From Oribacterium sp. oral taxon 078 str. F0262 (GTDB lineage: Bacteria > Bacillota > Clostridia > Lachnospirales > Lachnospiraceae), in the NCBI RefSeq assembly GCF_000160135.1, contig NZ_GG729938.1, forward strand, positions 4,414 to 68,413: a stretch of DNA of 64,000 bases, given 5' to 3'. Shown here in pieces: positions 1 to 64,000 of the stretch. A program made the position numbers and the translations under genes. Within the stretch, counting starts at the first letter, position 1; every line of letters starts with the position of its first letter. The notes under the pieces are model-generated. The model was not told where the DNA came from. It saw only the letters and a list, made by a program, of their open reading frames with translations, and did no database searches.

Positions 1-67
1 GAAGCAGGAACAAATCTATCGCGATCTCGGCGTGAAGCCGCTGCTGGCGGCACCGGAGATGAAGTAA
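1..67 (+). CDS. C-terminal tail of an unidentified protein (partial)
   Basis: An open frame enters from the left edge and reads 21 codons (KQEQIYRDLGVKPLLAAPEMK) to a TAA at 65-67. Only the tail is in the window, so no family can be named. It is followed by about 565 bases without a convincing gene, then by insertion-sequence material, so it may belong to the same mobile region. Confidence 0.4.
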   Translation, partial: KQEQIYRDLGVKPLLAAPEMK

Positions 68-633
68 CTCTTAATCTACATAGTTATGTGTTGCGGGAAT
101 CCAGGGTTCAAGCTATCCACACCCGAGCTGGAGTAGAGCGAAGAATCATAGAAATGGCTTAAAATAAAGGCTTTTAGCCTATGAAAATGAGCAACTGGGA
201 CAAAATTGGGTAAAGTTTTCAAAAAGAATAATCTCAATAATTGTTCAAAGTGGCTTTACAAGAAAATACAAAAAAATGAGACCGTAGCTTAGTTGTTACG
301 GTCTTTTTGACTCTAGTGCTATTTCTGCTTGTATGTGAAGCATATGATATCGCAAAGGAGACATATTCGATAGTGTCAAGATTTTTTCGCAAATTCAATT
401 TCAACCATCGGATCCCTGGTAGTTAGCCGGCAGACACCTCAGCCGTTTCAGTATAATAGCTGAAGAAGTATCGCCAAATTAGAACCTTCCCGAGTATAAT
501 GGGTCAGTTTTCAAGACAAAAATCCGAGATTTTTATAATGAACTGATATCCATAGTTATGAGAGTGTTGATACCCTGGGGTACTGATGTTCAAGCTATAT
601 CTCTGGCTCCCTCGTAAATGTGATTTTCCTAAG
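68..633. other. Non-coding AT-richer stretch left of the IS element
   Basis: No frame of useful length is visible. The stretch contains one good terminator hairpin (280-308). Two imperfect copies of a short motif containing TTCAAGCTAT occur near 108 and 590. The base composition is clearly more AT-rich than the housekeeping part of the window, which fits mobile-element debris. Nothing else was recognised. Confidence 0.4.
280..308 (+). terminator. Rho-independent terminator
   Basis: GACCGTA (280-286) pairs with TACGGTC (297-303) and is followed directly by TTTTT. It probably ends the transcript of the gene entering from the left edge. Confidence 0.65.
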
Positions 634-635
634 AA

Positions 636-878
636 TTAACTCTCGACGTCCTCAGAATCCCCCGCGGAGGTGTCCCCCTGAAGGAACTGCATGATCTCCT
701 CGAAGCTTCTGTTGCTGTCCTCAATAGCCTTCATGAGTTCCTTCTTCTGAAGCTCGTCCCGTTTATTCATCATCTGCTCCAGTTTGCTGACCTCAGCTTC
801 ATAGTGTTCCTTGGCCTTACTGACGACCTGCTCCTGTTCCTCAATCCGTTCATCAAGAGAACGCCTCGTCCTTGCCAT
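636..878 (-). CDS. Small coiled-coil protein coupled to the IS transposase
   Basis: An 80-residue, highly charged protein (MARTRRSLDERIEEQEQVVS...) predicted to be mostly one alpha-helical coiled coil. Its ATG at 876-878 overlaps the transposase stop codon by one base (TGATG), so translation is probably coupled to the transposase. A GTG at 879-881 in the same frame is an alternative start. The stop codon lies inside the left inverted repeat of the element, so the gene belongs to the insertion sequence rather than to the host. No function is recognised; it could be an accessory or regulatory factor of transposition. Confidence 0.65.
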   Translation of the reverse strand: MARTRRSLDERIEEQEQVVSKAKEHYEAEVSKLEQMMNKRDELQKKELMKAIEDSNRSFEEIMQFLQGDTSAGDSEDVES

Positions 879-2589
879 CACACTGCCTCCTTCATCTTCT
901 CAGACAGTTTATCGCTGATCTCATTAGCCCACTTTTTGATGTCTACCTCACTGATTCCAAATGCTTTCAGGCTCTCTTTCTGAGTCGCCGTAACTGCATA
1001 GTTCATCCGGTATCTGTGATCTGACTGCTGGATGATCTCGATCTTCTCCAGTTCCCGGATCGCGGCAGCTACTGTCATGTAGTTTTCCTTCTTATCGTTC
1101 TTTTTCTCCTGCTCGATCAGCTGATGATAGATGCGGTTTCTGACAATCAGCGCCACGAACTCAACAAAGATCCGGGCATCCTCCGTTTCATTCATATGTG
1201 CCCGCATCGTCCTGTTGCCAATAAAGGACTTGTCTGCCCGGAACAGTTTCTCTGAGACGTCACGGCTCTTGTAGAGCTCCAAGGCTTTCGAAGCGGTCAT
1301 TCCAGCCGAGGTGATAATAACGAAGTATCCACAGAAGCTGATCTCCTTGTTGATCACATCCGTTTTCTCTCTGGCATACAGGAACTTCTCGTCCTTCTGG
1401 CCTTCGTGCCAGTAGATCAGGTCGAAATAGTGTTCCAGAGCCCGGTCAAAATGAACCGCCTGATTCTGATGTTTCTTGAAGTATTTAGCCAGCCTGGCGA
1501 TCTTCCCCGTCAGTTCGCCCTTCTCAGACGCTTTCTTGCTGTCACTATAATAAATGTGGAAATATCTGTCCTTCTCATCTGACGGGAACAGCTTTTGATG
1601 AACCGTCATTCCGTAAACTTTATAGCCGCGGATGTTTTTCGAATAGTCATCCTCAAACCTGCCCTTGTTCGCGGTTACGATTTCATGGACCAGAGACTTC
1701 ATTCCTTTCATCATGATGATGAAATCGAAGCCATTCTTGTCCATGTACCGAATGTTCTCTCTGCTAAAGTATCCCCGGTCGAGAATGAATCCGACCTCAT
1801 GATAGCCATAGCCTTTAGCCTTCTCCAGCATGATCTGCAGTTGCGATACATCCGTGATGCTGCCTGGATACTCTTCATAAAAGAGAGGTACCGTATTGGT
1901 GTTGTTATAAGCAACGGAATAGTTGAACACCGGCTTTCCGTTGTCCTGTTTCGGATGGCCGAATTCTACGCATTCCAGGTTGCCTGCCTGGCAGTTCTTA
2001 TTCGTGGAATCATAAGAAATATAGATCTTCTCGCGATGATCCAGTTTCTCATTCCATGTATTCTGGAAAACGATGATCTGGTCAGGCGTGATTCCCTTCA
2101 GGAAATCGCAGACCTTGGAATCACTGTAAACATGCATCCCTTCGGTAAAGAGCGGGTGATTGAATGCGTATTCCGGATAGTACTGGGCGACATTTCCTTC
2201 CGTCACAAGTGTATAAGCTGCAAGGTCCAGGAACAGACCGCTGTCTTTGCCAATCAGTGCGTCGATTGTCTGATCAAGTTTGTATTCCTGCGGGATCTTA
2301 CGGACAACAACGAATGTTCCGATCCTGAGACATCCGCTTCTTTCCGGCGGCTTATCTTCTTCCGGGAGAGAATCTGGAAAGAATCGAAGGAAGTTAGCGT
2401 TCGGATACATCATGGTATTATCACCAGGATCAACCTTCCCTATAGAAGTATCCTTTCCCTGGCTATACTTCTTCTCTGAGATGTAGGTGTACGACCATAT
2501 GTATAGTAAACATAAGTCGTTCCCTTGATCGTTTTCTTCGTGATTCCAGTCTCAATCTCAGGAATTTTTACCGTGTATTTCTGGTACAT
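878..2589 (-). pseudogene. IS1634/IS4-family DDE transposase, N-terminus frameshifted
   Basis: From an ATG at 2411-2413 an open frame gives 511 residues with the features of IS1634-type transposases: a SYDSTNKN segment, a long insertion, the catalytic-type ILDRGYFSRENI region, and a C-terminal KSRDVSEKLFRADKS / MRAHMNETEDARIFVEFVAL block typical of the family's YREK-like region. Upstream, a better start with a strong GGAGGTGGAA site (ATG at 2587-2589) encodes MYQKYTVKIPEIETGITKKT...YVYYTYGRT, then shifts frame near 2486 to join ...ISEKKYSQGKDTSIGKVDPGD and the long frame. The natural protein was therefore about 550 residues. Either it is inactivated by an indel, it uses frameshifting, or the indel is a sequence error. 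Confidence 0.8.
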
Positions 2590-2599
2590 TTCCACCTCC

Positions 2600-2625
2600 C
2601 ATAGAGAGTTAATTAACTCTCTATG
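2600..2625. repeat. 26-bp perfect palindrome at the IS right end
   Basis: The sequence from 2600 to 2625 is a perfect palindrome centred on TTAATTAA. It consists of the IS right end (GAGAGTTAATT) joined head-on to an inverted copy of the same end (AATTAACTCTC) sharing AATT. It reads as two abutting ends of the same or related elements. A 14-bp inverted copy of the left end follows at 2708-2721, so 2611-2721 looks like a 111-bp internally deleted derivative. Confidence 0.6.
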
Positions 2626-2720
2626 ATTCTACCACTTTGAGGTCGGAATGCAACGGAAAAGCATGTATTTTCAACAAAAACTCGTTATCGACTGCATTTT
2701 TAATTTGGTCGAGAGTTAAT

Positions 2721-3032
2721 TATCGGGAAATCCACAAGTATGTCTCGGATGCTTTCAAAGATGCAACTGCAAGCTTTATTAATAGTTATTCCCAAAAAGG
2801 ATATCCCTGGGATAATGCATGCATCGAATCGTTCCATGCACTCATTAAAAGAGAATGGATCAATCGATTTGCGATACTTGATTATCAACATGCTTATCGT
2901 CTTGTATTTGAGTATATTGAAACTTTCTATAATACAGTGAGGATCCATAGTCATTGTGATTACTGCTCACCGGATCAGTATGAGGCGCAATACCTGGAGA
3001 AACTGGAGGAGTCTCTCAAGCTCGTAAGCTGA
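2721..3032 (+). pseudogene. IS3-family transposase orfB, C-terminal fragment
   Basis: About 103 codons encode the end of an IS3/IS150-type integrase core: HKYVSDAFKDATASFINSYS, then the hallmark GYPWDNACIESFHALIKRE carrying the final catalytic Glu, then YIETFYNTVRIHSHCDYCSP. The N-terminal two thirds, including both catalytic Asp residues, are missing. The coding homology stops at the inverted repeat ending at 2721, so the neighbouring element or its derivative truncates it. It cannot be active on its own. Confidence 0.85.
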
Positions 3033-3124
3033 GAGATAATCCGGTGTGTAAGTCACTGATACAGAGCATCTGAAACTGTTAATGCTGTTTAGCGGGAATT
3101 ATTGTACTCATACACCAACCGGAA

Positions 3125-3151
3125 TGACAGTCTGATCTGTGACTGTCATGA
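3125..3151. repeat. Short inverted repeat downstream of the orfB fragment
   Basis: ATGACAGTC and GACTGTCAT form a 9-bp stem with a short loop. It has no T run behind it, so it is not a clear terminator. It may be part of a decayed transposon end. Confidence 0.3.
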
Positions 3152-3228
3152 AGGGCGGTAGGATAAACAGCGGAGTATCAACGAAAAAGGTTATTTTTAG
3201 CTTGTACTTTTTCTTGACATAGGACCAT

Positions 3229-3465
3229 TTGAAGATTTCCCATACTGATCTGAAAGAACAGCTTGCCGCAGTCAATGAGAAATTGCAGCCGATGAAAGAT
3301 ATTCGCTACTGGGTCGGTAAGGTTCTATTGCCGGAACAGACGGTTGAGAAACAGCTTGAGCCGAAGCACTCCCCGACTGAAAAAATCAAGTATGAACGGG
3401 AACAGACTAAACAGAAACAGGTGCAGAAAGCACCGAAACAGAAACAACAGGATATGGAACTTTAA
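3229..3465 (+). pseudogene. Relaxase/mobilisation protein C-terminal remnant (tentative)
   Basis: A 78-codon frame starting at a TTG codes for a hydrophilic tail: LKEQLAAVNEKLQPMKDIRY, then a Lys/Gln-rich end finishing KQKQQDMEL. This resembles the coiled-coil C-termini of MobA/MobL-type relaxases from Clostridia mobile elements, but the catalytic N-terminal region is absent and no ribosome binding site is evident. I regard it as a remnant of a mobilisation gene; the family call rests on composition and general resemblance only. Confidence 0.35.
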
Positions 3466-3560
3466 CAGGCACTTGCCGTTTTTATTTGGAAAATAGCAGG
3501 TACTTTTTGCGTTTCTATGGGAAAGGAAAATGCACTCGGAATAAAACCAAGTGCATTTTC

Positions 3561-3848
3561 TTATTTCCCGAACAGATCGCTATGTGTGCCGGTTCTGGAA
3601 AGAGTCAGCACGAGCAGATCATTTTCAATCCAATAGACCAGTAACCAATCCGGCTGAATGTGACACTCACGATGTCCCACCCAATTCCCGGTTAGAGCAT
3701 GGTCTTTGTTCTTGTCTGGAAGCTGTTCGCCGCTTGCCAGCTTACGGATGATGTCATCGAGAAGGTCAATATCCAGATGGCGTTTCATCGCCAGCTTGTA
3801 GTCTTTCTTGAACTGATTTGTCCAAACGATGTCTAAATTCTTGCTCAT
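3561..3848 (-). CDS. yafQ: YafQ-type toxin (RelE/ParE superfamily mRNA interferase)
   Basis: A 95-residue protein with the compact RelE/ParE fold signature. The N-terminal IVWTNQFKKDYKLAMKRHLD helix, the LASGEQLPDKNKDHALTGNW segment and the C-terminal ECHIQPDWLLVYWIENDLLVL plus LSRTGTHSDLF match YafQ toxins, including the conserved His residues and the terminal Phe. YafQ cleaves mRNA on the ribosome. The ATG overlaps the upstream antitoxin stop codon by ATGA, the usual coupling in dinJ-yafQ operons. It sits between IS remnants, as mobile addiction modules often do. Confidence 0.9.
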   Translation of the reverse strand: MSKNLDIVWTNQFKKDYKLAMKRHLDIDLLDDIIRKLASGEQLPDKNKDHALTGNWVGHRECHIQPDWLLVYWIENDLLVLTLSRTGTHSDLFGK

Positions 3849-4120
3849 TCCTTTAACGCCCTCAATGCTTCTTCTACATCAGAGTAGCGTTTTACAGACG
3901 GATCACGGGCAATGCGTTCTGCTTCCAGCATTGCAGCCATCGTCTCCTTGTTCGGTTGTTCCATGCGAACATCAAAAGGAAAACCGCCTACACGGAGCGA
4001 CTGACGAAGAAACACATTGATTGCGGTTGTCAGGTTCATGCCCAACTCACCGTAAAGCGTTTCGCACTGCTTTTTAATGTCGCTGTCCATACGGACGCTG
4101 AAATTCGTAGTGGTAGCCAT
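3845..4120 (-). CDS. dinJ: DinJ/RelB-type antitoxin
   Basis: A 91-residue protein beginning MATTTNFSVRMDSDIKKQCE. The N-terminal 45 residues are the ribbon-helix-helix DNA-binding domain (FSVRMDSDIKKQ...LYGELGMNLTTAINVFLRQS), with the RVGGFPFDVR link typical of RelB/DinJ. The C-terminal half would wrap the toxin. I chose the ATG at 4118-4120 because AAAGGAG stands 7 bases upstream; a longer frame to 4171 lacks such a site. It should neutralise the downstream YafQ and autorepress the operon. Confidence 0.9.
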   Translation of the reverse strand: MATTTNFSVRMDSDIKKQCETLYGELGMNLTTAINVFLRQSLRVGGFPFDVRMEQPNKETMAAMLEAERIARDPSVKRYSDVEEALRALKE

Positions 4121-4189
4121 ATCGTCAACTCCTTTCATTGCTAATGCACTTGTATTATACGCACTTTGCATTGCAATATCAATATATCA

Positions 4190-4397
4190 GACGGAAGCTT
4201 CTCCTTGATGTTTTCCTCACGGGAATCATCGAAGACCACGGAATCCTTCTCTAAGAACTCCTTCTTCCAGTTTCTGAGAAGATTCGCTGGATGCCGTTCT
4301 CAGTGGCGATGACATTCAGTTCTTTCTCACCCTTCAGGACTTCGAGAATGAGGTCGGACTTGAACTTTGCTGAAAAGTTTCTTCTTGTACGGGACAT
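4190..4397 (-). pseudogene. IS3-family transposase orfA remnant, frameshifted
   Basis: An ATG at 4395-4397 behind GGAGGATTC opens MSRTRRNFSAKFKSDLILEV and LKGEKELNVIATENGI, the helix-turn-helix of IS3-family OrfA. A shift of frame after about 43 codons continues as NLLRNWKKEFLEKDSVVFDD, typical of the same family. The reading frame is then lost and runs into the toxin-antitoxin promoter region. A doubled GTCTTAA motif at about 4451-4470, outside the start, may be part of the old element's end. Not functional. Confidence 0.75.
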
Positions 4398-4516
4398 AAA
4401 TGAATCCTCCATGTGTGGTATGTTTCAAGCATATCAGATTCATTAAAAACCGTCTTAAGAAGTGTCTTAATTTACGGAACCATTATAGCTTCATTCCGGT
4501 CCTTCCATATAACAAA

Positions 4517-4548
4517 GGATGAGACAGACCTTTCAGTCCATCTCATCC
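4517..4548 (-). terminator. Terminator of the beta-helix surface protein gene
   Basis: GGATGAGA (4517-4524) and TCTCATCC (4541-4548) form an 8-bp stem. Read on the minus strand the hairpin is followed by TTTGTTATAT. It lies just downstream of the minus-strand stop at 4659. Confidence 0.6.
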
Positions 4549-4658
4549 TCGCCGTGAAGAAGCTCTGCTCCTCTTCCCTTTGACAGAACGAAAGATTTTC
4601 AAGTCTATCCGGGAAGCAGGGCCTGAACTCTTCCTTCACCGTTTAGCATTGAGGGATT

Positions 4659-7472
4659 CTATTGCCTTGCGGCACCTTGATCCCAGCTTCCATCCTCCTT
4701 CAGGAGATAACCATCCGGTGATCTCTGACTCTTCAGCATCCTTCCCTGGCTTCCGTCAGAAACCGTATGGAAGTAATACCACTTGCTGCTGATCAGCTGC
4801 CATCCGATGCGCATGGCGCCTCTTGTGCCGTCGGAGACGGGATTTAGATAGTACCATTCTCCCTTTCCGTCTTGCACCCAGCCATCGCGCATGGAGCCGG
4901 AGCCGTCCATAAAATACCAGCTTCCGTCGACATTCGCCCAGCCTGTCATCATCTCTCCCTTCTCGTTGAAGAGATACCAGTTTCCTGAGAGATATGCCCA
5001 TGCGGACGTTGCCGTTGCTCCGTCGACATCCAGCTTCCACACCGTTCCTTCCTGCTTCCAGCTGCCATGATCATGGATTCTTCCGTTGGTCTGGATATAG
5101 GAATACGGATTGACAGAGATATTCCCGAAATCAAGGCTTCTGCGGCCGCGGAAAGAAGATCCTGAGCTGCCTCCGCCGGAATTTCGAGACTGGCCCTGAT
5201 TGTCCGGGTTCAGATCGGAGGGCGTTGCCGTTCCGGTGTTGCTGTTGTTGGCATTGCCGTTGTTGATGTTGCCGTTATTGGCATTGCCGTTGTTGATGTT
5301 GCCGTTATTGGCATTGCCGTTATTGGCGTTGCCGTTGTTGGCGTTGCCGTTATTGGCGTTGCCGTTATTGGCGTTGCCGTTGTTGGCGTTGCCGTTATTG
5401 GCGTTGCCGTTGTTGGCGTTGCCGTTGTTGATGTTGCCGCTATTGGCATTGCCGTTATTGGCGTTGCCGTTATTGGCATTGCCGTTATTGGCATTGCCGT
5501 TGTCCGCCGATCCTTCCGTTACCTGAAGGGTAAAGCTTGCGGTGTAGATCAAGCCTCCGGAATCCTTCGCTGCGATCCGGAGAGGAATGCTCGATCCTAC
5601 AGCGTCCTCCACACGCACTCCCTCCTTCAGCTTCAGCACGCCGTCAGAGTTGGCCTCAAAGCGCGAATCACTCACGGTGTAGCTGTGTGTATCGCCTACA
5701 TCGGGATCTGTCGTCGTAAGCTGCCCTACGATTTCTCCCGCCTTGCCTGCCGCGACAGTATTGTTGGAAAGCGTGACCTTTTTCGGAGGCTGGTTCTTGG
5801 GCCTTGCCACCTCTATGGTAAAAGCTTTTGTCAGAGAAGCGCCGAGCGCATCGGTTGCCGTTACATGGAGGGTTATCGTAGACACAGATCCAAAGGGAAT
5901 ATAGTTGTCTCCTTTCAAACGAAGCAGATTATCATATATTATCTCAAAGCGATCATCGTCGACCGTATAGGTATGCACATCTCCGGCGTCCGGGTCTGTC
6001 GTGCTCAGGAGCCCCACTTCTGCCAGATATTGATTGCTGTAGATGAAGAGAGGGTTGAGCGTGATGTCTGTCGGCGCTTGATTTGCATAGTCTACCGGCA
6101 GGGTGGGAGGACTGACGGCATCCTCCGCATTTCCGGCTTTATCCGTATACTGCACCTGCACGGTAAGCCTTTTTCCGGAATCGGATGCCGTCGGGACATA
6201 GCTGGACTGTGTCGCACCGCTGATGGCCGTTCCATCGGCATACCACTGATAGGAAGAGATCGCTGAGGCCGGGACCAGTACGACATTATGGACATGAAGA
6301 TCTCCATAATCGCCGTCGTATACCTTGGCGTTCAGCGTCTTCCCGGCATGGGCGATGCCGCGGATGTAGACAGCAGCTTTGAAAATATTGTCTTGAATCG
6401 TATTGCTTTCTCCGGTGCTGTCAATGATATTGGCACCGTAGATGGTATTGCCGCTGACTGTCACATTGCTCGTCGCGTGAACCCCGGAGTTGCGAAGCCG
6501 GATCCCCCAATGCGTATCATTTTCCGTACTCTGATCATGATAGACCGTATTGCCGATGATCTTACCGCCCTGCAGACCTACCAGATTGATTCCGGTCCGG
6601 TTATCACGGACGATATTATCGGCAAAGGTGATATTCGCCGCGACACTGTTTGAATAGTGATTGCCAACCACAAAGCCGGTACTGTTTCCGGAGAATTCAC
6701 AGTTTCGTATTTCCACATCCTTGACGACCGGAAGGTCCCCCTCGGGTTCGATGTCAATTCCTGATTTCGGGGGCGTACCGTCGGAGTGGTTGAATTTCGA
6801 GTTCAGAATTTTGACATTCTGACCGCCGACAATCGACATTCCCTGACGGCGGTTATGGTCGCAGACAACATTGTAGATGGTGATATTTTTGCTGTCCTCT
6901 CCCAGAAACAGACCGTCTCCCCAGAATTCACCGGCATGCAGATTCTCAATGACCACATTCGTGGCATCGGTGATGCGAACGCCATATCCGGTCTCTCCGA
7001 TACTCGAGGTATGATGATCGCGATCACCGATCAGTGTGCCGCCGATGATATGGACATTATCGACATGCGTGATACTGAACATCTGATAGGACCTCTCCCC
7101 GTTCGGAATCGCCTCAAGTACGGCGCTGTCATCGATGCGAACGATGATGTTGCTTTTCAGCACAAGCCCCGCTTTCTCATAGCTCTTTCCCGTCTGGTAC
7201 AGAGTGTTGATCCGGTAGGTGCCCGCCGGAATGTCTACGATCCCGCCGCCCGCCTCAGAAACGGCATCGATGGCCTTTTGTATCGCGGCAGTATCATCAC
7301 TCACGCCGTCTCCCACCGCGCCATAGGCCGAGTCCCGAACATTTGCCACGAAGCTGGTCACAGGGTCAGGTACATAGACACCTGTGGACGCTGATACCCT
7401 CTGTGAAAGAATACAGAGGAAGCAGAGCAGCATCGGCATAAAGTACAGAGGCCATTTCTTTTTTGAATTCAT
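4659..7472 (-). CDS. Secreted beta-helix protein with cadherin-like domains, Asn-rich repeat and wall-binding repeats
   Basis: 937 residues. A signal peptide covers about 1-29. A pectate-lyase-like start (AYGAVGDGVSDDTAAIQKAI, about 50-70) leads into a right-handed parallel beta-helix to about 370, rich in NVxIxN rungs. An Ig-like segment (about 370-460) and two cadherin-like repeats (NQAPTDITL... and NQPPKKVTL..., about 465-650) follow. Next come about 19 NNGNA-type pentapeptides (about 655-755). The last 130 residues are W/Y/G-rich choline-binding-like repeats (GWANVDGSWYFMDGSGSM). It is probably a polysaccharide-binding or -cleaving enzyme held on the wall without an LPXTG signal. The substrate is unknown. 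A related set of wall repeats is in the protein at 59695. Confidence 0.85.
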   Translation of the reverse strand: MNSKKKWPLYFMPMLLCFLCILSQRVSASTGVYVPDPVTSFVANVRDSAYGAVGDGVSDDTAAIQKAIDAVSEAGGGIVDIPAGTYRINTLYQTGKSYEKAGLVLKSNIIVRIDDSAVLEAIPNGERSYQMFSITHVDNVHIIGGTLIGDRDHHTSSIGETGYGVRITDATNVVIENLHAGEFWGDGLFLGEDSKNITIYNVVCDHNRRQGMSIVGGQNVKILNSKFNHSDGTPPKSGIDIEPEGDLPVVKDVEIRNCEFSGNSTGFVVGNHYSNSVAANITFADNIVRDNRTGINLVGLQGGKIIGNTVYHDQSTENDTHWGIRLRNSGVHATSNVTVSGNTIYGANIIDSTGESNTIQDNIFKAAVYIRGIAHAGKTLNAKVYDGDYGDLHVHNVVLVPASAISSYQWYADGTAISGATQSSYVPTASDSGKRLTVQVQYTDKAGNAEDAVSPPTLPVDYANQAPTDITLNPLFIYSNQYLAEVGLLSTTDPDAGDVHTYTVDDDRFEIIYDNLLRLKGDNYIPFGSVSTITLHVTATDALGASLTKAFTIEVARPKNQPPKKVTLSNNTVAAGKAGEIVGQLTTTDPDVGDTHSYTVSDSRFEANSDGVLKLKEGVRVEDAVGSSIPLRIAAKDSGGLIYTASFTLQVTEGSADNGNANNGNANNGNANNGNANSGNINNGNANNGNANNGNANNGNANNGNANNGNANNGNANNGNANNGNINNGNANNGNINNGNANNSNTGTATPSDLNPDNQGQSRNSGGGSSGSSFRGRRSLDFGNISVNPYSYIQTNGRIHDHGSWKQEGTVWKLDVDGATATSAWAYLSGNWYLFNEKGEMMTGWANVDGSWYFMDGSGSMRDGWVQDGKGEWYYLNPVSDGTRGAMRIGWQLISSKWYYFHTVSDGSQGRMLKSQRSPDGYLLKEDGSWDQGAARQ
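5222..5505. repeat. 15-bp tandem repeat (about 19 units) in the surface gene
   Basis: The unit GTTGCCGTTATTGGC and close variants repeat in frame, encoding NGNAN-type pentapeptides. Variants differ mostly at wobble positions, plus occasional Ala-to-Ile and Asn-to-Ser changes. Arrays like this expand and contract by slippage, so copy number probably varies between strains. It acts as a flexible spacer between ligand-binding and wall-binding parts. Confidence 0.9.
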
Positions 7473-7865
7473 TCCTTTTCATCCCCTTCGTTGGATATTG
7501 ATAAATGTATGACAATACCTGGGCCAAACAGCTTCCTGCACGAGTGTGGAGGATCGCTGTGTGACCCGCGCTCCTCTTAGTTCCCGAATCCCTTTTCGTA
7601 ATCCCGCGGAAGCTTCTCGCTGCCGCTGTCTCTAAGTGGGTGCTTTGCTGTTTTGCTCGTCTTGAAGGACAGGGCATGTGCACTGTACGATATGCACCGG
7701 CTGCCAGACAGAGGCAGAGATCCTCTGACGGTCAATGTCCGGGTAGATTCTGAAACCTTCTGTGATATTCCATGCCGTCTGCGGAGCGATTCCTCCGCTC
7801 TCCCTGGAATGGAGAGAGATACGGAAAGCCTTGATCGGCTGCGCGGCAGGGAAAATCAGCTTATA
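7473..7865. other. Intergenic stretch between two minus-strand genes
   Basis: About 390 bases upstream of the beta-helix gene. No frame resembles a known protein and no clear promoter could be picked. It must hold the promoter and leader of the downstream gene unless that gene is co-transcribed with the repetitive ORF. Confidence 0.4.
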
Positions 7866-8645
7866 TTACAGCGGATGGCCTCGGCAGCGAATGATTTGGA
7901 CAGCCTTCTGCCCCTCCCTTGCCGGTACATTCGGAAGAAGACTGAGCGGCATAATCGGAAGAAATTCCTCCGGCATAATCGGAAGAAGCTTCTCCGGCAT
8001 AATCGGGAGAAGCCCTGCACCTTTCCATCCCTCAGCGGCTATGGTCCCGGCAGTTGTGAGCGCAGCGCTCATGGTTTCCGTACGCATGACTTCAGCAGCC
8101 ATGGCTTTTGTGCTCATGGGCTCAGCGGCCATGGTCCCGGCAGTCGCTAACGCAGCGCTTACGGCTTCTGTGCTCACGGGCTCAGCGTTCATGGATTCGG
8201 CAGCTGCGAGTGCAGCGGTCGTGGGTTCGGCGCTTATGGCTTCTGTACTCACGGGCTCAGCGGCCATGGACTCGGCAGCTGCGAGTGCAGCGGTCGTGGG
8301 TTCGGCGCTTATGGCTTCCGCGCTCATGGGCTCAACGGCCATGGGCTCAGCAGTCGTGGCTTCCGCGCTCATGGCCTCGGCAGTCGTTTGCCCCGCTTTT
8401 TCTCTTCCCTCTCCCTCGATCCGGCCCGGACTTACCAGGAAGGCGGGATACTGTCTTTGCGCTTCCGCATCCGTATGTCCGGCTCCCTTGAGCAGGATCA
8501 GACTTACTGTGAAGGCGAAATTCTGCCTTTGCAGCCCTGCATCCGTATGCCCGGCTTCCTTCGTGAGAGGAGGGCTTGCGCTAAGCTCCGTATCCCGTGC
8601 TGGATGAAGCCTCTCTGTATCAGCGGCATCCATCGAAGATCTCAT
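7866..8645 (-). CDS. Highly repetitive Ala/Glu/Ser/Thr-rich protein of unknown function
   Basis: A 259-residue protein with three successive repeat types. There are two copies of about 24 residues around KEAGHTDAGLQRQNFAF / KGAGHTDAEAQRQYPAF (about 30-80). A 25-residue unit AISAEPTTAALAAAESMAAE follows in complete and degenerate copies (about 90-205). Finally LLPIMPEK-type octapeptides occupy about 212-245. The start is supported by AAAGGAGG 6 bases before the ATG and by a TTTACA-16-TAGTAT promoter upstream. There is no signal peptide or transmembrane segment. The reverse strand is also open, but without such signals. It resembles nothing I recognise. Confidence 0.55.
   Translation of the reverse strand: MRSSMDAADTERLHPARDTELSASPPLTKEAGHTDAGLQRQNFAFTVSLILLKGAGHTDAEAQRQYPAFLVSPGRIEGEGREKAGQTTAEAMSAEATTAEPMAVEPMSAEAISAEPTTAALAAAESMAAEPVSTEAISAEPTTAALAAAESMNAEPVSTEAVSAALATAGTMAAEPMSTKAMAAEVMRTETMSAALTTAGTIAAEGWKGAGLLPIMPEKLLPIMPEEFLPIMPLSLLPNVPAREGQKAVQIIRCRGHPL
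7960..8395. repeat. 24-bp and 75-bp tandem repeats
   Basis: About 7940-8015 carries three copies of a 24-bp unit starting CATAATCGGAAGAA. About 8164-8313 carries two near-identical 75-bp units (GCTTCTGTGCTCACGGGCTC...), flanked by degenerate copies on both sides. All unit lengths are multiples of three, so the coding frame is kept. Confidence 0.75.
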
Positions 8646-8721
8646 TGCTTTCCTCCTTTCTTCTGTTTCCTTCAGAAACTATTTTCAGCATCAGTTTACC
8701 CTACGGTGTGGGTAAATACAA

Positions 8722-8749
8722 ATACTATCGCAGGATAGAATACTGTAAA
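8722..8749 (-). promoter_or_regulatory. Promoter of the repetitive protein gene
   Basis: Read on the minus strand: TTTACA (-35, 8744-8749), a 16-bp spacer, then TAGTAT (-10, 8722-8727), about 77 bases ahead of the ATG at 8645. Confidence 0.5.
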
Positions 8750-9074
8750 TCTTTACTATTTTTTCACTTATGCACTGCTCGAAGAGAAAATTATTACAAA
8801 AAATCAGCTAGAAATCACATCTGTCCGCAGCGATAAGGGCAGGGCCGAAGGGAGAACGATCGAAGCCCTGCTGAGGGATGAGCTTGCCGGCACTGACTTT
8901 CGAGCGTCTTTTTGGAGGATCCTGGCGGCATTGCCCAGGCGCATAAGCGCATATTTGCAGTTTTCGGCAAATAGAAGCAGCGAGGATTCTCCTGGAGCTG
9001 CCCGTCGAATGCATGCGCTCGTTTTTTGCCGGAAAAGCGGGAGCAAGGATGGAGCGCCCTGCCTCACTGAGCGC
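8750..9074. other. Intergenic stretch downstream of citXG
   Basis: No gene is supported; the open frames here are read-through of citXG shadows. A 7-bp stem GCAGGGC / GCCCTGC (8839-8871) and a CTGAGCGCTCAG palindrome (9067-9078) overlapping the citXG stop are the only visible structures. Neither has a T run. Confidence 0.35.
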
Positions 9075-10484
9075 TCAGGAAGAGCGGTCCGTTTTGAGAA
9101 AATGCAGCATCCAGCACAGCGCGAGGAGATCCGCACTGCCGCCGGGAGAGAGATTTTTTTGGATGAATTCCCGATCCAGCTCCTCCAGCTCTTCTCTTCC
9201 GGGACAGGGGCAGTGCTCCAGCAGCTCCCCGGCCCGGCGGGAGGCTTCCTTCTGAGTCGGCACATCGCTTCTTGCGATGAGATTGGTGTCCGTCATATGG
9301 GACAGGATGGCGAGAAGGACCGCCGCGCCTGTCTCATCCGTACTTCTGCCCTCGGCCAGGAGCTTTTCCAGCAGCGGAAGGCCATAAGCGGATACCGCAG
9401 GGAGACCTTCCTCCATCTGCCCGCGGACTCCTGTGATGCCATACTCCAGGTAGAGCTTCTGCCCTTTGGTCTTTGCGGTATTGACGGTCAGATTCCGGTA
9501 ATCCCCGGCCACAATTCCTTTTGTCATCCTGGCGCAGATGGAAAGGATGGTTTCACTTTCATTCCAGCGAGCCGGTGGAAGACTTGCGGCAGCGGCGCAG
9601 AGGATCCCCAAGGAGAAGATCGCCCCCTTATGGGTATTGACGCCGCCCGTTGCGCGGAGCATCTGGTTTTCCGCAAGCTTTCCGGGCAGGCGGAGAGAAC
9701 GGAAGAGCCCCGGCAGATCTTCCCTTCCTTCTCTTTCCGCCTTTTCCGCCTCCAAAATGCCAAAGTCAGCGCACTTTTTAAAATACGACTGCAAAGCGGC
9801 GGCACTGTTTAAAAAGGAATAAAAATCCATATCCCTGTGGCTGCCATTATTCGCCCTGTCCACAAGGCCGGGCTTTGGAGTTATGGCCACCTCATAGAGA
9901 AGGGATCTTGTGGCAAGCTCTGCGATCCGGCAGGCCGTGCGCTCCCGTACGGCGCTTTTCAGGATCTCATCGGTCCTGGCGACGAGCTCGCTCAGGGGAT
10001 GGATTCTTCTGGAAGCGCATTCCTTTGCGGGCCTTTTGCACAGAAGGCATTGCCTTCCGGAAAACCCCAGCTCCTCTCGCTCCATCTTGCGAAAGCCGGA
10101 GGGGATGTCCTTCGCAGGCAGGAGGACGTCCATGTCATAGAGCCGTCCCAGAGGATCGGCATCCTCCAGCTCGCAGGCCAGCGTTTTGATTGTGGCGGGA
10201 GAAGTATTGATTATGAGGAAGGCCTCGTTTCCTGTCGCTTCATCCCATATTTCCCGGTACAGGATCTCGGCCCTCTCTCTTTGGAGCTGGAGGGCGAGGT
10301 CCTCCAGGCCATATAGAAAGCCCTTTCGGATCAGAGGGGAGTTTTTCATGGACCCCGCAATATTCATCGTAAAGCAGAGCAGAGGCTTTTGGTATTGAAG
10401 AAGCAGTTCTCTTTGCCGAAGAGCCCGTTTTTCTCTGGCATCCAGGATCTCGGGCAGTGAAACTTCGTGGTAGTTCTTCCGCAT
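9075..10484 (-). CDS. citXG: CitX-CitG fusion: citrate lyase prosthetic group synthase and transferase
   Basis: 469 residues. The first about 170 resemble CitX (EILDAREKRALRQRELLLQY...MNIAGSMKNSPLIRKGF), which transfers the phosphoribosyl-dephospho-CoA group to the citrate lyase acyl carrier. From about 180 on it is CitG, triphosphoribosyl-dephospho-CoA synthase, with the signatures TPKPGLVDRANNGSHRDMD and RATGGVNTHKGAIFSLGIL. The ATG follows GGAGG by six bases. Such fusions occur in several bacteria next to citCDEF, but no citrate lyase subunit lies in this window, so the target operon must be elsewhere. The ltrA gene lies upstream on the same strand with a 65-bp gap. Confidence 0.9.
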   Translation of the reverse strand: MRKNYHEVSLPEILDAREKRALRQRELLLQYQKPLLCFTMNIAGSMKNSPLIRKGFLYGLEDLALQLQRERAEILYREIWDEATGNEAFLIINTSPATIKTLACELEDADPLGRLYDMDVLLPAKDIPSGFRKMEREELGFSGRQCLLCKRPAKECASRRIHPLSELVARTDEILKSAVRERTACRIAELATRSLLYEVAITPKPGLVDRANNGSHRDMDFYSFLNSAAALQSYFKKCADFGILEAEKAEREGREDLPGLFRSLRLPGKLAENQMLRATGGVNTHKGAIFSLGILCAAAASLPPARWNESETILSICARMTKGIVAGDYRNLTVNTAKTKGQKLYLEYGITGVRGQMEEGLPAVSAYGLPLLEKLLAEGRSTDETGAAVLLAILSHMTDTNLIARSDVPTQKEASRRAGELLEHCPCPGREELEELDREFIQKNLSPGGSADLLALCWMLHFLKTDRSS

Positions 10485-10549
10485 TTTTTCCTCCGGCTTA
10501 AGCGAATGCCTTTAATTCTCCGGAAAAGCTGTGAGCCGCGGTCCCTTGC

Positions 10550-11731
10550 TTACTCCAGGTAGCCTCCGAGCTCAAGCTTCCGCCCCGTCTTCTTCCGGTA
10601 GAGGATCAGGATGCCCGTGAAATTTGCAAAGACATAGAGCATAGTGATGGTGATCGCGGAGAAGGGGGAACGGCCGAGGAGCAGGACCGCCGGGACATAG
10701 AGGAGGATGAGAGTGCCGGTGCAGAGGAGGAGACGCCCCATGCTCCGGAAGCAGTCCTTGGCGTAGCGGTCCACACCGACCAGAAGGATGTAATAGGATA
10801 TCATGCTTATGAGCAGGAAGAGGAGCCTCGGGAACTGCGCCATTCCCTCCCGCGAAAAGAATTCCAGGGCGATGGTCACGGAATTGATGGAGCAGATCAG
10901 GAAGACGTGGAGGGAGAGAAAGCCGAGTCCGCTCGTCCTTTTATGATGCTCCAGGATATTGTCGAAGTAGAAACCGTACTGCAAAAACATGCCGACCACG
11001 GTCAGAAAGGCGAAGAGATTCAGGAGGATATTTGAGCCGCCGTGGAAAAATTCCGAGATGCCGATGATCATTTCTCCGAAGGTCAGGATCACGAGCAGGA
11101 GCACCCGCTCCGAAAGATGCGGGAAATCGACGGTGCGCCTTTTATAATAGCGGTACTCAAAGGCCCTTGCTGTATAGCCAAAGAGAAGCGCGGCAGGGGC
11201 CAGGATGGGGCCGAAGAATGCCTGGACCGGGATCGAGAGGAGAATGATTCCCGCCTCGGCGGTTTCGATAAAAACGTTATTGCCCAGAATTTTCCGATCC
11301 AGCTCATCCAGCTTAGGCCCTCTCTTTCTCTTGTCCCAGTTTCGGTAGGCGAGATTCAGGAGGATTAAAGCCCAGGCGATGCAATAGGGGAGATAGTGCT
11401 TCTGCCAGTCCAGCTTGGCGCCAAAGGACATATAGTACAGGAAAAACATGCTGGCCAGGATCATGAGATAATCCCGGAGAGACTTTCTCCCGTAGCGATT
11501 GAAATACATGGTCGCAAAGTACCAAACCTGCAATGCGACAAGCATCAGAAAGAAGAAGGAGAAAAGAGTGGGAAGAGGCGGAAATTCAGTCTCAAAGTCG
11601 TGAAAGAGCGCGTTGATCGTCCGAAGAGTGAAGACGAAAATGAGATCGAAAAAAAGCTCGATGTATTCCACCTTCTTTTCGCCCTTTTCGCCGGGCAGGT
11701 CCTGAGGTTCGTTTTCCTTCTGCTTTTCCAT
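10550..11731 (-). CDS. ltrA: LtrA-family (low temperature requirement) membrane protein
   Basis: 393 residues with a charged N-terminus (MEKQKENEPQDLPGEKGEKK) followed by the LtrA signature VEYIELFFDLIFVFTLRTIN and about ten hydrophobic segments with conserved R/W residues. LtrA was named from a Listeria mutant unable to grow in the cold; its molecular role is still unclear. The ATG at 11729-11731 is preceded by AAAGGGGAAAAT; a longer GTG-started frame to 11827 lacks the site. It may be transcribed together with citXG downstream. Confidence 0.85.
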   Translation of the reverse strand: MEKQKENEPQDLPGEKGEKKVEYIELFFDLIFVFTLRTINALFHDFETEFPPLPTLFSFFFLMLVALQVWYFATMYFNRYGRKSLRDYLMILASMFFLYYMSFGAKLDWQKHYLPYCIAWALILLNLAYRNWDKRKRGPKLDELDRKILGNNVFIETAEAGIILLSIPVQAFFGPILAPAALLFGYTARAFEYRYYKRRTVDFPHLSERVLLLVILTFGEMIIGISEFFHGGSNILLNLFAFLTVVGMFLQYGFYFDNILEHHKRTSGLGFLSLHVFLICSINSVTIALEFFSREGMAQFPRLLFLLISMISYYILLVGVDRYAKDCFRSMGRLLLCTGTLILLYVPAVLLLGRSPFSAITITMLYVFANFTGILILYRKKTGRKLELGGYLE

Positions 11732-12163
11732 ATTTTCCCCTTTGCCGCCGCATCCTGGAGACGCGCTTTGATACCGGAATGACGCAATGGCTTCAGTATA
11801 ACGAAAGTGCGGGCGATAAGCCAGCACTTTTCCTGTCTGAACGGATCTCCGCCTGCAGCGCTCTTTCCTATTTTGAAAGCTTTGAAAGCCGTCTGCTTCC
11901 TTCTTCGCTTAATGGAAGCGGACTGGAAATTTTGTCCGATATGGGATACAATCTTGCACGAGTATCCGGATATTTGACGGGATAAAGGGATAGAGCCGCA
12001 GCGCTGCCGCATTTTCTTGTTTATGCCTGGCATGGTCCGGCGCATAAGCGATGGAAAAGGTGAGAGGCCAAACGCTGAAGAGGCGGACAGACAATCTGCG
12101 GGAGGGGAATTTATATGCCCTTGAGCAGAGCGGAATATGAAAGCTGGGAAGGGGGAAGAGGAT
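11732..12163. other. Divergent intergenic region between ltrA and rfbC
   Basis: About 430 bases between divergently oriented genes. A possible -10 TACAAT lies around 11947 with a poor -35. No ORF or RNA gene was recognised. Confidence 0.35.
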
Positions 12164-12778
12164 ATGGGACAGATCAAGGTGACGGAAGCGCCGATCAGAG
12201 GCCTCTATATCATAGAGCCCGCGGTGCACGGTGACAGCCGCGGCTATTTTATGGAGACCTATAATCAGAGGGATATGGAGGAGGCCGGGCTCAATATGCG
12301 CTTTGTGCAGGACAATCAGAGTATGTCCGTGCGGGGCGTGCTGCGTGGCCTGCATTTTCAGAAGCAGTATCCGCAGGGGAAGCTGGTCCGCGTGATACGC
12401 GGCAGGGTCTATGATGTCGCGGTGGATCTCCGGGAGGGGAGTGAGAGCTATGGGGAGCACTTCGGCGTGGAGCTCACAGCGGAGAATCACCGGCAGTTCT
12501 ACATCTCCGAGGGCTTTGCGCACGGCTTCCTGGTTCTCTCCGAGGAGGCGGAGTTTTGCTATAAGGTGACGGACTTTTACCGCCCGGGGGATGAGGGCGG
12601 GATCGCCTGGAACGATCCGGAGCTTCACATCGATTGGCCGGAGCTTACGGGAACGTATCCCGGCTCCGCGGATGCATCCTCCTATTGCCTTAAGGACGGG
12701 ACAAAACTGATCCTTTCGGAGAAGGACCAGAAATGGCTTGGCCTTCGGGAGAGCTTTCACTTCACCGGGAAGGCCTGA
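12164..12778 (+). CDS. rfbC: dTDP-4-dehydrorhamnose 3,5-epimerase
   Basis: 204 residues matching RmlC/RfbC: IIEPAVHGDSRGYFMETYNQ, the VRGLHFQ-type motif SVRGVLRGLHFQKQYPQGKL with the catalytic His, and the FAHGFLVLSEEAEFCYKVTD strand. It epimerises dTDP-4-keto-6-deoxyglucose at C3 and C5 on the way to dTDP-rhamnose for surface polysaccharide. The chosen ATG gives the usual N-terminus (MGQIKVTEAPI) with a GGGGGAAGAGG site; an in-frame ATG at 12137 is possible. No other rml genes are nearby. Confidence 0.92.
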   Translation: MGQIKVTEAPIRGLYIIEPAVHGDSRGYFMETYNQRDMEEAGLNMRFVQDNQSMSVRGVLRGLHFQKQYPQGKLVRVIRGRVYDVAVDLREGSESYGEHFGVELTAENHRQFYISEGFAHGFLVLSEEAEFCYKVTDFYRPGDEGGIAWNDPELHIDWPELTGTYPGSADASSYCLKDGTKLILSEKDQKWLGLRESFHFTGKA

Positions 12779-12803
12779 GGGAGCAGGAGAGAGGAGGGCA
12801 GGG

Positions 12804-13547
12804 ATGAGAATCAATAAATGCCTCTCGGAGCTCGGGCTTTGCTCGAGGAGAGAGGCGGACCGCTGGATCGCCGAGGGAAGAGTCCGCCTGAACGGGGAGA
12901 CCGCGGAAATGGGGCAGCAGGTTGAGGAAAAGGACCGCCTTGAGCTGGACGGAAAACTGGTGAAGAAGGCGGGAAAGGCCGTCCGGGCGCAGGCTCCGCG
13001 AAGAGTCCTTCTCGCCTGCTATAAGCCTCGGGGAGTCGTGTGCAGCTGCTCCGACAAGGACAGAGCGAAGAATATCGTGGAGCTTGTGAACTATCCGGAG
13101 CGGGTCTATCCGATCGGACGGCTGGACAAGGATTCGGAGGGACTCATCCTCCTCACCAATCAGGGCGAGCTTGTGAACCGTATCAACCGGGGAGGACGGA
13201 ATGAGAAGGAATACGTCGTCACCGTGGACAGGCCCCTTACGAGGGAGGCGCTGGACCGCCTTGCGGACGGCGTGGAGCTTTCGGAGCTCAATCAAAAGAC
13301 GCGCCCCTGTGAGGTCTGGCAGGATCTTCGTCTTCCGCCGGGAAGAAGGCAGAGGCAGTTTCATATTGTATTAAGCCAGGGACTGAACCGGCAGATCCGG
13401 AGGATGTGCGAAGCGCTTGGCTATGAGGTGAAACGCTTAAAGAGGGTCCGGATCCTCTCCTTAAGACTGGAGGGACTCAGACCCGGTGAGTTTCGGGAGA
13501 TTGGGCTTTCAGAGCTCGGACTTTCGGAGGAGCTTTGGCCGGAGTGA
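12804..13547 (+). CDS. rluF: RluF-type 23S rRNA pseudouridine synthase
   Basis: 247 residues. An S4 RNA-binding domain (about 1-60, MRINKCLSELGLCSRREADR) precedes the RsuA/RluB/E/F catalytic domain with the aspartate motif IGRLDKDSEGLILLTNQGEL. The ending SQGLNRQIRRMCEALGYEVK is characteristic of RluF-like enzymes, which modify U2604 or U2605 of 23S rRNA. The ATG follows GAGAGGAGGGCAGGG, which excludes the longer upstream frame. The gene is tightly spaced between rfbC and ligA. Confidence 0.88.
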   Translation: MRINKCLSELGLCSRREADRWIAEGRVRLNGETAEMGQQVEEKDRLELDGKLVKKAGKAVRAQAPRRVLLACYKPRGVVCSCSDKDRAKNIVELVNYPERVYPIGRLDKDSEGLILLTNQGELVNRINRGGRNEKEYVVTVDRPLTREALDRLADGVELSELNQKTRPCEVWQDLRLPPGRRQRQFHIVLSQGLNRQIRRMCEALGYEVKRLKRVRILSLRLEGLRPGEFREIGLSELGLSEELWPE

Positions 13548-13575
13548 TGCCGGAGGAAAGGATGCGGAAGCTTTG

Positions 13576-15570
13576 ATGCAGATCGAACGAATGAAGGAAC
13601 TAATCGGGATTTTGAACCGGGCGTCAAAGGCCTATTATCAGGACGGAGACGAGATCATGTCGAATCTCGAGTACGATAAACTCTACGATGAGCTCCAGGG
13701 GCTGGAGAGGGAGACGGGGATTGTGCTCTCCGCTTCTCCCACAGAGCGGGTGGGCTACGAGCTTCTCTCGGAGCTTCCGAAGGTGCGGCATTTATCCCCC
13801 ATGCTCTCTCTCGATAAGACAAAGTCCCCGGAGGCACTCGCGGAATGGCTCGGGGACAGGGAGGGGCTTCTCTCCTGGAAGCTGGACGGGCTCACCATTG
13901 TTCTGAACTACGAGGGGGGAGAGCTGGTCCGGGGAGTCACCCGGGGAAACGGAGAGATCGGGGAGCTCGTCACGCAAAATGTCAGAGTTTTTGACAATGT
14001 GCCGACCCGCATCCCCTTTTCGGGGAGCCTCGTGCTCCGCGGAGAGGCGCTCATCCGCTACTCGGACTTTGAGAGGATCAATGACGGCATCCTGGACGCG
14101 GAGGCCCGCTATAAGAATCCGAGGAATCTCTGCGCGGGCTCTGTCCGCCAGCTGGACCCCGGGATTACGAAGGAGCGGCATGTGAAGCTGCTCGCCTTCT
14201 CTTTGGTCTCCGCAAAAGAGGGGGACGGGAGCCCCGTGGATTTTCAGAACAGCAGGAGGAGGCAGTTTGAATTCCTCCGGGAGCAGGGCTTCTCCGTCGT
14301 GGAGTACAGGCTGGTTCGGGGAGGAGAGGTTTTGGCCGCCGTGAAGGCTTTTTCGGAGAGGGTGAAGGACAATGACTTCCCCTCCGACGGTCTGGTTCTT
14401 CTCTTAGATGACATCGCCTATGGGGAATCGCTCGGCAGGACGGCGAAGTTTCCGAGGAATGCGCTTGCCTTTAAGTGGAGGGATGAGGAGGCGGAGACCG
14501 TGCTCCGGGAGGTGGAGTGGTCTCCCTCCAGGACCGGACTCATCAATCCGGTCGCGATCTTCGATCCGGTGGAGCTCGAGGGGACGACAGTCTCCCGGGC
14601 GAGCCTCCACAATCTCTCCTTCTGCGAGGAGCTTTCACTCGGGCTGGGGGACCGCGTCTCTGTCTATAAGGCGAATATGATTATCCCTCAGCTTTCGGAG
14701 AATTTCACGAAATCCGGGACGCTCTCCCCGCCCTCCCGCTGCCCTGCCTGCGGGGAGGAGACGGAGGTCAGAAAGGATAAGGGTGCGAAGTTTCTGTACT
14801 GCAAAAATCCGGACTGTCCGGCGAAGAGGATCAAGAAGTTTTCCCTCTTTGTGAGCCGGGATGCTTTGAATATCGAGGGACTTTCCGAGATGACGCTCGA
14901 GAAATTCATCGGGCACGGCTTTATTAAAAGCTACCGGGACCTCTACCATCTTGAACGGCACCGGGAGGAAATTCTCTCGATGGAGGGCTTTGGCGAGAGG
15001 TCCTATGAGAGACTGATGGAGGCGGTGGAGAAATCCAGAGATACGCTCCTCTATCATCTGATCTACGGACTCGGGATCGACGGGATCGGACTCGCCAACG
15101 CGCGTCTGCTCTGCCGGCATTTTCACCAGGAGCTCAGTCTTATCCGGGGAGCGGAAAAGGAGGAGCTCCTGGAGGTGGATGGCATCGGGGAGGTGCTTGC
15201 GGAGAAGCTCTATGCCTATTTCCACTCGGAGAAGCAGCTTTCAGAGCTCCATGAGCTTCTCCCGGAGCTTCGGATCGGAAGGGAAGAGGAGAGAGAGGAA
15301 GAGGGGGGAGCGCTCCGCGGAAAGACCATCGTCATCACGGGGAATCTCACACATTTTGAAAATCGGAAAGAGCTCGAGGAGGAGATCCTCCGGGCGGGGG
15401 GGAAGTGCTCGGGCTCCGTCTCAAAGAAGACCTCCTATCTTGTGAATAACGACAGCTCTTCTCAATCCGGAAAGAATAAAAAGGCCAAGGAGCTCGGCAT
15501 CCCGATCGTCACGGAGGAGGAGTTCCTGAAGATACTGGGAGAGAGCCGGGAGGGTGCGCAGGGAGACTGA
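13576..15570 (+). CDS. ligA: NAD+-dependent DNA ligase
   Basis: 664 residues, the normal LigA length. The order is Ia domain (ILNRASKAYYQDGDEIMSNL), adenylation domain with the nucleotidyl-lysine motif SWKLDGLTI, OB fold, a four-Cys zinc finger (CPACGEETEV...CKNPDCPAKR), helix-hairpin-helix repeats (FIGHGF, GLGIDGIGLANARL) and a C-terminal BRCT domain (LRGKTIVITGNLTHFENRKE). It seals nicks between Okazaki fragments and after repair. The start MQIERMKEL was chosen from homology; an ATG five codons later is an alternative. It sits 28 bases after the pseudouridine synthase gene, probably in one transcript. Confidence 0.95.
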   Translation: MQIERMKELIGILNRASKAYYQDGDEIMSNLEYDKLYDELQGLERETGIVLSASPTERVGYELLSELPKVRHLSPMLSLDKTKSPEALAEWLGDREGLLSWKLDGLTIVLNYEGGELVRGVTRGNGEIGELVTQNVRVFDNVPTRIPFSGSLVLRGEALIRYSDFERINDGILDAEARYKNPRNLCAGSVRQLDPGITKERHVKLLAFSLVSAKEGDGSPVDFQNSRRRQFEFLREQGFSVVEYRLVRGGEVLAAVKAFSERVKDNDFPSDGLVLLLDDIAYGESLGRTAKFPRNALAFKWRDEEAETVLREVEWSPSRTGLINPVAIFDPVELEGTTVSRASLHNLSFCEELSLGLGDRVSVYKANMIIPQLSENFTKSGTLSPPSRCPACGEETEVRKDKGAKFLYCKNPDCPAKRIKKFSLFVSRDALNIEGLSEMTLEKFIGHGFIKSYRDLYHLERHREEILSMEGFGERSYERLMEAVEKSRDTLLYHLIYGLGIDGIGLANARLLCRHFHQELSLIRGAEKEELLEVDGIGEVLAEKLYAYFHSEKQLSELHELLPELRIGREEEREEEGGALRGKTIVITGNLTHFENRKELEEEILRAGGKCSGSVSKKTSYLVNNDSSSQSGKNKKAKELGIPIVTEEEFLKILGESREGAQGD

Positions 15571-15698
15571 GAGCGCCGCGGCAGGACTAAAAAATCGCTC
15601 AGGGCCGCTCAGGACTGCTTAAGACCGCCATAGACTGCCCCATAGACCGCCATGGAAGCTTCGAAGCGGTTTTTTGGGATCGGAAAGGAAAGACAAAA
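15571..15698. repeat. Short imperfect repeats between ligA and lgt
   Basis: The spacer holds degenerate copies of AGACCGCCATAGACTGCC-like units (about 15620-15656). No gene or clear terminator is seen. Confidence 0.35.
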
Positions 15699-16589
15699 GT
15701 GAATTCATACGACGTATATTTTCCGCATCTTGGCATCGGCATCCGCCATCTGGTGAATTCGATTTCGCCCTTCGGCTTTCGAATCGCCTTTTACGGGATT
15801 ATCATCGCCATCGGGATGCTGATCGGCATACTGGTCGCCTCCCGGGATTATCAGAACAGGGGAGGGAAGGCGGACGATATTCAGGATTTCGCGCTCTACA
15901 CCATCGTGCTTGCGATCCTCGGTGCGAGGGCTTACTACGTGATCTTTGAGTGGGGCTATTATTCGAAGCATCCCGCGGAGATTCTCATGACCCGCCACGG
16001 GGGACTTGCGATCTACGGCGGCGTTCTGACCTCGATCCTCTGCTGCTTTCTCTTTACGAGGTGGCGGAAGCTCCGTTTCCTGAATATGGCGGACAGCGGC
16101 GTCATCGGCCTGATCCTCGGACAGGCGATCGGACGCTGGGGGAATTTCTTCAACGCGGAGGCCTTCGGGGGTTATACGGATTCGTTCTTTGCGATGCGCC
16201 TCCGGGAGGATATCGTAAATCAGAATATGCTGACCCGCTCTGTGCTGGATCGGGAGATCCTCGTGGACGGCGTCCGCTATATTCAGGTCCATCCGACCTT
16301 TCTCTATGAGAGCGCCTGGAATTTCGCCGTCTTCCTCTTTCTTCTTCTCTGGAGCCGCTCCGGAAAGAAGCTCTTTGAGGGGCAGATCTTCTTCCTCTAT
16401 CTCGGCCTGTACGGCTTCGGCAGGTTTTTCATCGAGGGGCTGAGGACGGACTCCCTTCTCCTCTGGGGGACAAAGCTTGCCGTGTCTCAGCTTCTCTCCG
16501 CCTTTCTCGTGCTTCTTTCTCTCGCGGCGCATATTCTTATGCTCCGAAGGAGGAAGGAAAGGGAAGGGAAGCCGGAGGGGAATTCCTGA
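15699..16589 (+). CDS. lgt: Prolipoprotein diacylglyceryl transferase
   Basis: 296 residues with about seven membrane segments and the Lgt signature GQAIGRWGNFFNAEAFGG carrying the essential Arg and Asn, plus HGGLAIYGGVL and the late YGFGRFFIEGLRTD motif. It moves diacylglycerol from phosphatidylglycerol to the lipobox Cys of prolipoproteins in the membrane. Clients in this window include ApbE and the maltodextrin-binding protein. It starts with GTG behind GGAAAGGAAAG. Confidence 0.95.
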   Translation: MNSYDVYFPHLGIGIRHLVNSISPFGFRIAFYGIIIAIGMLIGILVASRDYQNRGGKADDIQDFALYTIVLAILGARAYYVIFEWGYYSKHPAEILMTRHGGLAIYGGVLTSILCCFLFTRWRKLRFLNMADSGVIGLILGQAIGRWGNFFNAEAFGGYTDSFFAMRLREDIVNQNMLTRSVLDREILVDGVRYIQVHPTFLYESAWNFAVFLFLLLWSRSGKKLFEGQIFFLYLGLYGFGRFFIEGLRTDSLLLWGTKLAVSQLLSAFLVLLSLAAHILMLRRRKEREGKPEGNS

Positions 16590-16612
16590 CAGCCTCTCCT
16601 CCGCGCTTTTAG

Positions 16613-16718
16613 GGATGCGAATTTGCGCTTTTTCCTTCATACGTGCAGGAGCGCCGCGATTTGATCCGCCATAAGAATGACTATAGGATGCGGATTTGCG
16701 CTTTCCTCTCATACGTGC
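16613..16718 (+). repeat. Duplicated promoter segment ahead of glmS
   Basis: Two imperfect copies of a 33-34-bp unit (GGATGCGAATTTGCGC...CATACGTGC) lie at 16613-16646 and 16686-16718. The second supplies the -35 and spacer of the glmS promoter; the first has the same -35 and spacer but no -10. Confidence 0.7.
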
Positions 16719-16724
16719 TATAGT
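16696..16724 (+). promoter_or_regulatory. glmS promoter
   Basis: TTGCGC (16696-16701), a 17-bp spacer ending in TGC, then TATAGT (16719-16724), i.e. an extended -10. Initiation near 16731 leaves about 37 bases before the ribozyme cleavage site. Confidence 0.65.
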
Positions 16725-16763
16725 ACTGCAAATGTCGGCCTGAGGGAAAGGAGAGACGGGCCG

Positions 16764-16920
16764 CATAGCGCCGGGACCGGAGACGGTTGACGAGGCTGGC
16801 AGTGATCGAAGGATTCGGCGGATGCTGCCACGGAGTAGTGAATCGAAAGAGGGAATGGAAAAAGCGGAATCAAAACCGTAACAGAGCTTCTCTCACTCAC
16901 CAGGTCATGGAAAGAGAGCG
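16764..16920 (+). ncRNA. glmS ribozyme/riboswitch (GlcN6P-activated self-cleaving RNA)
   Basis: The glmS catalytic core is plainly visible. The cleavage motif A|GCGCC puts G+1 at 16768. GTTGACGAGG follows at 16786-16795, then ATCGAA...TTCGGCGGATGCT (about 16804-16826) forming the conserved double pseudoknot. The stem P4 is CTCTC/GAGAG near 16890-16918. The class binds glucosamine-6-phosphate as cofactor and cleaves its own mRNA, lowering GlmS synthesis when the product is abundant. It lies in the 5' leader directly upstream of glmS. Confidence 0.95.
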
Positions 16921-16929
16921 GGGACGGTC

Positions 16930-16966
16930 TCCTCGCCTTTGTCTTTTTAAGATAAAAGGCGGAGGA
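16930..16966 (+). promoter_or_regulatory. Hairpin between ribozyme and glmS start
   Basis: TCCTC-GCCTTT (16930-16940) pairs with AAAGGC-(G)-GAGGA (955-966). It is followed by a weak pyrimidine tract, CTTCCCTTTATTTT. It could be a leaky terminator or an RNA-stability element; its role is inferred only. Confidence 0.4.
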
Positions 16967-17044
16967 CTTCCCTTTATTTTGGGACGCTTTCGGAGGGCTG
17001 TCTCCCGCTCAGGGATGATTTTGGATCTGTGAGAGGAGCTTTTT

Positions 17045-18883
17045 ATGTGCGGAATTGTGGGATATGTCGGGAGAAAGCAGGCGGGTCCGCTCCTTTTGGA
17101 CGGGCTTTCCAGACTGGAATACCGGGGCTATGACTCGGCTGGGATCGCGGTTTTTCGGGAGGACGGCGGGATTTCGATCAGCAAGGCGGTAGGGAAGCTT
17201 TCGAATCTGATCAAAAAGACGGAGGGAGGGGCGCTTCTTCCGGGGAGATGCGGCATCGGACACACGCGCTGGGCGACGCACGGCGCCCCCTCGGAGCAGA
17301 ATGCGCATCCGCATGTCTCCATGCATGGGGGAGTGACGCTCGTCCACAACGGCATCATTGAAAATGACCGGGAGCTCCGCGAGGAGCTCCTCGGAGAGGG
17401 CTTCCGCTTTTACTCTGAGACGGATACGGAGGTCGCGGCAAACTATATCGAATATTGCTTTGATAGAGCGGAGGGAGACCCGAAGCAGGCGATCCGGCGT
17501 TTCATGGAGCGGGCGAGAGGATCCTATGCCCTGGCGATCCTCTTTCAGGGGAGGACGGATGAGATCTGGGCCGTCCGGAAGGACAGTCCCATGATCATCG
17601 GGCGCGGAGAGGATGGCTGCTGTCTCGCCTCCGATGTTCAGGCGATTCTGAAGTACAGCGATTCGGCCTGCTATATCGGAAACCGGGAGATCGCGCGTCT
17701 CACCGAGAGAGGCATCAGCTTCTTCGATGAAAAGGGAAGAGCGATAGAGAAGGAGATGGGCCGGATCGAGATGGACGGCCGGGCGGCGGAGAAGGGCATC
17801 TATCCGCATTTTATGCTGAAGGAGATTCATGAGCAGCCCGCTGCGGTGGAGGAGACCCTTCGCTCTATGCTGCGGGATGGCAGGATCTCTCTTTCCGGGA
17901 TCGGAATCTCCGATTCCGCTCTTCAGAAGCTTCGCTCCGTCTGGATCGTCGCCTGCGGCTCGGCCTTCTACGCGGGGACCGCGCTTCAGTACGGGATAGA
18001 GGCCCTCGCCGGGATACTGGTCCGGACGGAGCTCGCCTCGGAGTTTCGCTATCGGAAGCCGCTCCTCTCTCCGGAGGATCTGGTGATCCTGATCAGCCAG
18101 TCGGGGGAGACCGCCGATACACTGGCCGCGCTTCGGGAAGCGAAGCTGCGGGGCGCTTCGACGCTTGCCATCGTAAATGTCCCCGGCTCCTCCATCGCGA
18201 GGGAAGCGGATTATGTCCTCTATACGCTTGCCGGGCCCGAGGTCTCCGTCGCGACCACGAAGGCCTACAGCGCACAGCTCATGGCGGGCTATATCCTGTG
18301 CCTCGCCCTTGCGAGGGCGAGGGGGAGACTGACGAGAGCGGAGGAGGAGCGGCTCACAGGGGCGCTCCGGGAGCTCCCGGAGAAGATCTCCCTCTGCCTC
18401 TCACTTTCCGATTCCCTTTCCGGGATTGCGGAGCGCTGCCGGGATGCGCGGGACGTCTTTTTCCTCGGGAGAGGGATCGACTACGCGGCGGGACTGGAGG
18501 CTGCCCTCAAACTGAAGGAGTTAAGCTATATCCACGCGGAGGCCTATGCGGCCGGAGAACTGAAGCACGGGGCGATCAGCCTGATTGAAGAAGGCGTACC
18601 CGTAATCGGGATTCTCAGTCAGCCGGAGCTTTTCGAGAAGATGCGATCCAATATGGCGGAGGTGAAGAGCCGGGGAGGCTGCCTCTATGCCCTTTTTATG
18701 GGAAAGGACAGAGAGCTTCTCTCCGGAACAGACGGCAGCATTCTCCTCCCGGAGACAGAGCCGCTCTTTTCCGCGAGCCTCTCTGTCATCCCGCTTCAGC
18801 TCCTTGCCTACCGGGTGAGCGTGCTCCGGGGATTGGACGTGGACCGCCCGAGGAATCTCGCGAAATCCGTGACGGTGGAGTGA
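17045..18883 (+). CDS. glmS: Glutamine:fructose-6-phosphate aminotransferase
   Basis: 612 residues. An N-terminal class II amidotransferase domain begins MCGIVGYVGR, with Cys2 the nucleophile after Met removal, and contains RWATHGAPSEQNAHPH. Two SIS sugar-isomerase domains follow (VACGSAFYAGTALQYGIE...ISQSGETADTLAALR and FFLGRGIDYAAGLEAALKLK). It ends in DVDRPRNLAKSVTVE, the standard C-terminus. It makes glucosamine-6-phosphate for peptidoglycan and other amino sugars. The upstream glmS ribozyme gives product feedback at the RNA level. Confidence 0.97.
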   Translation: MCGIVGYVGRKQAGPLLLDGLSRLEYRGYDSAGIAVFREDGGISISKAVGKLSNLIKKTEGGALLPGRCGIGHTRWATHGAPSEQNAHPHVSMHGGVTLVHNGIIENDRELREELLGEGFRFYSETDTEVAANYIEYCFDRAEGDPKQAIRRFMERARGSYALAILFQGRTDEIWAVRKDSPMIIGRGEDGCCLASDVQAILKYSDSACYIGNREIARLTERGISFFDEKGRAIEKEMGRIEMDGRAAEKGIYPHFMLKEIHEQPAAVEETLRSMLRDGRISLSGIGISDSALQKLRSVWIVACGSAFYAGTALQYGIEALAGILVRTELASEFRYRKPLLSPEDLVILISQSGETADTLAALREAKLRGASTLAIVNVPGSSIAREADYVLYTLAGPEVSVATTKAYSAQLMAGYILCLALARARGRLTRAEEERLTGALRELPEKISLCLSLSDSLSGIAERCRDARDVFFLGRGIDYAAGLEAALKLKELSYIHAEAYAAGELKHGAISLIEEGVPVIGILSQPELFEKMRSNMAEVKSRGGCLYALFMGKDRELLSGTDGSILLPETEPLFSASLSVIPLQLLAYRVSVLRGLDVDRPRNLAKSVTVE

Positions 18884-18930
18884 AAAGATCCTGTTCCTGA
18901 CAGGAACTTATTGTAAAAATCTAACAGCGA

Positions 18931-18991
18931 AAGCAAAGAGCCATCGGAAAGAATCATGCACTAAATCCAATGCATGGTTCTTTCTTTGCTT
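18931..18991 (+). terminator. Long hairpin terminating glmS
   Basis: An inner stem AAAGAATCATGCA (18948-18960) / TGCATGGTTCTTT (18971-18983) has one G-T pair. An outer stem AAGCAAAG (18931-18938) / CTTTGCTT (18984-18991) extends it. The 3' arm is T-rich. It separates glmS from the rnf promoter. Confidence 0.6.
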
Positions 18992-19018
18992 GTCGGAAGA
19001 ATTTTTCTCATCTATAAT
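18990..19018 (+). promoter_or_regulatory. rnf operon promoter
   Basis: TTGTCG (18990-18995), 17-bp spacer, TATAAT (19013-19018); rnfC starts 43 bases later. The -35 box overlaps the end of the glmS terminator hairpin. Confidence 0.7.
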
Positions 19019-19060
19019 GATAAAAAGAGTCTGCGGAATCATATTTGGGAGGTATCAAAG

Positions 19061-20431
19061 ATGGGTATTTCCACTTTCAAGGGCGGAGTCCACCCCTACG
19101 ACGGCAAGGAGCTCGCGATGGGGGAGGCGATCCGGGAAATCAGGCCGAAGGGGACCATGGTCTATCCCTTGTCCCAGCATATCGGCGCGCCCGCAAAGCC
19201 CGTGGTGCAAAAGGGGGACAAGGTTCTGGTCGGACAGACGATAGCGGAGGCCGGCGGATTCATTTCCGCGCCGGTCATAAGCTCCGTCTCGGGGAGCGTG
19301 AAGGCGATTGAGAAGAGACTGACGCCGGGCGGTGTCATGGCGGAGTCCATCCTCATTGAGAGCGACCAGAACGACGAGAAGATTCCGGGCTTCGGGGAGA
19401 AGCGCGATTACAAATCTCTCAGCAGAGAGGAGATTGTCTCCATTGTGAGGGATGCGGGGATCGTGGGGCTTGGGGGAGCGGGATTTCCGACTGCGGTGAA
19501 GCTCTCTCCGAAGGAGCCGGAGAAGATCGACTATTTTCTTGTAAACGGCGCGGAGTGCGAGCCGTATCTGTGCTCGGACTACCGGGATATGCTGGAGTAT
19601 CCGGAGCGCCTGATCGGCGGTCTTCGCGTGCTGCTCCGCCTCTTTCCGAATGCGGCGGGGAAGATCTGCATCGAGGACAACAAGCCGGAGGCGATCAGGA
19701 AGCTGTCGGAGCTTGTGAAGTCGGAGGACAGGATGGAGGTCCTGTCCCTCCGAACGAGATATCCCCAGGGGGGAGAGCGGCAGCTCATCTACGCGGCGAC
19801 AGGGCGGAAAATCAACTCCTCCATGCTCCCCGCGGACGCGGGAGTGGTGGTAGACAATGTGGACACCGTGATCGCGATCTACGACGCGGTCTGCGAATCC
19901 ATGCCGCTCGTCCGGAGGATACTCACGGTGACGGGGGACGCGGTGGTGAAGCCCGGGAATTTCCGGGTGCCGCTCGGCATAAGCTATCAGGAGATTATCG
20001 ATGCCGCGGGGGGCTTTAAGGAGGATCCGGAGAAGGTCATCTCCGGCGGCCCCATGATGGGGGTTCCTCTCTTTAAGCTCGATGTGCCGCTTGTGAAAAA
20101 TTCAAGCTCCATCCTGGCCTTTTTGAAGGATCCGGTCTCCGCGGAGCCGACGACAGCCTGCATCAACTGCGGGAGATGCGTCTCCGCCTGTCCGGAGAAT
20201 TTGATGCCGACTCTCATGATGCAGTCGGCTTTAAGAAAAGATACCGCCCGTTTTACGAAGCTATATGGGATGGAATGCATCGAGTGCGGATGCTGCTCCT
20301 ATGTCTGTCCGGCGAAGCGCCCCCTGACACAGGGCTTTAAGGAAATGAAGCGAAGGGTGAATGCGGAGCGGAGAGCTGCTGCCATGAAGGCGCGGGAAGC
20401 GGAAGGGAAGAAAGAGGGGGAAAAGAAATGA
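19061..20431 (+). CDS. rnfC: Rnf complex subunit C (NADH-binding, Fe-S)
   Basis: 456 residues. It begins MGISTFKGGVHPYDGKELAM after GGGAGG. It has the Complex I 51-kDa-like FMN/NADH fold with GLGGAGFPTAVKLSP and AECEPYLCSDYRDMLEYPE. Two [4Fe-4S] ferredoxin motifs lie near the C-terminus (CINCGRCVSACPENL and CIECGCCSYVCPAKRP). RnfC is the cytosolic NAD(H) site of the ferredoxin:NAD+ oxidoreductase. It is the first gene of rnfCDGEAB, and its stop overlaps rnfD by ATGA. Confidence 0.97.
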   Translation: MGISTFKGGVHPYDGKELAMGEAIREIRPKGTMVYPLSQHIGAPAKPVVQKGDKVLVGQTIAEAGGFISAPVISSVSGSVKAIEKRLTPGGVMAESILIESDQNDEKIPGFGEKRDYKSLSREEIVSIVRDAGIVGLGGAGFPTAVKLSPKEPEKIDYFLVNGAECEPYLCSDYRDMLEYPERLIGGLRVLLRLFPNAAGKICIEDNKPEAIRKLSELVKSEDRMEVLSLRTRYPQGGERQLIYAATGRKINSSMLPADAGVVVDNVDTVIAIYDAVCESMPLVRRILTVTGDAVVKPGNFRVPLGISYQEIIDAAGGFKEDPEKVISGGPMMGVPLFKLDVPLVKNSSSILAFLKDPVSAEPTTACINCGRCVSACPENLMPTLMMQSALRKDTARFTKLYGMECIECGCCSYVCPAKRPLTQGFKEMKRRVNAERRAAAMKAREAEGKKEGEKK

Positions 20432-21372
20432 AAATGCTGAATCTCTCTGCGAATCCTCATATAAGAGACAGGATCAGCACCGCGGAGATCATGCGGGATG
20501 TCGTGATCGCCATGCTGCCGACCGCGATCTACGGCGTGATGCAGTGGGGCTTAAACGCCGCCCTCGTCATCGTCTTCACCACTGCGGCCGCAGTTCTTAC
20601 GGAGTATCTCTATGAGCTGTGCATGAAGTTCCCGAACACGGTGAAGGACTGGTCCGCCGCGGTCACGGGGCTGATCCTCGCCCTGAACTGTCCGCCGGAT
20701 ATCCCGCTTTGGATGCCGGTGGTCGGGGCGGTCTTCGCGATCCTCGTCGTAAAGCAGCTCTACGGCGGTCTGGGAAGAAACTTCATGAATCCGGCCCTTG
20801 CGGCCCGCTGCTTTCTCCTGATCTCCTTTGCGGGACCGATGACGAAGTTCCGGGGAGTCGGGGCGGATGCGGTCTCCTCCGCGACGCCGCTCGCCCTGAT
20901 GAAGGCGGATCCCGCGGCGGTGCAGAGCCTTCGCACTCTTTTCCTGGGGCAGATCCCGGGGACGATCGGCGAGGTCTCGAAGCTCTGCCTCCTGATCGGG
21001 GCGCTCTATCTCATACTGAGAAGAGTGATCTCCCCAAAGATTCCGCTCATCTATATCGGGACCGTCGCGCTGTTCACGCTTCTCTTCGGGGGAAGAGGCT
21101 TTGACCTCCATTATGTGCTCGCGGAAATCCTCGGGGGAGGCCTGATCTTCGGGGCCTTCTTCATGGCGACCGATTATGTCACGGGGCCGATCACGCCGAA
21201 GGGTCAGATCATCTTCGCGCTGATCCTCGGGCTTCTCACCGGGCTCTTCCGCCTCTTCGGCGGCTCCGCCGAGGGCGTGTCCTACGCGATTATCCTGACG
21301 AATATCCTTGTGCCCGTGATCAATGAAAAAACGATTCCGAAGGCTTTCGGAAGGGAGGGAGAGAAGTCATGA
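20428..21372 (+). CDS. rnfD: Rnf complex subunit D (flavin-binding membrane subunit)
   Basis: 314 residues with about nine membrane helices (NqrB family). The covalent-FMN motif is visible as DAVSSATPLALMK, where the Thr would carry FMN by a phosphoester bond. The flavin is added by ApbE; an apbE gene is present at 43184. Starts inside the rnfC stop codon and overlaps rnfG by four bases, so the operon is translationally coupled. Confidence 0.96.
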   Translation: MKMLNLSANPHIRDRISTAEIMRDVVIAMLPTAIYGVMQWGLNAALVIVFTTAAAVLTEYLYELCMKFPNTVKDWSAAVTGLILALNCPPDIPLWMPVVGAVFAILVVKQLYGGLGRNFMNPALAARCFLLISFAGPMTKFRGVGADAVSSATPLALMKADPAAVQSLRTLFLGQIPGTIGEVSKLCLLIGALYLILRRVISPKIPLIYIGTVALFTLLFGGRGFDLHYVLAEILGGGLIFGAFFMATDYVTGPITPKGQIIFALILGLLTGLFRLFGGSAEGVSYAIILTNILVPVINEKTIPKAFGREGEKS

Positions 21373-22001
21373 AGAAGGATTCCTTTGTCAAGGACGCAAT
21401 CGTCCTGACTGCCATCACCCTGGTCTCCGGACTTCTCCTCGGCGGAGTTTACGGCCTCACGAAGCAGAGAATCTATGAGGCGAATATGGCGTCCACGATC
21501 GAGTCCTACCACAAGGTGATGGACGCGGAGAGCTACGATGAGGAGAGCCTGGCGGACGCTCTTGAAAAAGCGAAAACGGACGGAACGATCTCTGCGGACA
21601 ACGGCGGGGCGGAGCTTCTCTCCGCTGTCGCCGCAAAAGACGCGGGAGGAGAGGCGATCGGCTATATCGTGAAAGGGCAGGCGGCCGGCTACGGAGGGAA
21701 TGTCATCGTGGTCGTCGGAGTGAGCCCGGACCTGAAGGTCTCCGGGATCTCCTTTCCGGAGACGCTTCCGGAGACGGCGGGGCTCGGGCAGAAGGCCACG
21801 GAGCCGGAATTCTATAAGCAGTTCGCGGGAAAGGGCACGAAGCTTTCCGTGAAGAAGGGCGGAGGCGCCGGGGAGAATGAGATCGATGCGATCTCCGGGG
21901 CCACGATCACGAGCACCGCTGTCACGAATACGGTAAACGCCGCGACACAGTTTATCGGGGACTATGTCCTGGAGCAGGGAGGAGGCGGGAAGAATGGATA
22001 A
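21369..22001 (+). CDS. rnfG: Rnf complex subunit G (covalent FMN)
   Basis: 210 residues: one N-terminal membrane anchor (about 7-30) and an exported FMN-binding domain. The flavinylation site is DAISGATITSTAV near residue 175, the SGAT motif of NqrC/RnfG in which Thr takes FMN from ApbE. It passes electrons between the membrane subunits on the outer face. Overlaps both neighbours. Confidence 0.96.
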   Translation: MKKDSFVKDAIVLTAITLVSGLLLGGVYGLTKQRIYEANMASTIESYHKVMDAESYDEESLADALEKAKTDGTISADNGGAELLSAVAAKDAGGEAIGYIVKGQAAGYGGNVIVVVGVSPDLKVSGISFPETLPETAGLGQKATEPEFYKQFAGKGTKLSVKKGGGAGENEIDAISGATITSTAVTNTVNAATQFIGDYVLEQGGGGKNG

Positions 22002-22953
22002 ATATACGGAAAGGATTTATAACGGCATCGTAAAGGAAAATCCGACCTTCGTCATCATGCTCGGCATGTGTCCGACACTTGCGACGACGACCAGCGCTCT
22101 GAACGGACTCGGCATGGGTCTGTCCACGACCGCGGTCTTGATGTTTTCCAACCTTTTGATCTCGGTGCTCCGGAAGATCATACCGGATCGGATGCGGCTC
22201 CCCGGAGAGATTGTCGTAGTGGCCTCACTCGTTACGATCGTTCAGCTTTTGATCCAGGCCTATGTGCCCTGGCTCTATGAGGCGCTCGGCATCTATATCC
22301 CGCTGATCGTAGTGAACTGCATCATCCTCGGGAGGGCGGAGGCCTATGCGCTCTCCCATGAGCCGATGCTCTCCTTCATGGACGGTCTTGGGATGGGAAT
22401 CGGCTTTACCCTCGCGCTCACGGTGATCGGAGCGGTCCGGGAAATCATCGGCGCCGGAACGATCTTTAATTTCCGCCTGATCCCGGAGGCCTTCAGCATC
22501 AACATCTTTGTCCTTGCGCCCGGCGCCTTCCTGGTGCTCGCGGTGCTCACGGCGATTCAGAACAAGCTAAAGCTCCCCTCTGCGACAAACGGGGACGCTC
22601 CGGCGGACTTTGTCTGCGCAGGAAACTGCATGGGCTGCTTTGCCTCCTGTGAGAGCAGGGAGCCTAAGAGCGCTGCGAAGCCTAAGGCAGAGGAGAAGCC
22701 GGCCTCCCAGAAGAAGGAAAGCGCCGCTGTCCCTGCTTCGGAGGGCGCGAAGGAGGAAGTACAGAAGCCCGCGGGGCGCTCCCGTTTAAGACCCGGGAGC
22801 CGGAAGGCGGAGAGCTCCTCCGAAGCGCAGGCAGAAGGAAGCGAGAAGGAGGAGAGTAAACAGCCGGAGAATAAGGACGGCGGGAAGCAGCAGGCAGACA
22901 GCGCGGATAAGGGCTCTGATCTTAAGGAGAGTCCGATCGGAAGGGAGGGATAA
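21994..22953 (+). CDS. rnfE: Rnf complex subunit E with an unusual Cys-containing charged tail
   Basis: 319 residues, against about 200-230 for ordinary RnfE. Residues 1-195 are the six-helix NqrD/RnfE core (NPTFVIMLGMCPTLATTTSA, INIFVLAPGAFLVLAVLTAI). A four-Cys motif C-x3-C-x2-C-x3-C follows (Cys 208, 212, 215, 219; CAGNCMGCFASC). About 100 residues of Lys/Glu/Ala/Ser-rich, probably disordered sequence complete it. The core works with RnfA in ion and electron transfer. The tail's role is unknown: it might bind a metal or docking partner. The start at MDKYTER is set by GGAGGAGGCGGG; it overlaps the rnfG end by 8 bases. Confidence 0.93.
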   Translation: MDKYTERIYNGIVKENPTFVIMLGMCPTLATTTSALNGLGMGLSTTAVLMFSNLLISVLRKIIPDRMRLPGEIVVVASLVTIVQLLIQAYVPWLYEALGIYIPLIVVNCIILGRAEAYALSHEPMLSFMDGLGMGIGFTLALTVIGAVREIIGAGTIFNFRLIPEAFSINIFVLAPGAFLVLAVLTAIQNKLKLPSATNGDAPADFVCAGNCMGCFASCESREPKSAAKPKAEEKPASQKKESAAVPASEGAKEEVQKPAGRSRLRPGSRKAESSSEAQAEGSEKEESKQPENKDGGKQQADSADKGSDLKESPIGREG

Positions 22954-22955
22954 GG

Positions 22956-23570
22956 ATGCTGGGGCTTTTACTGATAGCAATCAAATATTCTCTGGTCAGC
23001 AATGTGGTGCTTTCCCAGTTCCTGGGAATCTGCCCCTTCCTCGGCGTCTCGAAGAAGACGGAGTCCTCGAAGGGAATGGGGGGAGCCGTGATTTTCGTCA
23101 TCGCGATTGCCTCCGTTGTCACCCATGCGATCTATATCCTCTTCCTGAAGGCCTCGGGGCCGCTCTGCAGGGCGCTTGGGCTGAAGGACGGGCTGGAGTT
23201 TCTGAACACGATCGTCTTCATCCTCGTGATCGCGGCTTTGGTCCAGTTTGTGGAGATGTTCCTGAAGAAAAATATCCCCTCTCTCTATGAGTCGCTCGGC
23301 GTCTACCTTCCGCTCATCACGACAAACTGCGCGGTGCTCGGCGTCGCGCTGAACAATGTGACCTATGGCTATAATTTCATCGAGTGCCTGGTCTATGGGA
23401 TCGGGATCTCCGTCGGCTTCGCTCTGGCCCTTCTTCTTATGGCCGGGATCCGTGAAAATATCATCGCGGACAATGACGGGATTCCCCATGCCTTTCAGGG
23501 CTCCCCGATCGTGCTCATCACCGCAAGCCTCATGGCGATCGCCTTTTTCGGCTTCAGCGGTATGATTTAA
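22956..23570 (+). CDS. rnfA: Rnf complex subunit A
   Basis: 204 residues, six membrane helices, with the NqrE/RnfA signatures NVVLSQFLGICPFLGVSKK and PLITTNCAVLGVALNN. The conserved Cys in FLGICPF and TTNC are those that, with RnfE Cys, hold the intramembrane Fe-S centre in this family. Its Shine-Dalgarno lies in the last codons of rnfE. Confidence 0.97.
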   Translation: MLGLLLIAIKYSLVSNVVLSQFLGICPFLGVSKKTESSKGMGGAVIFVIAIASVVTHAIYILFLKASGPLCRALGLKDGLEFLNTIVFILVIAALVQFVEMFLKKNIPSLYESLGVYLPLITTNCAVLGVALNNVTYGYNFIECLVYGIGISVGFALALLLMAGIRENIIADNDGIPHAFQGSPIVLITASLMAIAFFGFSGMI

Positions 23571-23583
23571 GGAGGGAAGGATT

Positions 23584-24474
23584 ATGGAAAATATCACGAC
23601 ATTTGTCCTGGTCGCCGCTCTCCTCGTGGGCGCGACCGGGCTCATCCTCGGTCTCTTTCTGGGAGTGGCCTCGGAGAAGTTCAAGGTCGAGGTCGATGAG
23701 AGGGAGGCCCTGGTGAGAGCGGCACTCCCCGGAAATAACTGCGGAGCCTGCGGCTTTCCGGGCTGCGACGGCTGCGCGAAGGCAATCGCGAAGGGGGAGG
23801 CTCCGGTCACGCAGTGCCCGGTGGGGGGCGCCCCCACTGCTAAGAGGATCGCCGAAATTATGGGGACAGAGGCGGGGGACCTCGATCAGGTGAAGCAGGT
23901 GGCCTTTGTCCACTGCCAGGGCTCCTGTGATAAGGCGAAGCAGAGCTATCATTACAGCGGCATCGCGGACTGCTCGGATCTCGCCGTCGTTCCGAACGGC
24001 TCGGAGAAGGAATGCCCCTACTCCTGCGCGGGCTACGGCTCCTGCGTGAAGGCCTGTCAGTTCGACGCGATCCACGTGATAAACGGTGTTGCCGTCGTCG
24101 ATAAGGAGAAGTGCACCGCCTGCGGCGCCTGCATCAAGGCCTGTCCGAAGAAGCTCATCGCCCTTGTACCCTATAAGAAGAAGCGCCTCGTCGCCTGCAA
24201 AAATCTCCTGAAGGGAAAGGATGTGCGAAGCGCCTGTTCCATCGGCTGCATCGCCTGCGGGCTCTGCGAGAAAAACTGTCCCTTTGACGCGATTCACGTC
24301 ACGGATAATCTCGCGGTTATGAATGAAAAGTGCACCGACTGCGGAATCTGCGCTCAGAAGTGCCCGACGGGGGCGATCACCGGGAAGAGGCCCGTAAAGC
24401 CAAAGCCTGCGGCAGCAGCTCCGCCGCCTCCCAAAAAAGATGCGGTCAAGGCAGCGGAGGGGGGAGCACAATAA
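23584..24474 (+). CDS. rnfB: Rnf complex subunit B (ferredoxin-accepting Fe-S protein)
   Basis: 296 residues. An N-terminal membrane helix (about 6-28) precedes the NNCGACGFPGCDGCAKAIAK four-Cys cluster domain. Further [4Fe-4S] ferredoxin motifs follow (CPYSCAGYGSCVKAC, CTACGACIKACP, CSIGCIACGLCEKNCP, CTDCGICAQKCP). A Pro/Ala/Lys tail ends the protein. RnfB takes electrons from reduced ferredoxin. It is the last gene of the operon and is followed by a strong terminator. Confidence 0.97.
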   Translation: MENITTFVLVAALLVGATGLILGLFLGVASEKFKVEVDEREALVRAALPGNNCGACGFPGCDGCAKAIAKGEAPVTQCPVGGAPTAKRIAEIMGTEAGDLDQVKQVAFVHCQGSCDKAKQSYHYSGIADCSDLAVVPNGSEKECPYSCAGYGSCVKACQFDAIHVINGVAVVDKEKCTACGACIKACPKKLIALVPYKKKRLVACKNLLKGKDVRSACSIGCIACGLCEKNCPFDAIHVTDNLAVMNEKCTDCGICAQKCPTGAITGKRPVKPKPAAAAPPPPKKDAVKAAEGGAQ

Positions 24475-24551
24475 GCTTTGTACGTTTCGCGGCTGTTCTT
24501 GAAATCCGGCGGGGGGCGCCGGGAAAAGATTTATCGTAAAATGCAATAAAT

Positions 24552-24587
24552 AAAAAGCCGGAGGAACAGTCGTTTTCCCGGCTTTTT
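24552..24587 (+). terminator. rnf operon terminator
   Basis: AAAAAGCCGG (24552-24561) pairs with CCGGCTTTTT (24578-24587), a perfect 10-bp stem ending in T5. It is symmetrical, so could act in both directions. Confidence 0.85.
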
Positions 24588-24612
24588 ACGACAAATTGCC
24601 CTATTCCAAACC

Positions 24613-24641
24613 TTGATTTATCCCCCTCGCTGCGGTAGAAT
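24613..24641 (+). promoter_or_regulatory. atp operon promoter
   Basis: TTGATT (24613-24618), 17-bp spacer, TAGAAT (24636-24641), about 100 bases before the first atp gene and after the rnf terminator. Confidence 0.6.
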
Positions 24642-24739
24642 CTGAGTTTGTAGCGGCATTTTGGAAGTCTGTGAAATCTTAGCTTTTTCGGCATCTTTAA
24701 CAGCGAAAGCCGGACGGCGCCGCGGGGGGGAGCTTCAGT

Positions 24740-25009
24740 ATGCGCAAATGGTCAAGTATCTATCGGAATATCTCCATCCTTACGCAGCTGGGTCTTTCTC
24801 TCGCGATGCCGCTTCTTTTATGCCTTTTTCTGTGTCAGCAGCTGAGCCTTCGCTTCTCTCTCGGAGAGTGGGTCTATATCCCGGGGTTTTTCTTCGGGCT
24901 CGGCGGCTCCTTTATGACGGCGTGGAAGCTCTTTCGCTCGATCATGAAGCGGGAGGAAGAGGAGAAAAAGAAGCGGGAGACAGCGGCATTCAATCAGCAT
25001 CGGGGATAG
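24740..25009 (+). CDS. atpZ: AtpZ/AtpI-family small membrane protein
   Basis: 89 residues with two hydrophobic helices (ILTQLGLSLAMPLLLCLFLC and WVYIPGFFFGLGGSFMTAWK) and a charged tail. This matches the AtpZ-type proteins found at the head of Firmicute and other atp operons, thought to help c-ring assembly or Mg2+/Ca2+ handling. First gene of the operon, six bases before atpI. Confidence 0.8.
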   Translation: MRKWSSIYRNISILTQLGLSLAMPLLLCLFLCQQLSLRFSLGEWVYIPGFFFGLGGSFMTAWKLFRSIMKREEEEKKKRETAAFNQHRG

Positions 25010-25015
25010 GGAGAG

Positions 25016-25450
25016 ATGAAGGTACAAAAGACAGTAAAGGAGGAGAGCGGGAGAGTTGCGCGGGGCAGTATCCTAATGATGCTTTTGATGCTCGCCGTCT
25101 TTTTCCTTCTTCACCGCTGTTTTCCGGAGAGGATCCCCTTTGACTATCGGGTACCGCTCAGCGCAGCGCTCGGCACGGCAGTTTCCGTCCTCAATTTCTT
25201 TATGATGGGGATGACGGTCCAGAGCATCGTGAATACGGAGAAGGAGGAGGACGCCTATCAGAAGATGCGTCTTTCCTACCGAAACCGGAATCTCATGCAG
25301 CTTCTTTGGATCATCCTGGCGCTCGTTGCCCCGCCTTTTCAGCCGGTGGCGGCGATCCTGCCCCTCCTCTTTCCGGGGACGCTGATCCGGCTCCGGGGGA
25401 TTTTCTCGGGGAGAAAGAGGACGGAAGAGACAGAGGGAGGTGAGAAGTAA
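25016..25450 (+). CDS. atpI: ATP synthase subunit I
   Basis: 144 residues with four hydrophobic segments, the usual AtpI topology, and an AALGTAVSVLNFFMMGMTVQ stretch seen in clostridial members. AtpI is an assembly factor for the c ring and is required in some Na+-ATP synthases. Sequence conservation is low in this family; the call rests on size, topology and position between atpZ and atpB. Confidence 0.8.
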   Translation: MKVQKTVKEESGRVARGSILMMLLMLAVFFLLHRCFPERIPFDYRVPLSAALGTAVSVLNFFMMGMTVQSIVNTEKEEDAYQKMRLSYRNRNLMQLLWIILALVAPPFQPVAAILPLLFPGTLIRLRGIFSGRKRTEETEGGEK

Positions 25451-25453
25451 TTT

Positions 25454-26215
25454 ATGAACTTTGATATCTCGGGTGCGAAAATTTTCTTCCGCATCCCGAC
25501 GGGCATCCCCGTTCTCGGGGATATCCTGATCACAGAGACCATTCTGGTCTCCTGGCTCGTCATGGCGATCATCACCGGGCTTTGCATATTCCTGACGAGA
25601 AATCTCAAGGTGGAAAAGATCGGAAAGCGCCAGGCGGTGGCGGAGCTTCTTGTGGAGACCGCGACGAATCTGGTGCGGAGCAATACGGGGGGAAAGCGCT
25701 TTGACCGCATGATCCCCTTTGTCGCGGCTCTTTTTTCCACAAGCGTCGTCTCGAATCTGATCAGCTTGACCGGCCTCAGAAGTCCCACGGCGGATCTCTC
25801 CGTGGAGGCGGCCTGGGCCGTCGTCGTCTTTATCATGATTACGGCGAACAAGATCAAGGCGGGCGGCGTCCTCGGCTACCTGAAGGGCTTTACGACGCCG
25901 ATCTTTGTGATGACTCCGTTTAACATTCTCTCCGAGATCGCGACACCCATCAGCATGGCCTGCCGTCATTTCGGGAATATCCTTTCGGGAGTTGTCATCA
26001 ACGGCCTCATCTACGCGGCTCTCGCCCTGGCTTCCTCCGCGATTCTTCACCTGATCCCCGGCGCGGCGGGGCAGCTCCTCTCTCAGATTCCGATCCTGGA
26101 TGTGGGGCTTCCGGCGATCCTTTCGTTCTACTTCGACTGGTTCTCCGGCATCATGCAGGCCTTTATCTTCACCATGCTCACGATCATGTATATCGCGAAC
26201 GCGGCGGAGGGCTAG
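25454..26215 (+). CDS. atpB: ATP synthase subunit a
   Basis: 253 residues, five to six membrane helices. The essential stator Arg is in MACRHFGNILSG, and the PFNILSEIATPISMA and LPAILSFYFDWFSGIMQAF segments are typical. Forms the ion half-channels against the c ring. ATG lies three bases after the atpI stop. Confidence 0.95.
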   Translation: MNFDISGAKIFFRIPTGIPVLGDILITETILVSWLVMAIITGLCIFLTRNLKVEKIGKRQAVAELLVETATNLVRSNTGGKRFDRMIPFVAALFSTSVVSNLISLTGLRSPTADLSVEAAWAVVVFIMITANKIKAGGVLGYLKGFTTPIFVMTPFNILSEIATPISMACRHFGNILSGVVINGLIYAALALASSAILHLIPGAAGQLLSQIPILDVGLPAILSFYFDWFSGIMQAFIFTMLTIMYIANAAEG

Positions 26216-26281
26216 GAAGGACAGGAGAGTTATACTTACTACAGAAACGTCCATGCCGGAAGCACCGGCAGACAGGTTTAG

Positions 26282-26575
<294 letters not shown>

Positions 26576-26661
26576 ACGTCCGTCCCGATGCTCGTGCAGG
26601 CAGGCTTGCCCGGCATTTGCCCGCTTGGCGGAGACTTATACACTTATTTCGGAGGCAGTAA

Positions 26662-27165
26662 ATGGAAACTCAGCAATTAGTAACCATTGTACCCTGGACC
26701 TTCATCGCGACGATTCTGAATCTTTTTCTTCAGCTCTATCTCATCAAGCGCTTTTTGTTCAAGCCGGTGCAGGAGGTGATCAGAAAGCGGCAGGAGAAGG
26801 CGGATCAGGATATCCGGGCCGCGGAAAAAGCCCGTGAGGAGGCGGAAAGCGTCCGCTCGGAGTACGAGAAGAATATGGCGAATGCGAGAGCGGAGGCGTC
26901 CTCCATCATTGACAGGGCGAAAAAGGACGCGGAATCCCGCTCTGAGCAGCTGCTTCGCGCGGCGGAGGAGCAGGCAAAGAATCTGAAGACGAAGGCGGAT
27001 CAGGATATCCGGCAGGAGCGGAGAAAGGCGCTGAATGAGCTGAAGGGCGAGATCGGCGGCATCGCGATGGACATCGCCGGAAAGGTCGTGGAGAAGGAGA
27101 TCGATGAAAAGGATCACCGAAGCCTGATCGAGGACTTCCTGAAGAACGTGGAGGAGGCCTCATGA
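26662..27165 (+). CDS. atpF: ATP synthase subunit b
   Basis: 167 residues. An N-terminal membrane anchor (about 8-30, TFIATILNLFLQLYLIKRFL) is followed by the FKPVQEVIRKRQEKADQDI start and one long Ala/Glu/Lys-rich coiled-coil stalk. It is the peripheral stalk linking subunit a with delta. The last codons overlap atpH (ATGA). Confidence 0.94.
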   Translation: METQQLVTIVPWTFIATILNLFLQLYLIKRFLFKPVQEVIRKRQEKADQDIRAAEKAREEAESVRSEYEKNMANARAEASSIIDRAKKDAESRSEQLLRAAEEQAKNLKTKADQDIRQERRKALNELKGEIGGIAMDIAGKVVEKEIDEKDHRSLIEDFLKNVEEAS

Positions 27166-27701
27166 AAAACGCGGCGGAGCTCTACGGCAAAAGCCTCTAC
27201 GAGCTCTCCCGCGAGGAGGGGCTGGATCAGAGAATACTCTCGGAGATGCGGACGGTGGGGAAGCTTTTTTCGGAGAATCCGGACTATATCCGTCTTCTCT
27301 CTGAGCCCTCTTTGCCGAAGCTGGAGAGGCTTTCCCTTCTGGACAAGGCCTTTCGCGGCAGCATTGAGCCCTATTTTCTGAATTTCCTGAAGCTTCTCGT
27401 GGAGAGGGGCCTTCTGAGCTCCTACAGCGGTGCGGAGAGAACATTCAAAAACGCCTACAACCGGGATCACGGAATACTGGAGGCGACGGTTTTCAGCGCC
27501 GTGGCTCTCACGGAGGAGGAGAGGAGAGAGCTCCTCTCCCGCCTGAGAGAGCGAAGTGGGAAAGAGGTGGAGCTTACGGAGAAGCTGGATTCTTCCCTTC
27601 TCGGAGGACTTCTCGTCGAGATCGACGGAAAGAGACTGGACGGCACGGTATTGGGCCGACTCTCCGCGATCCGTAAGAAGCTTGATGAATACGTATTGTA
27701 A
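27162..27701 (+). CDS. atpH: ATP synthase subunit delta
   Basis: 179 residues with the OSCP/delta pattern: [16 protein letters not shown] at the N-terminus and the C-terminal [20 protein letters not shown] signature. Caps F1 and binds subunit b. Confidence 0.93.
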
Positions 27702-27715
27702 AGGATGGGCATAGA

Positions 27716-29257
27716 ATGGAATTAAAGCCAGAAAAGATTTCGGAGGTCATCCGAAGTCAGATCAAATATTATGAGAATGCCATCATCCAGAATGAGACCG
27801 GAACGGTCCTGACCGTCGGAGACGGGATCGCGAGGGTCAGCGGCCTGACGAACTGCATGTCGGGGGAGCTTCTGGAGTTTCAGGACGGCACTTATGGTAT
27901 GGCGCAGAACCTGGAGGAGACCAGCGTGTCCGCAGTGCTTTTCGGCTCGGACGTCGGGATCCAGGAGGGACAGACCGCAAAGCGCACCGGAAGAGTGGTC
28001 TCGGTGCCCGTGGGAGAGGCCATGATCGGCCGCGTCGTCAATGCGATTGGACAGCCGATCGATGGAGCGGGCCCGATCGAGAGCAGTGAGTTCCGCGCGG
28101 TGGAGAGTCCCGCCCCCGGCATCATCAAGCGGCAGCCTGTCAAGGAGCCGCTCCAGACCGGCATCAAGGCCATTGACTCCATGATTCCGATCGGAAGAGG
28201 GCAGAGAGAGCTGATCATCGGGGACCGTCAGACCGGAAAGACGACGATTGCGATCGATACCATCATAAATCAGAAGGGGAAGGACGTCCTCTGCATCTAC
28301 GTGGCCATCGGTCAGAAGAGATCGACCGTGACCGCTCTTGTGAACGAGCTGAAGGAGGCGGGGGCGATGGATTATTCCATCGTCGTTGCGGCGACGGCCT
28401 CCGAGCCGAGCCCGCTTCAGTACATCGCCCCCTACTCGGGTTGCGCGATGGGGGAGTACTTCATGAATCAGGGGAAGCATGTCCTGATTATCTACGATGA
28501 CCTCTCGAAGCACGCGGTCGCCTACCGTGCGATCTCCCTTCTGATCCGGAGACCGCCCGGGAGAGAGGCCTATCCCGGAGATGTCTTCTATCTGCACTCC
28601 AGACTGCTGGAGAGAGCGGCGAAGCTTTCCGAGGAGATGGGGGGAGGGAGCCTCACGGCGCTTCCGATCATCGAGACACAGGCGGGCGATGTCTCCGCCT
28701 ATATTCCGACCAATGTCATTTCCATCACGGACGGACAGATCTTTCTGGAGACCGAGCTCTTCCACAGCGGCATCATGCCGGCCGTAAATCCCGGCATCTC
28801 CGTCTCCCGTGTGGGAGGAAACGCGCAGATCAAGGCGATGAAAAAGGTCGCGGGTACCCTGAAGCTCGTTTACTCCCAGTACCGGGAGCTTCAGAGCTTC
28901 GCGCAGTTTGGCTCCGATCTCGACGCGGACACCAAGGCGCGTCTTGCGCAGGGAGAGCGGATCGTGGAGGTTCTGAAGCAGGGCAAGTCCTCTCCGGTTT
29001 CGGTGGAGAAGCAGGTCGCGATCCTCTATGCCGTGGTAAAGGATGTTCTCAGCTCTGTCGAAGTCAGAGATATCCATGACTATGAAGAGGAGCTCTTCTC
29101 CTACCTCGATTCGGATGCCGACGGGCTCTATGCCATGGAGGAGATCCGAAAGAGCGGAAAGCTCGAGGAGGAGAGCGAGAAGAGACTCAAGGCTGCTCTT
29201 CTCCGTTTCACGGAGGACTTTACGGCGAGAAAGGCCGCTGAGCGGGACGCGAAGTAA
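27716..29257 (+). CDS. atpA: ATP synthase subunit alpha
   Basis: 513 residues. The P-loop is [13 protein letters not shown], and the family signature [18 protein letters not shown] is intact. Non-catalytic nucleotide-binding subunit of F1. A fairly weak ribosome site (AAAGGATGGG) precedes it. Confidence 0.97.
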
Positions 29258-29269
29258 GGGGGGACAGAG

Positions 29270-31575
<2,306 letters not shown>

Positions 31576-31587
31576 GAGGAGAGCAGG

Positions 31588-31995
31588 ATGGCGAACTTCC
31601 ATTTGGAGATCGTCTCGATCGACGGTCTGAAATTCGAGGATGAGGTGGAGCGGGTGACGCTTCGCTCCATCGCAGGAGATGTGGCGATCCTCGCGGGACA
31701 TACGAATTACTGCACAGCGGTCGGCATGGGGACGGCGAAGCTGATCCTCCCGGACGGGACGGAGAGACATGGCGCCTGTATCGGCGGCATGCTGTCCGTG
31801 ATGGACAAACGCTGTCATCTTCTCCCGTCCACCTGGGAGTGGAGCGATGAGATCGACGTGGAAAGAGCGAAGGAGGCGAAGCGGAAGGCGGAGGAAAGGC
31901 TCCGGGAGGAGCGGCTCTCTGAGGAGGCCAGACTGAGGGCGCAGGCGAAGCTCTACCGCGCTCTGATCCGCCTCCAGACCGCCGGGGCGAGATAG
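31588..31995 (+). CDS. atpC: ATP synthase subunit epsilon
   Basis: 135 residues. An N-terminal beta-sandwich (FHLEIVSIDGLKFEDEVERV...GDVAILAGHTNYCTAV) and a C-terminal two-helix hairpin rich in Glu/Arg (AKRKAEERLREERLSEEARL). Last gene of the atp operon; a classic terminator follows. Confidence 0.94.
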   Translation: MANFHLEIVSIDGLKFEDEVERVTLRSIAGDVAILAGHTNYCTAVGMGTAKLILPDGTERHGACIGGMLSVMDKRCHLLPSTWEWSDEIDVERAKEAKRKAEERLREERLSEEARLRAQAKLYRALIRLQTAGAR

Positions 31996-32011
31996 ACGAT
32001 GCTTAAAATAC

Positions 32012-32046
32012 GGACTGCGGCGGGAGGACCCGGCGCAGTCCTTTTT
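32012..32046 (+). terminator. atp operon terminator
   Basis: GGACTGCG (32012-32019) pairs with CGCAGTCC (32034-32041), then TTTTT. Confidence 0.9.
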
Positions 32047-32178
32047 CGCGGGAACAGTCCCGCTCAGGCGGATCCATGCGAAAAGGATCACCCGCAGGGG
32101 CGCTTTATTGGATGGGGAAAAGAGAAAAGCCGCGGGGATCATGATTTGTGAATTTTCTGACAATTTTTAAATTCGCTG

Positions 32179-32206
32179 ATGACAATCCGGACTTTCTATG
32201 TATAAT
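32179..32206 (+). promoter_or_regulatory. pckA promoter
   Basis: ATGACA (32179-32184, five of six matches to TTGACA), 16-bp spacer, TATAAT (32201-32206). The local sequence is AT-rich against a GC-rich background. The leader to the ATG is about 100 bases. Confidence 0.75.
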
Positions 32207-32310
32207 AGTAGAGAAAAAAATGTTTTTTTTCAAAGACAGTTGGCAGCAGGCGCGCTCTCCCGCGCTCTGGCGGGGCGGAGCACAGCGGATCAGGGAAAAG
32301 AGGTTAGGGA

Positions 32311-33921
32311 ATGGCAAAGATTGATCTTGGAAGCTATGGCATAAAGGATACGACGGAGATTGTCTATAATCCCTCCTATGAAATGCTCTTCGAGGAGGAG
32401 ACGAAGGAGGGACTCGAGGGCTTTGAGAAGGGGCAGCTGAGTGAGCTCGGCGCGGTGAATGTCATGACCGGCATCTACACGGGGCGCTCTCCCAAGGATA
32501 AGTTTATCGTGATGGACGAGAACTCGAAGGACACGGTCTGGTGGACCAGCGAGGGCTATCCAAACGACAACCATCCGGCGACGGAGGAGGCCTGGAGGAG
32601 TGCGAAGGCTCTTGCGCAGAGGGAGCTTTCCGGAAAGAGACTCTTCGTCGTGGACGCCTTCTGCGGTGCCAGCAAGGAGACCCGGATGGCGGTCCGCTTC
32701 ATCATGGAGGTCGCCTGGCAGGCTCACTTCGTCACGAATATGTTCATCAATCCGACGGAGGAGGAGCTTAAGAATTTCAAGCCGGACTTCGTCGTCTACA
32801 ATGCCTCTAAGGCGAAGCTTGAAAATTATCGGGAGCTCGGCCTGAACTCCGAGACCGCGGTCCTTTTCAATATCTCGAGCCGGGAGCAGATCATCATCAA
32901 TACTTGGTACGGCGGGGAAATGAAGAAGGGCATCTTCTCCATGATGAACTACTACCTGCCTCTGAAGGGCGTCGCATCCATGCACTGCTCCGCGAACACG
33001 GACCTGGACGGAAAGCATACTGCGATCTTCTTCGGTCTCTCCGGGACGGGCAAGACGACCCTCTCCACGGATCCGAAGCGTCTTTTGATCGGAGATGATG
33101 AGCACGGCTGGGACGACAAGGGCATCTTTAACTTTGAGGGCGGCTGCTATGCGAAGGTCATAAACCTCGACAAGGAGTCCGAGCCGGATATCTACCGGGC
33201 GATCCGCAGAAATGCGCTCCTCGAGAATGTCACGCTGGACAAAGAGGGCAGGATCGACTTTGCGGACAAGTCCGTGACGGAGAATACCCGGGTTTCCTAT
33301 CCGATCGAGCACATCGAGAAGATCGTCCGGCCGGTATCCATGGCCCCGGCCGCGGAGAATGTGATCTTTCTCTCCGCGGATGCCTTCGGCGTGCTGCCGC
33401 CGGTCTCCATCCTGAGCCCGGAGCAGACGCAGTATTATTTCCTCTCCGGCTTTACCGCGAAGCTCGCCGGCACAGAGCGCGGCATCACGGAGCCGACCCC
33501 GACCTTCTCCGCCTGCTTCGGCCAGGCCTTTTTGGAGCTTCCCCCGACGAAATATGCGGAGGAGCTTGTGAAGAGGATGAAAAAGAGCGGCGCGAAGGCC
33601 TATCTTGTGAACACCGGCTGGAATGGCTCCGGAAAGAGGATTTCCATCCGGGATACCAGGGGAATCATCGATGCGATCCTGAACGGGGAGGTCCTGAAGG
33701 CGGAGACGAAGAGGATTCCCTACTTCGATTTTGAGGTTCCGACGTCCCTTCCGGGGGTGGATTCCGGGATTCTGGATCCGAGAGATACCTACCGGGATGC
33801 CTCCGAGTGGGAGAAAAAGGCGCTCGACCTCGCGGGGAGATTTGTGAAAAACTTCAGAAAATACGAGAGCAGCGAGGCCGGAAGGGCACTGCTTTCCGCC
33901 GGACCGAAGGAGGCGCGCTAG
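32311..33921 (+). CDS. pckA: Phosphoenolpyruvate carboxykinase (ATP)
   Basis: 536 residues, the size of ATP-dependent PEPCK. Hallmarks: [14 protein letters not shown] near residue 55, the P-loop [40 protein letters not shown] with the metal-binding Asp, and the C-terminal [19 protein letters not shown]. It interconverts oxaloacetate + ATP with PEP + CO2 + ADP. In amino-acid-fermenting anaerobes it can run either way; direction here is not determinable. Confidence 0.97.
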
Positions 33922-33952
33922 AATCCGATCCTTCGGAAAATAAAAAATATTT

Positions 33953-34004
33953 CCGCCGTCCCGCCTCTTTCCCTGGAAAGCGGGCGGGGGCGGCAGGCCT
34001 TTTT
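33953..34004 (+). terminator. pckA terminator
   Basis: CCGCC-CTTTCC (33961-33972) pairs with GGAAAG-CGGGCGG (33975-33987), extended by flanking GC pairs and ended by CCTTTTT. It also carries the ribosome site of the next gene at its 3' edge. Confidence 0.6.
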
Positions 34005-34018
34005 GAGGAAGCTTGGGG

Positions 34019-35575
34019 ATGAAAAGAGAAGAGAGCGGGGAGCGGAGACGCCGAACGGCGCCCTCCGCGAGGCATGAGGAGAGTGAAAGGCTGCGCATGG
34101 AGGAGCCGGAACGCGGGGGAGATTTTTCGGAGGATCCTCCGCGTCGACCCTATTCCTCTCATTCCCGCCCCGCTGCGCCGGGGCGGGGGAGAGGGAAGAG
34201 GAGGGGGAGAGCGTTAAAGCCGCTTCTCCTCCTGTTTCTCTGTCTCCTTCTCTCCTATCTCGCCTGGAGCTTTCTCTCTCCCTACTTCGGAAAGCGCTAC
34301 TGGACGCTCGCGGTTTTCGGTGTGGATTCCCGGGATGGGAAGCTGGAAGCGGGAGCGCTTTCGGATGTCATCATGGTGGCGAGCCTCGACAGGAGGAGCG
34401 GGCGGATAGAGCTCGTCTCTGTCTTCCGGGATACCTACGCGATGATCGGGGAGAAGGAATACCATAAGCTCAACGAGGCCTTCTTCAAGGGAGGACACAA
34501 GCAGGCGCTGGAGGCTCTGGAAAAAAATCTGGATCTCTCGATCGACGACTATGTGAGCTTCAACTGGGCCGCGGTGGCAAAGGCGATCAATGCACTCGGC
34601 GGGGTGGATCTCGAGATCAGCGATGCGGAATTCTTTTATATCAATGCCTTTATCACGGAGACCGTGGAATCGACCGGGATCGGATCCGTTCAGCTGGAGC
34701 ACGCGGGGATGAACCACCTGGACGGCGTGCAGGCTGTGGCCTACGGCAGGCTTCGCCTGATGGATACGGACTTTAACCGGACCGCGAGGCAGAGAAAGGT
34801 CCTAAGCCTTGCTATGGATAAGGCGAAGAAGGCGAACCCCGCCGTCCTCATCAATGTCGCCCGCTCCGTCTTCCCGGAGATTTCCACCAGTATGGGAATC
34901 GGAGAGATCAGCGCTCTCGCCGTGCGGGCGAAGAGCTATCAGCTTGCGGAGACCCGGGGCTTCCCCTTCTCCCGGGAGACGAAGAACATCGGAAAGCTGG
35001 ACTGCGTCGTCCCGACGACCCTGAGCTCCAATGTCACAGAGCTCCACAAAATGCTCTACGGTGTGGATGACTACAAGCCGTCCGCCGCCGTGGAGGAGAT
35101 CAGTGCGCACATTGGGAAGGTGAGCGGATTGACCAAGGCGGGGCAGGATGCTGAGGAAGCGGGAACCGGCGGAGGCAGTATCCGAAAGAAGGATCAAAAA
35201 GGCGGGAAGAAAAAGCAAAAGGCGGAGACAGCAGCCGGGGAGAACGGACAGACGGGGAAGAAGCCGAAGAAGAAGGAGACGGCGCCTTCTAAGGAAACGG
35301 CTGCCTCTTCGGAAAAGAAGGAGACGGAAGAGAGAAAGGGCGGAGAAGCGGAGAGAGAGACAGAAAGCACGGCGCAAAAGAGTGCGGAGAGTAAAGAGCA
35401 AAAGAGCGAGGAGGAGAGGAAGGAGAGCGGAGCTTCGCGGAAGGAAGGGGAAAAGTCCGGGGGCGACGCGCAGAAGGGAGAGGTTTCCGCGGAGGATCCC
35501 GGGGATGACGCCGCCGGACCCGGCGCGGCCTATGCGAAGAAGCAGGAGCAGTCCGCACAGTCGGATACGCCTTGA
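34019..35575 (+). CDS. LytR-CpsA-Psr (LCP) wall polymer ligase with long charged tail
   Basis: 518 residues. A basic cytosolic start (about 1-65) and one membrane helix (LKPLLLLFLCLLLSYLAWSF) precede the LCP domain (about 95-300): GVDSRDGKLEAGALSDVIMV, ELVSVFRDTYAMI with the catalytic Arg, GGVDLEISDAEFF and LDGVQAVAYGRLR. LCP enzymes attach teichoic acids or capsular glycans from lipid carriers to peptidoglycan. The last about 150 residues are Lys/Glu/Ala/Ser/Gly repeats without predicted structure. The -35 of the following tRNA promoter overlaps this stop codon. The polymer transferred is not known. Confidence 0.88.
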   Translation: MKREESGERRRRTAPSARHEESERLRMEEPERGGDFSEDPPRRPYSSHSRPAAPGRGRGKRRGRALKPLLLLFLCLLLSYLAWSFLSPYFGKRYWTLAVFGVDSRDGKLEAGALSDVIMVASLDRRSGRIELVSVFRDTYAMIGEKEYHKLNEAFFKGGHKQALEALEKNLDLSIDDYVSFNWAAVAKAINALGGVDLEISDAEFFYINAFITETVESTGIGSVQLEHAGMNHLDGVQAVAYGRLRLMDTDFNRTARQRKVLSLAMDKAKKANPAVLINVARSVFPEISTSMGIGEISALAVRAKSYQLAETRGFPFSRETKNIGKLDCVVPTTLSSNVTELHKMLYGVDDYKPSAAVEEISAHIGKVSGLTKAGQDAEEAGTGGGSIRKKDQKGGKKKQKAETAAGENGQTGKKPKKKETAPSKETAASSEKKETEERKGGEAERETESTAQKSAESKEQKSEEERKESGASRKEGEKSGGDAQKGEVSAEDPGDDAAGPGAAYAKKQEQSAQSDTP

Positions 35576-35600
35576 CAAAGATCCCGCTTTTTAGTATGAT
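35572..35600 (+). promoter_or_regulatory. tRNA-Leu/tRNA-Ser promoter
   Basis: A consensus TTGACA (35572-35577), 17-bp spacer and TATGAT (35595-35600). The -35 includes the TGA stop of the upstream LCP gene. Confidence 0.8.
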
Positions 35601-35633
35601 TTTTCCGTTGCGGCGATCTGTGGGAGCCGGATT

Positions 35634-35718
35634 GCCGGCATGGCGGAACAGGCAGACGCACAGGACTTAAAATCCTGCGGGACTTAATCCCATACCGGTT
35701 CGATCCCGGTTGCCGGCA
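35634..35718 (+). tRNA. tRNA-Leu (anticodon TAA)
   Basis: 85-nt class II tRNA. Acceptor arms GCCGGCA / TGCCGGC with discriminator A; anticodon loop CTTAAAA; a variable arm GCGGGACTTAATCCCA-like; T arm GGTTCGATCC. CCA is not encoded. Confidence 0.95.
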
Positions 35719-35745
35719 GCTCGGAGGGAGACCTTCGAAGAGGAT

Positions 35746-35833
35746 GGAGATGTACCCAAGAGGCTGAAGGGGAGGCACTCGAAATGCTTTAGGCCGTGTG
35801 AGCGGCGCCAGGGTTCAAATCCCTGCATCTCCG
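35746..35833 (+). tRNA. tRNA-Ser (anticodon CGA)
   Basis: 88-nt class II tRNA. Acceptor arms GGAGATG / CATCTCC with discriminator G; anticodon loop CTCGAAA; long variable arm; T arm GGGTTCAAATCCC. Lies 27 bases after tRNA-Leu, in the same transcript. Confidence 0.95.
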
Positions 35834-35869
35834 TGAATAATTTTGGAAAGCACTTAGATCTGCGGCGGA

Positions 35870-35904
35870 AAGGCACAGCTGTATCCTCTAGCTGTGCCTT
35901 TTTC
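35870..35904 (+). terminator. tRNA transcript terminator
   Basis: AAGGCACAGCT (35870-35880) pairs with AGCTGTGCCTT (35890-35900) and runs into TTTT. Because of the symmetric A/T flanks it could also serve the minus-strand genes that converge on it. Confidence 0.88.
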
Positions 35905-35941
35905 CGTGGATAGCTATCCGATCCTTTTCTTCCGGACGGGT

Positions 35942-36502
35942 CTATCGGAGCCACTCTTTTTTCAGCATCCAAAGAGCGGCCTGTACGCTGTGGACACAGC
36001 TGTAGTCGCCGGAGCGGATCAATTGGTCAAAGCGGAAGAGCCGGGACCAGCTTTTCAGGATCCGCTCCTTCCACTCCGGGTAGAAGGAGCTCAGCATGAC
36101 CTTATTGCTGTCGAGCCCCCTGAGGGAGAGCTCCCGGGCAAATTCCTTTTCCTCCTCCTCGTTCTCTCCGATATAGGAGAGACGGAGGACCTTGTACCAG
36201 TCCCATGCGTCGAAGAAGAGGACTTCGCTGACAGGAACGCGGAGGCGGCTCAGGACTCCTCCTCCCGAAAGATCGACACTCCTCGGGTCGGGAAAGGCCC
36301 AATAGGGATACTCCGCTTTTTCCGGCTTTTGCAGGAGCTTTTCCGCCTCCCGGACGAAGGAGCCGTAGGCGAGGAGAAAGATTCCCGCGCTCTCTCCATA
36401 TTTTTTTCTGACATATTCCGCCCGGGAGTAACAGACGCCGTCCCGCTCCAGAATCGAAAGGACCTGCTCTGTCTGGGAGCTGTAGAGTTCAATTTCGTAC
36501 AT
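35942..36502 (-). CDS. DUF3841-like protein, copy 2
   Basis: 186 residues resembling the next gene upstream along its whole length. It has the same layout: an N-terminal YEIELYSSQTEQVLSILERD segment in place of the usual LWTRQ start, a YPYWAFPDPRSVDLSGGGVL block, an aromatic WDWYKVLRLSYIGENEEEEK core and a SFYPEWKERILKSWSRLFRF end. The family is uncharacterised. The ATG follows GGAGGGAGTGGG and overlaps the upstream gene by 14 bases, so the pair is one operon made by tandem duplication. This copy has diverged at its N-terminus. Confidence 0.7.
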   Translation of the reverse strand: MYEIELYSSQTEQVLSILERDGVCYSRAEYVRKKYGESAGIFLLAYGSFVREAEKLLQKPEKAEYPYWAFPDPRSVDLSGGGVLSRLRVPVSEVLFFDAWDWYKVLRLSYIGENEEEEKEFARELSLRGLDSNKVMLSSFYPEWKERILKSWSRLFRFDQLIRSGDYSCVHSVQAALWMLKKEWLR

Positions 36503-37064
36503 TTTTGACCCACTCCCTCCGGATTTCCCATATATTTCCATAGTACAGACGGCTTCCGAAGAGGATTTCCTCATCGAAGAGGCGCTTCCAGCTCTCCATG
36601 ATCTCTCTTCGGATCTCCGGGTAGAATTGCGTCATGACAGCTCTTGCGTCGTCAATCCCGCGGAGGCGGAGAAGCTCCCGATGCCGTCTTTCGTCCTCCG
36701 CATTCTCTGGAAGATAGGAGTAGTTCAGGATTTCTCCCCATTTTATGATATGGATCGGTGTGATGAGACTGCGTTCGACTTCGAGCTCCAGCACAAGCTC
36801 CTTCTCTCCCGAGAGCATGACCGTGTCTTCATCGAAGGAGAGCCAGATCGGATAGTCCGCGTCCCGGGGCTTCTCGGAAGCGGCCGGGCTGTTTTTCACA
36901 AGCCAGTCGTAGGCTCTCAGCAGGATATCGGAAAATTCCGGCATATCCAGGGCGATGCAGGAGCGCTTTGCCGTGTAGCGCCCCTTCTCCTCCAGGAGCT
37001 TCCAGACATTTTCATGCTGCCTGGTCCAGACCCGGAGCTTCCCCTCCCGCGCCATCCCTTTCAT
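36489..37064 (-). CDS. DUF3841-like protein, copy 1
   Basis: 191 residues starting MKGMAREGKLRVWTRQHENV, a start typical of the DUF3841 family, with DADYPIWLSFDEDTVMLSGE and IIKWGEILNYSYLPENAEDE motifs and an ending FYPEIRREIMESWKRLFDEE. Function unknown. An ATG three codons in is an alternative start. The pair converges on the tRNA transcript and diverges from the LysR gene. Confidence 0.75.
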   Translation of the reverse strand: MKGMAREGKLRVWTRQHENVWKLLEEKGRYTAKRSCIALDMPEFSDILLRAYDWLVKNSPAASEKPRDADYPIWLSFDEDTVMLSGEKELVLELEVERSLITPIHIIKWGEILNYSYLPENAEDERRHRELLRLRGIDDARAVMTQFYPEIRREIMESWKRLFDEEILFGSRLYYGNIWEIRREWVKNVRN

Positions 37065-37344
37065 CTTAGCTCTTTTCCTCCCTGTCTTCTGCGAAAATCT
37101 GCCTGCTTCTCCTTGAAATTGCCATGATTATACAGGAGAGCGGACCCTTATGCAAAGAGGGAATCTATGCTATACTTTTAACGGATAGCTCCCTCGTCTT
37201 TTCGTCTCACAGGGCTGAGGATTCTGTTTCGCGGAGCAATGCGGGGGATTGATCGTACAAAATGCCGGGGCGGCAGACGGAAAAACAGCGCGCAGGCGCT
37301 TAATCATATTCTTCGGCTTTGACGGCGGATCGAGAGGTGATGCT

Positions 37345-38217
37345 TTGGATATCATAAAGGCGAAGGTCTTTTTACATGCGGTGGATTCCGGCAGTCTGGC
37401 CAATGCGGCCGCGCAGTTTGATTATACACCCTCTGCGATCAGTCATATGATGATGGCACTCGAATCGGAGGTGGGCTTTCCTCTCCTGATCCGGACAAAG
37501 AGCGGCGTCACTCCGACCAGGAATGCGGAGAGACTGATCCCGATTCTCCGGGCGCAGTGCAGCTTTGAGGAGCAGTTTCGTCAAATGGTATCGGAGATCC
37601 ATGGCCTCAGCAGCGGGGAGCTCAGGATCGCATCCTACGCAAGCATCGCCTGTCAGTGGCTTCCCTCCGTGATATCGCGCTTTCACGCGGATTATCCGGG
37701 GATCCGGATCGAGATCATGGAGGGGGTCTGGCAGGATCTGGACTCCTATCTCAGGGAAAACCGGGCGGATCTCGCGTTTTTCAGCCATCAGCCCTCCCTC
37801 CCCTACCACTGGATTTTTTTGAAGAGGGATCCCATGGTGGTGGCGGTCTCCTGCTCTCACCCTCTTGCGTCCCGCTCCTCTATCTCCCTGCGGGAGCTGG
37901 AGAAGGAGACGCTTATCATGCCGGCTTACGGGGCAGATCTCGACGTTGAGAACCTGCTTCGATCCCGGGATCTGAAAATCCACAGCACTATCTCAACGAT
38001 CCAGAATTATTCCGCGATGGGCCTGGTAGAGCAGGGGCTCGGAGTTCTCATCATGAATGAGCTCATTACGAAGGGAAGACTCAACCATCTCTGCCTTCTC
38101 CCTCTGGATCCTCCGCAGTATATCAAGCTGGGGATCGCGGTCAGCGATTTGAACCGCAGTTCTCCGGCGGCGCAGCGTTTTATCAGCTACGCGAAGGAAA
38201 TCATCCCAAAGCTTTAA
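37345..38217 (+). CDS. LysR-family transcriptional regulator
   Basis: 290 residues. The N-terminal winged helix (DIIKAKVFLHAVDSGSLANA...TPSAISHMMMALESEVGFPL) and effector-binding domain (ELRIASYASIACQWLPSVIS..., LVEQGLGVLIMNEL) are intact. The start is a TTG six bases after GAGAGGTG; an upstream in-frame TTG at 37249 would add a region foreign to the family. It lies immediately before the grdX/component-B genes in the same direction, but is separated from them by a terminator. It may regulate them; that is inference from position. Confidence 0.88.
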   Translation: MDIIKAKVFLHAVDSGSLANAAAQFDYTPSAISHMMMALESEVGFPLLIRTKSGVTPTRNAERLIPILRAQCSFEEQFRQMVSEIHGLSSGELRIASYASIACQWLPSVISRFHADYPGIRIEIMEGVWQDLDSYLRENRADLAFFSHQPSLPYHWIFLKRDPMVVAVSCSHPLASRSSISLRELEKETLIMPAYGADLDVENLLRSRDLKIHSTISTIQNYSAMGLVEQGLGVLIMNELITKGRLNHLCLLPLDPPQYIKLGIAVSDLNRSSPAAQRFISYAKEIIPKL

Positions 38218-38634
38218 ATATTCGGATCAGTTTGAAGAGAAGGTCCCGGCCATTCGGACGGGGCCTTTTAGAGCGCCGGAAACTGGAAACAAAGAAGAAG
38301 ATGCTTATCCGGTGACAGGAAACATAAAGCATTTTCCGGAGAAGCTTTTATTGTTACACCGAGGCAGGTGCTGGATATCCTTCTAAAGGACCGGGATTTG
38401 TAATTATCCGGCAAGCAATCCGAAGCCTATGGAATGGAGTCTGACTTTGCCGCTATTTCCAAGGAGGATCTCCCTTGCTTAATTTGTGTTTTTTTACAAT
38501 TCTATATCAGCATAAAATTATGTATCATGAAAATTTCTCAAGTCAGCATTGAAAAATCCCAACTTCCTATTCAACTTTTCATGCATTAGAATAGATACAT
38601 AGATTTATAGAGAATATCAATAAGGAGGACGGGG
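38218..38634. other. Region between lysR and grdX with a candidate operator
   Basis: About 415 bases. It holds the lysR terminator (38242-38269) and an AT-rich segment. At 38511-38522 the inverted repeat CATAA-AA-TTATG, about 113 bases before grdX, is a reasonable LysR-type or promoter-associated operator candidate. No glycine riboswitch core (tandem or single) was found, though such RNAs can control glycine metabolism genes. Confidence 0.4.
38242..38269 (+). terminator. lysR terminator
   Basis: GGTCCCG (38242-38248) pairs with CGGGGCC (38259-38265), one T-G pair, then TTTT. Confidence 0.7.
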
Positions 38635-39057
38635 ATGGAGAAAATCTATCTGCTTCTCAGCAATAATCCGATGGCGGCGGAGAAATACCGGGAGGACCGG
38701 GACATTGAGCTTTCCTACCATGAGGAGGACAGCTTCCGGGACGTCCTCGTCCGGGCGAGGGATCTGATCCACCGGGGCTGGCATCTGATGACGCATCCCC
38801 AGGCGAGCAATCTGAAGCCGAATCAGTGTCCCTATAAGACGGTCTTTCTCTCGAAGGGGAGAGCCGCGGAGTCCGAGGAGCGGGAGATCGAGCTGATCGA
38901 GGCGGCCATCGCGGCCGTGGACAAGTTTACCAGGGGGATGCAGGCACCGCGCTGGACGGAGAAGGCGCTCCGGGATTTTCAGACGGTTGACCTTTCGGTC
39001 ATCGAATCCGCTCTGAACAGCTCGCTTCTCCACCAGATGATACTGAATCATCAATAA
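38635..39057 (+). CDS. grdX: GrdX family protein
   Basis: 140 residues: MEKIYLLLSNNPMAAEKYRE, then RARDLIHRGWHLMTHPQASN and LKPNQCPYKTVFLSKG, the conserved core of GrdX. GrdX is a small cytosolic protein encoded with glycine, sarcosine and betaine reductase genes in amino-acid-fermenting Clostridia; its biochemical role is unknown. ATG follows AAGGAGGACGGGG. Probably the first gene of the component-B operon. Confidence 0.9.
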   Translation: MEKIYLLLSNNPMAAEKYREDRDIELSYHEEDSFRDVLVRARDLIHRGWHLMTHPQASNLKPNQCPYKTVFLSKGRAAESEEREIELIEAAIAAVDKFTRGMQAPRWTEKALRDFQTVDLSVIESALNSSLLHQMILNHQ

Positions 39058-39142
39058 AATCCGTTCTTTAACCCAGCCGGGGTTATAGATATAGAGGAAC
39101 CATGGAAACAGTTTCTTGAAAGCCAAGGAGGGTTTTTAATGT

Positions 39143-40429
39143 ATGAAGCTTGAACTGGGAAAAATCCATATCCACGATGTGAAATTCGGAGAGAAGACGG
39201 AGATTCGCTCCGGCGTTCTCTATGTCAATGCGGATGAGCTTCGGGAGCTGGTGCTCCGGGATGATCGTCTGATCGACTGCCATGTGGAGCTCGCCCATCC
39301 CGGGGAGTCTGTCCGCATCACGCCGGTGAAGGACGTCATCGAGCCCCGACTCAAGGTTGAGGGCCCGGGCGTGGTCTTCCCCGGTGTCATGGGAAAGGTC
39401 ACGGAGGTCGGACACGGAAAGACCTACTGCATGGACGGCCTCTGCGTCGTCACGGTCGGAAAGATCGTGGGCTTCCAGGAGGGAGTCATCGACATGAGCG
39501 GGCCTGCGGCGGAGTACTGCCCCTTCTCGAAGACGCAGAATGTCTGTGTCGTGATCGAGCCGAAGGAGGGTCTGGAGACCCATGTCTATGAGAGCGCGGG
39601 CCGCATGGCGGGACTCAGCGCTGCGACCTATCTCGCGAAGGCTCTGAAGGATCAGACGCCGGATGAGACCGAGGTCTTCGAGACAAAGCCGCTCCTGGAG
39701 CAGGCAGCGCAGTATCCGGATCTTCCGAGAGTCGGATATATCCACATGCTGCAGAGCCAGGGACTCCTCCACGATACCTACTACTACGGTGTGGACGCGA
39801 AGCAGATCGTGCCGACCATCATGTATCCGGAGGAGATTTTCGACGGAGCCATCATCTCCGGAAACTGCGTGGCGCCCTGTGACAAGGTGACGACCTACCA
39901 TCACCTTCATAATCCGGTCATCGAGGATCTCTTCCGGCAGCACGGAAAGACCGTGAACTTCATGGGTGTGATCCTGACCAACGAGAATGTCTTCCTGATG
40001 GATAAGGAGAGACATTCCGATATGACCTCGAAGCTCTGCGAGTATCTGGGGCTCGAGGGAGTGCTCCTCACGGAGGAGGGCTACGGCAATCCGGATACCG
40101 ATCTCATGATGAACTGCAAGAAGACGACGCAGCGCGGGACGAAGGTCGTTATCATCACCGACGAATTCCCCGGGAGAGACGGAAAGTCCTATTCCCTCGC
40201 GGACGTGTGCAAGGAGGCGGATACCATGATCTCCTGCGGAAACGGAAATGTGGTCATCCACTTCCCGGCGATGGATCGGCTCATCGGCACGCAGGACTTT
40301 ATCGAGATGCAGATCGGCGGCTGGGTCGGATGCAAGAACGAGGACGGAAGCTTCGACGCGGAGATTCAGATCATCATCGCCTCTACCATCGCGAACGGCT
40401 TCAACAAGCTCTGCGCGAGAGGGTATTAA
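39143..40429 (+). CDS. Reductase component B proprotein (GrdE/GrdG/GrdI type, pyruvoyl)
   Basis: 428 residues, family length. It starts MKLELGKIHIHDVKFGEKTE. The self-cleavage site is visible at SGNCVAPCDK, where Cys242 would become the N-terminal pyruvoyl group of the larger fragment after Asn241-Cys242 cleavage. With the selenoprotein downstream it forms substrate-specific component B, which binds the amine as a Schiff base. Which of glycine, sarcosine, betaine or another amine is used cannot be told by eye. A five-codon overlapping ATG (39139) stands between the AGGAGGG site and this start. Confidence 0.92.
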   Translation: MKLELGKIHIHDVKFGEKTEIRSGVLYVNADELRELVLRDDRLIDCHVELAHPGESVRITPVKDVIEPRLKVEGPGVVFPGVMGKVTEVGHGKTYCMDGLCVVTVGKIVGFQEGVIDMSGPAAEYCPFSKTQNVCVVIEPKEGLETHVYESAGRMAGLSAATYLAKALKDQTPDETEVFETKPLLEQAAQYPDLPRVGYIHMLQSQGLLHDTYYYGVDAKQIVPTIMYPEEIFDGAIISGNCVAPCDKVTTYHHLHNPVIEDLFRQHGKTVNFMGVILTNENVFLMDKERHSDMTSKLCEYLGLEGVLLTEEGYGNPDTDLMMNCKKTTQRGTKVVIITDEFPGRDGKSYSLADVCKEADTMISCGNGNVVIHFPAMDRLIGTQDFIEMQIGGWVGCKNEDGSFDAEIQIIIASTIANGFNKLCARGY

Positions 40430-40508
40430 GGAAGTGCCGCGGGGCCGGGCGGGCCGGAAAAGCGCGCCCCGGGACTTTTCGGAACTTTTGAGAGGAAGGA
40501 GATAGAAT

Positions 40509-41824
40509 ATGGCAAAAAAATAGTTCATTATATCAACCAGTTCTTCGCCGGTATCGGCGGCGAGGAGAAGGCGGACATCGCCCCGGAGCTGAGAGAGGGA
40601 GCGATCGGACCCGGACTCGCCCTTCAGAAGGAGCTGGGGGAGGATTTCCAGATCGTCGCGACGGTGATCTGCGGTGACAACTACTTTGGCTCTCATATCG
40701 AGAGCGGCGTGGTGGATGAGATTCTCGAACTCATCCGTCCCCTCAGCCCGGATGCCTTCGTGGCGGGACCTGCCTTCAATGCGGGGCGCTACGGCGTGGC
40801 CTGCGGCACGATGGCGAAGGCCGTGCAGGATGCGCTCTCGATCCCGGTCGTGAGCGGAATGTACCGGGAGAACCCGGGCGTCGACATGTTCCGGAAGGAC
40901 ATATACATCATCGAGACGAAGGATTCCTCCGCGGATATGCGGAATGCGGCGCCGAAGATGGCGAAGCTTCTGAAAAAGCTTGTAAACGGCGAGGAAGTGC
41001 TCGGACCGAAGGAGGAGGGATACCTTGAGAAGGGGATCCGTGTCAACTACTTCAATGAGCGCCGGGGATCGGAGAGAGCGGTGGAGCTTCTCGTCCGGAA
41101 AATAAAGGGAGAGGAGACCTATACGGATTATCCGATGCCGGTCATCGATCATGTGGCTCCGGCTCCGCCTCTTAAGGATCTTTCGAAGGCGAAGATCGCG
41201 CTCATCACCTCCGGCGGCGTCGTGCCCCAGGGGAACCCGGACCATATCGAGTCCTCCTCCGCGACGAAGTGGGGCAAGTACTCGATCGCGGGCATGGATC
41301 ACGCGGACAAGAAGGATTTCATGACGATCCACGGAGGCTACGACCGGGCCTTCATCACGGAGGATCCGGACCTGTGCATCCCGGTCGATGCGCTCCGGAA
41401 GCTGGAGAAGGAAGGTGTGATCGGAAAGCTCACGGACTACTTCATCACCACCACCGGAACCGGTACGGCGACCAATTCCTCGAAGCGCTTTGCGGAGGAG
41501 TATATCCCGCTCTTAAAGGAGGACGGAGTCGACGCGGTTTTGATGGTAAGTACGTGAGGAACCTGTACTAGATGCGGTGCATCTATGGTTAAGGAAATTG
41601 ATCGCGCAGGAATCCCGGTTGTGCATGTGTGTACGGTTGTCCCGATCTCTCTCACGATCGGTGCGAACCGGATTGTCCCGGCTATCGGCATCCCCTATCC
41701 GCTGGGAAATCCGACTCTCGGAGAGAAGAAGAGCTATGAGATCCGGGAAGGGCTTGTGAGGCGTGCGCTGAAGACGCTGACAGTCCCGGTCGAGGAGCAG
41801 ACAGTCTTCGAGGAAGATTTTTAA
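40509..41824 (+). CDS. Selenocysteine-containing component B subunit (GrdB/GrdF/GrdH type)
   Basis: 438 residues if an in-frame TGA at 41555-41557 is read as selenocysteine and the N-terminal frame is corrected. The TGA sits in MVST-U-GTCTRCGASMV, the family's UxxCxxC redox motif, at residue 350. The downstream HVCTVVPISLTIGANRIVPA to the TAA at 41824 is fully conserved in style. Near the start, ATG-GCA-AAA-AAA meets TAG; removing the shift gives MAKK-IVHYINQFFAGIGGEE, the family N-terminus. The subunit transfers the carboxymethyl unit onto the selenol of GrdA. The A7 run is either an error, a phase-variable tract or a frameshift site. Confidence 0.93.
41558..41591 (+). promoter_or_regulatory. 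Bacterial SECIS-like hairpin
   Basis: Twelve bases after the TGA a perfect stem AGATGC (41570-41575) / GCATCT (41579-41584) closes a GGT loop. A lower helix AACC (41560-41563) / GGTT (41587-41590) extends it. The spacing and the G-T in the loop match SelB-dependent bacterial SECIS elements, which must lie just 3' of the UGA inside the coding sequence. Confidence 0.8.
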
Positions 41825-41839
41825 AGGGGGGCAATATAT

Positions 41840-41879
41840 CGCACTCTTCCCCTCTGAGGGATCAGCGGGGAAGAGTGCG
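41840..41879 (+). promoter_or_regulatory. Strong hairpin between the selenoprotein and the permease genes
   Basis: CGCACTCTTCCCC (41840-41852) pairs perfectly with GGGGAAGAGTGCG (41867-41879). No T run follows, so full termination is unlikely. It could protect the upstream mRNA from 3' decay or set relative expression. Confidence 0.55.
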
Positions 41880-41932
41880 TTCCGACCGCCCCGTGGACCC
41901 CGGAATCCTCTCCGGGACAGGAAAGGGATGAC

Positions 41933-43027
41933 ATGGACGGGAAAAAACGAAATTTAATGGCGATTATCGGATTCTGCGGGGCCTGTATCGCGTTTTACAT
42001 CGGCGCGGGCTTTGCGACCATGCAGGAGGTCATGCAGTACGAGGCCTCCTATGGCTCCCAGCTTCCGATCGTGATCGCCGTAATCTCTGTAATTTATATT
42101 TACACGAATCTCTCCTTCGCAACCAACGGCTCCCGGCTTCAGATCCAGAGGGGCGGTGACATCTATAAGCATTACTGCGGAAAGTATATCGGGAGCTTTT
42201 ACGACTATTTTTCGGCATTCTTCTGCTATATGTGCTTTATCGTCATGTGCGGCGGAGCCAATTCCACGGCCTCGCAGCAGTGGGGACTTCCAAACGGCGT
42301 GGGCGCCGTGATTCTGACCATTGCTGTCATCGCCACCGCAATCTTCGGTCTCGACGGGATTCTGAATGCTCTCGGGAAGCTGGGGCCGCTCATCATCGTC
42401 ATCATCATCGTGGTCTCCGCGGCTTCTCTTTTTACGGGAGGCGGGAATTTCCAGGAGAATCTGCAGGCGGTGGACGCGGGGAAATATGAGCTTGCCCAGG
42501 TCGGAGGGGGAAATCCCTTCGCATCGGGTGCTTCCTACGGGGGCTTCGTAATCCTCTGGTTTGCCTCCTTCCTCTCGGAGGTCGGAGCGAAGAACAAGCT
42601 CTCTGAGGTCAACGCGGGCATGCTTCTCTCCACCGTTTTCATCATGGGGACCGCGGTTCTCGCGAGCGTCGCGCTGATTATGCATATTGATATGACGGCC
42701 ACCGCGGATATTCCGGCCCTGGTCCTCGCGGCCAGAGTCTCGCCGCTTCTCGCCCAGGCACTCGCTGTCATCATCTTCTGCGGAATCTATACGACTTCCG
42801 TGCCGCTGCTTTGGACCGGCGTGGGAAGAGTGGCGACGGAGGGCACGAAGAAGTACAAGCTCCTGACTGTCATAGGAGGAGCTGTCGGATGCATTATCGC
42901 CTGCTTCCTCCCCTATAAGGGACTTGTCAATATCCTCTATGGGATGAACGGTTATCTGGGATTTCTCCTGATCGCCTTCATGCTGGTCTATGATATCCGA
43001 AGCAGGATGAGCAGCAAAAAGATCTGA
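41933..43027 (+). CDS. YkvI-like multi-pass membrane transporter
   Basis: 364 residues with about ten membrane helices. IIGFCGACIAFYIGAGFATM with a GxGFATxQE-like motif (GAGFATMQEVMQY) and FLSEVGAKNKLSEVNAGMLL resemble the YkvI group of the amino acid/polyamine transporter superfamily. By position, five bases short of 110 after the selenoprotein and in the same direction, it is a candidate importer for the amine reduced by component B. Substrate not known. Confidence 0.75.
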   Translation: MDGKKRNLMAIIGFCGACIAFYIGAGFATMQEVMQYEASYGSQLPIVIAVISVIYIYTNLSFATNGSRLQIQRGGDIYKHYCGKYIGSFYDYFSAFFCYMCFIVMCGGANSTASQQWGLPNGVGAVILTIAVIATAIFGLDGILNALGKLGPLIIVIIIVVSAASLFTGGGNFQENLQAVDAGKYELAQVGGGNPFASGASYGGFVILWFASFLSEVGAKNKLSEVNAGMLLSTVFIMGTAVLASVALIMHIDMTATADIPALVLAARVSPLLAQALAVIIFCGIYTTSVPLLWTGVGRVATEGTKKYKLLTVIGGAVGCIIACFLPYKGLVNILYGMNGYLGFLLIAFMLVYDIRSRMSSKKI

Positions 43028-43042
43028 TCCGGAAACTTTCTC

Positions 43043-43072
43043 TTGACAGTAAAGGCAGTGTGGAATCATAAT
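43043..43072 (+). promoter_or_regulatory. apbE promoter
   Basis: Consensus TTGACA (43043-43048), 18-bp spacer, CATAAT (43067-43072). The transcript would begin just before the leader hairpin at 43087. Confidence 0.7.
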
Positions 43073-43086
43073 CCTTCATAAAAGAA

Positions 43087-43118
43087 AGGTTTGCCGTCCG
43101 GGAACGGACGGCAGACCT
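43087..43118 (+). promoter_or_regulatory. 5' leader hairpin of apbE (GGAA tetraloop)
   Basis: AGGTTTGCCGTCCG (43087-43100) and CGGACGGCAGACCT (43105-43118) form a 14-bp stem, one G-T pair, closed by a GGAA tetraloop. Also just downstream of the permease gene, it could be its 3' stabiliser, but there is no T run. Confidence 0.6.
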
Positions 43119-43183
43119 TAAGACATCTCCTCAGGGGCAAGGAATGAAAATGTGAGGAGGGCCTTTTCCAAGGAGGATTTTCT

Positions 43184-44326
43184 GTGAAAGATTCCGTGAA
43201 ATATCTGGCTCCCCGAAGGAAGAGGGGGGCCTTTTTCTCTCTTTTTCTCCGCTTTTTTCTCTGCCTTTCTCTGCTCGTCCTTCTCCCCGGATGCGGGAGG
43301 AGCACTCCTTCTCTTCAGCGCTTTCAGTCGCAGTTTATGGATGTCTTCGACACGGTTTCTGTGCTGACAGGCTATGACAGGGACGAGAAGAGCTTTCAGG
43401 AGAAGGCGGAGGCGGTGCATAAGGAGCTCCGCGACTGCCATGCGCTCTTCGATATCTATGACGATTACGAGGGCGTAGTGAATCTGAAGACCGTAAATGA
43501 GAGAGCGGGGCAGGGTCCCGTGAAGGTGGACGGCCGGATCATCGAGCTCCTGAAATTCGGGAAGGAAATCTATCGCCTCACGGGGGGGAAGGTCAATATC
43601 GCCTACGGCGCGGTTCTCTCTCTCTGGCATGAGAAGAGGGAGGAGGGGATCGCGGATCCGGAGCATGCCTCCCTTCCGGAGGAGGACGTGCTCTTAGAAG
43701 CGTCGAAGCACTGCCGGATCGAGGATATTGTGATCGATGAGGACGCCTCCACGGTCGCTCTCATGGATCCGAAGATGAGCCTCGATGTCGGCGGAATCGC
43801 AAAGGGCTACGCCGTACAGAGGGCGGGAGAAAGGGCCGCAGAGCTCGGCGCGAAGAGCTTTCTTCTCAATATCGGGGGGAATCTGAAGGCGATCGGCCGG
43901 AAGCCGGATGGGGAGAAGTGGATCTGCCCTGTGGAGAGCCCCTTTTACATCGACAGCGGAGAAGGGGAGAGGTATGCGCTTACGACGGGGCTTTCGGAGC
44001 TCTCCCTCGTCACAAGCGGGGACTATGAGCGCTATTATATGGTGAACGGCGAGAGGTATCACCATATCGTGGATCCGGATACGCTTTATCCCGGAAAGCT
44101 TCACCGGAGCGTCACGATCCTGACGGCGGATTCGGGACTTGCAGATGCGCTCTCCACCGCGCTTTTTCTCATGAGCCGGGAGGAGGGAGAGGCACTCCTT
44201 CGGAGGATCCGGGAGGAGCATTTCCGCGGCCTCTCGGAGGGGGATGCGCTGGAAGCGATGTGGGTGGAAAATGACGGCGAAAAGCCGATGACGCAGGGCT
44301 TTTCGAAATATCTCCTCCCGGACTGA
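43184..44326 (+). CDS. apbE: FAD:protein FMN transferase (lipoprotein ApbE)
   Basis: 380 residues starting with GTG after AAGGAGGATTTTCT. A lipoprotein signal ends LLVLLPGCGRS. The ApbE core shows SLDVGGIAKGYAVQRAGERA, FLLNIGGNLKAIGRKP, and the late metal-binding DSGLADALSTALFLM. It cleaves FAD and attaches FMN to Thr of SGAT-type sites on the outer face of the membrane. Clear clients in this window are RnfG (SGATITS) and RnfD (SSATPLA). It has its own promoter, so it need not be in the grd operon. Confidence 0.95.
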   Translation: MKDSVKYLAPRRKRGAFFSLFLRFFLCLSLLVLLPGCGRSTPSLQRFQSQFMDVFDTVSVLTGYDRDEKSFQEKAEAVHKELRDCHALFDIYDDYEGVVNLKTVNERAGQGPVKVDGRIIELLKFGKEIYRLTGGKVNIAYGAVLSLWHEKREEGIADPEHASLPEEDVLLEASKHCRIEDIVIDEDASTVALMDPKMSLDVGGIAKGYAVQRAGERAAELGAKSFLLNIGGNLKAIGRKPDGEKWICPVESPFYIDSGEGERYALTTGLSELSLVTSGDYERYYMVNGERYHHIVDPDTLYPGKLHRSVTILTADSGLADALSTALFLMSREEGEALLRRIREEHFRGLSEGDALEAMWVENDGEKPMTQGFSKYLLPD

Positions 44327-44338
44327 GGAGAAAATACT

Positions 44339-44367
44339 TGACAAATCCCGCCGCCTCGAGTATCCTT
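44339..44367 (+). promoter_or_regulatory. tRNA-Gln promoter
   Basis: TTGACA, a 17-bp spacer and TATCCT directly after the apbE stop, ahead of the tRNA. Confidence 0.7.
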
Positions 44368-44403
44368 TATGAGTCTGAGAAAAGCTCAGGCGGTTTTTTA
44401 TTC

Positions 44404-44475
44404 AGGGCTATAGCCAAACGGTAAGGCAGCGGATTCTGATTCCGTCATTTCATGGTTCGAATCCATGTAGCCCTG
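44404..44475 (+). tRNA. tRNA-Gln (anticodon CTG)
   Basis: 72-nt tRNA. Acceptor arms AGGGCTA / TAGCCCT with discriminator G; anticodon loop TTCTGAT; T arm ATGGTTCGAATCCAT. CCA is not encoded. Confidence 0.92.
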
Positions 44476-44479
44476 CGGG

Positions 44480-44506
44480 GTCTCCGGATTTTCCGGAGAC
44501 TTTTTT
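44480..44506 (+). terminator. tRNA-Gln terminator
   Basis: GTCTCCGG (44480-44487) pairs with CCGGAGAC (44493-44500), loop ATTTT, followed by TTTTTT. Confidence 0.9.
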
Positions 44507-44581
44507 CTTTTCCTTTTCTTTTTTCTCATAATCCCCTCTCCCTCCGTCTCTTTTCCGGCTTTCTTCCGTTTCTCTTATTAT

Positions 44582-44610
44582 TTGACGGATAAAATAGAGA
44601 ATGATATTAT
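44582..44610 (+). promoter_or_regulatory. Maltodextrin operon promoter
   Basis: TTGACG (44582-44587), 17-bp spacer, TATTAT (44605-44610), in an AT-rich block 50 bases before the binding-protein ATG. Confidence 0.7.
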
Positions 44611-44659
44611 TAAAATTAACGAAACGGACGGAAATCCACTCAGGAGAGGGGGAGTTGTG

Positions 44660-45892
44660 ATGCTAAGAAAAAAATGTGCAATTTTTCTCGCGGCATGTCT
44701 TTTTGCCGCGGGATTGACGGGATGCGGGGGCTCGGTGCAGGGCAATGAGGGGCGGGAAAAGGTTCGCCTCATGGTCTGGTCTCCCTCGGAGGATCAGTCA
44801 AAGGCAAGCGGGGAATGGCTGCAGAAAATGTGCCGCTCCTTTGCGGAGGAGAATCCGCAGTGGGATATCACCTTCGTCTACGGCGTCGCCGATGAGGCGA
44901 CGGCGGCGACACAGGTATCGCAGGACCCGGAGGCGAGCGCGGATGTCTTTATGTTCGCAAATGATACCCTGACCACCATGACGGATGCCAAGGCTCTCGC
45001 CAAATTCGGCGGGAAATACCGGAAGGAGATCGAGGAGGAAAATACACCGGAGCTCCTCAAATCCTTGACCCTGGACGGTGAGCTCTACGGCGTTCCCTTC
45101 ACCACCAATACCTGGTACATGTACTACGACAAGGCCGTGTTTACCGAGGAGGATGTGAAAAATCTGGAGAGCATGCTCTCAAAGGGGACGGTTTCCTTCC
45201 CGCTCACCAATTCGTGGAATCTCCCGGCCTTTTATTTCGGGAACGGATGCAGCCTCTTCGGGGACGGTACGGACGAGTCCAAGGGGGCCGATTTCGGAGG
45301 GGAGAAGGCGGTGGAGGTCACGAACTATCTGATCGACCTTTTGAAGAATCCGAATTTCAAGGTGGATGAGGGAGGCTCCGGCATCGCGGGGCTTCGGGAT
45401 GGAAGCATCCACGCCATGTTCTCCGGCTCCTGGGATGCCAATAATGTGAAGGAGGCCCTGGGGGAGAACATGGGAGCCGCGGCTCTTCCGACCTATACTC
45501 TGAACGGGCAGAAGAAGCAGCTGTATTCCTATGCCGGCTCCAAGGCGATCGGTGTGAACCCGAATGCGAAGAATATGGAGGCCGCCGTGAAGCTCGCCGT
45601 CTATCTCGGAGGAGAGAAGGGGCAGAAGCTGCACTATGAGCTTCGGAACGTGATCCCGTGCAATAAAAAGCTTCTGGAGGACAAGGACATCCTCTCAGAC
45701 CTCGTCGTGGCGGCGCAGACCGAGACCTTCGACAAGACCTCCGTCCTGCAGCCCTTCGTTCCGAAGATGAGCAACTGCTGGGTCCCGGTCGAGAACATGG
45801 GAAAGGGGATCCGGAACGGAAGCGTCACGCATGAGAATGCGAAGGAGCAGGTGGAGGCGATGAATAAGGCGATGAACAGCGACGGCATCTAG
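44660..45892 (+). CDS. malE: Maltodextrin ABC transporter substrate-binding lipoprotein
   Basis: 410 residues. Lipoprotein signal with lipobox LTGCGG. The mature part is a family 1 extracellular solute-binding protein similar to MalE/MdxE: VRLMVWSPSEDQ, ELYGVPFTTNTWYMYYDKAV, HAMFSGSWDANNVKEALGEN, SYAGSKAIGVNPNAKN. Captures maltose/maltodextrin outside the cell. Start set by GGAGAGGGGGAG before ATG. No ATPase gene lies in the cluster, so a shared MsmX/MalK-type ATPase elsewhere is expected. Confidence 0.9.
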   Translation: MLRKKCAIFLAACLFAAGLTGCGGSVQGNEGREKVRLMVWSPSEDQSKASGEWLQKMCRSFAEENPQWDITFVYGVADEATAATQVSQDPEASADVFMFANDTLTTMTDAKALAKFGGKYRKEIEEENTPELLKSLTLDGELYGVPFTTNTWYMYYDKAVFTEEDVKNLESMLSKGTVSFPLTNSWNLPAFYFGNGCSLFGDGTDESKGADFGGEKAVEVTNYLIDLLKNPNFKVDEGGSGIAGLRDGSIHAMFSGSWDANNVKEALGENMGAAALPTYTLNGQKKQLYSYAGSKAIGVNPNAKNMEAAVKLAVYLGGEKGQKLHYELRNVIPCNKKLLEDKDILSDLVVAAQTETFDKTSVLQPFVPKMSNCWVPVENMGKGIRNGSVTHENAKEQVEAMNKAMNSDGI

Positions 45893-45934
45893 GCGCGGAA
45901 AAAGAGCGGCTGCGCATTCAGGGAGAGGAGAAAC

Positions 45935-47314
45935 ATGAAATTATCAAAGAAATGGGTCAATGAATTTCCGACGCCTTATACCTGTGAGAGAGCGATCCGG
46001 GAGGGCGGTCTGGAGACAAAGCTGTCCATGCTTTTGATGGGCTTTGGGAATTTTGTCCATGGACAGAGAATCAAGGGACTTCTGTATCTCGCTCTGGAAG
46101 TTATCTACATCGTATTCATGGCGGCGGCGGGCCTCAGCTTCCTGGGGATGCTCCGCGGCCTTGGGACTGTGCCGCAAACGGAGGTCTGGGACGAGGCGAA
46201 GCAGGTCTATCTCTATGTGAAGGGGGATCAGTCCGTATTGATCCTTCTCTACGGGGTGACGACGGTGCTTCTGAGCGCCCTCTTTTTCCTCGCCTGGAGA
46301 GGAGCGCTTCGGAGCGCCTACAAGGCGGAGTGTCTCGCAAAGGAGGGAAGGCATGTCAATACCTTCGGAGAGGATCTCTCCTCCCTCCTCAATGAGAATC
46401 TCTACCGTCTTCTGATGACGCCTCCGATGGCGTTCATCCTGGCTTTTACCATACTGCCTCTGATCTTCATGATCTGCATGGCCTTTACGAATTACAGTAA
46501 GATCGGGAATCACCTGCTGCTCTTTGACTGGGTGGGGCTTGAGAATTTCCGGACCCTCTTTGACTCGAGCAGTATCCTTGGGACCACCTTCTGGTCCGTC
46601 CTCCTTTGGACGCTGATCTGGGCGTTTTTCGCAACCTTTTCGAACTATATCTTCGGGATGATTCTCGCGATTACGATCAATCGGAAGGAGACGAGGGCGA
46701 AGGGCTTTTGGAGGTTTTGTTTCGTCCTTTCCTGTGCAATGCCGATGTTCGTCTCGCTCCTTATCATGAGGACCATCCTGCAGCCGGACGGGGCAGTCAA
46801 TGTCCTTTTGCGAAATCTCGGATGGATCGCGCCGGATGCGAGTCTTCCCTTCTTTACGGACCCGATGTGGGCGAGAGTGACCGTCATCGTGGTCAATATC
46901 TGGGTCGGAGTGCCCTATACCCTTTTGCAGCTGACCGGAGTGCTCCAGAACATTCCGTCGGATCTCTATGAGGCCGCGCGGGTGGACGGGGCCAATGCTC
47001 TGCAGATTTTCGGAAAGATCACGCTCCCCTATATGCTCTACGTGACGACGCCCTACCTCATCGCCACTTTCACCGGAAATGTCAATAACTTCAATGTCAT
47101 CTACCTTCTCTCCGGGGGAGGGCCGGTCACGGACCTCTCCTCTACGGCGGGGAGCACGGATCTGCTCGTGACCTGGCTTTATAAGCTCACGATCGACAAG
47201 CAGTACTATAATATCGGCGCGGTGATCGGCATCCTGACCTTTGTCATTCTGGCGATCGGGGCCCTGTTCAGCTATCGGAGGAGTAAATCCTATAAGGAAG
47301 AAGGAGGATTTTAG
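45935..47314 (+). CDS. malF: Maltodextrin ABC transporter permease (MalF type)
   Basis: 459 residues with the long N-terminal part of MalF-type permeases, including TPYTCERAIREGGLETKLSM and two helices before the core. The ATPase-contact EAA loop is YEAARVDGANALQIFGKITL. Forms the membrane channel with the next gene. Preceded by GGGAGAGGAGAAAC. Confidence 0.93.
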   Translation: MKLSKKWVNEFPTPYTCERAIREGGLETKLSMLLMGFGNFVHGQRIKGLLYLALEVIYIVFMAAAGLSFLGMLRGLGTVPQTEVWDEAKQVYLYVKGDQSVLILLYGVTTVLLSALFFLAWRGALRSAYKAECLAKEGRHVNTFGEDLSSLLNENLYRLLMTPPMAFILAFTILPLIFMICMAFTNYSKIGNHLLLFDWVGLENFRTLFDSSSILGTTFWSVLLWTLIWAFFATFSNYIFGMILAITINRKETRAKGFWRFCFVLSCAMPMFVSLLIMRTILQPDGAVNVLLRNLGWIAPDASLPFFTDPMWARVTVIVVNIWVGVPYTLLQLTGVLQNIPSDLYEAARVDGANALQIFGKITLPYMLYVTTPYLIATFTGNVNNFNVIYLLSGGGPVTDLSSTAGSTDLLVTWLYKLTIDKQYYNIGAVIGILTFVILAIGALFSYRRSKSYKEEGGF

Positions 47315-47315
47315 A

Positions 47316-48188
47316 ATGAGCGGACAAAGAATGCCGTCGGCGACGGGAAGGCGAAGCGTAAAGAACGGGATCGTGCACATTGTCCTGGCTCTTCTTGCGG
47401 TGATCTGGCTCTTTCCGATCGTCTGGGTCGTGCTGACCAGCTTCCGGGAGGAGAAGGGCTCCTATGTGTCCAACTTCTTCCCGAAGGCCTACACCCTGGA
47501 GAACTACAAAAGACTCTTTATCGACACTACGGTTCTGAACTTCCCGAGGATGTTCATGAATACCCTGATCATCGCGGTCTGCTCCTGCATCCTCGCGACC
47601 TTCTATGTCCTCGCCGTGTCCTACTGCCTCTCCAGGCTCCGCTTTAAGATGCGGAAGCCCTATATGAATATGGCGATGGTGCTCGGACTCTTCCCGGGCT
47701 TCATGTCCATGATCGCGGTCTATTTTATCCTGAAGGCGATGGGACTTACGGAGGGGGGATGGATCCGTCTGGCCCTGATCCTTGTGTATTCCGGAGGAGC
47801 GGGGCTTAGCTTCCAGATCGCGAAGGGCTTCTTCGATACCCTCCCGATGGCGATCGATGAGGCCGCGCTTCTGGACGGCTGCACGAGATGGCAGATTTTC
47901 AGCAGGATCACACTGCCGCTCAGTAAGCCCATCATCATCTACACGATTCTGACCTCCTTCATGGCGCCCTGGCTCGACTTCATCTTCGCAAAGGTGATCT
48001 GCCGCGCAAATTCCGACCAGTATACAATCGCGATCGGACTTTGGAAGATGGTGGAGAAGGAGTACATCGACAGCTGGTACACGAGCTTTGCGGCCGGAGC
48101 GGTGCTGATCTCGATTCCGATCGCAATCCTCTTCCTCTGCATGCAGAAATTCTATGTAGAGGGTGTCTCCGGCGCGGTGAAGGGCTAA
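47316..48188 (+). CDS. malG: Maltodextrin ABC transporter permease (MalG type)
   Basis: 290 residues, six helices. EAA loop DEAALLDGCTRWQIFSRITL. The short C-terminal MQKFYVEGVSGAVKG ending is classic MalG. ATG follows AAGGAGG within the malF end. Confidence 0.93.
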   Translation: MSGQRMPSATGRRSVKNGIVHIVLALLAVIWLFPIVWVVLTSFREEKGSYVSNFFPKAYTLENYKRLFIDTTVLNFPRMFMNTLIIAVCSCILATFYVLAVSYCLSRLRFKMRKPYMNMAMVLGLFPGFMSMIAVYFILKAMGLTEGGWIRLALILVYSGGAGLSFQIAKGFFDTLPMAIDEAALLDGCTRWQIFSRITLPLSKPIIIYTILTSFMAPWLDFIFAKVICRANSDQYTIAIGLWKMVEKEYIDSWYTSFAAGAVLISIPIAILFLCMQKFYVEGVSGAVKG

Positions 48189-48228
48189 GCGCTTTTTGGA
48201 AGACGGAGATCGGAGGAGAAGCTGCCGG

Positions 48229-48300
48229 GCGGCGGCTTCGGGAGGGCCGCCTGCCCGGATTTCTTGAGAGGGCGGCTCTTCCCTGGGAGCCGCCCTTATT
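48229..48300 (+). terminator. Two consecutive GC hairpins between malG and the GH13 gene
   Basis: CCGGGC...GCCCGG (about 48229-48259) and GGGCGGCTC (48270-48278) / GAGCCGCCC (48287-48295), the latter followed by TTATT. Probably a partial terminator lowering expression of the last gene. Confidence 0.55.
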
Positions 48301-48319
48301 CGGGAGTGAGGAGATTTCG

Positions 48320-50080
48320 ATGGAATTTGCCGGGGTATATCACAGGACATCGGAGCAGATGTGCTATCCCTTAAATGAAAGGGAGCTGGTCATCAATCTC
48401 AGGACAGGTTATGATGTGAAGAGGGTCTTCCTGCATTACGGAGATCCTTTTGAAGCGGGAATTCTCGGGGGAAAAGAGCAGTGGACGGGACAGCGCGAAG
48501 AGATCTGCTTTAAAAAGAGGCTTCGCCACCAGCTTTGGTGGACGACGACCCTGGTTCCGAGATATAAAAGATGCAAGTATTTCTTTGAGCTTTGGACGGA
48601 GCAGGAGCTTTGGTATTACTTCGAGGACGGCTTCCTGACAGAGGAGCAGAGGAAGCTCGAGGGCAGGATGCTGCAGTGCTTTACCAAGCCCTGGATGAAT
48701 CCTGCGGATATCAATGAGACTCCGGCCTGGGTCAATGAGACGATCTGGTATCAGATCTTCCCGGACCGCTTCTGCCGGGGAAAGGGGAGCCCGGAGGATC
48801 GGAGTCTGAGTCCGTGGAGAGAGGGGGAGGTGACGAGGGAGGAGCGTTTCGGAGGCAATCTGAACGGGATCCGGGAGAAGCTTCCCTACCTCCACTCGCT
48901 CGGGATCAGCGGGATCTACCTAAATCCCATTATGCAGGCGGAGTCAAACCACAAGTATGACACAGAGGATTATACGAAGGTGGATGCTGACTTCGGGACG
49001 GAGGAGGAGCTTGCCTCCCTCGTAAGAGAGGCGCACAGTCTTGGGATCCGGATCATGCTGGACGCGGTCTTCAATCACTGCGGAAGAAGCTTCGCCCCCT
49101 GGAAGGATGTGCTGGAGAAGGGCAGGGCATCGGAATATGCGGACTGGTTCATGGTACAGGACTGGGAGCATATCCGGGACAGGGGGAGCACCAGAGACGG
49201 GCGCTTCTATTCCTTTGCCTTTTCGGATGGAATGCCGAAGCTAAATACGAACTGCGAGGCGGTCATCCGTTTTTTTACCTCGCTCTGTGAGGACTGGATC
49301 CGGAAATTCGATATCGACGGAATCCGCTTCGACGTGGGAGACGAGGTCTCCCACCATTTTCTGAAGCGGCTTCGGAGGAGCTTAAAGGAAAAAAAGGCGG
49401 AGCTCTATCTCCTCGGGGAGATCTGGCACGATGCCGGACCATGGCTTTTGGGGGATGAATATGATGCGGTGATGAATTATCCTCTGATGAGCGGGATCCA
49501 CGATTTCTTTTTGGACAGGGAGCTGAAAAAGGAGGACTTTGAGTACATGGTGAACCGCTGCTATACCATGTATATGCAGCAGAGCAACAATGTCATCTTT
49601 AATCTCCTGGATTCCCACGATACCATGAGGCTGATGAGCCGTGTTCAGAATCCGGATATCTTCTATCAGCAGCTCGCCGTCCTCTTCACCATGCCGGGGA
49701 GCCCCTGCATCTACTATGGGACCGAGATCGCGCTGGAGGGGGGATATGATCCGGACTGCAGGAGATGTATGCCCTGGGAGAGTCTGGAGAGCCCGGAAAA
49801 CAGGGAAAAGCTCTCCGCCATGAAGGCACTGATCGCCATGCGGAAGGGAGAGGCGGCCTGCCGGAGCCCGCACTTTCATTTCCCGGGGGAATACGAGCAG
49901 GAGAGGATGGTGGAGTATATCAAGCTGGATCAGGAGGGGAGAGAGCTGGAAGTCCTTCTGAACTGCTCTTCCGGCCCGATCGGAATCAGGGAGGGGGGAG
50001 AGATCCTCTTTTCCAGAGGCCTTCAGGGGGACAGCCTCTTGGCAAACGGAAGCCTGATCCGGAGAAAACGGAGCGGCTGA
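48320..50080 (+). CDS. GH13 cyclomaltodextrinase / neopullulanase-type glucosidase
   Basis: 586 residues. The N-terminal about 130 form the CBM34-like domain of GH13 subfamily 20 enzymes. The catalytic barrel has WYQIFPDRFCRG, DAVFNHCGR, GIRFDVGDE (nucleophile Asp), LLGEIWHDA (acid/base Glu) and LLDSHDTMRL (third Asp). No signal peptide, so it acts in the cytosol on imported maltodextrins or cyclodextrins, matching the transporter upstream. Start chosen at MEFAGVYH behind GAGGAG; the open frame upstream is non-coding. Confidence 0.9.
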   Translation: MEFAGVYHRTSEQMCYPLNERELVINLRTGYDVKRVFLHYGDPFEAGILGGKEQWTGQREEICFKKRLRHQLWWTTTLVPRYKRCKYFFELWTEQELWYYFEDGFLTEEQRKLEGRMLQCFTKPWMNPADINETPAWVNETIWYQIFPDRFCRGKGSPEDRSLSPWREGEVTREERFGGNLNGIREKLPYLHSLGISGIYLNPIMQAESNHKYDTEDYTKVDADFGTEEELASLVREAHSLGIRIMLDAVFNHCGRSFAPWKDVLEKGRASEYADWFMVQDWEHIRDRGSTRDGRFYSFAFSDGMPKLNTNCEAVIRFFTSLCEDWIRKFDIDGIRFDVGDEVSHHFLKRLRRSLKEKKAELYLLGEIWHDAGPWLLGDEYDAVMNYPLMSGIHDFFLDRELKKEDFEYMVNRCYTMYMQQSNNVIFNLLDSHDTMRLMSRVQNPDIFYQQLAVLFTMPGSPCIYYGTEIALEGGYDPDCRRCMPWESLESPENREKLSAMKALIAMRKGEAACRSPHFHFPGEYEQERMVEYIKLDQEGRELEVLLNCSSGPIGIREGGEILFSRGLQGDSLLANGSLIRRKRSG

Positions 50081-50364
50081 TAAGGAAAAGGCGCGTGCGG
50101 AAACGCGGAATCGGCCGGGGCCTTCCGACTTGCTTCGAAATGGCCGGGTTTACAAGCCGCGCCATACTGTGTTACACTTTTCGGCGGGCGAGCCGCCCAC
50201 GGCATCCGGATGCGGAAAGCATAGCTTTGCCGCTCTGCCAATCCATGAGCAGACGGCGCTTTGTGACTTGCCCTATTGCTTTGCATATCTCTGCGGGGCG
50301 GGAGCGCTTTCTGTCGGGCTTTCTGCCGGATGGAGGAAAGGGCGGCATATCAGAGGAGGGCAGG
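50081..50364. other. Leader region of queT
   Basis: About 285 bases. QueT genes are often controlled by preQ1 riboswitches; I looked for the class I and II cores and did not recognise either. A GC-rich hairpin GGCGGGC-GAGCC-GCCC lies near 50184-50204. Confidence 0.35.
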
Positions 50365-50871
50365 ATGAAGCAGGAGAGGACGAAATTTTTGGCGCAGGCG
50401 GCTCTGATCGCGGCGATCTATACGGTATTGACACTGATCTTTCAGCCGATCAGCTTCGGAGCGGTGCAGTTCCGGGTTTCGGAGGCACTCTGCATCCTGC
50501 CCTATTTCAGCTTTGCGGCAGTGCCGGGGCTTTCTGTCGGCTGTCTTCTTGCGAACGCGCTGGCCGGAGCGCCCCTTCCGGATATTGTCTTCGGGACGCT
50601 CGCGACCTTGATCGGGGCCGTCGGAAGCTGGCAGATCCGGAAGCTGTCCCGCTTTCTCGTCTGGCTTCCGCCGGTACTTTCCAACGCGCTCATCATTCCC
50701 TTCGTGCTCCGCTATGCCTATGGCGCAAAGGAGCTCATCCCGTGGATGATGCTCATAGTCGGCGCGGGGGAGCTGCTTGCCGCTGCACTTCTCGGAAACC
50801 TGCTGCTTTTGATTTTGGAGCAGCAGAGGGAGTTCATCTTTGGGAGAGAGTATGGATCAGATCAGCTTTGA
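50365..50871 (+). CDS. queT: QueT-family queuosine precursor transporter
   Basis: 168 residues, about five to six membrane helices, with QAALIAAIYTVLTLIFQPIS, FGAVQFRVSEALCILPYF and LANALAGAPLPDIVFGTLAT, the QueT (COG4708) pattern. These are S components of ECF transporters for preQ1 or related queuosine precursors. ATG after GAGGAGGGCAGG. Its end overlaps murC by 20 bases, an unusual coupling of two unrelated functions. Confidence 0.9.
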   Translation: MKQERTKFLAQAALIAAIYTVLTLIFQPISFGAVQFRVSEALCILPYFSFAAVPGLSVGCLLANALAGAPLPDIVFGTLATLIGAVGSWQIRKLSRFLVWLPPVLSNALIIPFVLRYAYGAKELIPWMMLIVGAGELLAAALLGNLLLLILEQQREFIFGREYGSDQL

Positions 50872-52255
50872 TAAGCCGCTCCACGTACATTTTATCGGGA
50901 TCGGCGGCATCTCCATGAGCGGCCTCGCGGAGATTCTCTTGGACCGGGGCTTTACGGTCTCGGGATCAGACCGGGAGAGCTCGGCTCTGACGGAGCATTT
51001 ACAGAAGCTCGGCGCGAGGATCCGGTATCCGCAGAGCGCGGAGAATATAGAAAAGGGGATCGAGCTCGTGGTCTACACGGCGGCGATCCATCCGGACAAT
51101 CCGGAGCTTGTCGCGGCGAAGAAGGCGGGGCTTCCCATCATCAGCCGGGCGGGGCTTCTCGGAGAGATCATGCGGAACTACCGAAATGCCATCAATATCT
51201 CCGGAACGCACGGGAAGACGACGACCACCTCGATGATCGCGGAGATCCTCCTGGAGGCGGACTGGGACCCCACCGTGACGGTGGGCGGCATGATGCGGGA
51301 TATCGGCGGAAACATCCGGGTCGGACAGTCGGAAAACTTCATCGCGGAGGCCTGCGAGTACACCAATTCCTTTCTCTCCTTCTATCCCACGATCGAGGTG
51401 GTCCTGAATGTAGAGGCGGATCATCTGGACTTTTTCAAGGATCTGGAGGACATCCGGCACTCCTTCCGAAGGTTCACGGAGAAGCTTCCGGAGAACGGAC
51501 TTCTCGTGATCAACCGGGATATCCCCCACTACGAATATTTCACAGAGGGGCTTCGCTGCAGGGTTTTGACCTACGGGCATGACCGGGACGCGGATTATAC
51601 CGCGAATTTCATCAGCTACGATCATTACGCGCATCCGAGCTACACCCTCTTTGAGCGGGGGAAGGAGCTTGGCCCGATCAGCCTCGGCGTCACGGGGGAG
51701 CACAATATCTACAACTCCCTCTCCGCGATCGCCGTGGGCCGGGCGCTTGGAATCGAGCTTGAGACGATCCGGAGGGCGCTCCACCGCTTCCAGGGCACGG
51801 ACCGCCGCTTCCAGAAAAAAGGAGAGGTCTGCGGCTTTACGATCATAGACGACTATGCGCATCATCCCCAGGAGATCGCCGCCACGATCGAGGCCGCGAA
51901 GAAGTATCCGCATCGAAAGCTCTGGGTCGCCTTTCAGCCTCATACCTACTCGAGGACCGCGGCGCTCATGGACGATTTTGCGGGAGCTCTGTCCCAGGCG
52001 GATGAGATCGTGCTCGCGGATATCTACGCCGCGAGGGAGAAAAATACGGTGGGCGTGAGCTCCGAGGATCTGAGGCGCCACATGCTGGAGCAGAACACGA
52101 ATGTCTACTATATCCCGGATTTTCAGAGGATCGAGGACTTCCTGATGGAGCGCCTGCAGCCCGGAGATCTCCTGATCACTATGGGGGCCGGGGATATCTA
52201 CCGGGTCGGAGACGCGCTTTTAAAGAGAGGCGGCGCAAAATCAGAGAGCTGTTGA
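50852..52255 (+). CDS. murC: UDP-N-acetylmuramate--L-alanine ligase
   Basis: 467 residues. N-terminal UDP-binding FIGIGGISMSGLAEILLDRG, P-loop ISGTHGKTTTTSMIAEILLE, and the central EYTNSFLSFYPTIEVVLNVE and C-terminal DDYAHHPQEIAATIEAAKKY motifs. Adds L-Ala to UDP-MurNAc in peptidoglycan synthesis. Start at MDQISF follows GGAGAG. Confidence 0.96.
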   Translation: MDQISFDKPLHVHFIGIGGISMSGLAEILLDRGFTVSGSDRESSALTEHLQKLGARIRYPQSAENIEKGIELVVYTAAIHPDNPELVAAKKAGLPIISRAGLLGEIMRNYRNAINISGTHGKTTTTSMIAEILLEADWDPTVTVGGMMRDIGGNIRVGQSENFIAEACEYTNSFLSFYPTIEVVLNVEADHLDFFKDLEDIRHSFRRFTEKLPENGLLVINRDIPHYEYFTEGLRCRVLTYGHDRDADYTANFISYDHYAHPSYTLFERGKELGPISLGVTGEHNIYNSLSAIAVGRALGIELETIRRALHRFQGTDRRFQKKGEVCGFTIIDDYAHHPQEIAATIEAAKKYPHRKLWVAFQPHTYSRTAALMDDFAGALSQADEIVLADIYAAREKNTVGVSSEDLRRHMLEQNTNVYYIPDFQRIEDFLMERLQPGDLLITMGAGDIYRVGDALLKRGGAKSESC

Positions 52256-53070
52256 GGAGGAAAGCGGCGCCCGCTCTCTCGCTCCTTCTTCTGCTTTTCC
52301 TTTTCTTCTGTCTTTTACTGTGCGGGAATGGGGCGGAGCGGGACTACGGGGTCTTTCTCGGCATCAGCGGAGAGGAGGCGGAGCGCCTTCAGGGCTTCCG
52401 CACCGTTGTGATCGAGCCCTCGGAGTTTAAAAAGGAGCAGATCCAAAAGCTCCGGGAGGCGGGAAAGACGGTCTACGGCTATCTCAACATCGGGGCGATC
52501 GAGAGCGGCCGCCCTTATTTCTCCCGCTTCTCGGATCTTTCGCTCTCTGCCTATGAGAACTGGCCGGAGGAGAGCTGGATCGACGTATCCTCCCCCCGTT
52601 GGAGGGACTTTCTCGTAAATGAGCTTGGAAAAGAGTATGCGGAGCTCGGACTGGACGGCTTTTTCCTGGACAATGCGGACGTCTACTATCATTATCCGGA
52701 GGAGAAGACCTACCGGGGACTCTGCGAGATCCTGGAAGGCCTGAGAGGCTTCGGACTTCCGATCCTGATTAACGGGGGAGATCTCTTTGTCTCCCGCTGC
52801 ATTTCGGGGGGAAGAGCCCTCGCTCTCTTTGACGGGATTAACCAGGAGACGGTATTCAGCAGCATCGACTTTAAGAGGAAAAGCTACGGGAGGCAGGGGG
52901 AGGAGGAGAGCGCATACTTTCGCTCTTATCTTTCCCGGGCAAAGGCCTGCGGCCTCTCCGTCTATTTGCTGGAATACCGGGCAGATCCCGGGCTTTCTTC
53001 GCAGATCGACCGCTACTGCCGGGAAAACGGCTTTCACTGGTACAATGCGGAGGGGCTGGAGCTTCGATAG
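52252..53070 (+). CDS. GH114-like secreted glycosidase
   Basis: 272 residues. TTG start overlapping the murC stop (TTGA). A strong signal/anchor peptide (about 7-27) precedes a TIM barrel resembling the TM1410/GH114 group: RTVVIEPSEFKKEQIQKLRE, VYGYLNIGAIESGRPYFSRF, WIDVSSPRWRDFLVN, GLDGFFLDNADVYYHYPEEK and ILINGGDLFVSRCI. Known GH114 enzymes cleave alpha-1,4-galactosaminoglycan. Here an extracellular or membrane-anchored role on a surface polysaccharide is likely; the actual substrate is unknown. Confidence 0.8.
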   Translation: MRRKAAPALSLLLLLFLFFCLLLCGNGAERDYGVFLGISGEEAERLQGFRTVVIEPSEFKKEQIQKLREAGKTVYGYLNIGAIESGRPYFSRFSDLSLSAYENWPEESWIDVSSPRWRDFLVNELGKEYAELGLDGFFLDNADVYYHYPEEKTYRGLCEILEGLRGFGLPILINGGDLFVSRCISGGRALALFDGINQETVFSSIDFKRKSYGRQGEEESAYFRSYLSRAKACGLSVYLLEYRADPGLSSQIDRYCRENGFHWYNAEGLELR

Positions 53071-53097
53071 AAAGAAAATGGAACAGAGAAATTTCCG

Positions 53098-53123
53098 AGG
53101 AGGGAGGATTCCCTCCTTTTTTA
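53098..53123 (+). terminator. murC/GH114 transcript terminator
   Basis: AGGAGGGA (53098-53105), loop GGAT, TCCCTCCT (53110-53117), then TTTTT. Confidence 0.9.
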
Positions 53124-53139
53124 TAATTAAAAAACGGTA

Positions 53140-53168
53140 TTGACAAATATTTCATTTAATATTAGTAT
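53140..53168 (+). promoter_or_regulatory. Promoter of the BlaI/MecI-type gene
   Basis: TTGACA (53140-53145), 17-bp AT-rich spacer, TAGTAT (53163-53168). Confidence 0.75.
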
Positions 53169-53247
53169 ATAAACAAAAGAACTAATTCGCTAAAACTCCA
53201 TTCTGAATTCGGAAGAGCCTCGGAATGGAACAGAGATGAGGAGAGAT

Positions 53248-53679
53248 ATGGTGAAAGACAATCAATCGTTGAATAAGTGGGAGATGGCGGTCATGCGGGA
53301 GCTCTGGGGCAGTGAGAGCGCATTGACCAGTATGGAGCTGAGAGAAAGAAGGGCAGACATTTTTCATTATGCCGCGCCCCTTCACACGGCTCTGAACTCC
53401 CTTCTCGATAAAAAAATGATCGCTGTCTCCGGTCTTATCATATCGGGGAAAAAGAATGCGAGACAATTTAAACCCTGCATCAGCGAAAGGGATTTTTCCG
53501 TCAGAGAAGCGGTAAAGAACTATGGAGAAAGCCGCGTCCTCCCCAATGTGGCGATGGCCCTTGTGAAGGCAGCCGTCGGGAAGAAAAATACGAAGGAAGA
53601 ACGGGAGAGCGACAGAAAATTCATGGAAGAGCTGGAAAAGTTTATTGACGACTACAGGGAGGGCAGAGACAACTCCTGA
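53248..53679 (+). CDS. BlaI/MecI/CopY-family repressor
   Basis: 143 residues with the family's winged helix: LNKWEMAVMRELWGSESALT and APLHTALNSLLDKKMIAVSG. The C-terminal dimer part is helical and charged. Usually such repressors control a beta-lactamase or copper pump with a BlaR1 sensor, but neither lies beside it. Start at MVKDNQS after GAGGAGAG; a slightly longer frame begins at 53236. Target genes unknown. Confidence 0.8.
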   Translation: MVKDNQSLNKWEMAVMRELWGSESALTSMELRERRADIFHYAAPLHTALNSLLDKKMIAVSGLIISGKKNARQFKPCISERDFSVREAVKNYGESRVLPNVAMALVKAAVGKKNTKEERESDRKFMEELEKFIDDYREGRDNS

Positions 53680-53927
53680 GAGAGCGTCCTGCGCTGGATC
53701 GGCCGGGCGGCAGGAAAAGCGCCAAAAACGCCTGCATTTTCCGCCATATTAGAGCGTGCTGAAGTCAGATGGGATAGATAGCATCTTTTATTAAACAGCC
53801 GACGGAAAGAGAACGATGGAAGCTTTTCGGAGCTTTTAGAGGATATGGATGAATGAGAGAGCAGTGGGGGGCGGAAATTTTTTGAGCCCTCGCTGTGGAT
53901 TGCCGTCCACTGGAAAAATGTGGATAA
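53680..53927. other. Non-coding region after the BlaI-like gene
   Basis: No gene visible. A weak stem AGATG/CATCT followed by TTTTATT (53767-53791) may terminate the blaI-like transcript. DnaA-box sequences start at its right end. Confidence 0.35.
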
Positions 53928-54103
53928 GTCGGGATTGTATTTTTAAAATACAATCCCGACTTTTTGCGAAGAAATGAAAAAGACGCGAAAAAGCCATATT
54001 CTAAGCGCGTGGAAAGGATTTCCCGAAAAAGAAAAAATGAGAAAGGCTTGACATATGATTTGTCCACGTTATCCACAGGGATGTGGATAAATCCGGTGGA
54101 TAA
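53894..54103. promoter_or_regulatory. Cluster of DnaA boxes ahead of dnaD-dnaI
   Basis: Three perfect DnaA boxes: TGTGGATAA at 53919-53927 and 54082-54090, TTATCCACA at 54069-54077. Two near matches: TGTGGATTG at 53894-53902 and GGTGGATAA at 54095-54103. They bracket the terminator at 53928 and precede the helicase-loading genes. Confidence 0.75.
53928..53965 (+). terminator. Strong hairpin terminator
   Basis: GTCGGGATTGTAT and ATACAATCCCGAC pair perfectly around a T/A-rich loop, and TTTTT follows at 53961-53965. It insulates the dnaD region from upstream transcription. Confidence 0.88.
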
Positions 54104-54121
54104 AGTTGTGGAGCAGTTCGA

Positions 54122-54150
54122 TTGCCCGCGGCGCCCTGCTGTGCTATCAT
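54122..54150 (+). promoter_or_regulatory. Probable dnaD promoter
   Basis: TTGCCC (54122-54127), 17-bp spacer, TATCAT (54145-54150). A second possible promoter begins with TTGACA at 54048-54053, whose -10 would fall inside the DnaA box at 54069. Confidence 0.55.
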
Positions 54151-54177
54151 CGGTTTATGTGAGGAAGGGGAGGGCAG

Positions 54178-54936
54178 GTGAAGAAGATGAAGAGAGAGAT
54201 CAGAGACCGTCTGGAGATTCGCGCGACCTGCGTGTCCAATGATTTTCTGGATCGCTTCATGGCGGAGGCGAACGGAGATTATGTGAAGGTCTACCTGTAT
54301 CTGCTCCGGCATGGGGGAGAGGGATTCAGTGTGAAGGAAGCGGCGGACGCCCTGAACCTGACGGACAATGATATCAAGCGGGCGGTGAACTACTGGGAGA
54401 AGCAGGGTATCTACTCGGACGGCTCCTCTCTCCGGGTGGAGAAGGAGATCCGGACGGAGGAGGACATCGCCTGCTCTGAGGAGGTGCTCAGAAGATCGGA
54501 GGAATCCGAGAGGAGGAGCCGGGAGGAGACCCTCTCCGGCACAGTGGACCATGTGAAGGATGACGAGGAGTTCGCCGGCATCCTCTTTGTCGCAAAGCAT
54601 GTGCTTCCCGCGCTCCCCAGTCCGAAGCAGGTGGAGACTCTGGAGTTTATGTACCGGGAGCTTTCGATGAAGGCGGAGCTCATCGAGTTTTTGCTGGAGT
54701 ACTGCGCGGGACTTGGCAAGACCTCTGCGCGCTATATGGAGACGGTCGCGATCAACTGGCATGAGCAGGGGATTCAGACGATGCGGCAGGCGCAGCAGCT
54801 TGTGAAGGAGTTCTCCGATAGAAAACGGGGGAGAAAGACGGGGAAGGCGGGAAAGCCGAATCCGTTCCTGAATTTTCCGCAGTCCGAGGTGGACTATGAC
54901 AGTCTGGCGAAGAAAAAGCTGATGGGGCGGTTCTAG
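54178..54936 (+). CDS. dnaD: DnaD-domain replication/primosome protein
   Basis: 252 residues. An N-terminal winged-helix (RATCVSNDFLDRFMAEANGD, then GFSVKEAADALNLTDNDIKR) is followed by a DnaB/DnaD domain (KQVETLEFMYRELSMKAELI, LEYCAGLGKTSARYMETVAI, NWHEQGIQTMRQAQQ). Such proteins help load the replicative helicase. GTG start after GGGGAGGGCAG. Followed one base later by the helicase loader; the DnaA-box cluster upstream suggests DnaA control. Confidence 0.88.
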   Translation: MKKMKREIRDRLEIRATCVSNDFLDRFMAEANGDYVKVYLYLLRHGGEGFSVKEAADALNLTDNDIKRAVNYWEKQGIYSDGSSLRVEKEIRTEEDIACSEEVLRRSEESERRSREETLSGTVDHVKDDEEFAGILFVAKHVLPALPSPKQVETLEFMYRELSMKAELIEFLLEYCAGLGKTSARYMETVAINWHEQGIQTMRQAQQLVKEFSDRKRGRKTGKAGKPNPFLNFPQSEVDYDSLAKKKLMGRF

Positions 54937-54937
54937 G

Positions 54938-55915
54938 ATGGGACTTGCCAATTCTCAATACAGTAAAATCATGCGGGTCTACGGGGAGAGGCAGCTAAAG
55001 AGCTACCGGGAGCTCTCCGAGCGCCAGGAGAGGGCCTACCGAAGGGCCCCGCGGCTTCAGGAGCTGGACCGGGCGGTAGGGGAGGAGTCCGTGAGGGCGG
55101 CGGAGGCGATGCTCGCCGGGGATCGGACGAAAAAACGGGAGCTCCGCCGCAGGATTTCCGAGATCGGAGAGGAGAGGAAGAGGGTCCTTCTGGAGAACGG
55201 CTTTCCGGAGGATATGCTGGAGCTTCAGTACATCTGTCCGGACTGCCGTGACACGGGCTTTATCCGGGGGAAAAAGTGCCACTGCTTTCTTTCTCTGCAG
55301 CGCCGCCTCCTCTATCGCCAGTCCAATGTGGAGGAGATCGTCGGGAGAGAGAACTTCAGACACTTCGATCTCTCTGTCTTTGACGACCGGGAGCCGATCC
55401 CGGAGGTAAACGGGAGGACGAGCCGCGAATACATGGCCTCTGTGCTCCGCTTCAGCAGGGACTGGTGCAGGAAATTCCGGGAGGAGAGAGGAAACCTGAT
55501 TCTGATGGGAAAGACCGGGACGGGGAAGACCTTTCTCATGAACTGCATCACAAAGGAGATCCTGGATCAGGGCTTCAGCGTCATTTATCTCTCCAGCACC
55601 GATCTCTTCGAGAGTCTTTCCTACCGGAGGAAGGAGGAGAATGAGGAGGAGCAGGGGCAGGGGGAGGCGGCGCTGGAGGCGGACCTCCTCCTGATCGATG
55701 ATCTCGGGACGGAGCTTTCGAACAGCTTCACCGCTTCGAAGCTTTTTTATGTGATTAACCAAAGGATGGTCATGAAGCGCTCCACGATCCTCTCCACCAA
55801 TCTGAACTTCGGGGCGATCCGGGATACGTATTCGGACCGCGTAGTCTCCCGCCTCATGTCGGAGGACTATGATATTATCCCGCTCTACGGGAGGGATCAG
55901 CGCATTCCCTCCTGA
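54938..55915 (+). CDS. dnaI: DnaI/DnaC-type helicase loader ATPase
   Basis: 325 residues. An N-terminal helical region and a zinc-binding CPDCRDTGFIRGKKCHC segment (about 95-112) precede an AAA+ domain with Walker A LILMGKTGTGKTFLMNCITK, Walker B ADLLLIDDLGTEL and sensor LSTNLNFGAI. Loads the DnaB-type helicase at origins or restart sites. An insert of Glu/Gln residues (KEENEEEQGQGEAALE) lies before Walker B. Confidence 0.9.
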   Translation: MGLANSQYSKIMRVYGERQLKSYRELSERQERAYRRAPRLQELDRAVGEESVRAAEAMLAGDRTKKRELRRRISEIGEERKRVLLENGFPEDMLELQYICPDCRDTGFIRGKKCHCFLSLQRRLLYRQSNVEEIVGRENFRHFDLSVFDDREPIPEVNGRTSREYMASVLRFSRDWCRKFREERGNLILMGKTGTGKTFLMNCITKEILDQGFSVIYLSSTDLFESLSYRRKEENEEEQGQGEAALEADLLLIDDLGTELSNSFTASKLFYVINQRMVMKRSTILSTNLNFGAIRDTYSDRVVSRLMSEDYDIIPLYGRDQRIPS

Positions 55916-56004
55916 AAGTCCGAAGGAGGGGGAGAGCAGCCCTTCCATGATGATATCCATAAATTTTCGCCGCTGCCTGCCATTGCTTTGAGAGGAGAAA
56001 AAAG

Positions 56005-57222
56005 ATGTCTGATTCCAGAACGTCCGAGTTCATCGAGAGGATTCCGGTCGGTCCGCTGGCTTTGATGCCGCTTCAGTCCATAGAGACCCTGGGAGAGAGA
56101 GTCAACCGCTATCTCGCCGCGTGGAGAGCGGAGCGGGAGAGTGAGCACAAGCACACGATTGCCTTTAATGGCTATCAGAAGGACAATTACATCGTTCCGA
56201 CGAAGATCAGCCGCTTCGGCACGGGGGAGGCGAAGGGGGAGATTCTGGAGACTGTGCGCGGCGTGGACATCTATTTCCTTGTGGATGTCATGAATTACTC
56301 CATCACCTATTCGATCTTCGGCCATGTAAATCATATGTCTCCGGACGATCATTACGCGGATCTGAAGAGGCTGATCGCGGCGACCACCGGGAAGGCGAAG
56401 CGGATCAATGTCATCATGCCCTTTATGTATGAGTCCCGCCAGCACAAAAGATCCGGCAGGGAGTCCCTGGACTGCGCGATGATGCTGCAGGAGCTCCACA
56501 GCATGGGAGTGGAGAATTTCATCACCTTCGACGCGCATGATCCGAGGGTCATGAACGCGATTCCGAGGGATTCCTTTGACAATGTCTCCTGCAGCTACCA
56601 GTTTATCAAGGCCCTCCTCCAGAATGTCCCCGACCTGGATATCGACAAGGACCATATGATGATCATTTCTCCGGACGAGGGAGGGATGAAGCGCGCCATC
56701 TACTATGCCAATGTGCTGGGGCTGGATATGGGTATGTTCTATAAGAGGAGAGACTATACCCAGGTTGTGAACGGGAGAAATCCGATCGTCGCCCATGAGT
56801 TCCTGGGGAGCGATGTCGCGGGGAAGGATGTCATCATCATCGACGATATGATCTCCTCCGGGGAGTCTCTCATCGACACCGCGAAGGCCTTGAAGGAGCG
56901 GAGGGCGAAGAGGGTCTATGCCTGCTGTACCTTCGGGCTTTTCACAAACGGTCTGAATAAGTTCGATGAGGCCTGTGCGGCCCGCACGCTGGACGGCGTG
57001 CTCACGACGGATCTGATCTATCAGACGCCGGAGCTTCTCAGCAGGAAGTGGTATATCGGGGTCGGCATGGCGAAGTATGTCGCGCTCCTGATCGACAATA
57101 TGAACCATGATATGTCGATCTCCGCGATTTTGGATCCGGTAGAGAGGATCAACGAAAGGCTTCAGGCTTACAGAAAGAAGCGGGCCATGGAGAACGAACA
57201 GATCAGCATGGAGCTCGAGTAG
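56005..57222 (+). CDS. prs: Ribose-phosphate pyrophosphokinase (long form)
   Basis: 405 residues, longer than the usual 315. Contains VNVIMPFMYESRQHKRSGRE-like loop, FITFDAHDPRVMNAIPRD, IISPDEGGMKRAIYYANVLG and the PRPP loop DVIIIDDMISSGESLIDTAK. The long form with an N-terminal extension (IPVGPLALMPLQSIETLGER) is common in Clostridia. Makes PRPP for nucleotide, His and Trp synthesis. Good ribosome site GAGAGGAGAAAAAAG. Confidence 0.92.
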   Translation: MSDSRTSEFIERIPVGPLALMPLQSIETLGERVNRYLAAWRAERESEHKHTIAFNGYQKDNYIVPTKISRFGTGEAKGEILETVRGVDIYFLVDVMNYSITYSIFGHVNHMSPDDHYADLKRLIAATTGKAKRINVIMPFMYESRQHKRSGRESLDCAMMLQELHSMGVENFITFDAHDPRVMNAIPRDSFDNVSCSYQFIKALLQNVPDLDIDKDHMMIISPDEGGMKRAIYYANVLGLDMGMFYKRRDYTQVVNGRNPIVAHEFLGSDVAGKDVIIIDDMISSGESLIDTAKALKERRAKRVYACCTFGLFTNGLNKFDEACAARTLDGVLTTDLIYQTPELLSRKWYIGVGMAKYVALLIDNMNHDMSISAILDPVERINERLQAYRKKRAMENEQISMELE

Positions 57223-57263
57223 GAGAGACGGGGAGAAGAGAGAGGAAAGGGAGGAGGCGGAGC

Positions 57264-58298
57264 TTGGAGGAGAGAGAAAAGCTTTTCTTTAGGAAGACGG
57301 AGCGCTTTGGTCTCCTTCTCTCTCTCCTTGTGATCCTGATCCATGCGGTGAATCTCGCGGGGAGCGCGCAGGAGCTCGCGGAGCTCTCTCAATCGGCGCC
57401 GCCCCTTTCCCCGGTCTCGATCGAGCAGTTCTTCAGCGGGGAGATCGGGCAGACCGCGGTCCCCGCCTTTTTTATCCTGAGCGGCTATCTTTTCTACCGA
57501 AAGCTCCAGAGCTTTTCCGGGATCTTCGATAAGTGGAGGCGGCGCTTCCGATCACTCATCGTACCCTACGGCGCCTGGAATACCCTCCTCTACCTGCTCT
57601 ATGCCTTGATCGGGAGGGCGCCCATCAGCCTCCGAGCCCTCAGCGATGCGGCGGTGAACTACCGCTATGAGCCGGTCTTTTGGTATCTCTATCAGCTCAT
57701 CCTGCTCACGGCGCTGGCGCCCCTTTTCTTTCTCTTTCTGAGAAAGCGCCTCCTCTCCTGCCTTATTTTGCCGCTTCCGCTCTTTTTGATTTTTCGGGGC
57801 ATTGACCTTCCTCTTTTCAATGAAGATGCGCTCTTTTACTACCTGCTCGGCGGGGCTCTTTCCCGGAATCTCCCCTCCCTTTTCGAGGGAGGGGAGAGGG
57901 GGAGGCAGAGGTTTCTCGCCGCCTTCCTTTTGCTTTTTGCCGTCGTCCTTCGGATTCTCATAAGGAGAAGCGGCGAGGCGGGTTCTCTCTCGGAGATCCT
58001 GCTCTTTACGGTTTTGTTTCGGGCCGCTCTCCCGCTTTCCCTTTGGTTTTTCCTTCCCTCGCCGGGAGAGGGAGGAGCAGAGCACAGAGGGCTCGGATTT
58101 TTTCTCTATGCCTTTCACTATCCGGCGGCAAGACTCTATGCGGCTTTGATCCGGCGGCTCGGGATCTCGGGGGATTGGATCCTTCTCCTCCTCTTTTTCC
58201 TGCTTCCGCCGCTCTGCCTCCTTCTGGCCATGGCCTTGACCCGTTTTCTCCGGAGGAGGCTTCCGCGGGTTTGGGAGATTTTCTCCGGGGGGAGATAA
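57264..58298 (+). CDS. Acyltransferase-3 family membrane protein
   Basis: 344 residues with about ten hydrophobic helices. LLLSLLVILIHAVNL carries the family's catalytic-type His near the end of the first helix, and VPAFFILSGYLFYRKL with FRSLIVPYGAWNTLLYLLYA matches acyltransferase 3. Such enzymes O-acetylate or succinylate surface glycans. TTG start after GGGAGGAGGCGGAGC. Acceptor unknown. Confidence 0.82.
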   Translation: MEEREKLFFRKTERFGLLLSLLVILIHAVNLAGSAQELAELSQSAPPLSPVSIEQFFSGEIGQTAVPAFFILSGYLFYRKLQSFSGIFDKWRRRFRSLIVPYGAWNTLLYLLYALIGRAPISLRALSDAAVNYRYEPVFWYLYQLILLTALAPLFFLFLRKRLLSCLILPLPLFLIFRGIDLPLFNEDALFYYLLGGALSRNLPSLFEGGERGRQRFLAAFLLLFAVVLRILIRRSGEAGSLSEILLFTVLFRAALPLSLWFFLPSPGEGGAEHRGLGFFLYAFHYPAARLYAALIRRLGISGDWILLLLFFLLPPLCLLLAMALTRFLRRRLPRVWEIFSGGR

Positions 58299-58316
58299 GC
58301 TTTCTCTGAATTTATC

Positions 58317-58501
58317 TAGGGAAACACGGATTCAATCAGAAAAATTGCGTGCCAACGGGCGTGATGCCGCAAAAGCGTGCGGAACGCCGGCGCTTAATGA
58401 ACATAAGTGCAATGAAGTGTGAACTTAGTACCGCTTCGTGGAGCCTTGAACGAGAGTGTCTTTTGAGTCACATGAGTCATGGATAAATCAGTATTTCCCT
58501 A
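58317..58501. mobile_element. MITE-like element (about 185 bp)
   Basis: The ends TAGGGAAACACGGATTCA (58317-58334) and, inverted, TAGGGAAATACTGATTTA (58501-58484) match at 15 of 18 positions and both begin with TA, the usual target of IS630/Tc1-type elements. The interior has no ORF. It sits between two genes without disturbing either. Confidence 0.6.
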
Positions 58502-58555
58502 AGAGCCTGAGATAGGGCTATATTCTGACAGCGGAATCGAATCATAGGAAGGGGG

Positions 58556-59527
58556 ATGGATGAGATGTTTCTTTCGGATGGATGGAAGGACTATGAGCTG
58601 ATCGACTGCGGATCGGGGGAGAAGCTTGAGCGCTGGGGGCGCTATCTTCTCCAGCGCCCGGACCCGCAGGTCATCTGGCAGACAGAGAGAGAGGATGAGA
58701 GATGGAGGAAGCCAAACGCCCGCTACCGAAGATCCTCAAGGGGCGGAGGGGACTGGGAGTTTTTTGATCTTCCGAAGCAGTGGAAGATTTCCTATACGCT
58801 TGGCTCCGGCACACACGGCGGGAAGGCGCTTCTTGCTCTTTCCGAGGAGGAGAGGAGACTCTCTTTTCAGCTTAAGCCCTTTGCCTTTAAGCATACCGGG
58901 CTTTTTCCGGAGCAGGCGGCAAACTGGGAATGGTTTTCCGAGCGGATCCTCCGGGAGAGAGAAAGACGGGAGAAAAGAGGGGACGGGAGAGAACTGGAGG
59001 TCCTGAACCTTTTCGCCTATACCGGGGGAGCGACACTTGCCGCCGCAAAGGCGGGCGCGCGCGTGACGCATGTCGACGCCGCAAAGGGCATGGTTCTCTG
59101 GGCGAAGGAGAATGCGGACTGCTCCGGCCTTAAGGACGCGGGCATCCGCTGGCTCGTCGATGACTGTCGGAAATTTGTCGAGCGGGAGATCCGACGGGGC
59201 AAGCGCTACGACGGCATCATCATGGATCCCCCCTCCTACGGGAGAGGACCGAAGGGGGAGATCTGGAAGCTGGAGGAGGCGATCTACTCTCTCATCGCGC
59301 TCTGCGCGAAGCTTCTGGATTCCCGCTCCGATTTCTTTCTCTTAAACAGCTATACCACGGGGCTTCAGCCCGCGGTCATGCAGTATATGCTCTCTCTTCT
59401 TCTGAAAAGGAAGCTTGGGGGGAGGGCGGAGGCCGATGAGATCGGACTTCCCGTCACAAGGAGCGGGCTCTCTCTCCCCTGCGGCTGCCGGGCGCTTTGG
59501 TACCGGGATGCGGAGGGCTCTCCGTAA
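58556..59527 (+). CDS. Class I SAM-dependent rRNA methyltransferase (RlmI/RlmK-like)
   Basis: 323 residues. An N-terminal substrate-recognition part is followed by a Rossmann methyltransferase with motif I VLNLFAYTGGATLAAAKAGA, the acidic VTHVDAAKGMVLWAKENADC and motif IV YDGIIMDPPSYGRG, the DPP(S/A)-type seen in COG1092 enzymes that methylate 23S rRNA C or G. It lacks an obvious PUA domain. The start could be this ATG or the one three codons later, given AGGAAGGGGG just upstream. Confidence 0.85.
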   Translation: MDEMFLSDGWKDYELIDCGSGEKLERWGRYLLQRPDPQVIWQTEREDERWRKPNARYRRSSRGGGDWEFFDLPKQWKISYTLGSGTHGGKALLALSEEERRLSFQLKPFAFKHTGLFPEQAANWEWFSERILRERERREKRGDGRELEVLNLFAYTGGATLAAAKAGARVTHVDAAKGMVLWAKENADCSGLKDAGIRWLVDDCRKFVEREIRRGKRYDGIIMDPPSYGRGPKGEIWKLEEAIYSLIALCAKLLDSRSDFFLLNSYTTGLQPAVMQYMLSLLLKRKLGGRAEADEIGLPVTRSGLSLPCGCRALWYRDAEGSP

Positions 59528-59540
59528 GGGAATCGTCGTC

Positions 59541-59569
59541 TTGTATCGTTTCGAGAGGTATTGTATAGT
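59541..59569 (+). promoter_or_regulatory. Promoter of the wall-repeat protein gene
   Basis: TTGTAT (59541-59546), 17-bp spacer, TATAGT (59564-59569). Confidence 0.65.
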
Positions 59570-59694
59570 ATAGGGGCAGTGCGGGCGGCAGTTTCTGTCC
59601 GGAGGGCCTGAGGAGCAGAGGGAAATGCGGAGGCCGGGGCGGGAGTATCGAGGCTTTTCGAGGATTCCGGGCGTTCGGACAGTTGGAGGCAAAT

Positions 59695-60900
59695 ATGAGA
59701 AAGAGATGGGCGGATTTTCTGATTTTGGCGGCGGCATTGGCTTCCGTGGCGTCATTCTCCGCGTCTGCGGCGCAGTGGTCGACGAACAGCACGGGGCAGC
59801 AGATCTATGTCAATGACAACGGAAGCACAGTGACCAATTCCTGGATCAAGGCGGACAGCGACGGAGCGACGATCTGGTACTATGCGGGAGCCGATGGGAC
59901 GCTTCGAAAAGACGGCTGGCAGAGAGTGGGGGAGGATTACTACTATTTCGATGCCAGCGGGAAGATGCAGACAGGATGGGTAGATAATTATATGTATTAC
60001 TGCGATCCGCAGAGCGGGGCGATGAAAACCGGCTGGAGAGAGCTCCCGCTTCCGGATGCCCTGACGGCCGATGGCAAGGCGAAGGGGGGGAGCTACTGGT
60101 TTTACTTCAGCACGAAGGACGGCGAGAAGTTCCACGCGGGAAGCAGCGAGACGGTGACAAAGACGATCGACGGCGCGGTCTACGGCTTTGATGAGAACGG
60201 AGTGATGGTCACGGGCTGGGCGGAGACGGAGAGTACGTCTCCGGATATCGCCGGATATATGTACTTTTCGGAGAAGGCGACGGGCTCCCTCAAGCTCGGG
60301 CAGCGCATCGCCGGCACCTGGTATGCCGCTGTCGGTCCGAATAAGGAGGACGGAAGCGGAAATGTAGAGTGGTTCTACCTGAAGAGCAACGGGCATCCGG
60401 CGGCGGGGAGCGCGGATATCTACGATGTCCAGAGGATCAACGGGAAGCGCTACCTCTTTAACGACAAGGGAAATCCCGTCTACGGCATTCAGAGGGGGAA
60501 GAGCGCGGAGGACGGCCCGGACAGCTATTATTATTGCGGAAGCTCCAAAAACGACTGTTCCGTAAAGACCGGAAAGATGACGCTCACGCAGGACAATGGG
60601 GAGAGGATCTCCTGCTACTTCGAGAGCAGCGGAAAGGGGCTCACCGGAGTCAGGGACAATTCCCTCTATTATAACGGTAAGCTCCAGAAGGCCGAGAAGG
60701 ACATCCGCTACCAGAAAGCCACGCTCCCCAATGGGAGCACCTATGTGGTCAATGAGAACGGGCGAATCATGAAGAACCGGAAAAATTATAAGGACGGAAA
60801 CGGCATCAAGTGGACGAGCGATGCCTCGGGAAAGCTGGTTCAGGATGAGGGGCTCGAGGCGCTTGAGCTGAGCTCTCCGGAAATCACGGATCTAAGCTGA
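59695..60900 (+). CDS. Secreted wall-binding repeat protein
   Basis: 401 residues: signal peptide (about 1-25, ending ASFSASAAQ) followed almost entirely by choline-binding-like repeats rich in W, Y and G (DGWQRVGEDYYYFDASGKMQ, TGWVDNYMYYCDPQSGAMKT). There is no recognisable catalytic domain. It is probably non-covalently attached to wall polymer, as is the beta-helix protein at 4659. ATG follows GGAGG. Confidence 0.85.
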   Translation: MRKRWADFLILAAALASVASFSASAAQWSTNSTGQQIYVNDNGSTVTNSWIKADSDGATIWYYAGADGTLRKDGWQRVGEDYYYFDASGKMQTGWVDNYMYYCDPQSGAMKTGWRELPLPDALTADGKAKGGSYWFYFSTKDGEKFHAGSSETVTKTIDGAVYGFDENGVMVTGWAETESTSPDIAGYMYFSEKATGSLKLGQRIAGTWYAAVGPNKEDGSGNVEWFYLKSNGHPAAGSADIYDVQRINGKRYLFNDKGNPVYGIQRGKSAEDGPDSYYYCGSSKNDCSVKTGKMTLTQDNGERISCYFESSGKGLTGVRDNSLYYNGKLQKAEKDIRYQKATLPNGSTYVVNENGRIMKNRKNYKDGNGIKWTSDASGKLVQDEGLEALELSSPEITDLS

Positions 60901-61241
60901 AAACGCGGATTCCGCAGAGAAGGGCATGCCGGTTTAAGTCTAAATGGGGAAACGCCGCTTTGCAGGAAGCAGGGGAGTCTCTCTGAGAGAGGGACTAAGA
61001 TAAGAGAGGCCGCAGGCCGAAGGCGGATAGGCAGGCGGAATATCCGGGATCCTGCGGCTGAAAGATCTCCGCGGACCGCTCCTTCGGAGAGGGAAAGAGC
61101 GGGAAGGGAAAAGAAAGAGGAAAGATCGGGGGCGGAGCCAAAAGGCTCCGCCCTTTTCCCGGGAAAAGAGAGCTGTCAGCTCAGACACGCCCGATTTCGT
61201 GTAAATTGTTCAAAAAAAAGTGCAATCAGGGCGAGAAAGCG
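60901..61241. other. Intergenic region before the S10 operon
   Basis: Contains several GC-rich inverted repeats and one clear terminator (61130-61157). No gene seen. Confidence 0.4.
61130..61157 (+). terminator. Terminator of the wall-repeat protein transcript
   Basis: GGGCGGAGCC (61130-61139), loop AAAA, GGCTCCGCCC (61144-61153), then TTTT. Confidence 0.92.
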
Positions 61242-61242
61242 C

Positions 61243-61271
61243 TTGAAATCAAGCTTTCTCTATGGTATCGT
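61243..61271 (+). promoter_or_regulatory. S10 operon promoter
   Basis: TTGAAA (61243-61248), 17-bp spacer, TATCGT (61266-61271), with TAATAT just after as an alternative -10. Confidence 0.6.
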
Positions 61272-61279
61272 AATATGCG

Positions 61280-61516
61280 CTGTGACAGGATAGCGTTGAA
61301 ACGAGAGATTACTTTCCGGCGAAATCCGCATGGTATAAGCCGTGGAAGAGAACTCCGTGGAGCGAATGTCAAGTTAGAAAACTGACGGCAGGTCACTGTA
61401 CTACAATTCAATCCGCCCTACAGCAGGCGGAGCTGTGTGTCTGAGCTATGACACGCACGGACACGTGTACAGTCACCGACTTATCGTCAAAATTTCGATA
61501 GGAGGCGACTTTTTTT
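61280..61516 (+). promoter_or_regulatory. Long structured leader of the S10 operon
   Basis: About 240 transcribed, non-coding bases before rpsJ. Visible stems include CCGCC/GGCGG (about 61413-61430) and TGTGTGTC/GACACGCA (about 61435-61458). Such leaders often bind a ribosomal protein for feedback control. Which protein, if any, is not known here. Confidence 0.5.
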
Positions 61517-61834
61517 ATGGCAGGTCAGGTAATGAGAATCACCCTCAAGGCGTATGAGCACAGCCTTGTGGACGAGTCGGCGGCAAAGATTGTGGAGAGC
61601 TGCAGGAAGACCGGAGCACAGGTCTCCGGACCGGTACCCCTTCCCACGAGGAAGGAGGTCGTGACGATCCTCCGCGCGGTGCACAAGTACAAGGACTCCA
61701 GAGAGCAGTTTGAGCAGAGGACGCATAAGAGGCTGATCGATGTCATCAGCCCGAACCAGAAGACCATGGATGCGCTTCAGAGACTGGAGATGCCGGCCGG
61801 CGTATTTGTCAACATCAAGATGAAGGCAAAATGA
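61517..61834 (+). CDS. rpsJ: 30S ribosomal protein S10
   Basis: 105 residues: [55 protein letters not shown]. Standard first gene of the S10 operon; ATG after GATAGGAGGCGAC. Part of the 30S head and, as NusE, of antitermination complexes. Confidence 0.97.
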
Positions 61835-61879
61835 TTCTAGTATGAACCCTTCGGGGTTCCGCTGTAGAAAGGAGAAAAG

Positions 61880-62509
61880 ATGAAGAAAGCGATCCTCGCA
61901 ATTAAGGTGGGCATGACACAGATCTGGGATGAGAACGGTATTCTGATCCCTGTGACGGTGCTCCAGGCAGGACCCTGCGTGGTAACGCAGGTGAAGACGC
62001 TTGAGAATGACGGCTATAAGGCGGTTCAGGTGGGATTCCAGGACAAGAGAGAGAGGCTTGTAAATCGGCCGGAGAAGGGGCAGTTCGACAAGGCGGGTGT
62101 GCCCTGCAAGAGATTTGTCCGCGAGTTCCGCTTCGAGAATTCCGAGGAATATAAGCCAAAGGACGAGATCAAGGCGGATATCTTCGCCGCGGGAGACAAG
62201 GTCGATGTGACGGCGGTCTCCAAGGGAAAGGGCTTCCAGTCCGCGATCAGAAAGTACGGCCAGCACAGAGGACCGATGGCGCACGGCTCCAAGTTCCACC
62301 GCCACCAGGGCTCCAACGGAACCTCCGCGACACCGTCGAGAGTCCTTCCGGGGAAGGGGATGCCCTCTCACATGGGCGCGGTCAGAGTGACGACGCAGAA
62401 CCTCAGCGTGGTGAGAGTGGATGCCGAGAACGGGCTGATCCTGATAAAGGGAGCGGTTCCGGGACCGAAGAAGGCGCTTGTTACCGTAAAAGAAGCGGTA
62501 AAGGCCTGA
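61880..62509 (+). CDS. rplC: 50S ribosomal protein L3
   Basis: 209 residues: [20 protein letters not shown] at the start and the [20 protein letters not shown] / [18 protein letters not shown] loop that reaches the peptidyl transferase centre. AAAGGAGAAAAG precedes the ATG. Confidence 0.97.
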
Positions 62510-62530
62510 GACGGAAGGAGGAAGAGATAA

Positions 62531-63151
62531 ATGGCTATCGTATCGGTTTTTGATATGCAGGGGAAGGAAGTCGGAAAGATGGAGTTAAATGACGCCGTCT
62601 TTGCCGCCCCCATCAATGAGCACCTTCTTCATCTGGCAGTGGTGGCACAGCTGGCCAACCGCCGTCAGGGGACCAAGAAGGCACTGACCCGGGCCGAGGT
62701 TTCCGGAGGCGGAAGAAAGCCCTGGAGGCAGAAGGGAACGGGCCACGCGAGACAGGGATCCATCCGCGCTCCGCAGTGGAAGGGCGGCGGAGTTGTCTTC
62801 GCCCCGACTCCGAGGGACTACAGGAAGGACCTGAACAAGAAAGAGAAGAGGGCGGCTCTCAAGGCGGCTCTCTCCAATGCCGTCGCGGATCAGAAGCTGG
62901 TCGTCGTGGACTCCATCCATTTCGATGAGATCAAGACGAAGAAGTTCCAGGCCATGCTGGATGCCCTGAAGCTCAAAAAGGCTTTCGTGCTTCTGGATCA
63001 GAATGATGAGAAGACGATTCTCTCCGCGAGAAATATCGAGGATGTGAAGACAGCACAGGTCAATGAGATCAATGTCTACGATGTCATGAAGTACGGCACG
63101 GTCCTCGCGACGAAAGCCGCGCTGGAAAAGCTTGAGGAGGTATACGCATAA
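62531..63151 (+). CDS. rplD: 50S ribosomal protein L4
   Basis: 206 residues: [20 protein letters not shown], and the exit-tunnel loop [22 protein letters not shown]-type sequence. In many bacteria L4 represses its own operon. Its stop shares one base with the rplW start. Confidence 0.97.
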
Positions 63152-63450
63152 TGGCAGATCTGAAATATTACGACGTAATCCTTCGCCCGCTCGTGACGGA
63201 GAAGTCCATGTCTGAGATGGCGGATAAGAAGTATGCCTTCTATGTCAATCCGGACGCGAATAAGACGCAGGTCAAGGAAGCGGTGGAGAAGATGTTCGAC
63301 GGCGTAAAGGTAAAGACCGTCAACACGATGAACCTGAAGGGCAAGAAGAAGAGAAGAGGCATGGTCATCGGAAGAACCTCCGCGAAGAAGAAGGCGATCG
63401 TCACGCTGACGAAGGACTCCAAGGAGATCGAGGTCTTCACCGGACTGTAA
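63151..63450 (+). CDS. rplW: 50S ribosomal protein L23
   Basis: 99 residues: [20 protein letters not shown] and [20 protein letters not shown]. Located at the tunnel exit, docking site for trigger factor and SRP. Coupled to rplD by a TAATG overlap. Confidence 0.97.
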
Positions 63451-63544
63451 GCGTCCGCCGGCGAGGCGGGGATCGCTGATACATTGAGAGCCGCGTGAAA
63501 AAATTTCTCAGCTATACGCGGCACAGAATCAAAGGAGAAAAGTC

Positions 63545-64000
63545 ATGGGTATCAAGACCTATAAAGCTTATACACCGTCCAGAAGGAACATGACCGGTTC
63601 TGATTTCTCGGAGATCACGAAGAAGAGTCCGGAGAGGTCTCTTCTCTCCAAGAAGAAGAAAAATGCCGGAAGAAACAATCAGGGCAAGATCACGGTCCGC
63701 CACCACGGGGGCGGAAACCGGCAGAAATACAGGATCATCGATTTCAAGCGGAATAAAAAGGACGGCGCCGTCGCGACGGTCATCGGGATCGAGTACGATC
63801 CGAACCGCTCCGCGAATATCGCGCTTTTGTCCTATGAGGACGGGACGAAGGCCTATATTCTCGCGCCGAACGGCCTCACAGACGGGATGAAGGTCATGTC
63901 CGGCCCGCAGGCAGAGGCGAAGGTCGGAAACTGTCTCCCGCTTTCCGCTGTCCCTGTCGGAGCTGAGATCCACGCGATTGAGCTTATCCCGGGAAGGGGG
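63545..64000 (+). CDS. rplB: 50S ribosomal protein L2 (5' part)
   Basis: The first 152 codons: [40 protein letters not shown] and [20 protein letters not shown]. The reading frame is open at the right edge; about 125 more codons should follow outside the window. ATG after CAAAGGAGAAAAGTC. Confidence 0.97.

Follow-up and report, generated by a model that had tools for sequence, protein, structure and literature searches.

Sarcosine reductase loci and the locus of Oribacterium

Betaine is one of the sources of sarcosine (N-methylglycine). Sarcosine also arises from the breakdown of creatine and creatinine (PMC5364220), and with these sources its fermentation bears on the formation of methylamine and acetate in anaerobic communities. 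Peptoclostridium (Eubacterium) acidaminophilum can use it as the sole energy and carbon source (PMC4056300). A purified sarcosine reductase of Tissierella creatinophila, an organism outside the set of loci compared here, is cited in PMC5364220. The sarcosine locus of its strain DSM 3953 (NZ_CP007453.1) has the order grdX-grdG-grdF-permease; upstream of it are a gene whose product has solute-binding and histidine-kinase domains and a gene for a sigma-54 dependent regulator. According to two reports (PMC7438776, PMC6615313), grdGF of Clostridioides (CD1740-CD1741, strain 630) encodes a component B specific for sarcosine and lies next to a regulator of its own, under two-component sigma-54 control by SarR/SarS. 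Clostridium sp. FS41 has a sarcosine-specific component B locus apart from those of components A and C (PMC4417704). Precedents thus exist both for split sarcosine modules and for those that bring their own regulator.

The locus described here lies in a 64,000-nucleotide stretch of Oribacterium sp. oral taxon 078 str. F0262 (NZ_GG729938.1), hereafter the window. Its five genes, LysR, grdX, grdG, grdF and permease in this order and all on the forward strand (Table 1), form a cluster for sarcosine breakdown through a selenium-containing enzyme, of the kind known from other anaerobes. Based on sequence comparison, the cluster very probably encodes GrdG and GrdF as a sarcosine-specific component B, together with GrdX, a permease dedicated to it and a regulator of the LysR family. 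An initial annotation had read grdX, a GrdE/G/I proprotein, a GrdB/F/H selenoprotein and a permease here, with LysR upstream; all of these genes are confirmed, LysR, grdX and the two subunits by profile scores far beyond chance, and the selenoprotein also by its UGA codon and SECIS hairpin.

The P. acidaminophilum locus shares this gene order. Its permease, annotated only as hypothetical, belongs to the same family as that of the window (37.5% identical; 534 bits against our own profile). The two loci differ in the regulator, which is LysR in the window, and in grdF, which is in one frame in P. acidaminophilum. The Clostridioides module resembles the window in having its own regulator and differs in the type of control; the C. 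difficile locus compared here (L082) contains no permease of the window family in the flank examined. Hespellia stercorisuis DSM 15480 (L037) has the same LysR-grdX-grdG-grdF-permease order and orientation as the window (GrdG 87%, GrdF 84% and permease 73% identical); its grdF starts in frame.

Table 1. Features of the sarcosine-type locus (positions in the window)
Feature	Position	Strand	Evidence
LysR-family regulator gene (TTG start)	37345..38217	+	PF00126, PF03466; start read from sequence
grdX, small conserved accessory gene of unassigned function	38635..39057	+	NF038093, 137 bits (cut-off 40)
grdG, proprotein subunit of sarcosine reductase component B	39143..40429	+	sarcosine_GrdG NF040793, 885 bits (cut-off 780); PF09338, 642 bits; trees
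Asn241-Cys242 of GrdG, presumed self-cleavage and carbonyl-forming site	39863..39868	+	sequence SGNCVAPC; alignment
Ribosome-binding site AGGAAGGAG for ATG at 40509	40493..40501	+	sequence
Apparent grdF start: ATG and three codons, then TAG; seven A at 40514-40520	40509..40523	+	sequence
grdF body, selenoprotein subunit of sarcosine reductase component B, one UGA read as Sec	40523..41824	+	NF040794 best NCBIfam model; tree
UGA codon for selenocysteine, motif U-G-T-C-T-R-C	41555..41557	+	sequence
Bacterial SECIS hairpin	41558..41595	+	Rfam SECIS_4 RF01990, 45.7 bits (gathering score 38)
Permease, APC/LeuT-type fold, likely sarcosine (or sarcosine/glycine) carrier	41933..43027	+	AlphaFold2 model, PDB matches, neighbour counts, tree

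Shared components in the genome

A genome search found a single grdA, on a different contig from the window. Together with grdC, grdD, trxA, trxB, selA and selD it is on contig C11, selB is on C12, and tRNA-Sec is also present. No grdC, grdD, trx or sel gene was seen in the window when its open reading frames of at least 100 aa were surveyed by eye. The earlier proposal, that the locus lacks grdA, grdC, grdD, trxA/B and the selenocysteine machinery and holds a substrate-specific module that borrows them from elsewhere, agrees with these results, since component A, component C, the thioredoxin system and the selenocysteine machinery are all encoded at other loci of the same genome.

Component B genes for glycine, and others of betaine and D-proline type, are also present in the same genome. 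The glycine locus (L020) resembles the window in having grdX followed by homologues of GrdE and GrdB (60% and 56% identical to the window subunits) and a carrier. Unlike the window, it also contains trxB, trxA, grdA, grdC, grdD, selD and selA, its carrier is of the AgcS type, and its GrdE falls outside the sarcosine clade. The betaine-type locus (L021) encodes GrdI/GrdH with a BCCT carrier. Glycine, sarcosine, betaine-type and D-proline-type reductase modules thus coexist as separate units in one genome, in which a single grdA and a single set of selenocysteine genes were found. Searches of the genome for creatininase (PF02633) and MttB-type methyltransferase (PF06253) gave no match, so an internal source of sarcosine through creatininase or MttB-type demethylation is not seen.

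GrdX yields a confident structure model (pLDDT 88.8), which has no match in the PDB at E <= 0.001.

Phylogenetic positions of GrdG and GrdF

The GrdG of the window matches the proprotein family and contains SGNCVAPCDK with Asn-Cys at residues 241-242, which we take to be the cleavage and carbonyl-forming site by correspondence to that of GrdE and PrdA. On the sarcosine model NF040793 it scores above the cut-off, while the GrdE and GrdI of the same genome score 658 and 315 bits, and a glycine-type and the betaine-type copy of P. litorale score 648 and 361. The GrdG of P. litorale itself stays below the cut-off (739 against 780). No solved structure is related to GrdG by sequence at E <= 0.1.

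In the GrdG tree of 103 rows, rebuilt without two long-branch rows (L133 and L140), the window and the GrdG of P. acidaminophilum (70.6% identical to that of the window) are in a fork of 60 rows (SH-aLRT 99). The P. litorale copy branches outside it and is brought in by the next fork, of 63 rows (SH-aLRT 100); the GrdE and GrdI of the same genome are outside both. The sarcosine label of the P. acidaminophilum record is probably derived from the same NCBIfam model and is therefore only partly independent. Apart from partial matches of the PrdA type, P. litorale has four PF09338 genes of full length, of which an earlier GrdG tree places two as glycine-type, one as betaine-type and one as sarcosine-type. 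This agrees with its genome paper, which reports two glycine clusters, one betaine cluster and one sarcosine cluster (PMC4118067).

The grdF product matches PF07355 (448 bits on the fragment scanned). An in-frame UGA is present in all 96 family members extracted. Across 61 genes, the six pairs of the apical SECIS stem give 366 cells, of which 361 are paired; in the window and loci L035-L039, both bases have changed at two of these pairs. The 433-residue body of GrdF scores 770 bits on NF040794 (sarcosine_GrdF), its best model, and does not reach the cut-off of 800, which is a naming rule and not a biochemical one. It also passes the cut-off of the glycine model (630 against 602), and the GrdB of the same genome scores alike on the sarcosine and glycine models (699.1 and 698.9). 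The label GrdF therefore rests on the tree. Among its 96 rows, a fork of 60 (SH-aLRT 99) unites the window with 59 sarcosine-type rows and leaves the GrdB and GrdH of the same genome outside. For P. litorale this tree agrees with the GrdG tree; the GrdF of P. acidaminophilum is not among its rows.

Two other assignments were rejected. The clade of glycine reductase component B (GrdE/GrdB) is held by the genome's own copies, with the window subunits outside. The place of betaine reductase component B is taken by the GrdI/GrdH of L021 with their BCCT carrier, and the window is again outside.

The permease and its probable substrate

The permease has no family match in Pfam (E <= 0.1) or NCBIfam (E <= 0.001), and the name 'YkvI-like' is not tied to a curated family. 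No solved structure is related to it by sequence at E <= 1. Its AlphaFold2 model (pLDDT 87.9) has 58 PDB matches at E <= 0.001, and among the matches listed (the best 50 of the 58) are BasC, AdiC, ApcT, AgcS, MhsT and BetP, so that the predicted fold is the LeuT-type fold of APC-superfamily carriers. Nramp metal and CodB cytosine carriers are also among the matches listed; the fold thus does not tell the substrate.

Permeases of the family were counted anywhere in the examined flank, up to about 8 kb on each side. Of 63 sarcosine-type loci, 52 have at least 2 kb beyond grdF, and 31 of these carry the family, against none of the 12 glycine-type loci (out of 17) with enough flank (Fisher p 1.5e-4, a value that ignores relatedness). 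With the other five glycine-type loci included, the count becomes one of 17. The P. litorale locus (L096) carries the permease and falls just under the 2 kb rule, outside the 31. No permease of the family is in the examined flank of the other 21 sarcosine-type loci. The sarcosine-type loci with the permease extend across Bacillota, Spirochaetota and one Synergistaceae-named bin. The initial annotation had set the partner permease apart from the BCCT-type carrier usually linked with betaine reductase; at sarcosine-type loci, with 31 of 52 carrying it, the family is not unusual. This distribution suggests that the permease is likely a sarcosine (or sarcosine/glycine) carrier.

It is also possible, though less probable, that it is a general carrier of glycine and sarcosine or of small amino acids. 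A copy 72% identical to that of the window ends the glycine reductase operon of another genome of the same genus (G012), a genome that yielded GrdB and a PrdB-like match and nothing else; this copy is sister to six sarcosine-linked copies in the permease tree (SH-aLRT 100). Two of the four plasmid-borne family members examined adjoin amino-acid enzymes (a serine ammonia-lyase gene in one case, an aminotransferase gene in the other), and the other two are not beside such enzymes. Against a general carrier stand the near absence from glycine-type loci and the AgcS and BCCT carriers at the glycine and betaine-type loci of the same genome, with which the third carrier most simply serves a third substrate. 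The family has no Pfam match and is annotated as hypothetical even in P. acidaminophilum, the reference organism for sarcosine; its association with sarcosine-type loci opens a direct test for a sarcosine carrier.

An apparent frame break at the start of grdF

The ATG at 40509 has a good ribosome-binding site, and its frame is closed by TAG after four codons. Beyond the seven A, the conserved body starts at 40523 in a different frame; start and body of grdF are therefore not in one continuous frame. An in-frame start is present in 62 of the 63 sarcosine-type grdF genes compared, the window being the only exception. The break was absent from the initial annotation.

The break may be a sequencing or assembly error, a real break or, improbably, programmed slippage. 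With its start apparently out of frame, grdF may leave the module without function in this strain. A pseudogene, in which a real break at the start silenced sarcosine reduction, would fit the early stop and the lone position of the window among the 63 genes, but it is rather unlikely. The remaining 433 codons are intact, with the selenocysteine site and SECIS conserved, and the break sits in a short run of A, a kind of sequence prone to assembly errors. Also set against it are twelve genes at other grd, trx, sel and carrier loci, which match their families with no internal stop except UGA (selA and selD were scanned in part; a UGA ahead of the scanned part of selD fits a selenocysteine codon). 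These intact genes speak against a generally error-rich assembly, and the grdF site itself is not settled by them.

Double recoding of an unbroken grdF is very improbable. It would rest on the phase of A-AAA-AAA, which is that of a -1 slippage site immediately followed by UAG; a strong ribosome-binding site lies 12 bases upstream. Slipping by -1 would move the ribosome to the frame of the conserved body, in which the UGA would then be decoded as selenocysteine, and slippage would serve as a switch on sarcosine reduction. The RNA structure around the A run is nothing unusual (z-score -0.66).

Substrate and proposed working of the module

With both subunits in the sarcosine clade, apart from the genome's own glycine and betaine-type copies, and with neighbours shared with P. 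acidaminophilum, the module once described as having an unknown substrate can be assigned to a named pathway. Clade and neighbours point to sarcosine, which had been named among the options. This is largely the placement and neighbourhood that the initial annotation had named as contradicting its view.

The initial annotation had also suggested an amine new to this class of enzymes. A GrdG/GrdF relative shifted to another N-alkylated glycine or amine is improbable. It could be considered because the window belongs to a distinct subclade of seven rows within the sarcosine clade (SH-aLRT 100 in an earlier GrdG tree), and because the stretch behind the cleavage site reads APCDKVTTYHH in the window and ASCDKIPTYLH in P. 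litorale. The GrdB family has other members connected with new pathways: fluoroacetate reductase FarE exists as a named NCBIfam model, and finHI is reported to be induced together with riboflavin breakdown genes (PMC12934955). However, the cleavage-site context of the window is also that of P. acidaminophilum GrdG and of 58 of the 62 clade rows (to Tyr/Phe at the end); the other form is seen in only three P. litorale-type rows, and the pattern was not found in one row. Besides, P. acidaminophilum GrdG is in the same 60-row fork, the window shares grdX and the permease with the P. acidaminophilum and P. litorale loci, and it outscores P. litorale on the sarcosine model. The clade and the shared grdX and permease do not support the suggestion of a new amine.

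Self-cleavage, release of methylamine and formation of acetyl phosphate are the chemistry of this enzyme family. If the module works on sarcosine, the permease would import it, and GrdG would cleave itself at Asn-Cys to form a carbonyl group. This carbonyl and the selenocysteine of GrdF would release methylamine and pass the carboxymethyl group to the selenocysteine of GrdA. GrdC and GrdD, encoded elsewhere, would then release acetyl phosphate, and the thioredoxin system would restore the reduced state.

The LysR regulator

By tblastn, a relative of the LysR gene adjoins the modules of L035-L039 and none of L040-L114. LysR stands where many other sarcosine loci have regulators of the NtrC or TetR type, and its position suggests that it may control the cluster. 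When the regions upstream of grdX in six loci were searched for a conserved LysR binding site, TGTGACAAAC was the only 10-mer with a near match (at most one mismatch) in four of them, and it is a tentative candidate at most.

Sarcosine-Type Component B Cluster

The window cluster is very probably a sarcosine reductase component B cluster of an already known kind, as judged from its sequence. On the NCBIfam sarcosine GrdG model, the window proprotein scores 885 bits (cut-off 780). The context of its presumed Asn241-Cys242 cleavage site is SGNCVAPC.

Features of the window and of compared loci (L-numbers)
Feature	Positions	Strand	Sequence or basis
LysR gene	37345-38217	+	window
grdX	38635-39057	+	window
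GrdE-family proprotein gene (grdG)	39143-40429	+	NCBIfam sarcosine GrdG model
GrdB-family selenoprotein gene (grdF) body	40523-41824	+	window
UGA of grdF	41555-41557		window
Permease gene	41933-43027	+	window
ApbE-family gene	43184-44326	+	PF02424
RnfC, RnfD, RnfA genes	18974-23567	+	over NCBIfam cut-offs
atpA	27716-29257		window
selD	16700-17810		L020, own genome, contig C11
Permease gene, genome G012	1474-2601	-	L027
grdX stretch with internal stop	7550-7951		L039
grdX stretch with internal stop	393-776		L042
grdX stretch with internal stop	7579-7971		L071
MttB-like gene	6599-7615		L060
MttB-like gene	1988-3448		L061

A scan of species-representative genomes provided the best 80 of 99 loci. 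The trees are quick ones, with support as SH-aLRT only. The GrdG-family tree (104 rows) contains a 62-row fork (SH-aLRT 99) including the window and Peptoclostridium litorale (L096); GrdE and GrdI of the same genome as the window are outside it. After two long-branch rows were removed and P. acidaminophilum GrdG was added, the window and P. acidaminophilum share a 60-row fork (SH-aLRT 99), and the P. litorale group joins them in a fork of 63 rows (SH-aLRT 100). The GrdF tree (96 rows) shows the same split, with the window and 59 sarcosine-type rows in a 60-row fork (SH-aLRT 99). The substrate, listed as unknown in the initial annotation, is very probably sarcosine, with both subunits lying inside the sarcosine clade. 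Of the 62 clade rows, 58 carry the window form of the sequence behind the cleavage site, APCDKVTT(Y/F), and so does P. acidaminophilum. Three P. litorale-type rows have ASCDKIPTY, and one clade row does not match the pattern.

P. acidaminophilum uses sarcosine, and its reported clusters are two each for glycine and sarcosine and one for betaine (PMC4056300); its megaplasmid sarcosine cluster, one of the two reported, was compared here. The clusters reported for P. litorale are two for glycine and one each for betaine and sarcosine (PMC4118067), and its four full-length genes split in the same way in the tree. Since the "grdG" annotation in the P. acidaminophilum record was probably made with this very NCBIfam model, it weighs less than the phenotype and the cluster counts. 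[Clostridium] citroniae (L046), within the sarcosine clade, has a single family match, and strain FS41 is presumably close to this species. In FS41, sarcosine comes from N-methylhydantoin and the sarcosine-specific B genes are separate from A and C (PMC4417704). As counter-evidence, window GrdF scores below the GrdF model cut-off and above the glycine model cut-off, and P. litorale GrdG scores below the GrdG model cut-off. Two features remain of interest: a frame break in grdF, and the permease, which may be a sarcosine carrier.

The GrdX neighbour cluster is present at 47 of 63 related loci. The predicted structure of GrdX is confident (pLDDT 88.8), with no match in PDB at E <= 0.001. The internal stops within the matched grdX stretch of three relatives may reflect a pseudogene, an error, or an alignment gap. 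At two other loci, the sarcosine-type module has related genes upstream that were judged MttB-like by eye; perhaps they link betaine demethylation to sarcosine reduction.

Apparent Frame Break and SECIS Element of grdF

The ATG at 40509 sits behind the ribosome-binding site AGGAAGGAG and is followed by GCA AAA AAA TAG, while the conserved GrdF body opens at 40523 in a different frame. An in-frame start lies a short way upstream in 62 of 63 sarcosine-type grdF genes (the window, 61 grdF-holding loci within L035-L097, and P. acidaminophilum), and the sole exception is the window. The body is otherwise intact and was taken as read for all other analyses. The selenoprotein gene is present as first annotated, but the break at its start had been overlooked.

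The Rfam SECIS_4 hairpin lies directly behind the UGA. In its six-pair apical stem, 361 of 366 cells are paired. This count covers 61 genes, those of the window, of P. acidaminophilum, and of 59 loci, with two truncated genes left out. Two of the six pairs are altered on both sides in the window and L035-L039, changing the coding from RCGAT to RCGAS. These paired changes fit selection on the RNA hairpin, and may go back to one inherited event.

Permease

At the limits applied, the permease has no match among the Pfam or NCBIfam models. Its AlphaFold2 model (pLDDT 87.9) has a predicted APC/LeuT fold, and PDB matches include the amino-acid carriers BasC, AdiC, ApcT, AgcS, and MhsT, as well as Nramp metal and other carriers. 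Among the 52 sarcosine-type loci with sufficient flank, 31 have a member of the family. The P. acidaminophilum gene after grdF, annotated as a hypothetical protein, also belongs to it. Sodium:neurotransmitter-type symporters are found at seven of the 52, two of which also have the permease; 16 have neither. Neither type is seen at 12 glycine-type loci (Fisher p 1.5e-4 for the permease, ignoring relatedness). Among the papers listed on YkvI, or on sarcosine reductase and transporters, no title or abstract opening ties this family to sarcosine, which does not prove absence from print.

The window and L035-L039 permeases form a six-row fork (SH-aLRT 96), and the GrdG tree groups the identical six (SH-aLRT 96). 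This shared grouping suggests that the carrier and the enzyme travelled as a unit. Sister to this fork is a 72% identical permease that ends the glycine reductase operon of G012, a genome of the same genus, where only GrdB and a PrdB-like match, and no GrdF or GrdG, were found. Compared with 13 others, grd-linked permeases are not one clade, and three changes are needed. Both observations count against strict sarcosine specificity.

Regulator and Distribution

LysR genes like that of the window are beside all five of L035-L039 (tblastn, E <= 1e-8) and none of L040-L114, some with short flanks. The L035 gene is only 34% identical and on the opposite strand, the L038 gene is downstream on the opposite strand, and L036 has an additional distant LysR. 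Among the neighbour clusters at L035-L097, named by eye from sequence, an NtrC-like one is present at 22 loci and a TetR-like one at 15. Because such neighbours are common and C. difficile grdGF is controlled by SarR with sigma-54, according to passages in PMC7438776 and PMC6615313, having its own regulator is not new. LysR is a local variant, and its neighbourhood suggests control of the operon.

Among the loci listed, the nearest GrdG relatives (85-88%) are in records named Synergistaceae, Clostridia, Hespellia, Acidaminococcaceae, and Eubacteriales; four of the five are metagenome bins, which may be misnamed. In 397 sampled genomes of the window's family, 14, window included, have a copy of at least 68% identity, called sarcosine-type by identity alone, and the nearest apart from the window is at 75%. 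Subject to the doubt about those names, this difference suggests that the cassette was transferred horizontally.

Shared Components

The genome is 2.68 Mb in 12 contigs, with the window on C7. The glycine locus on C11 contains grdX, GrdE, GrdB, an AgcS carrier, trxB, trxA, grdA (the one found in this genome), grdC, grdD, selD, and selA. The betaine-type locus on C11 contains GrdI, GrdH (its best model, 767 bits, below the cut-off of 775), and a BCCT carrier. On C12, one locus combines selB with PrdA- and PrdB-like genes. A tRNA-Sec search gave signal in all 14 control genomes, below the gathering score or, in five, over it. For this reason only the sole match over that score was used (C11, 61.5 bits). 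With these components at other loci, the initial proposal holds: the module relies on shared parts borrowed from elsewhere in the genome.

Close to its start, the selD gene carries an in-frame UGA (TKQSG-UGA-AAKIGP), presumably like that of Sec-containing SelD, and it looks like another selenoprotein gene.

About 15 kb upstream of the cluster are Rnf genes; likely RnfG and RnfE lie between them as judged by eye, the RnfG candidate having no NCBIfam match at E <= 1e-30. F0F1 ATP synthase genes follow from about 26662, those other than atpA judged by eye. Rnf and ATP synthase are energy-conserving partners known from amino-acid fermenters, and Rnf requires an ApbE-type flavin transferase. The ApbE-family gene after the permease could thus belong functionally with Rnf and not with the sarcosine module.
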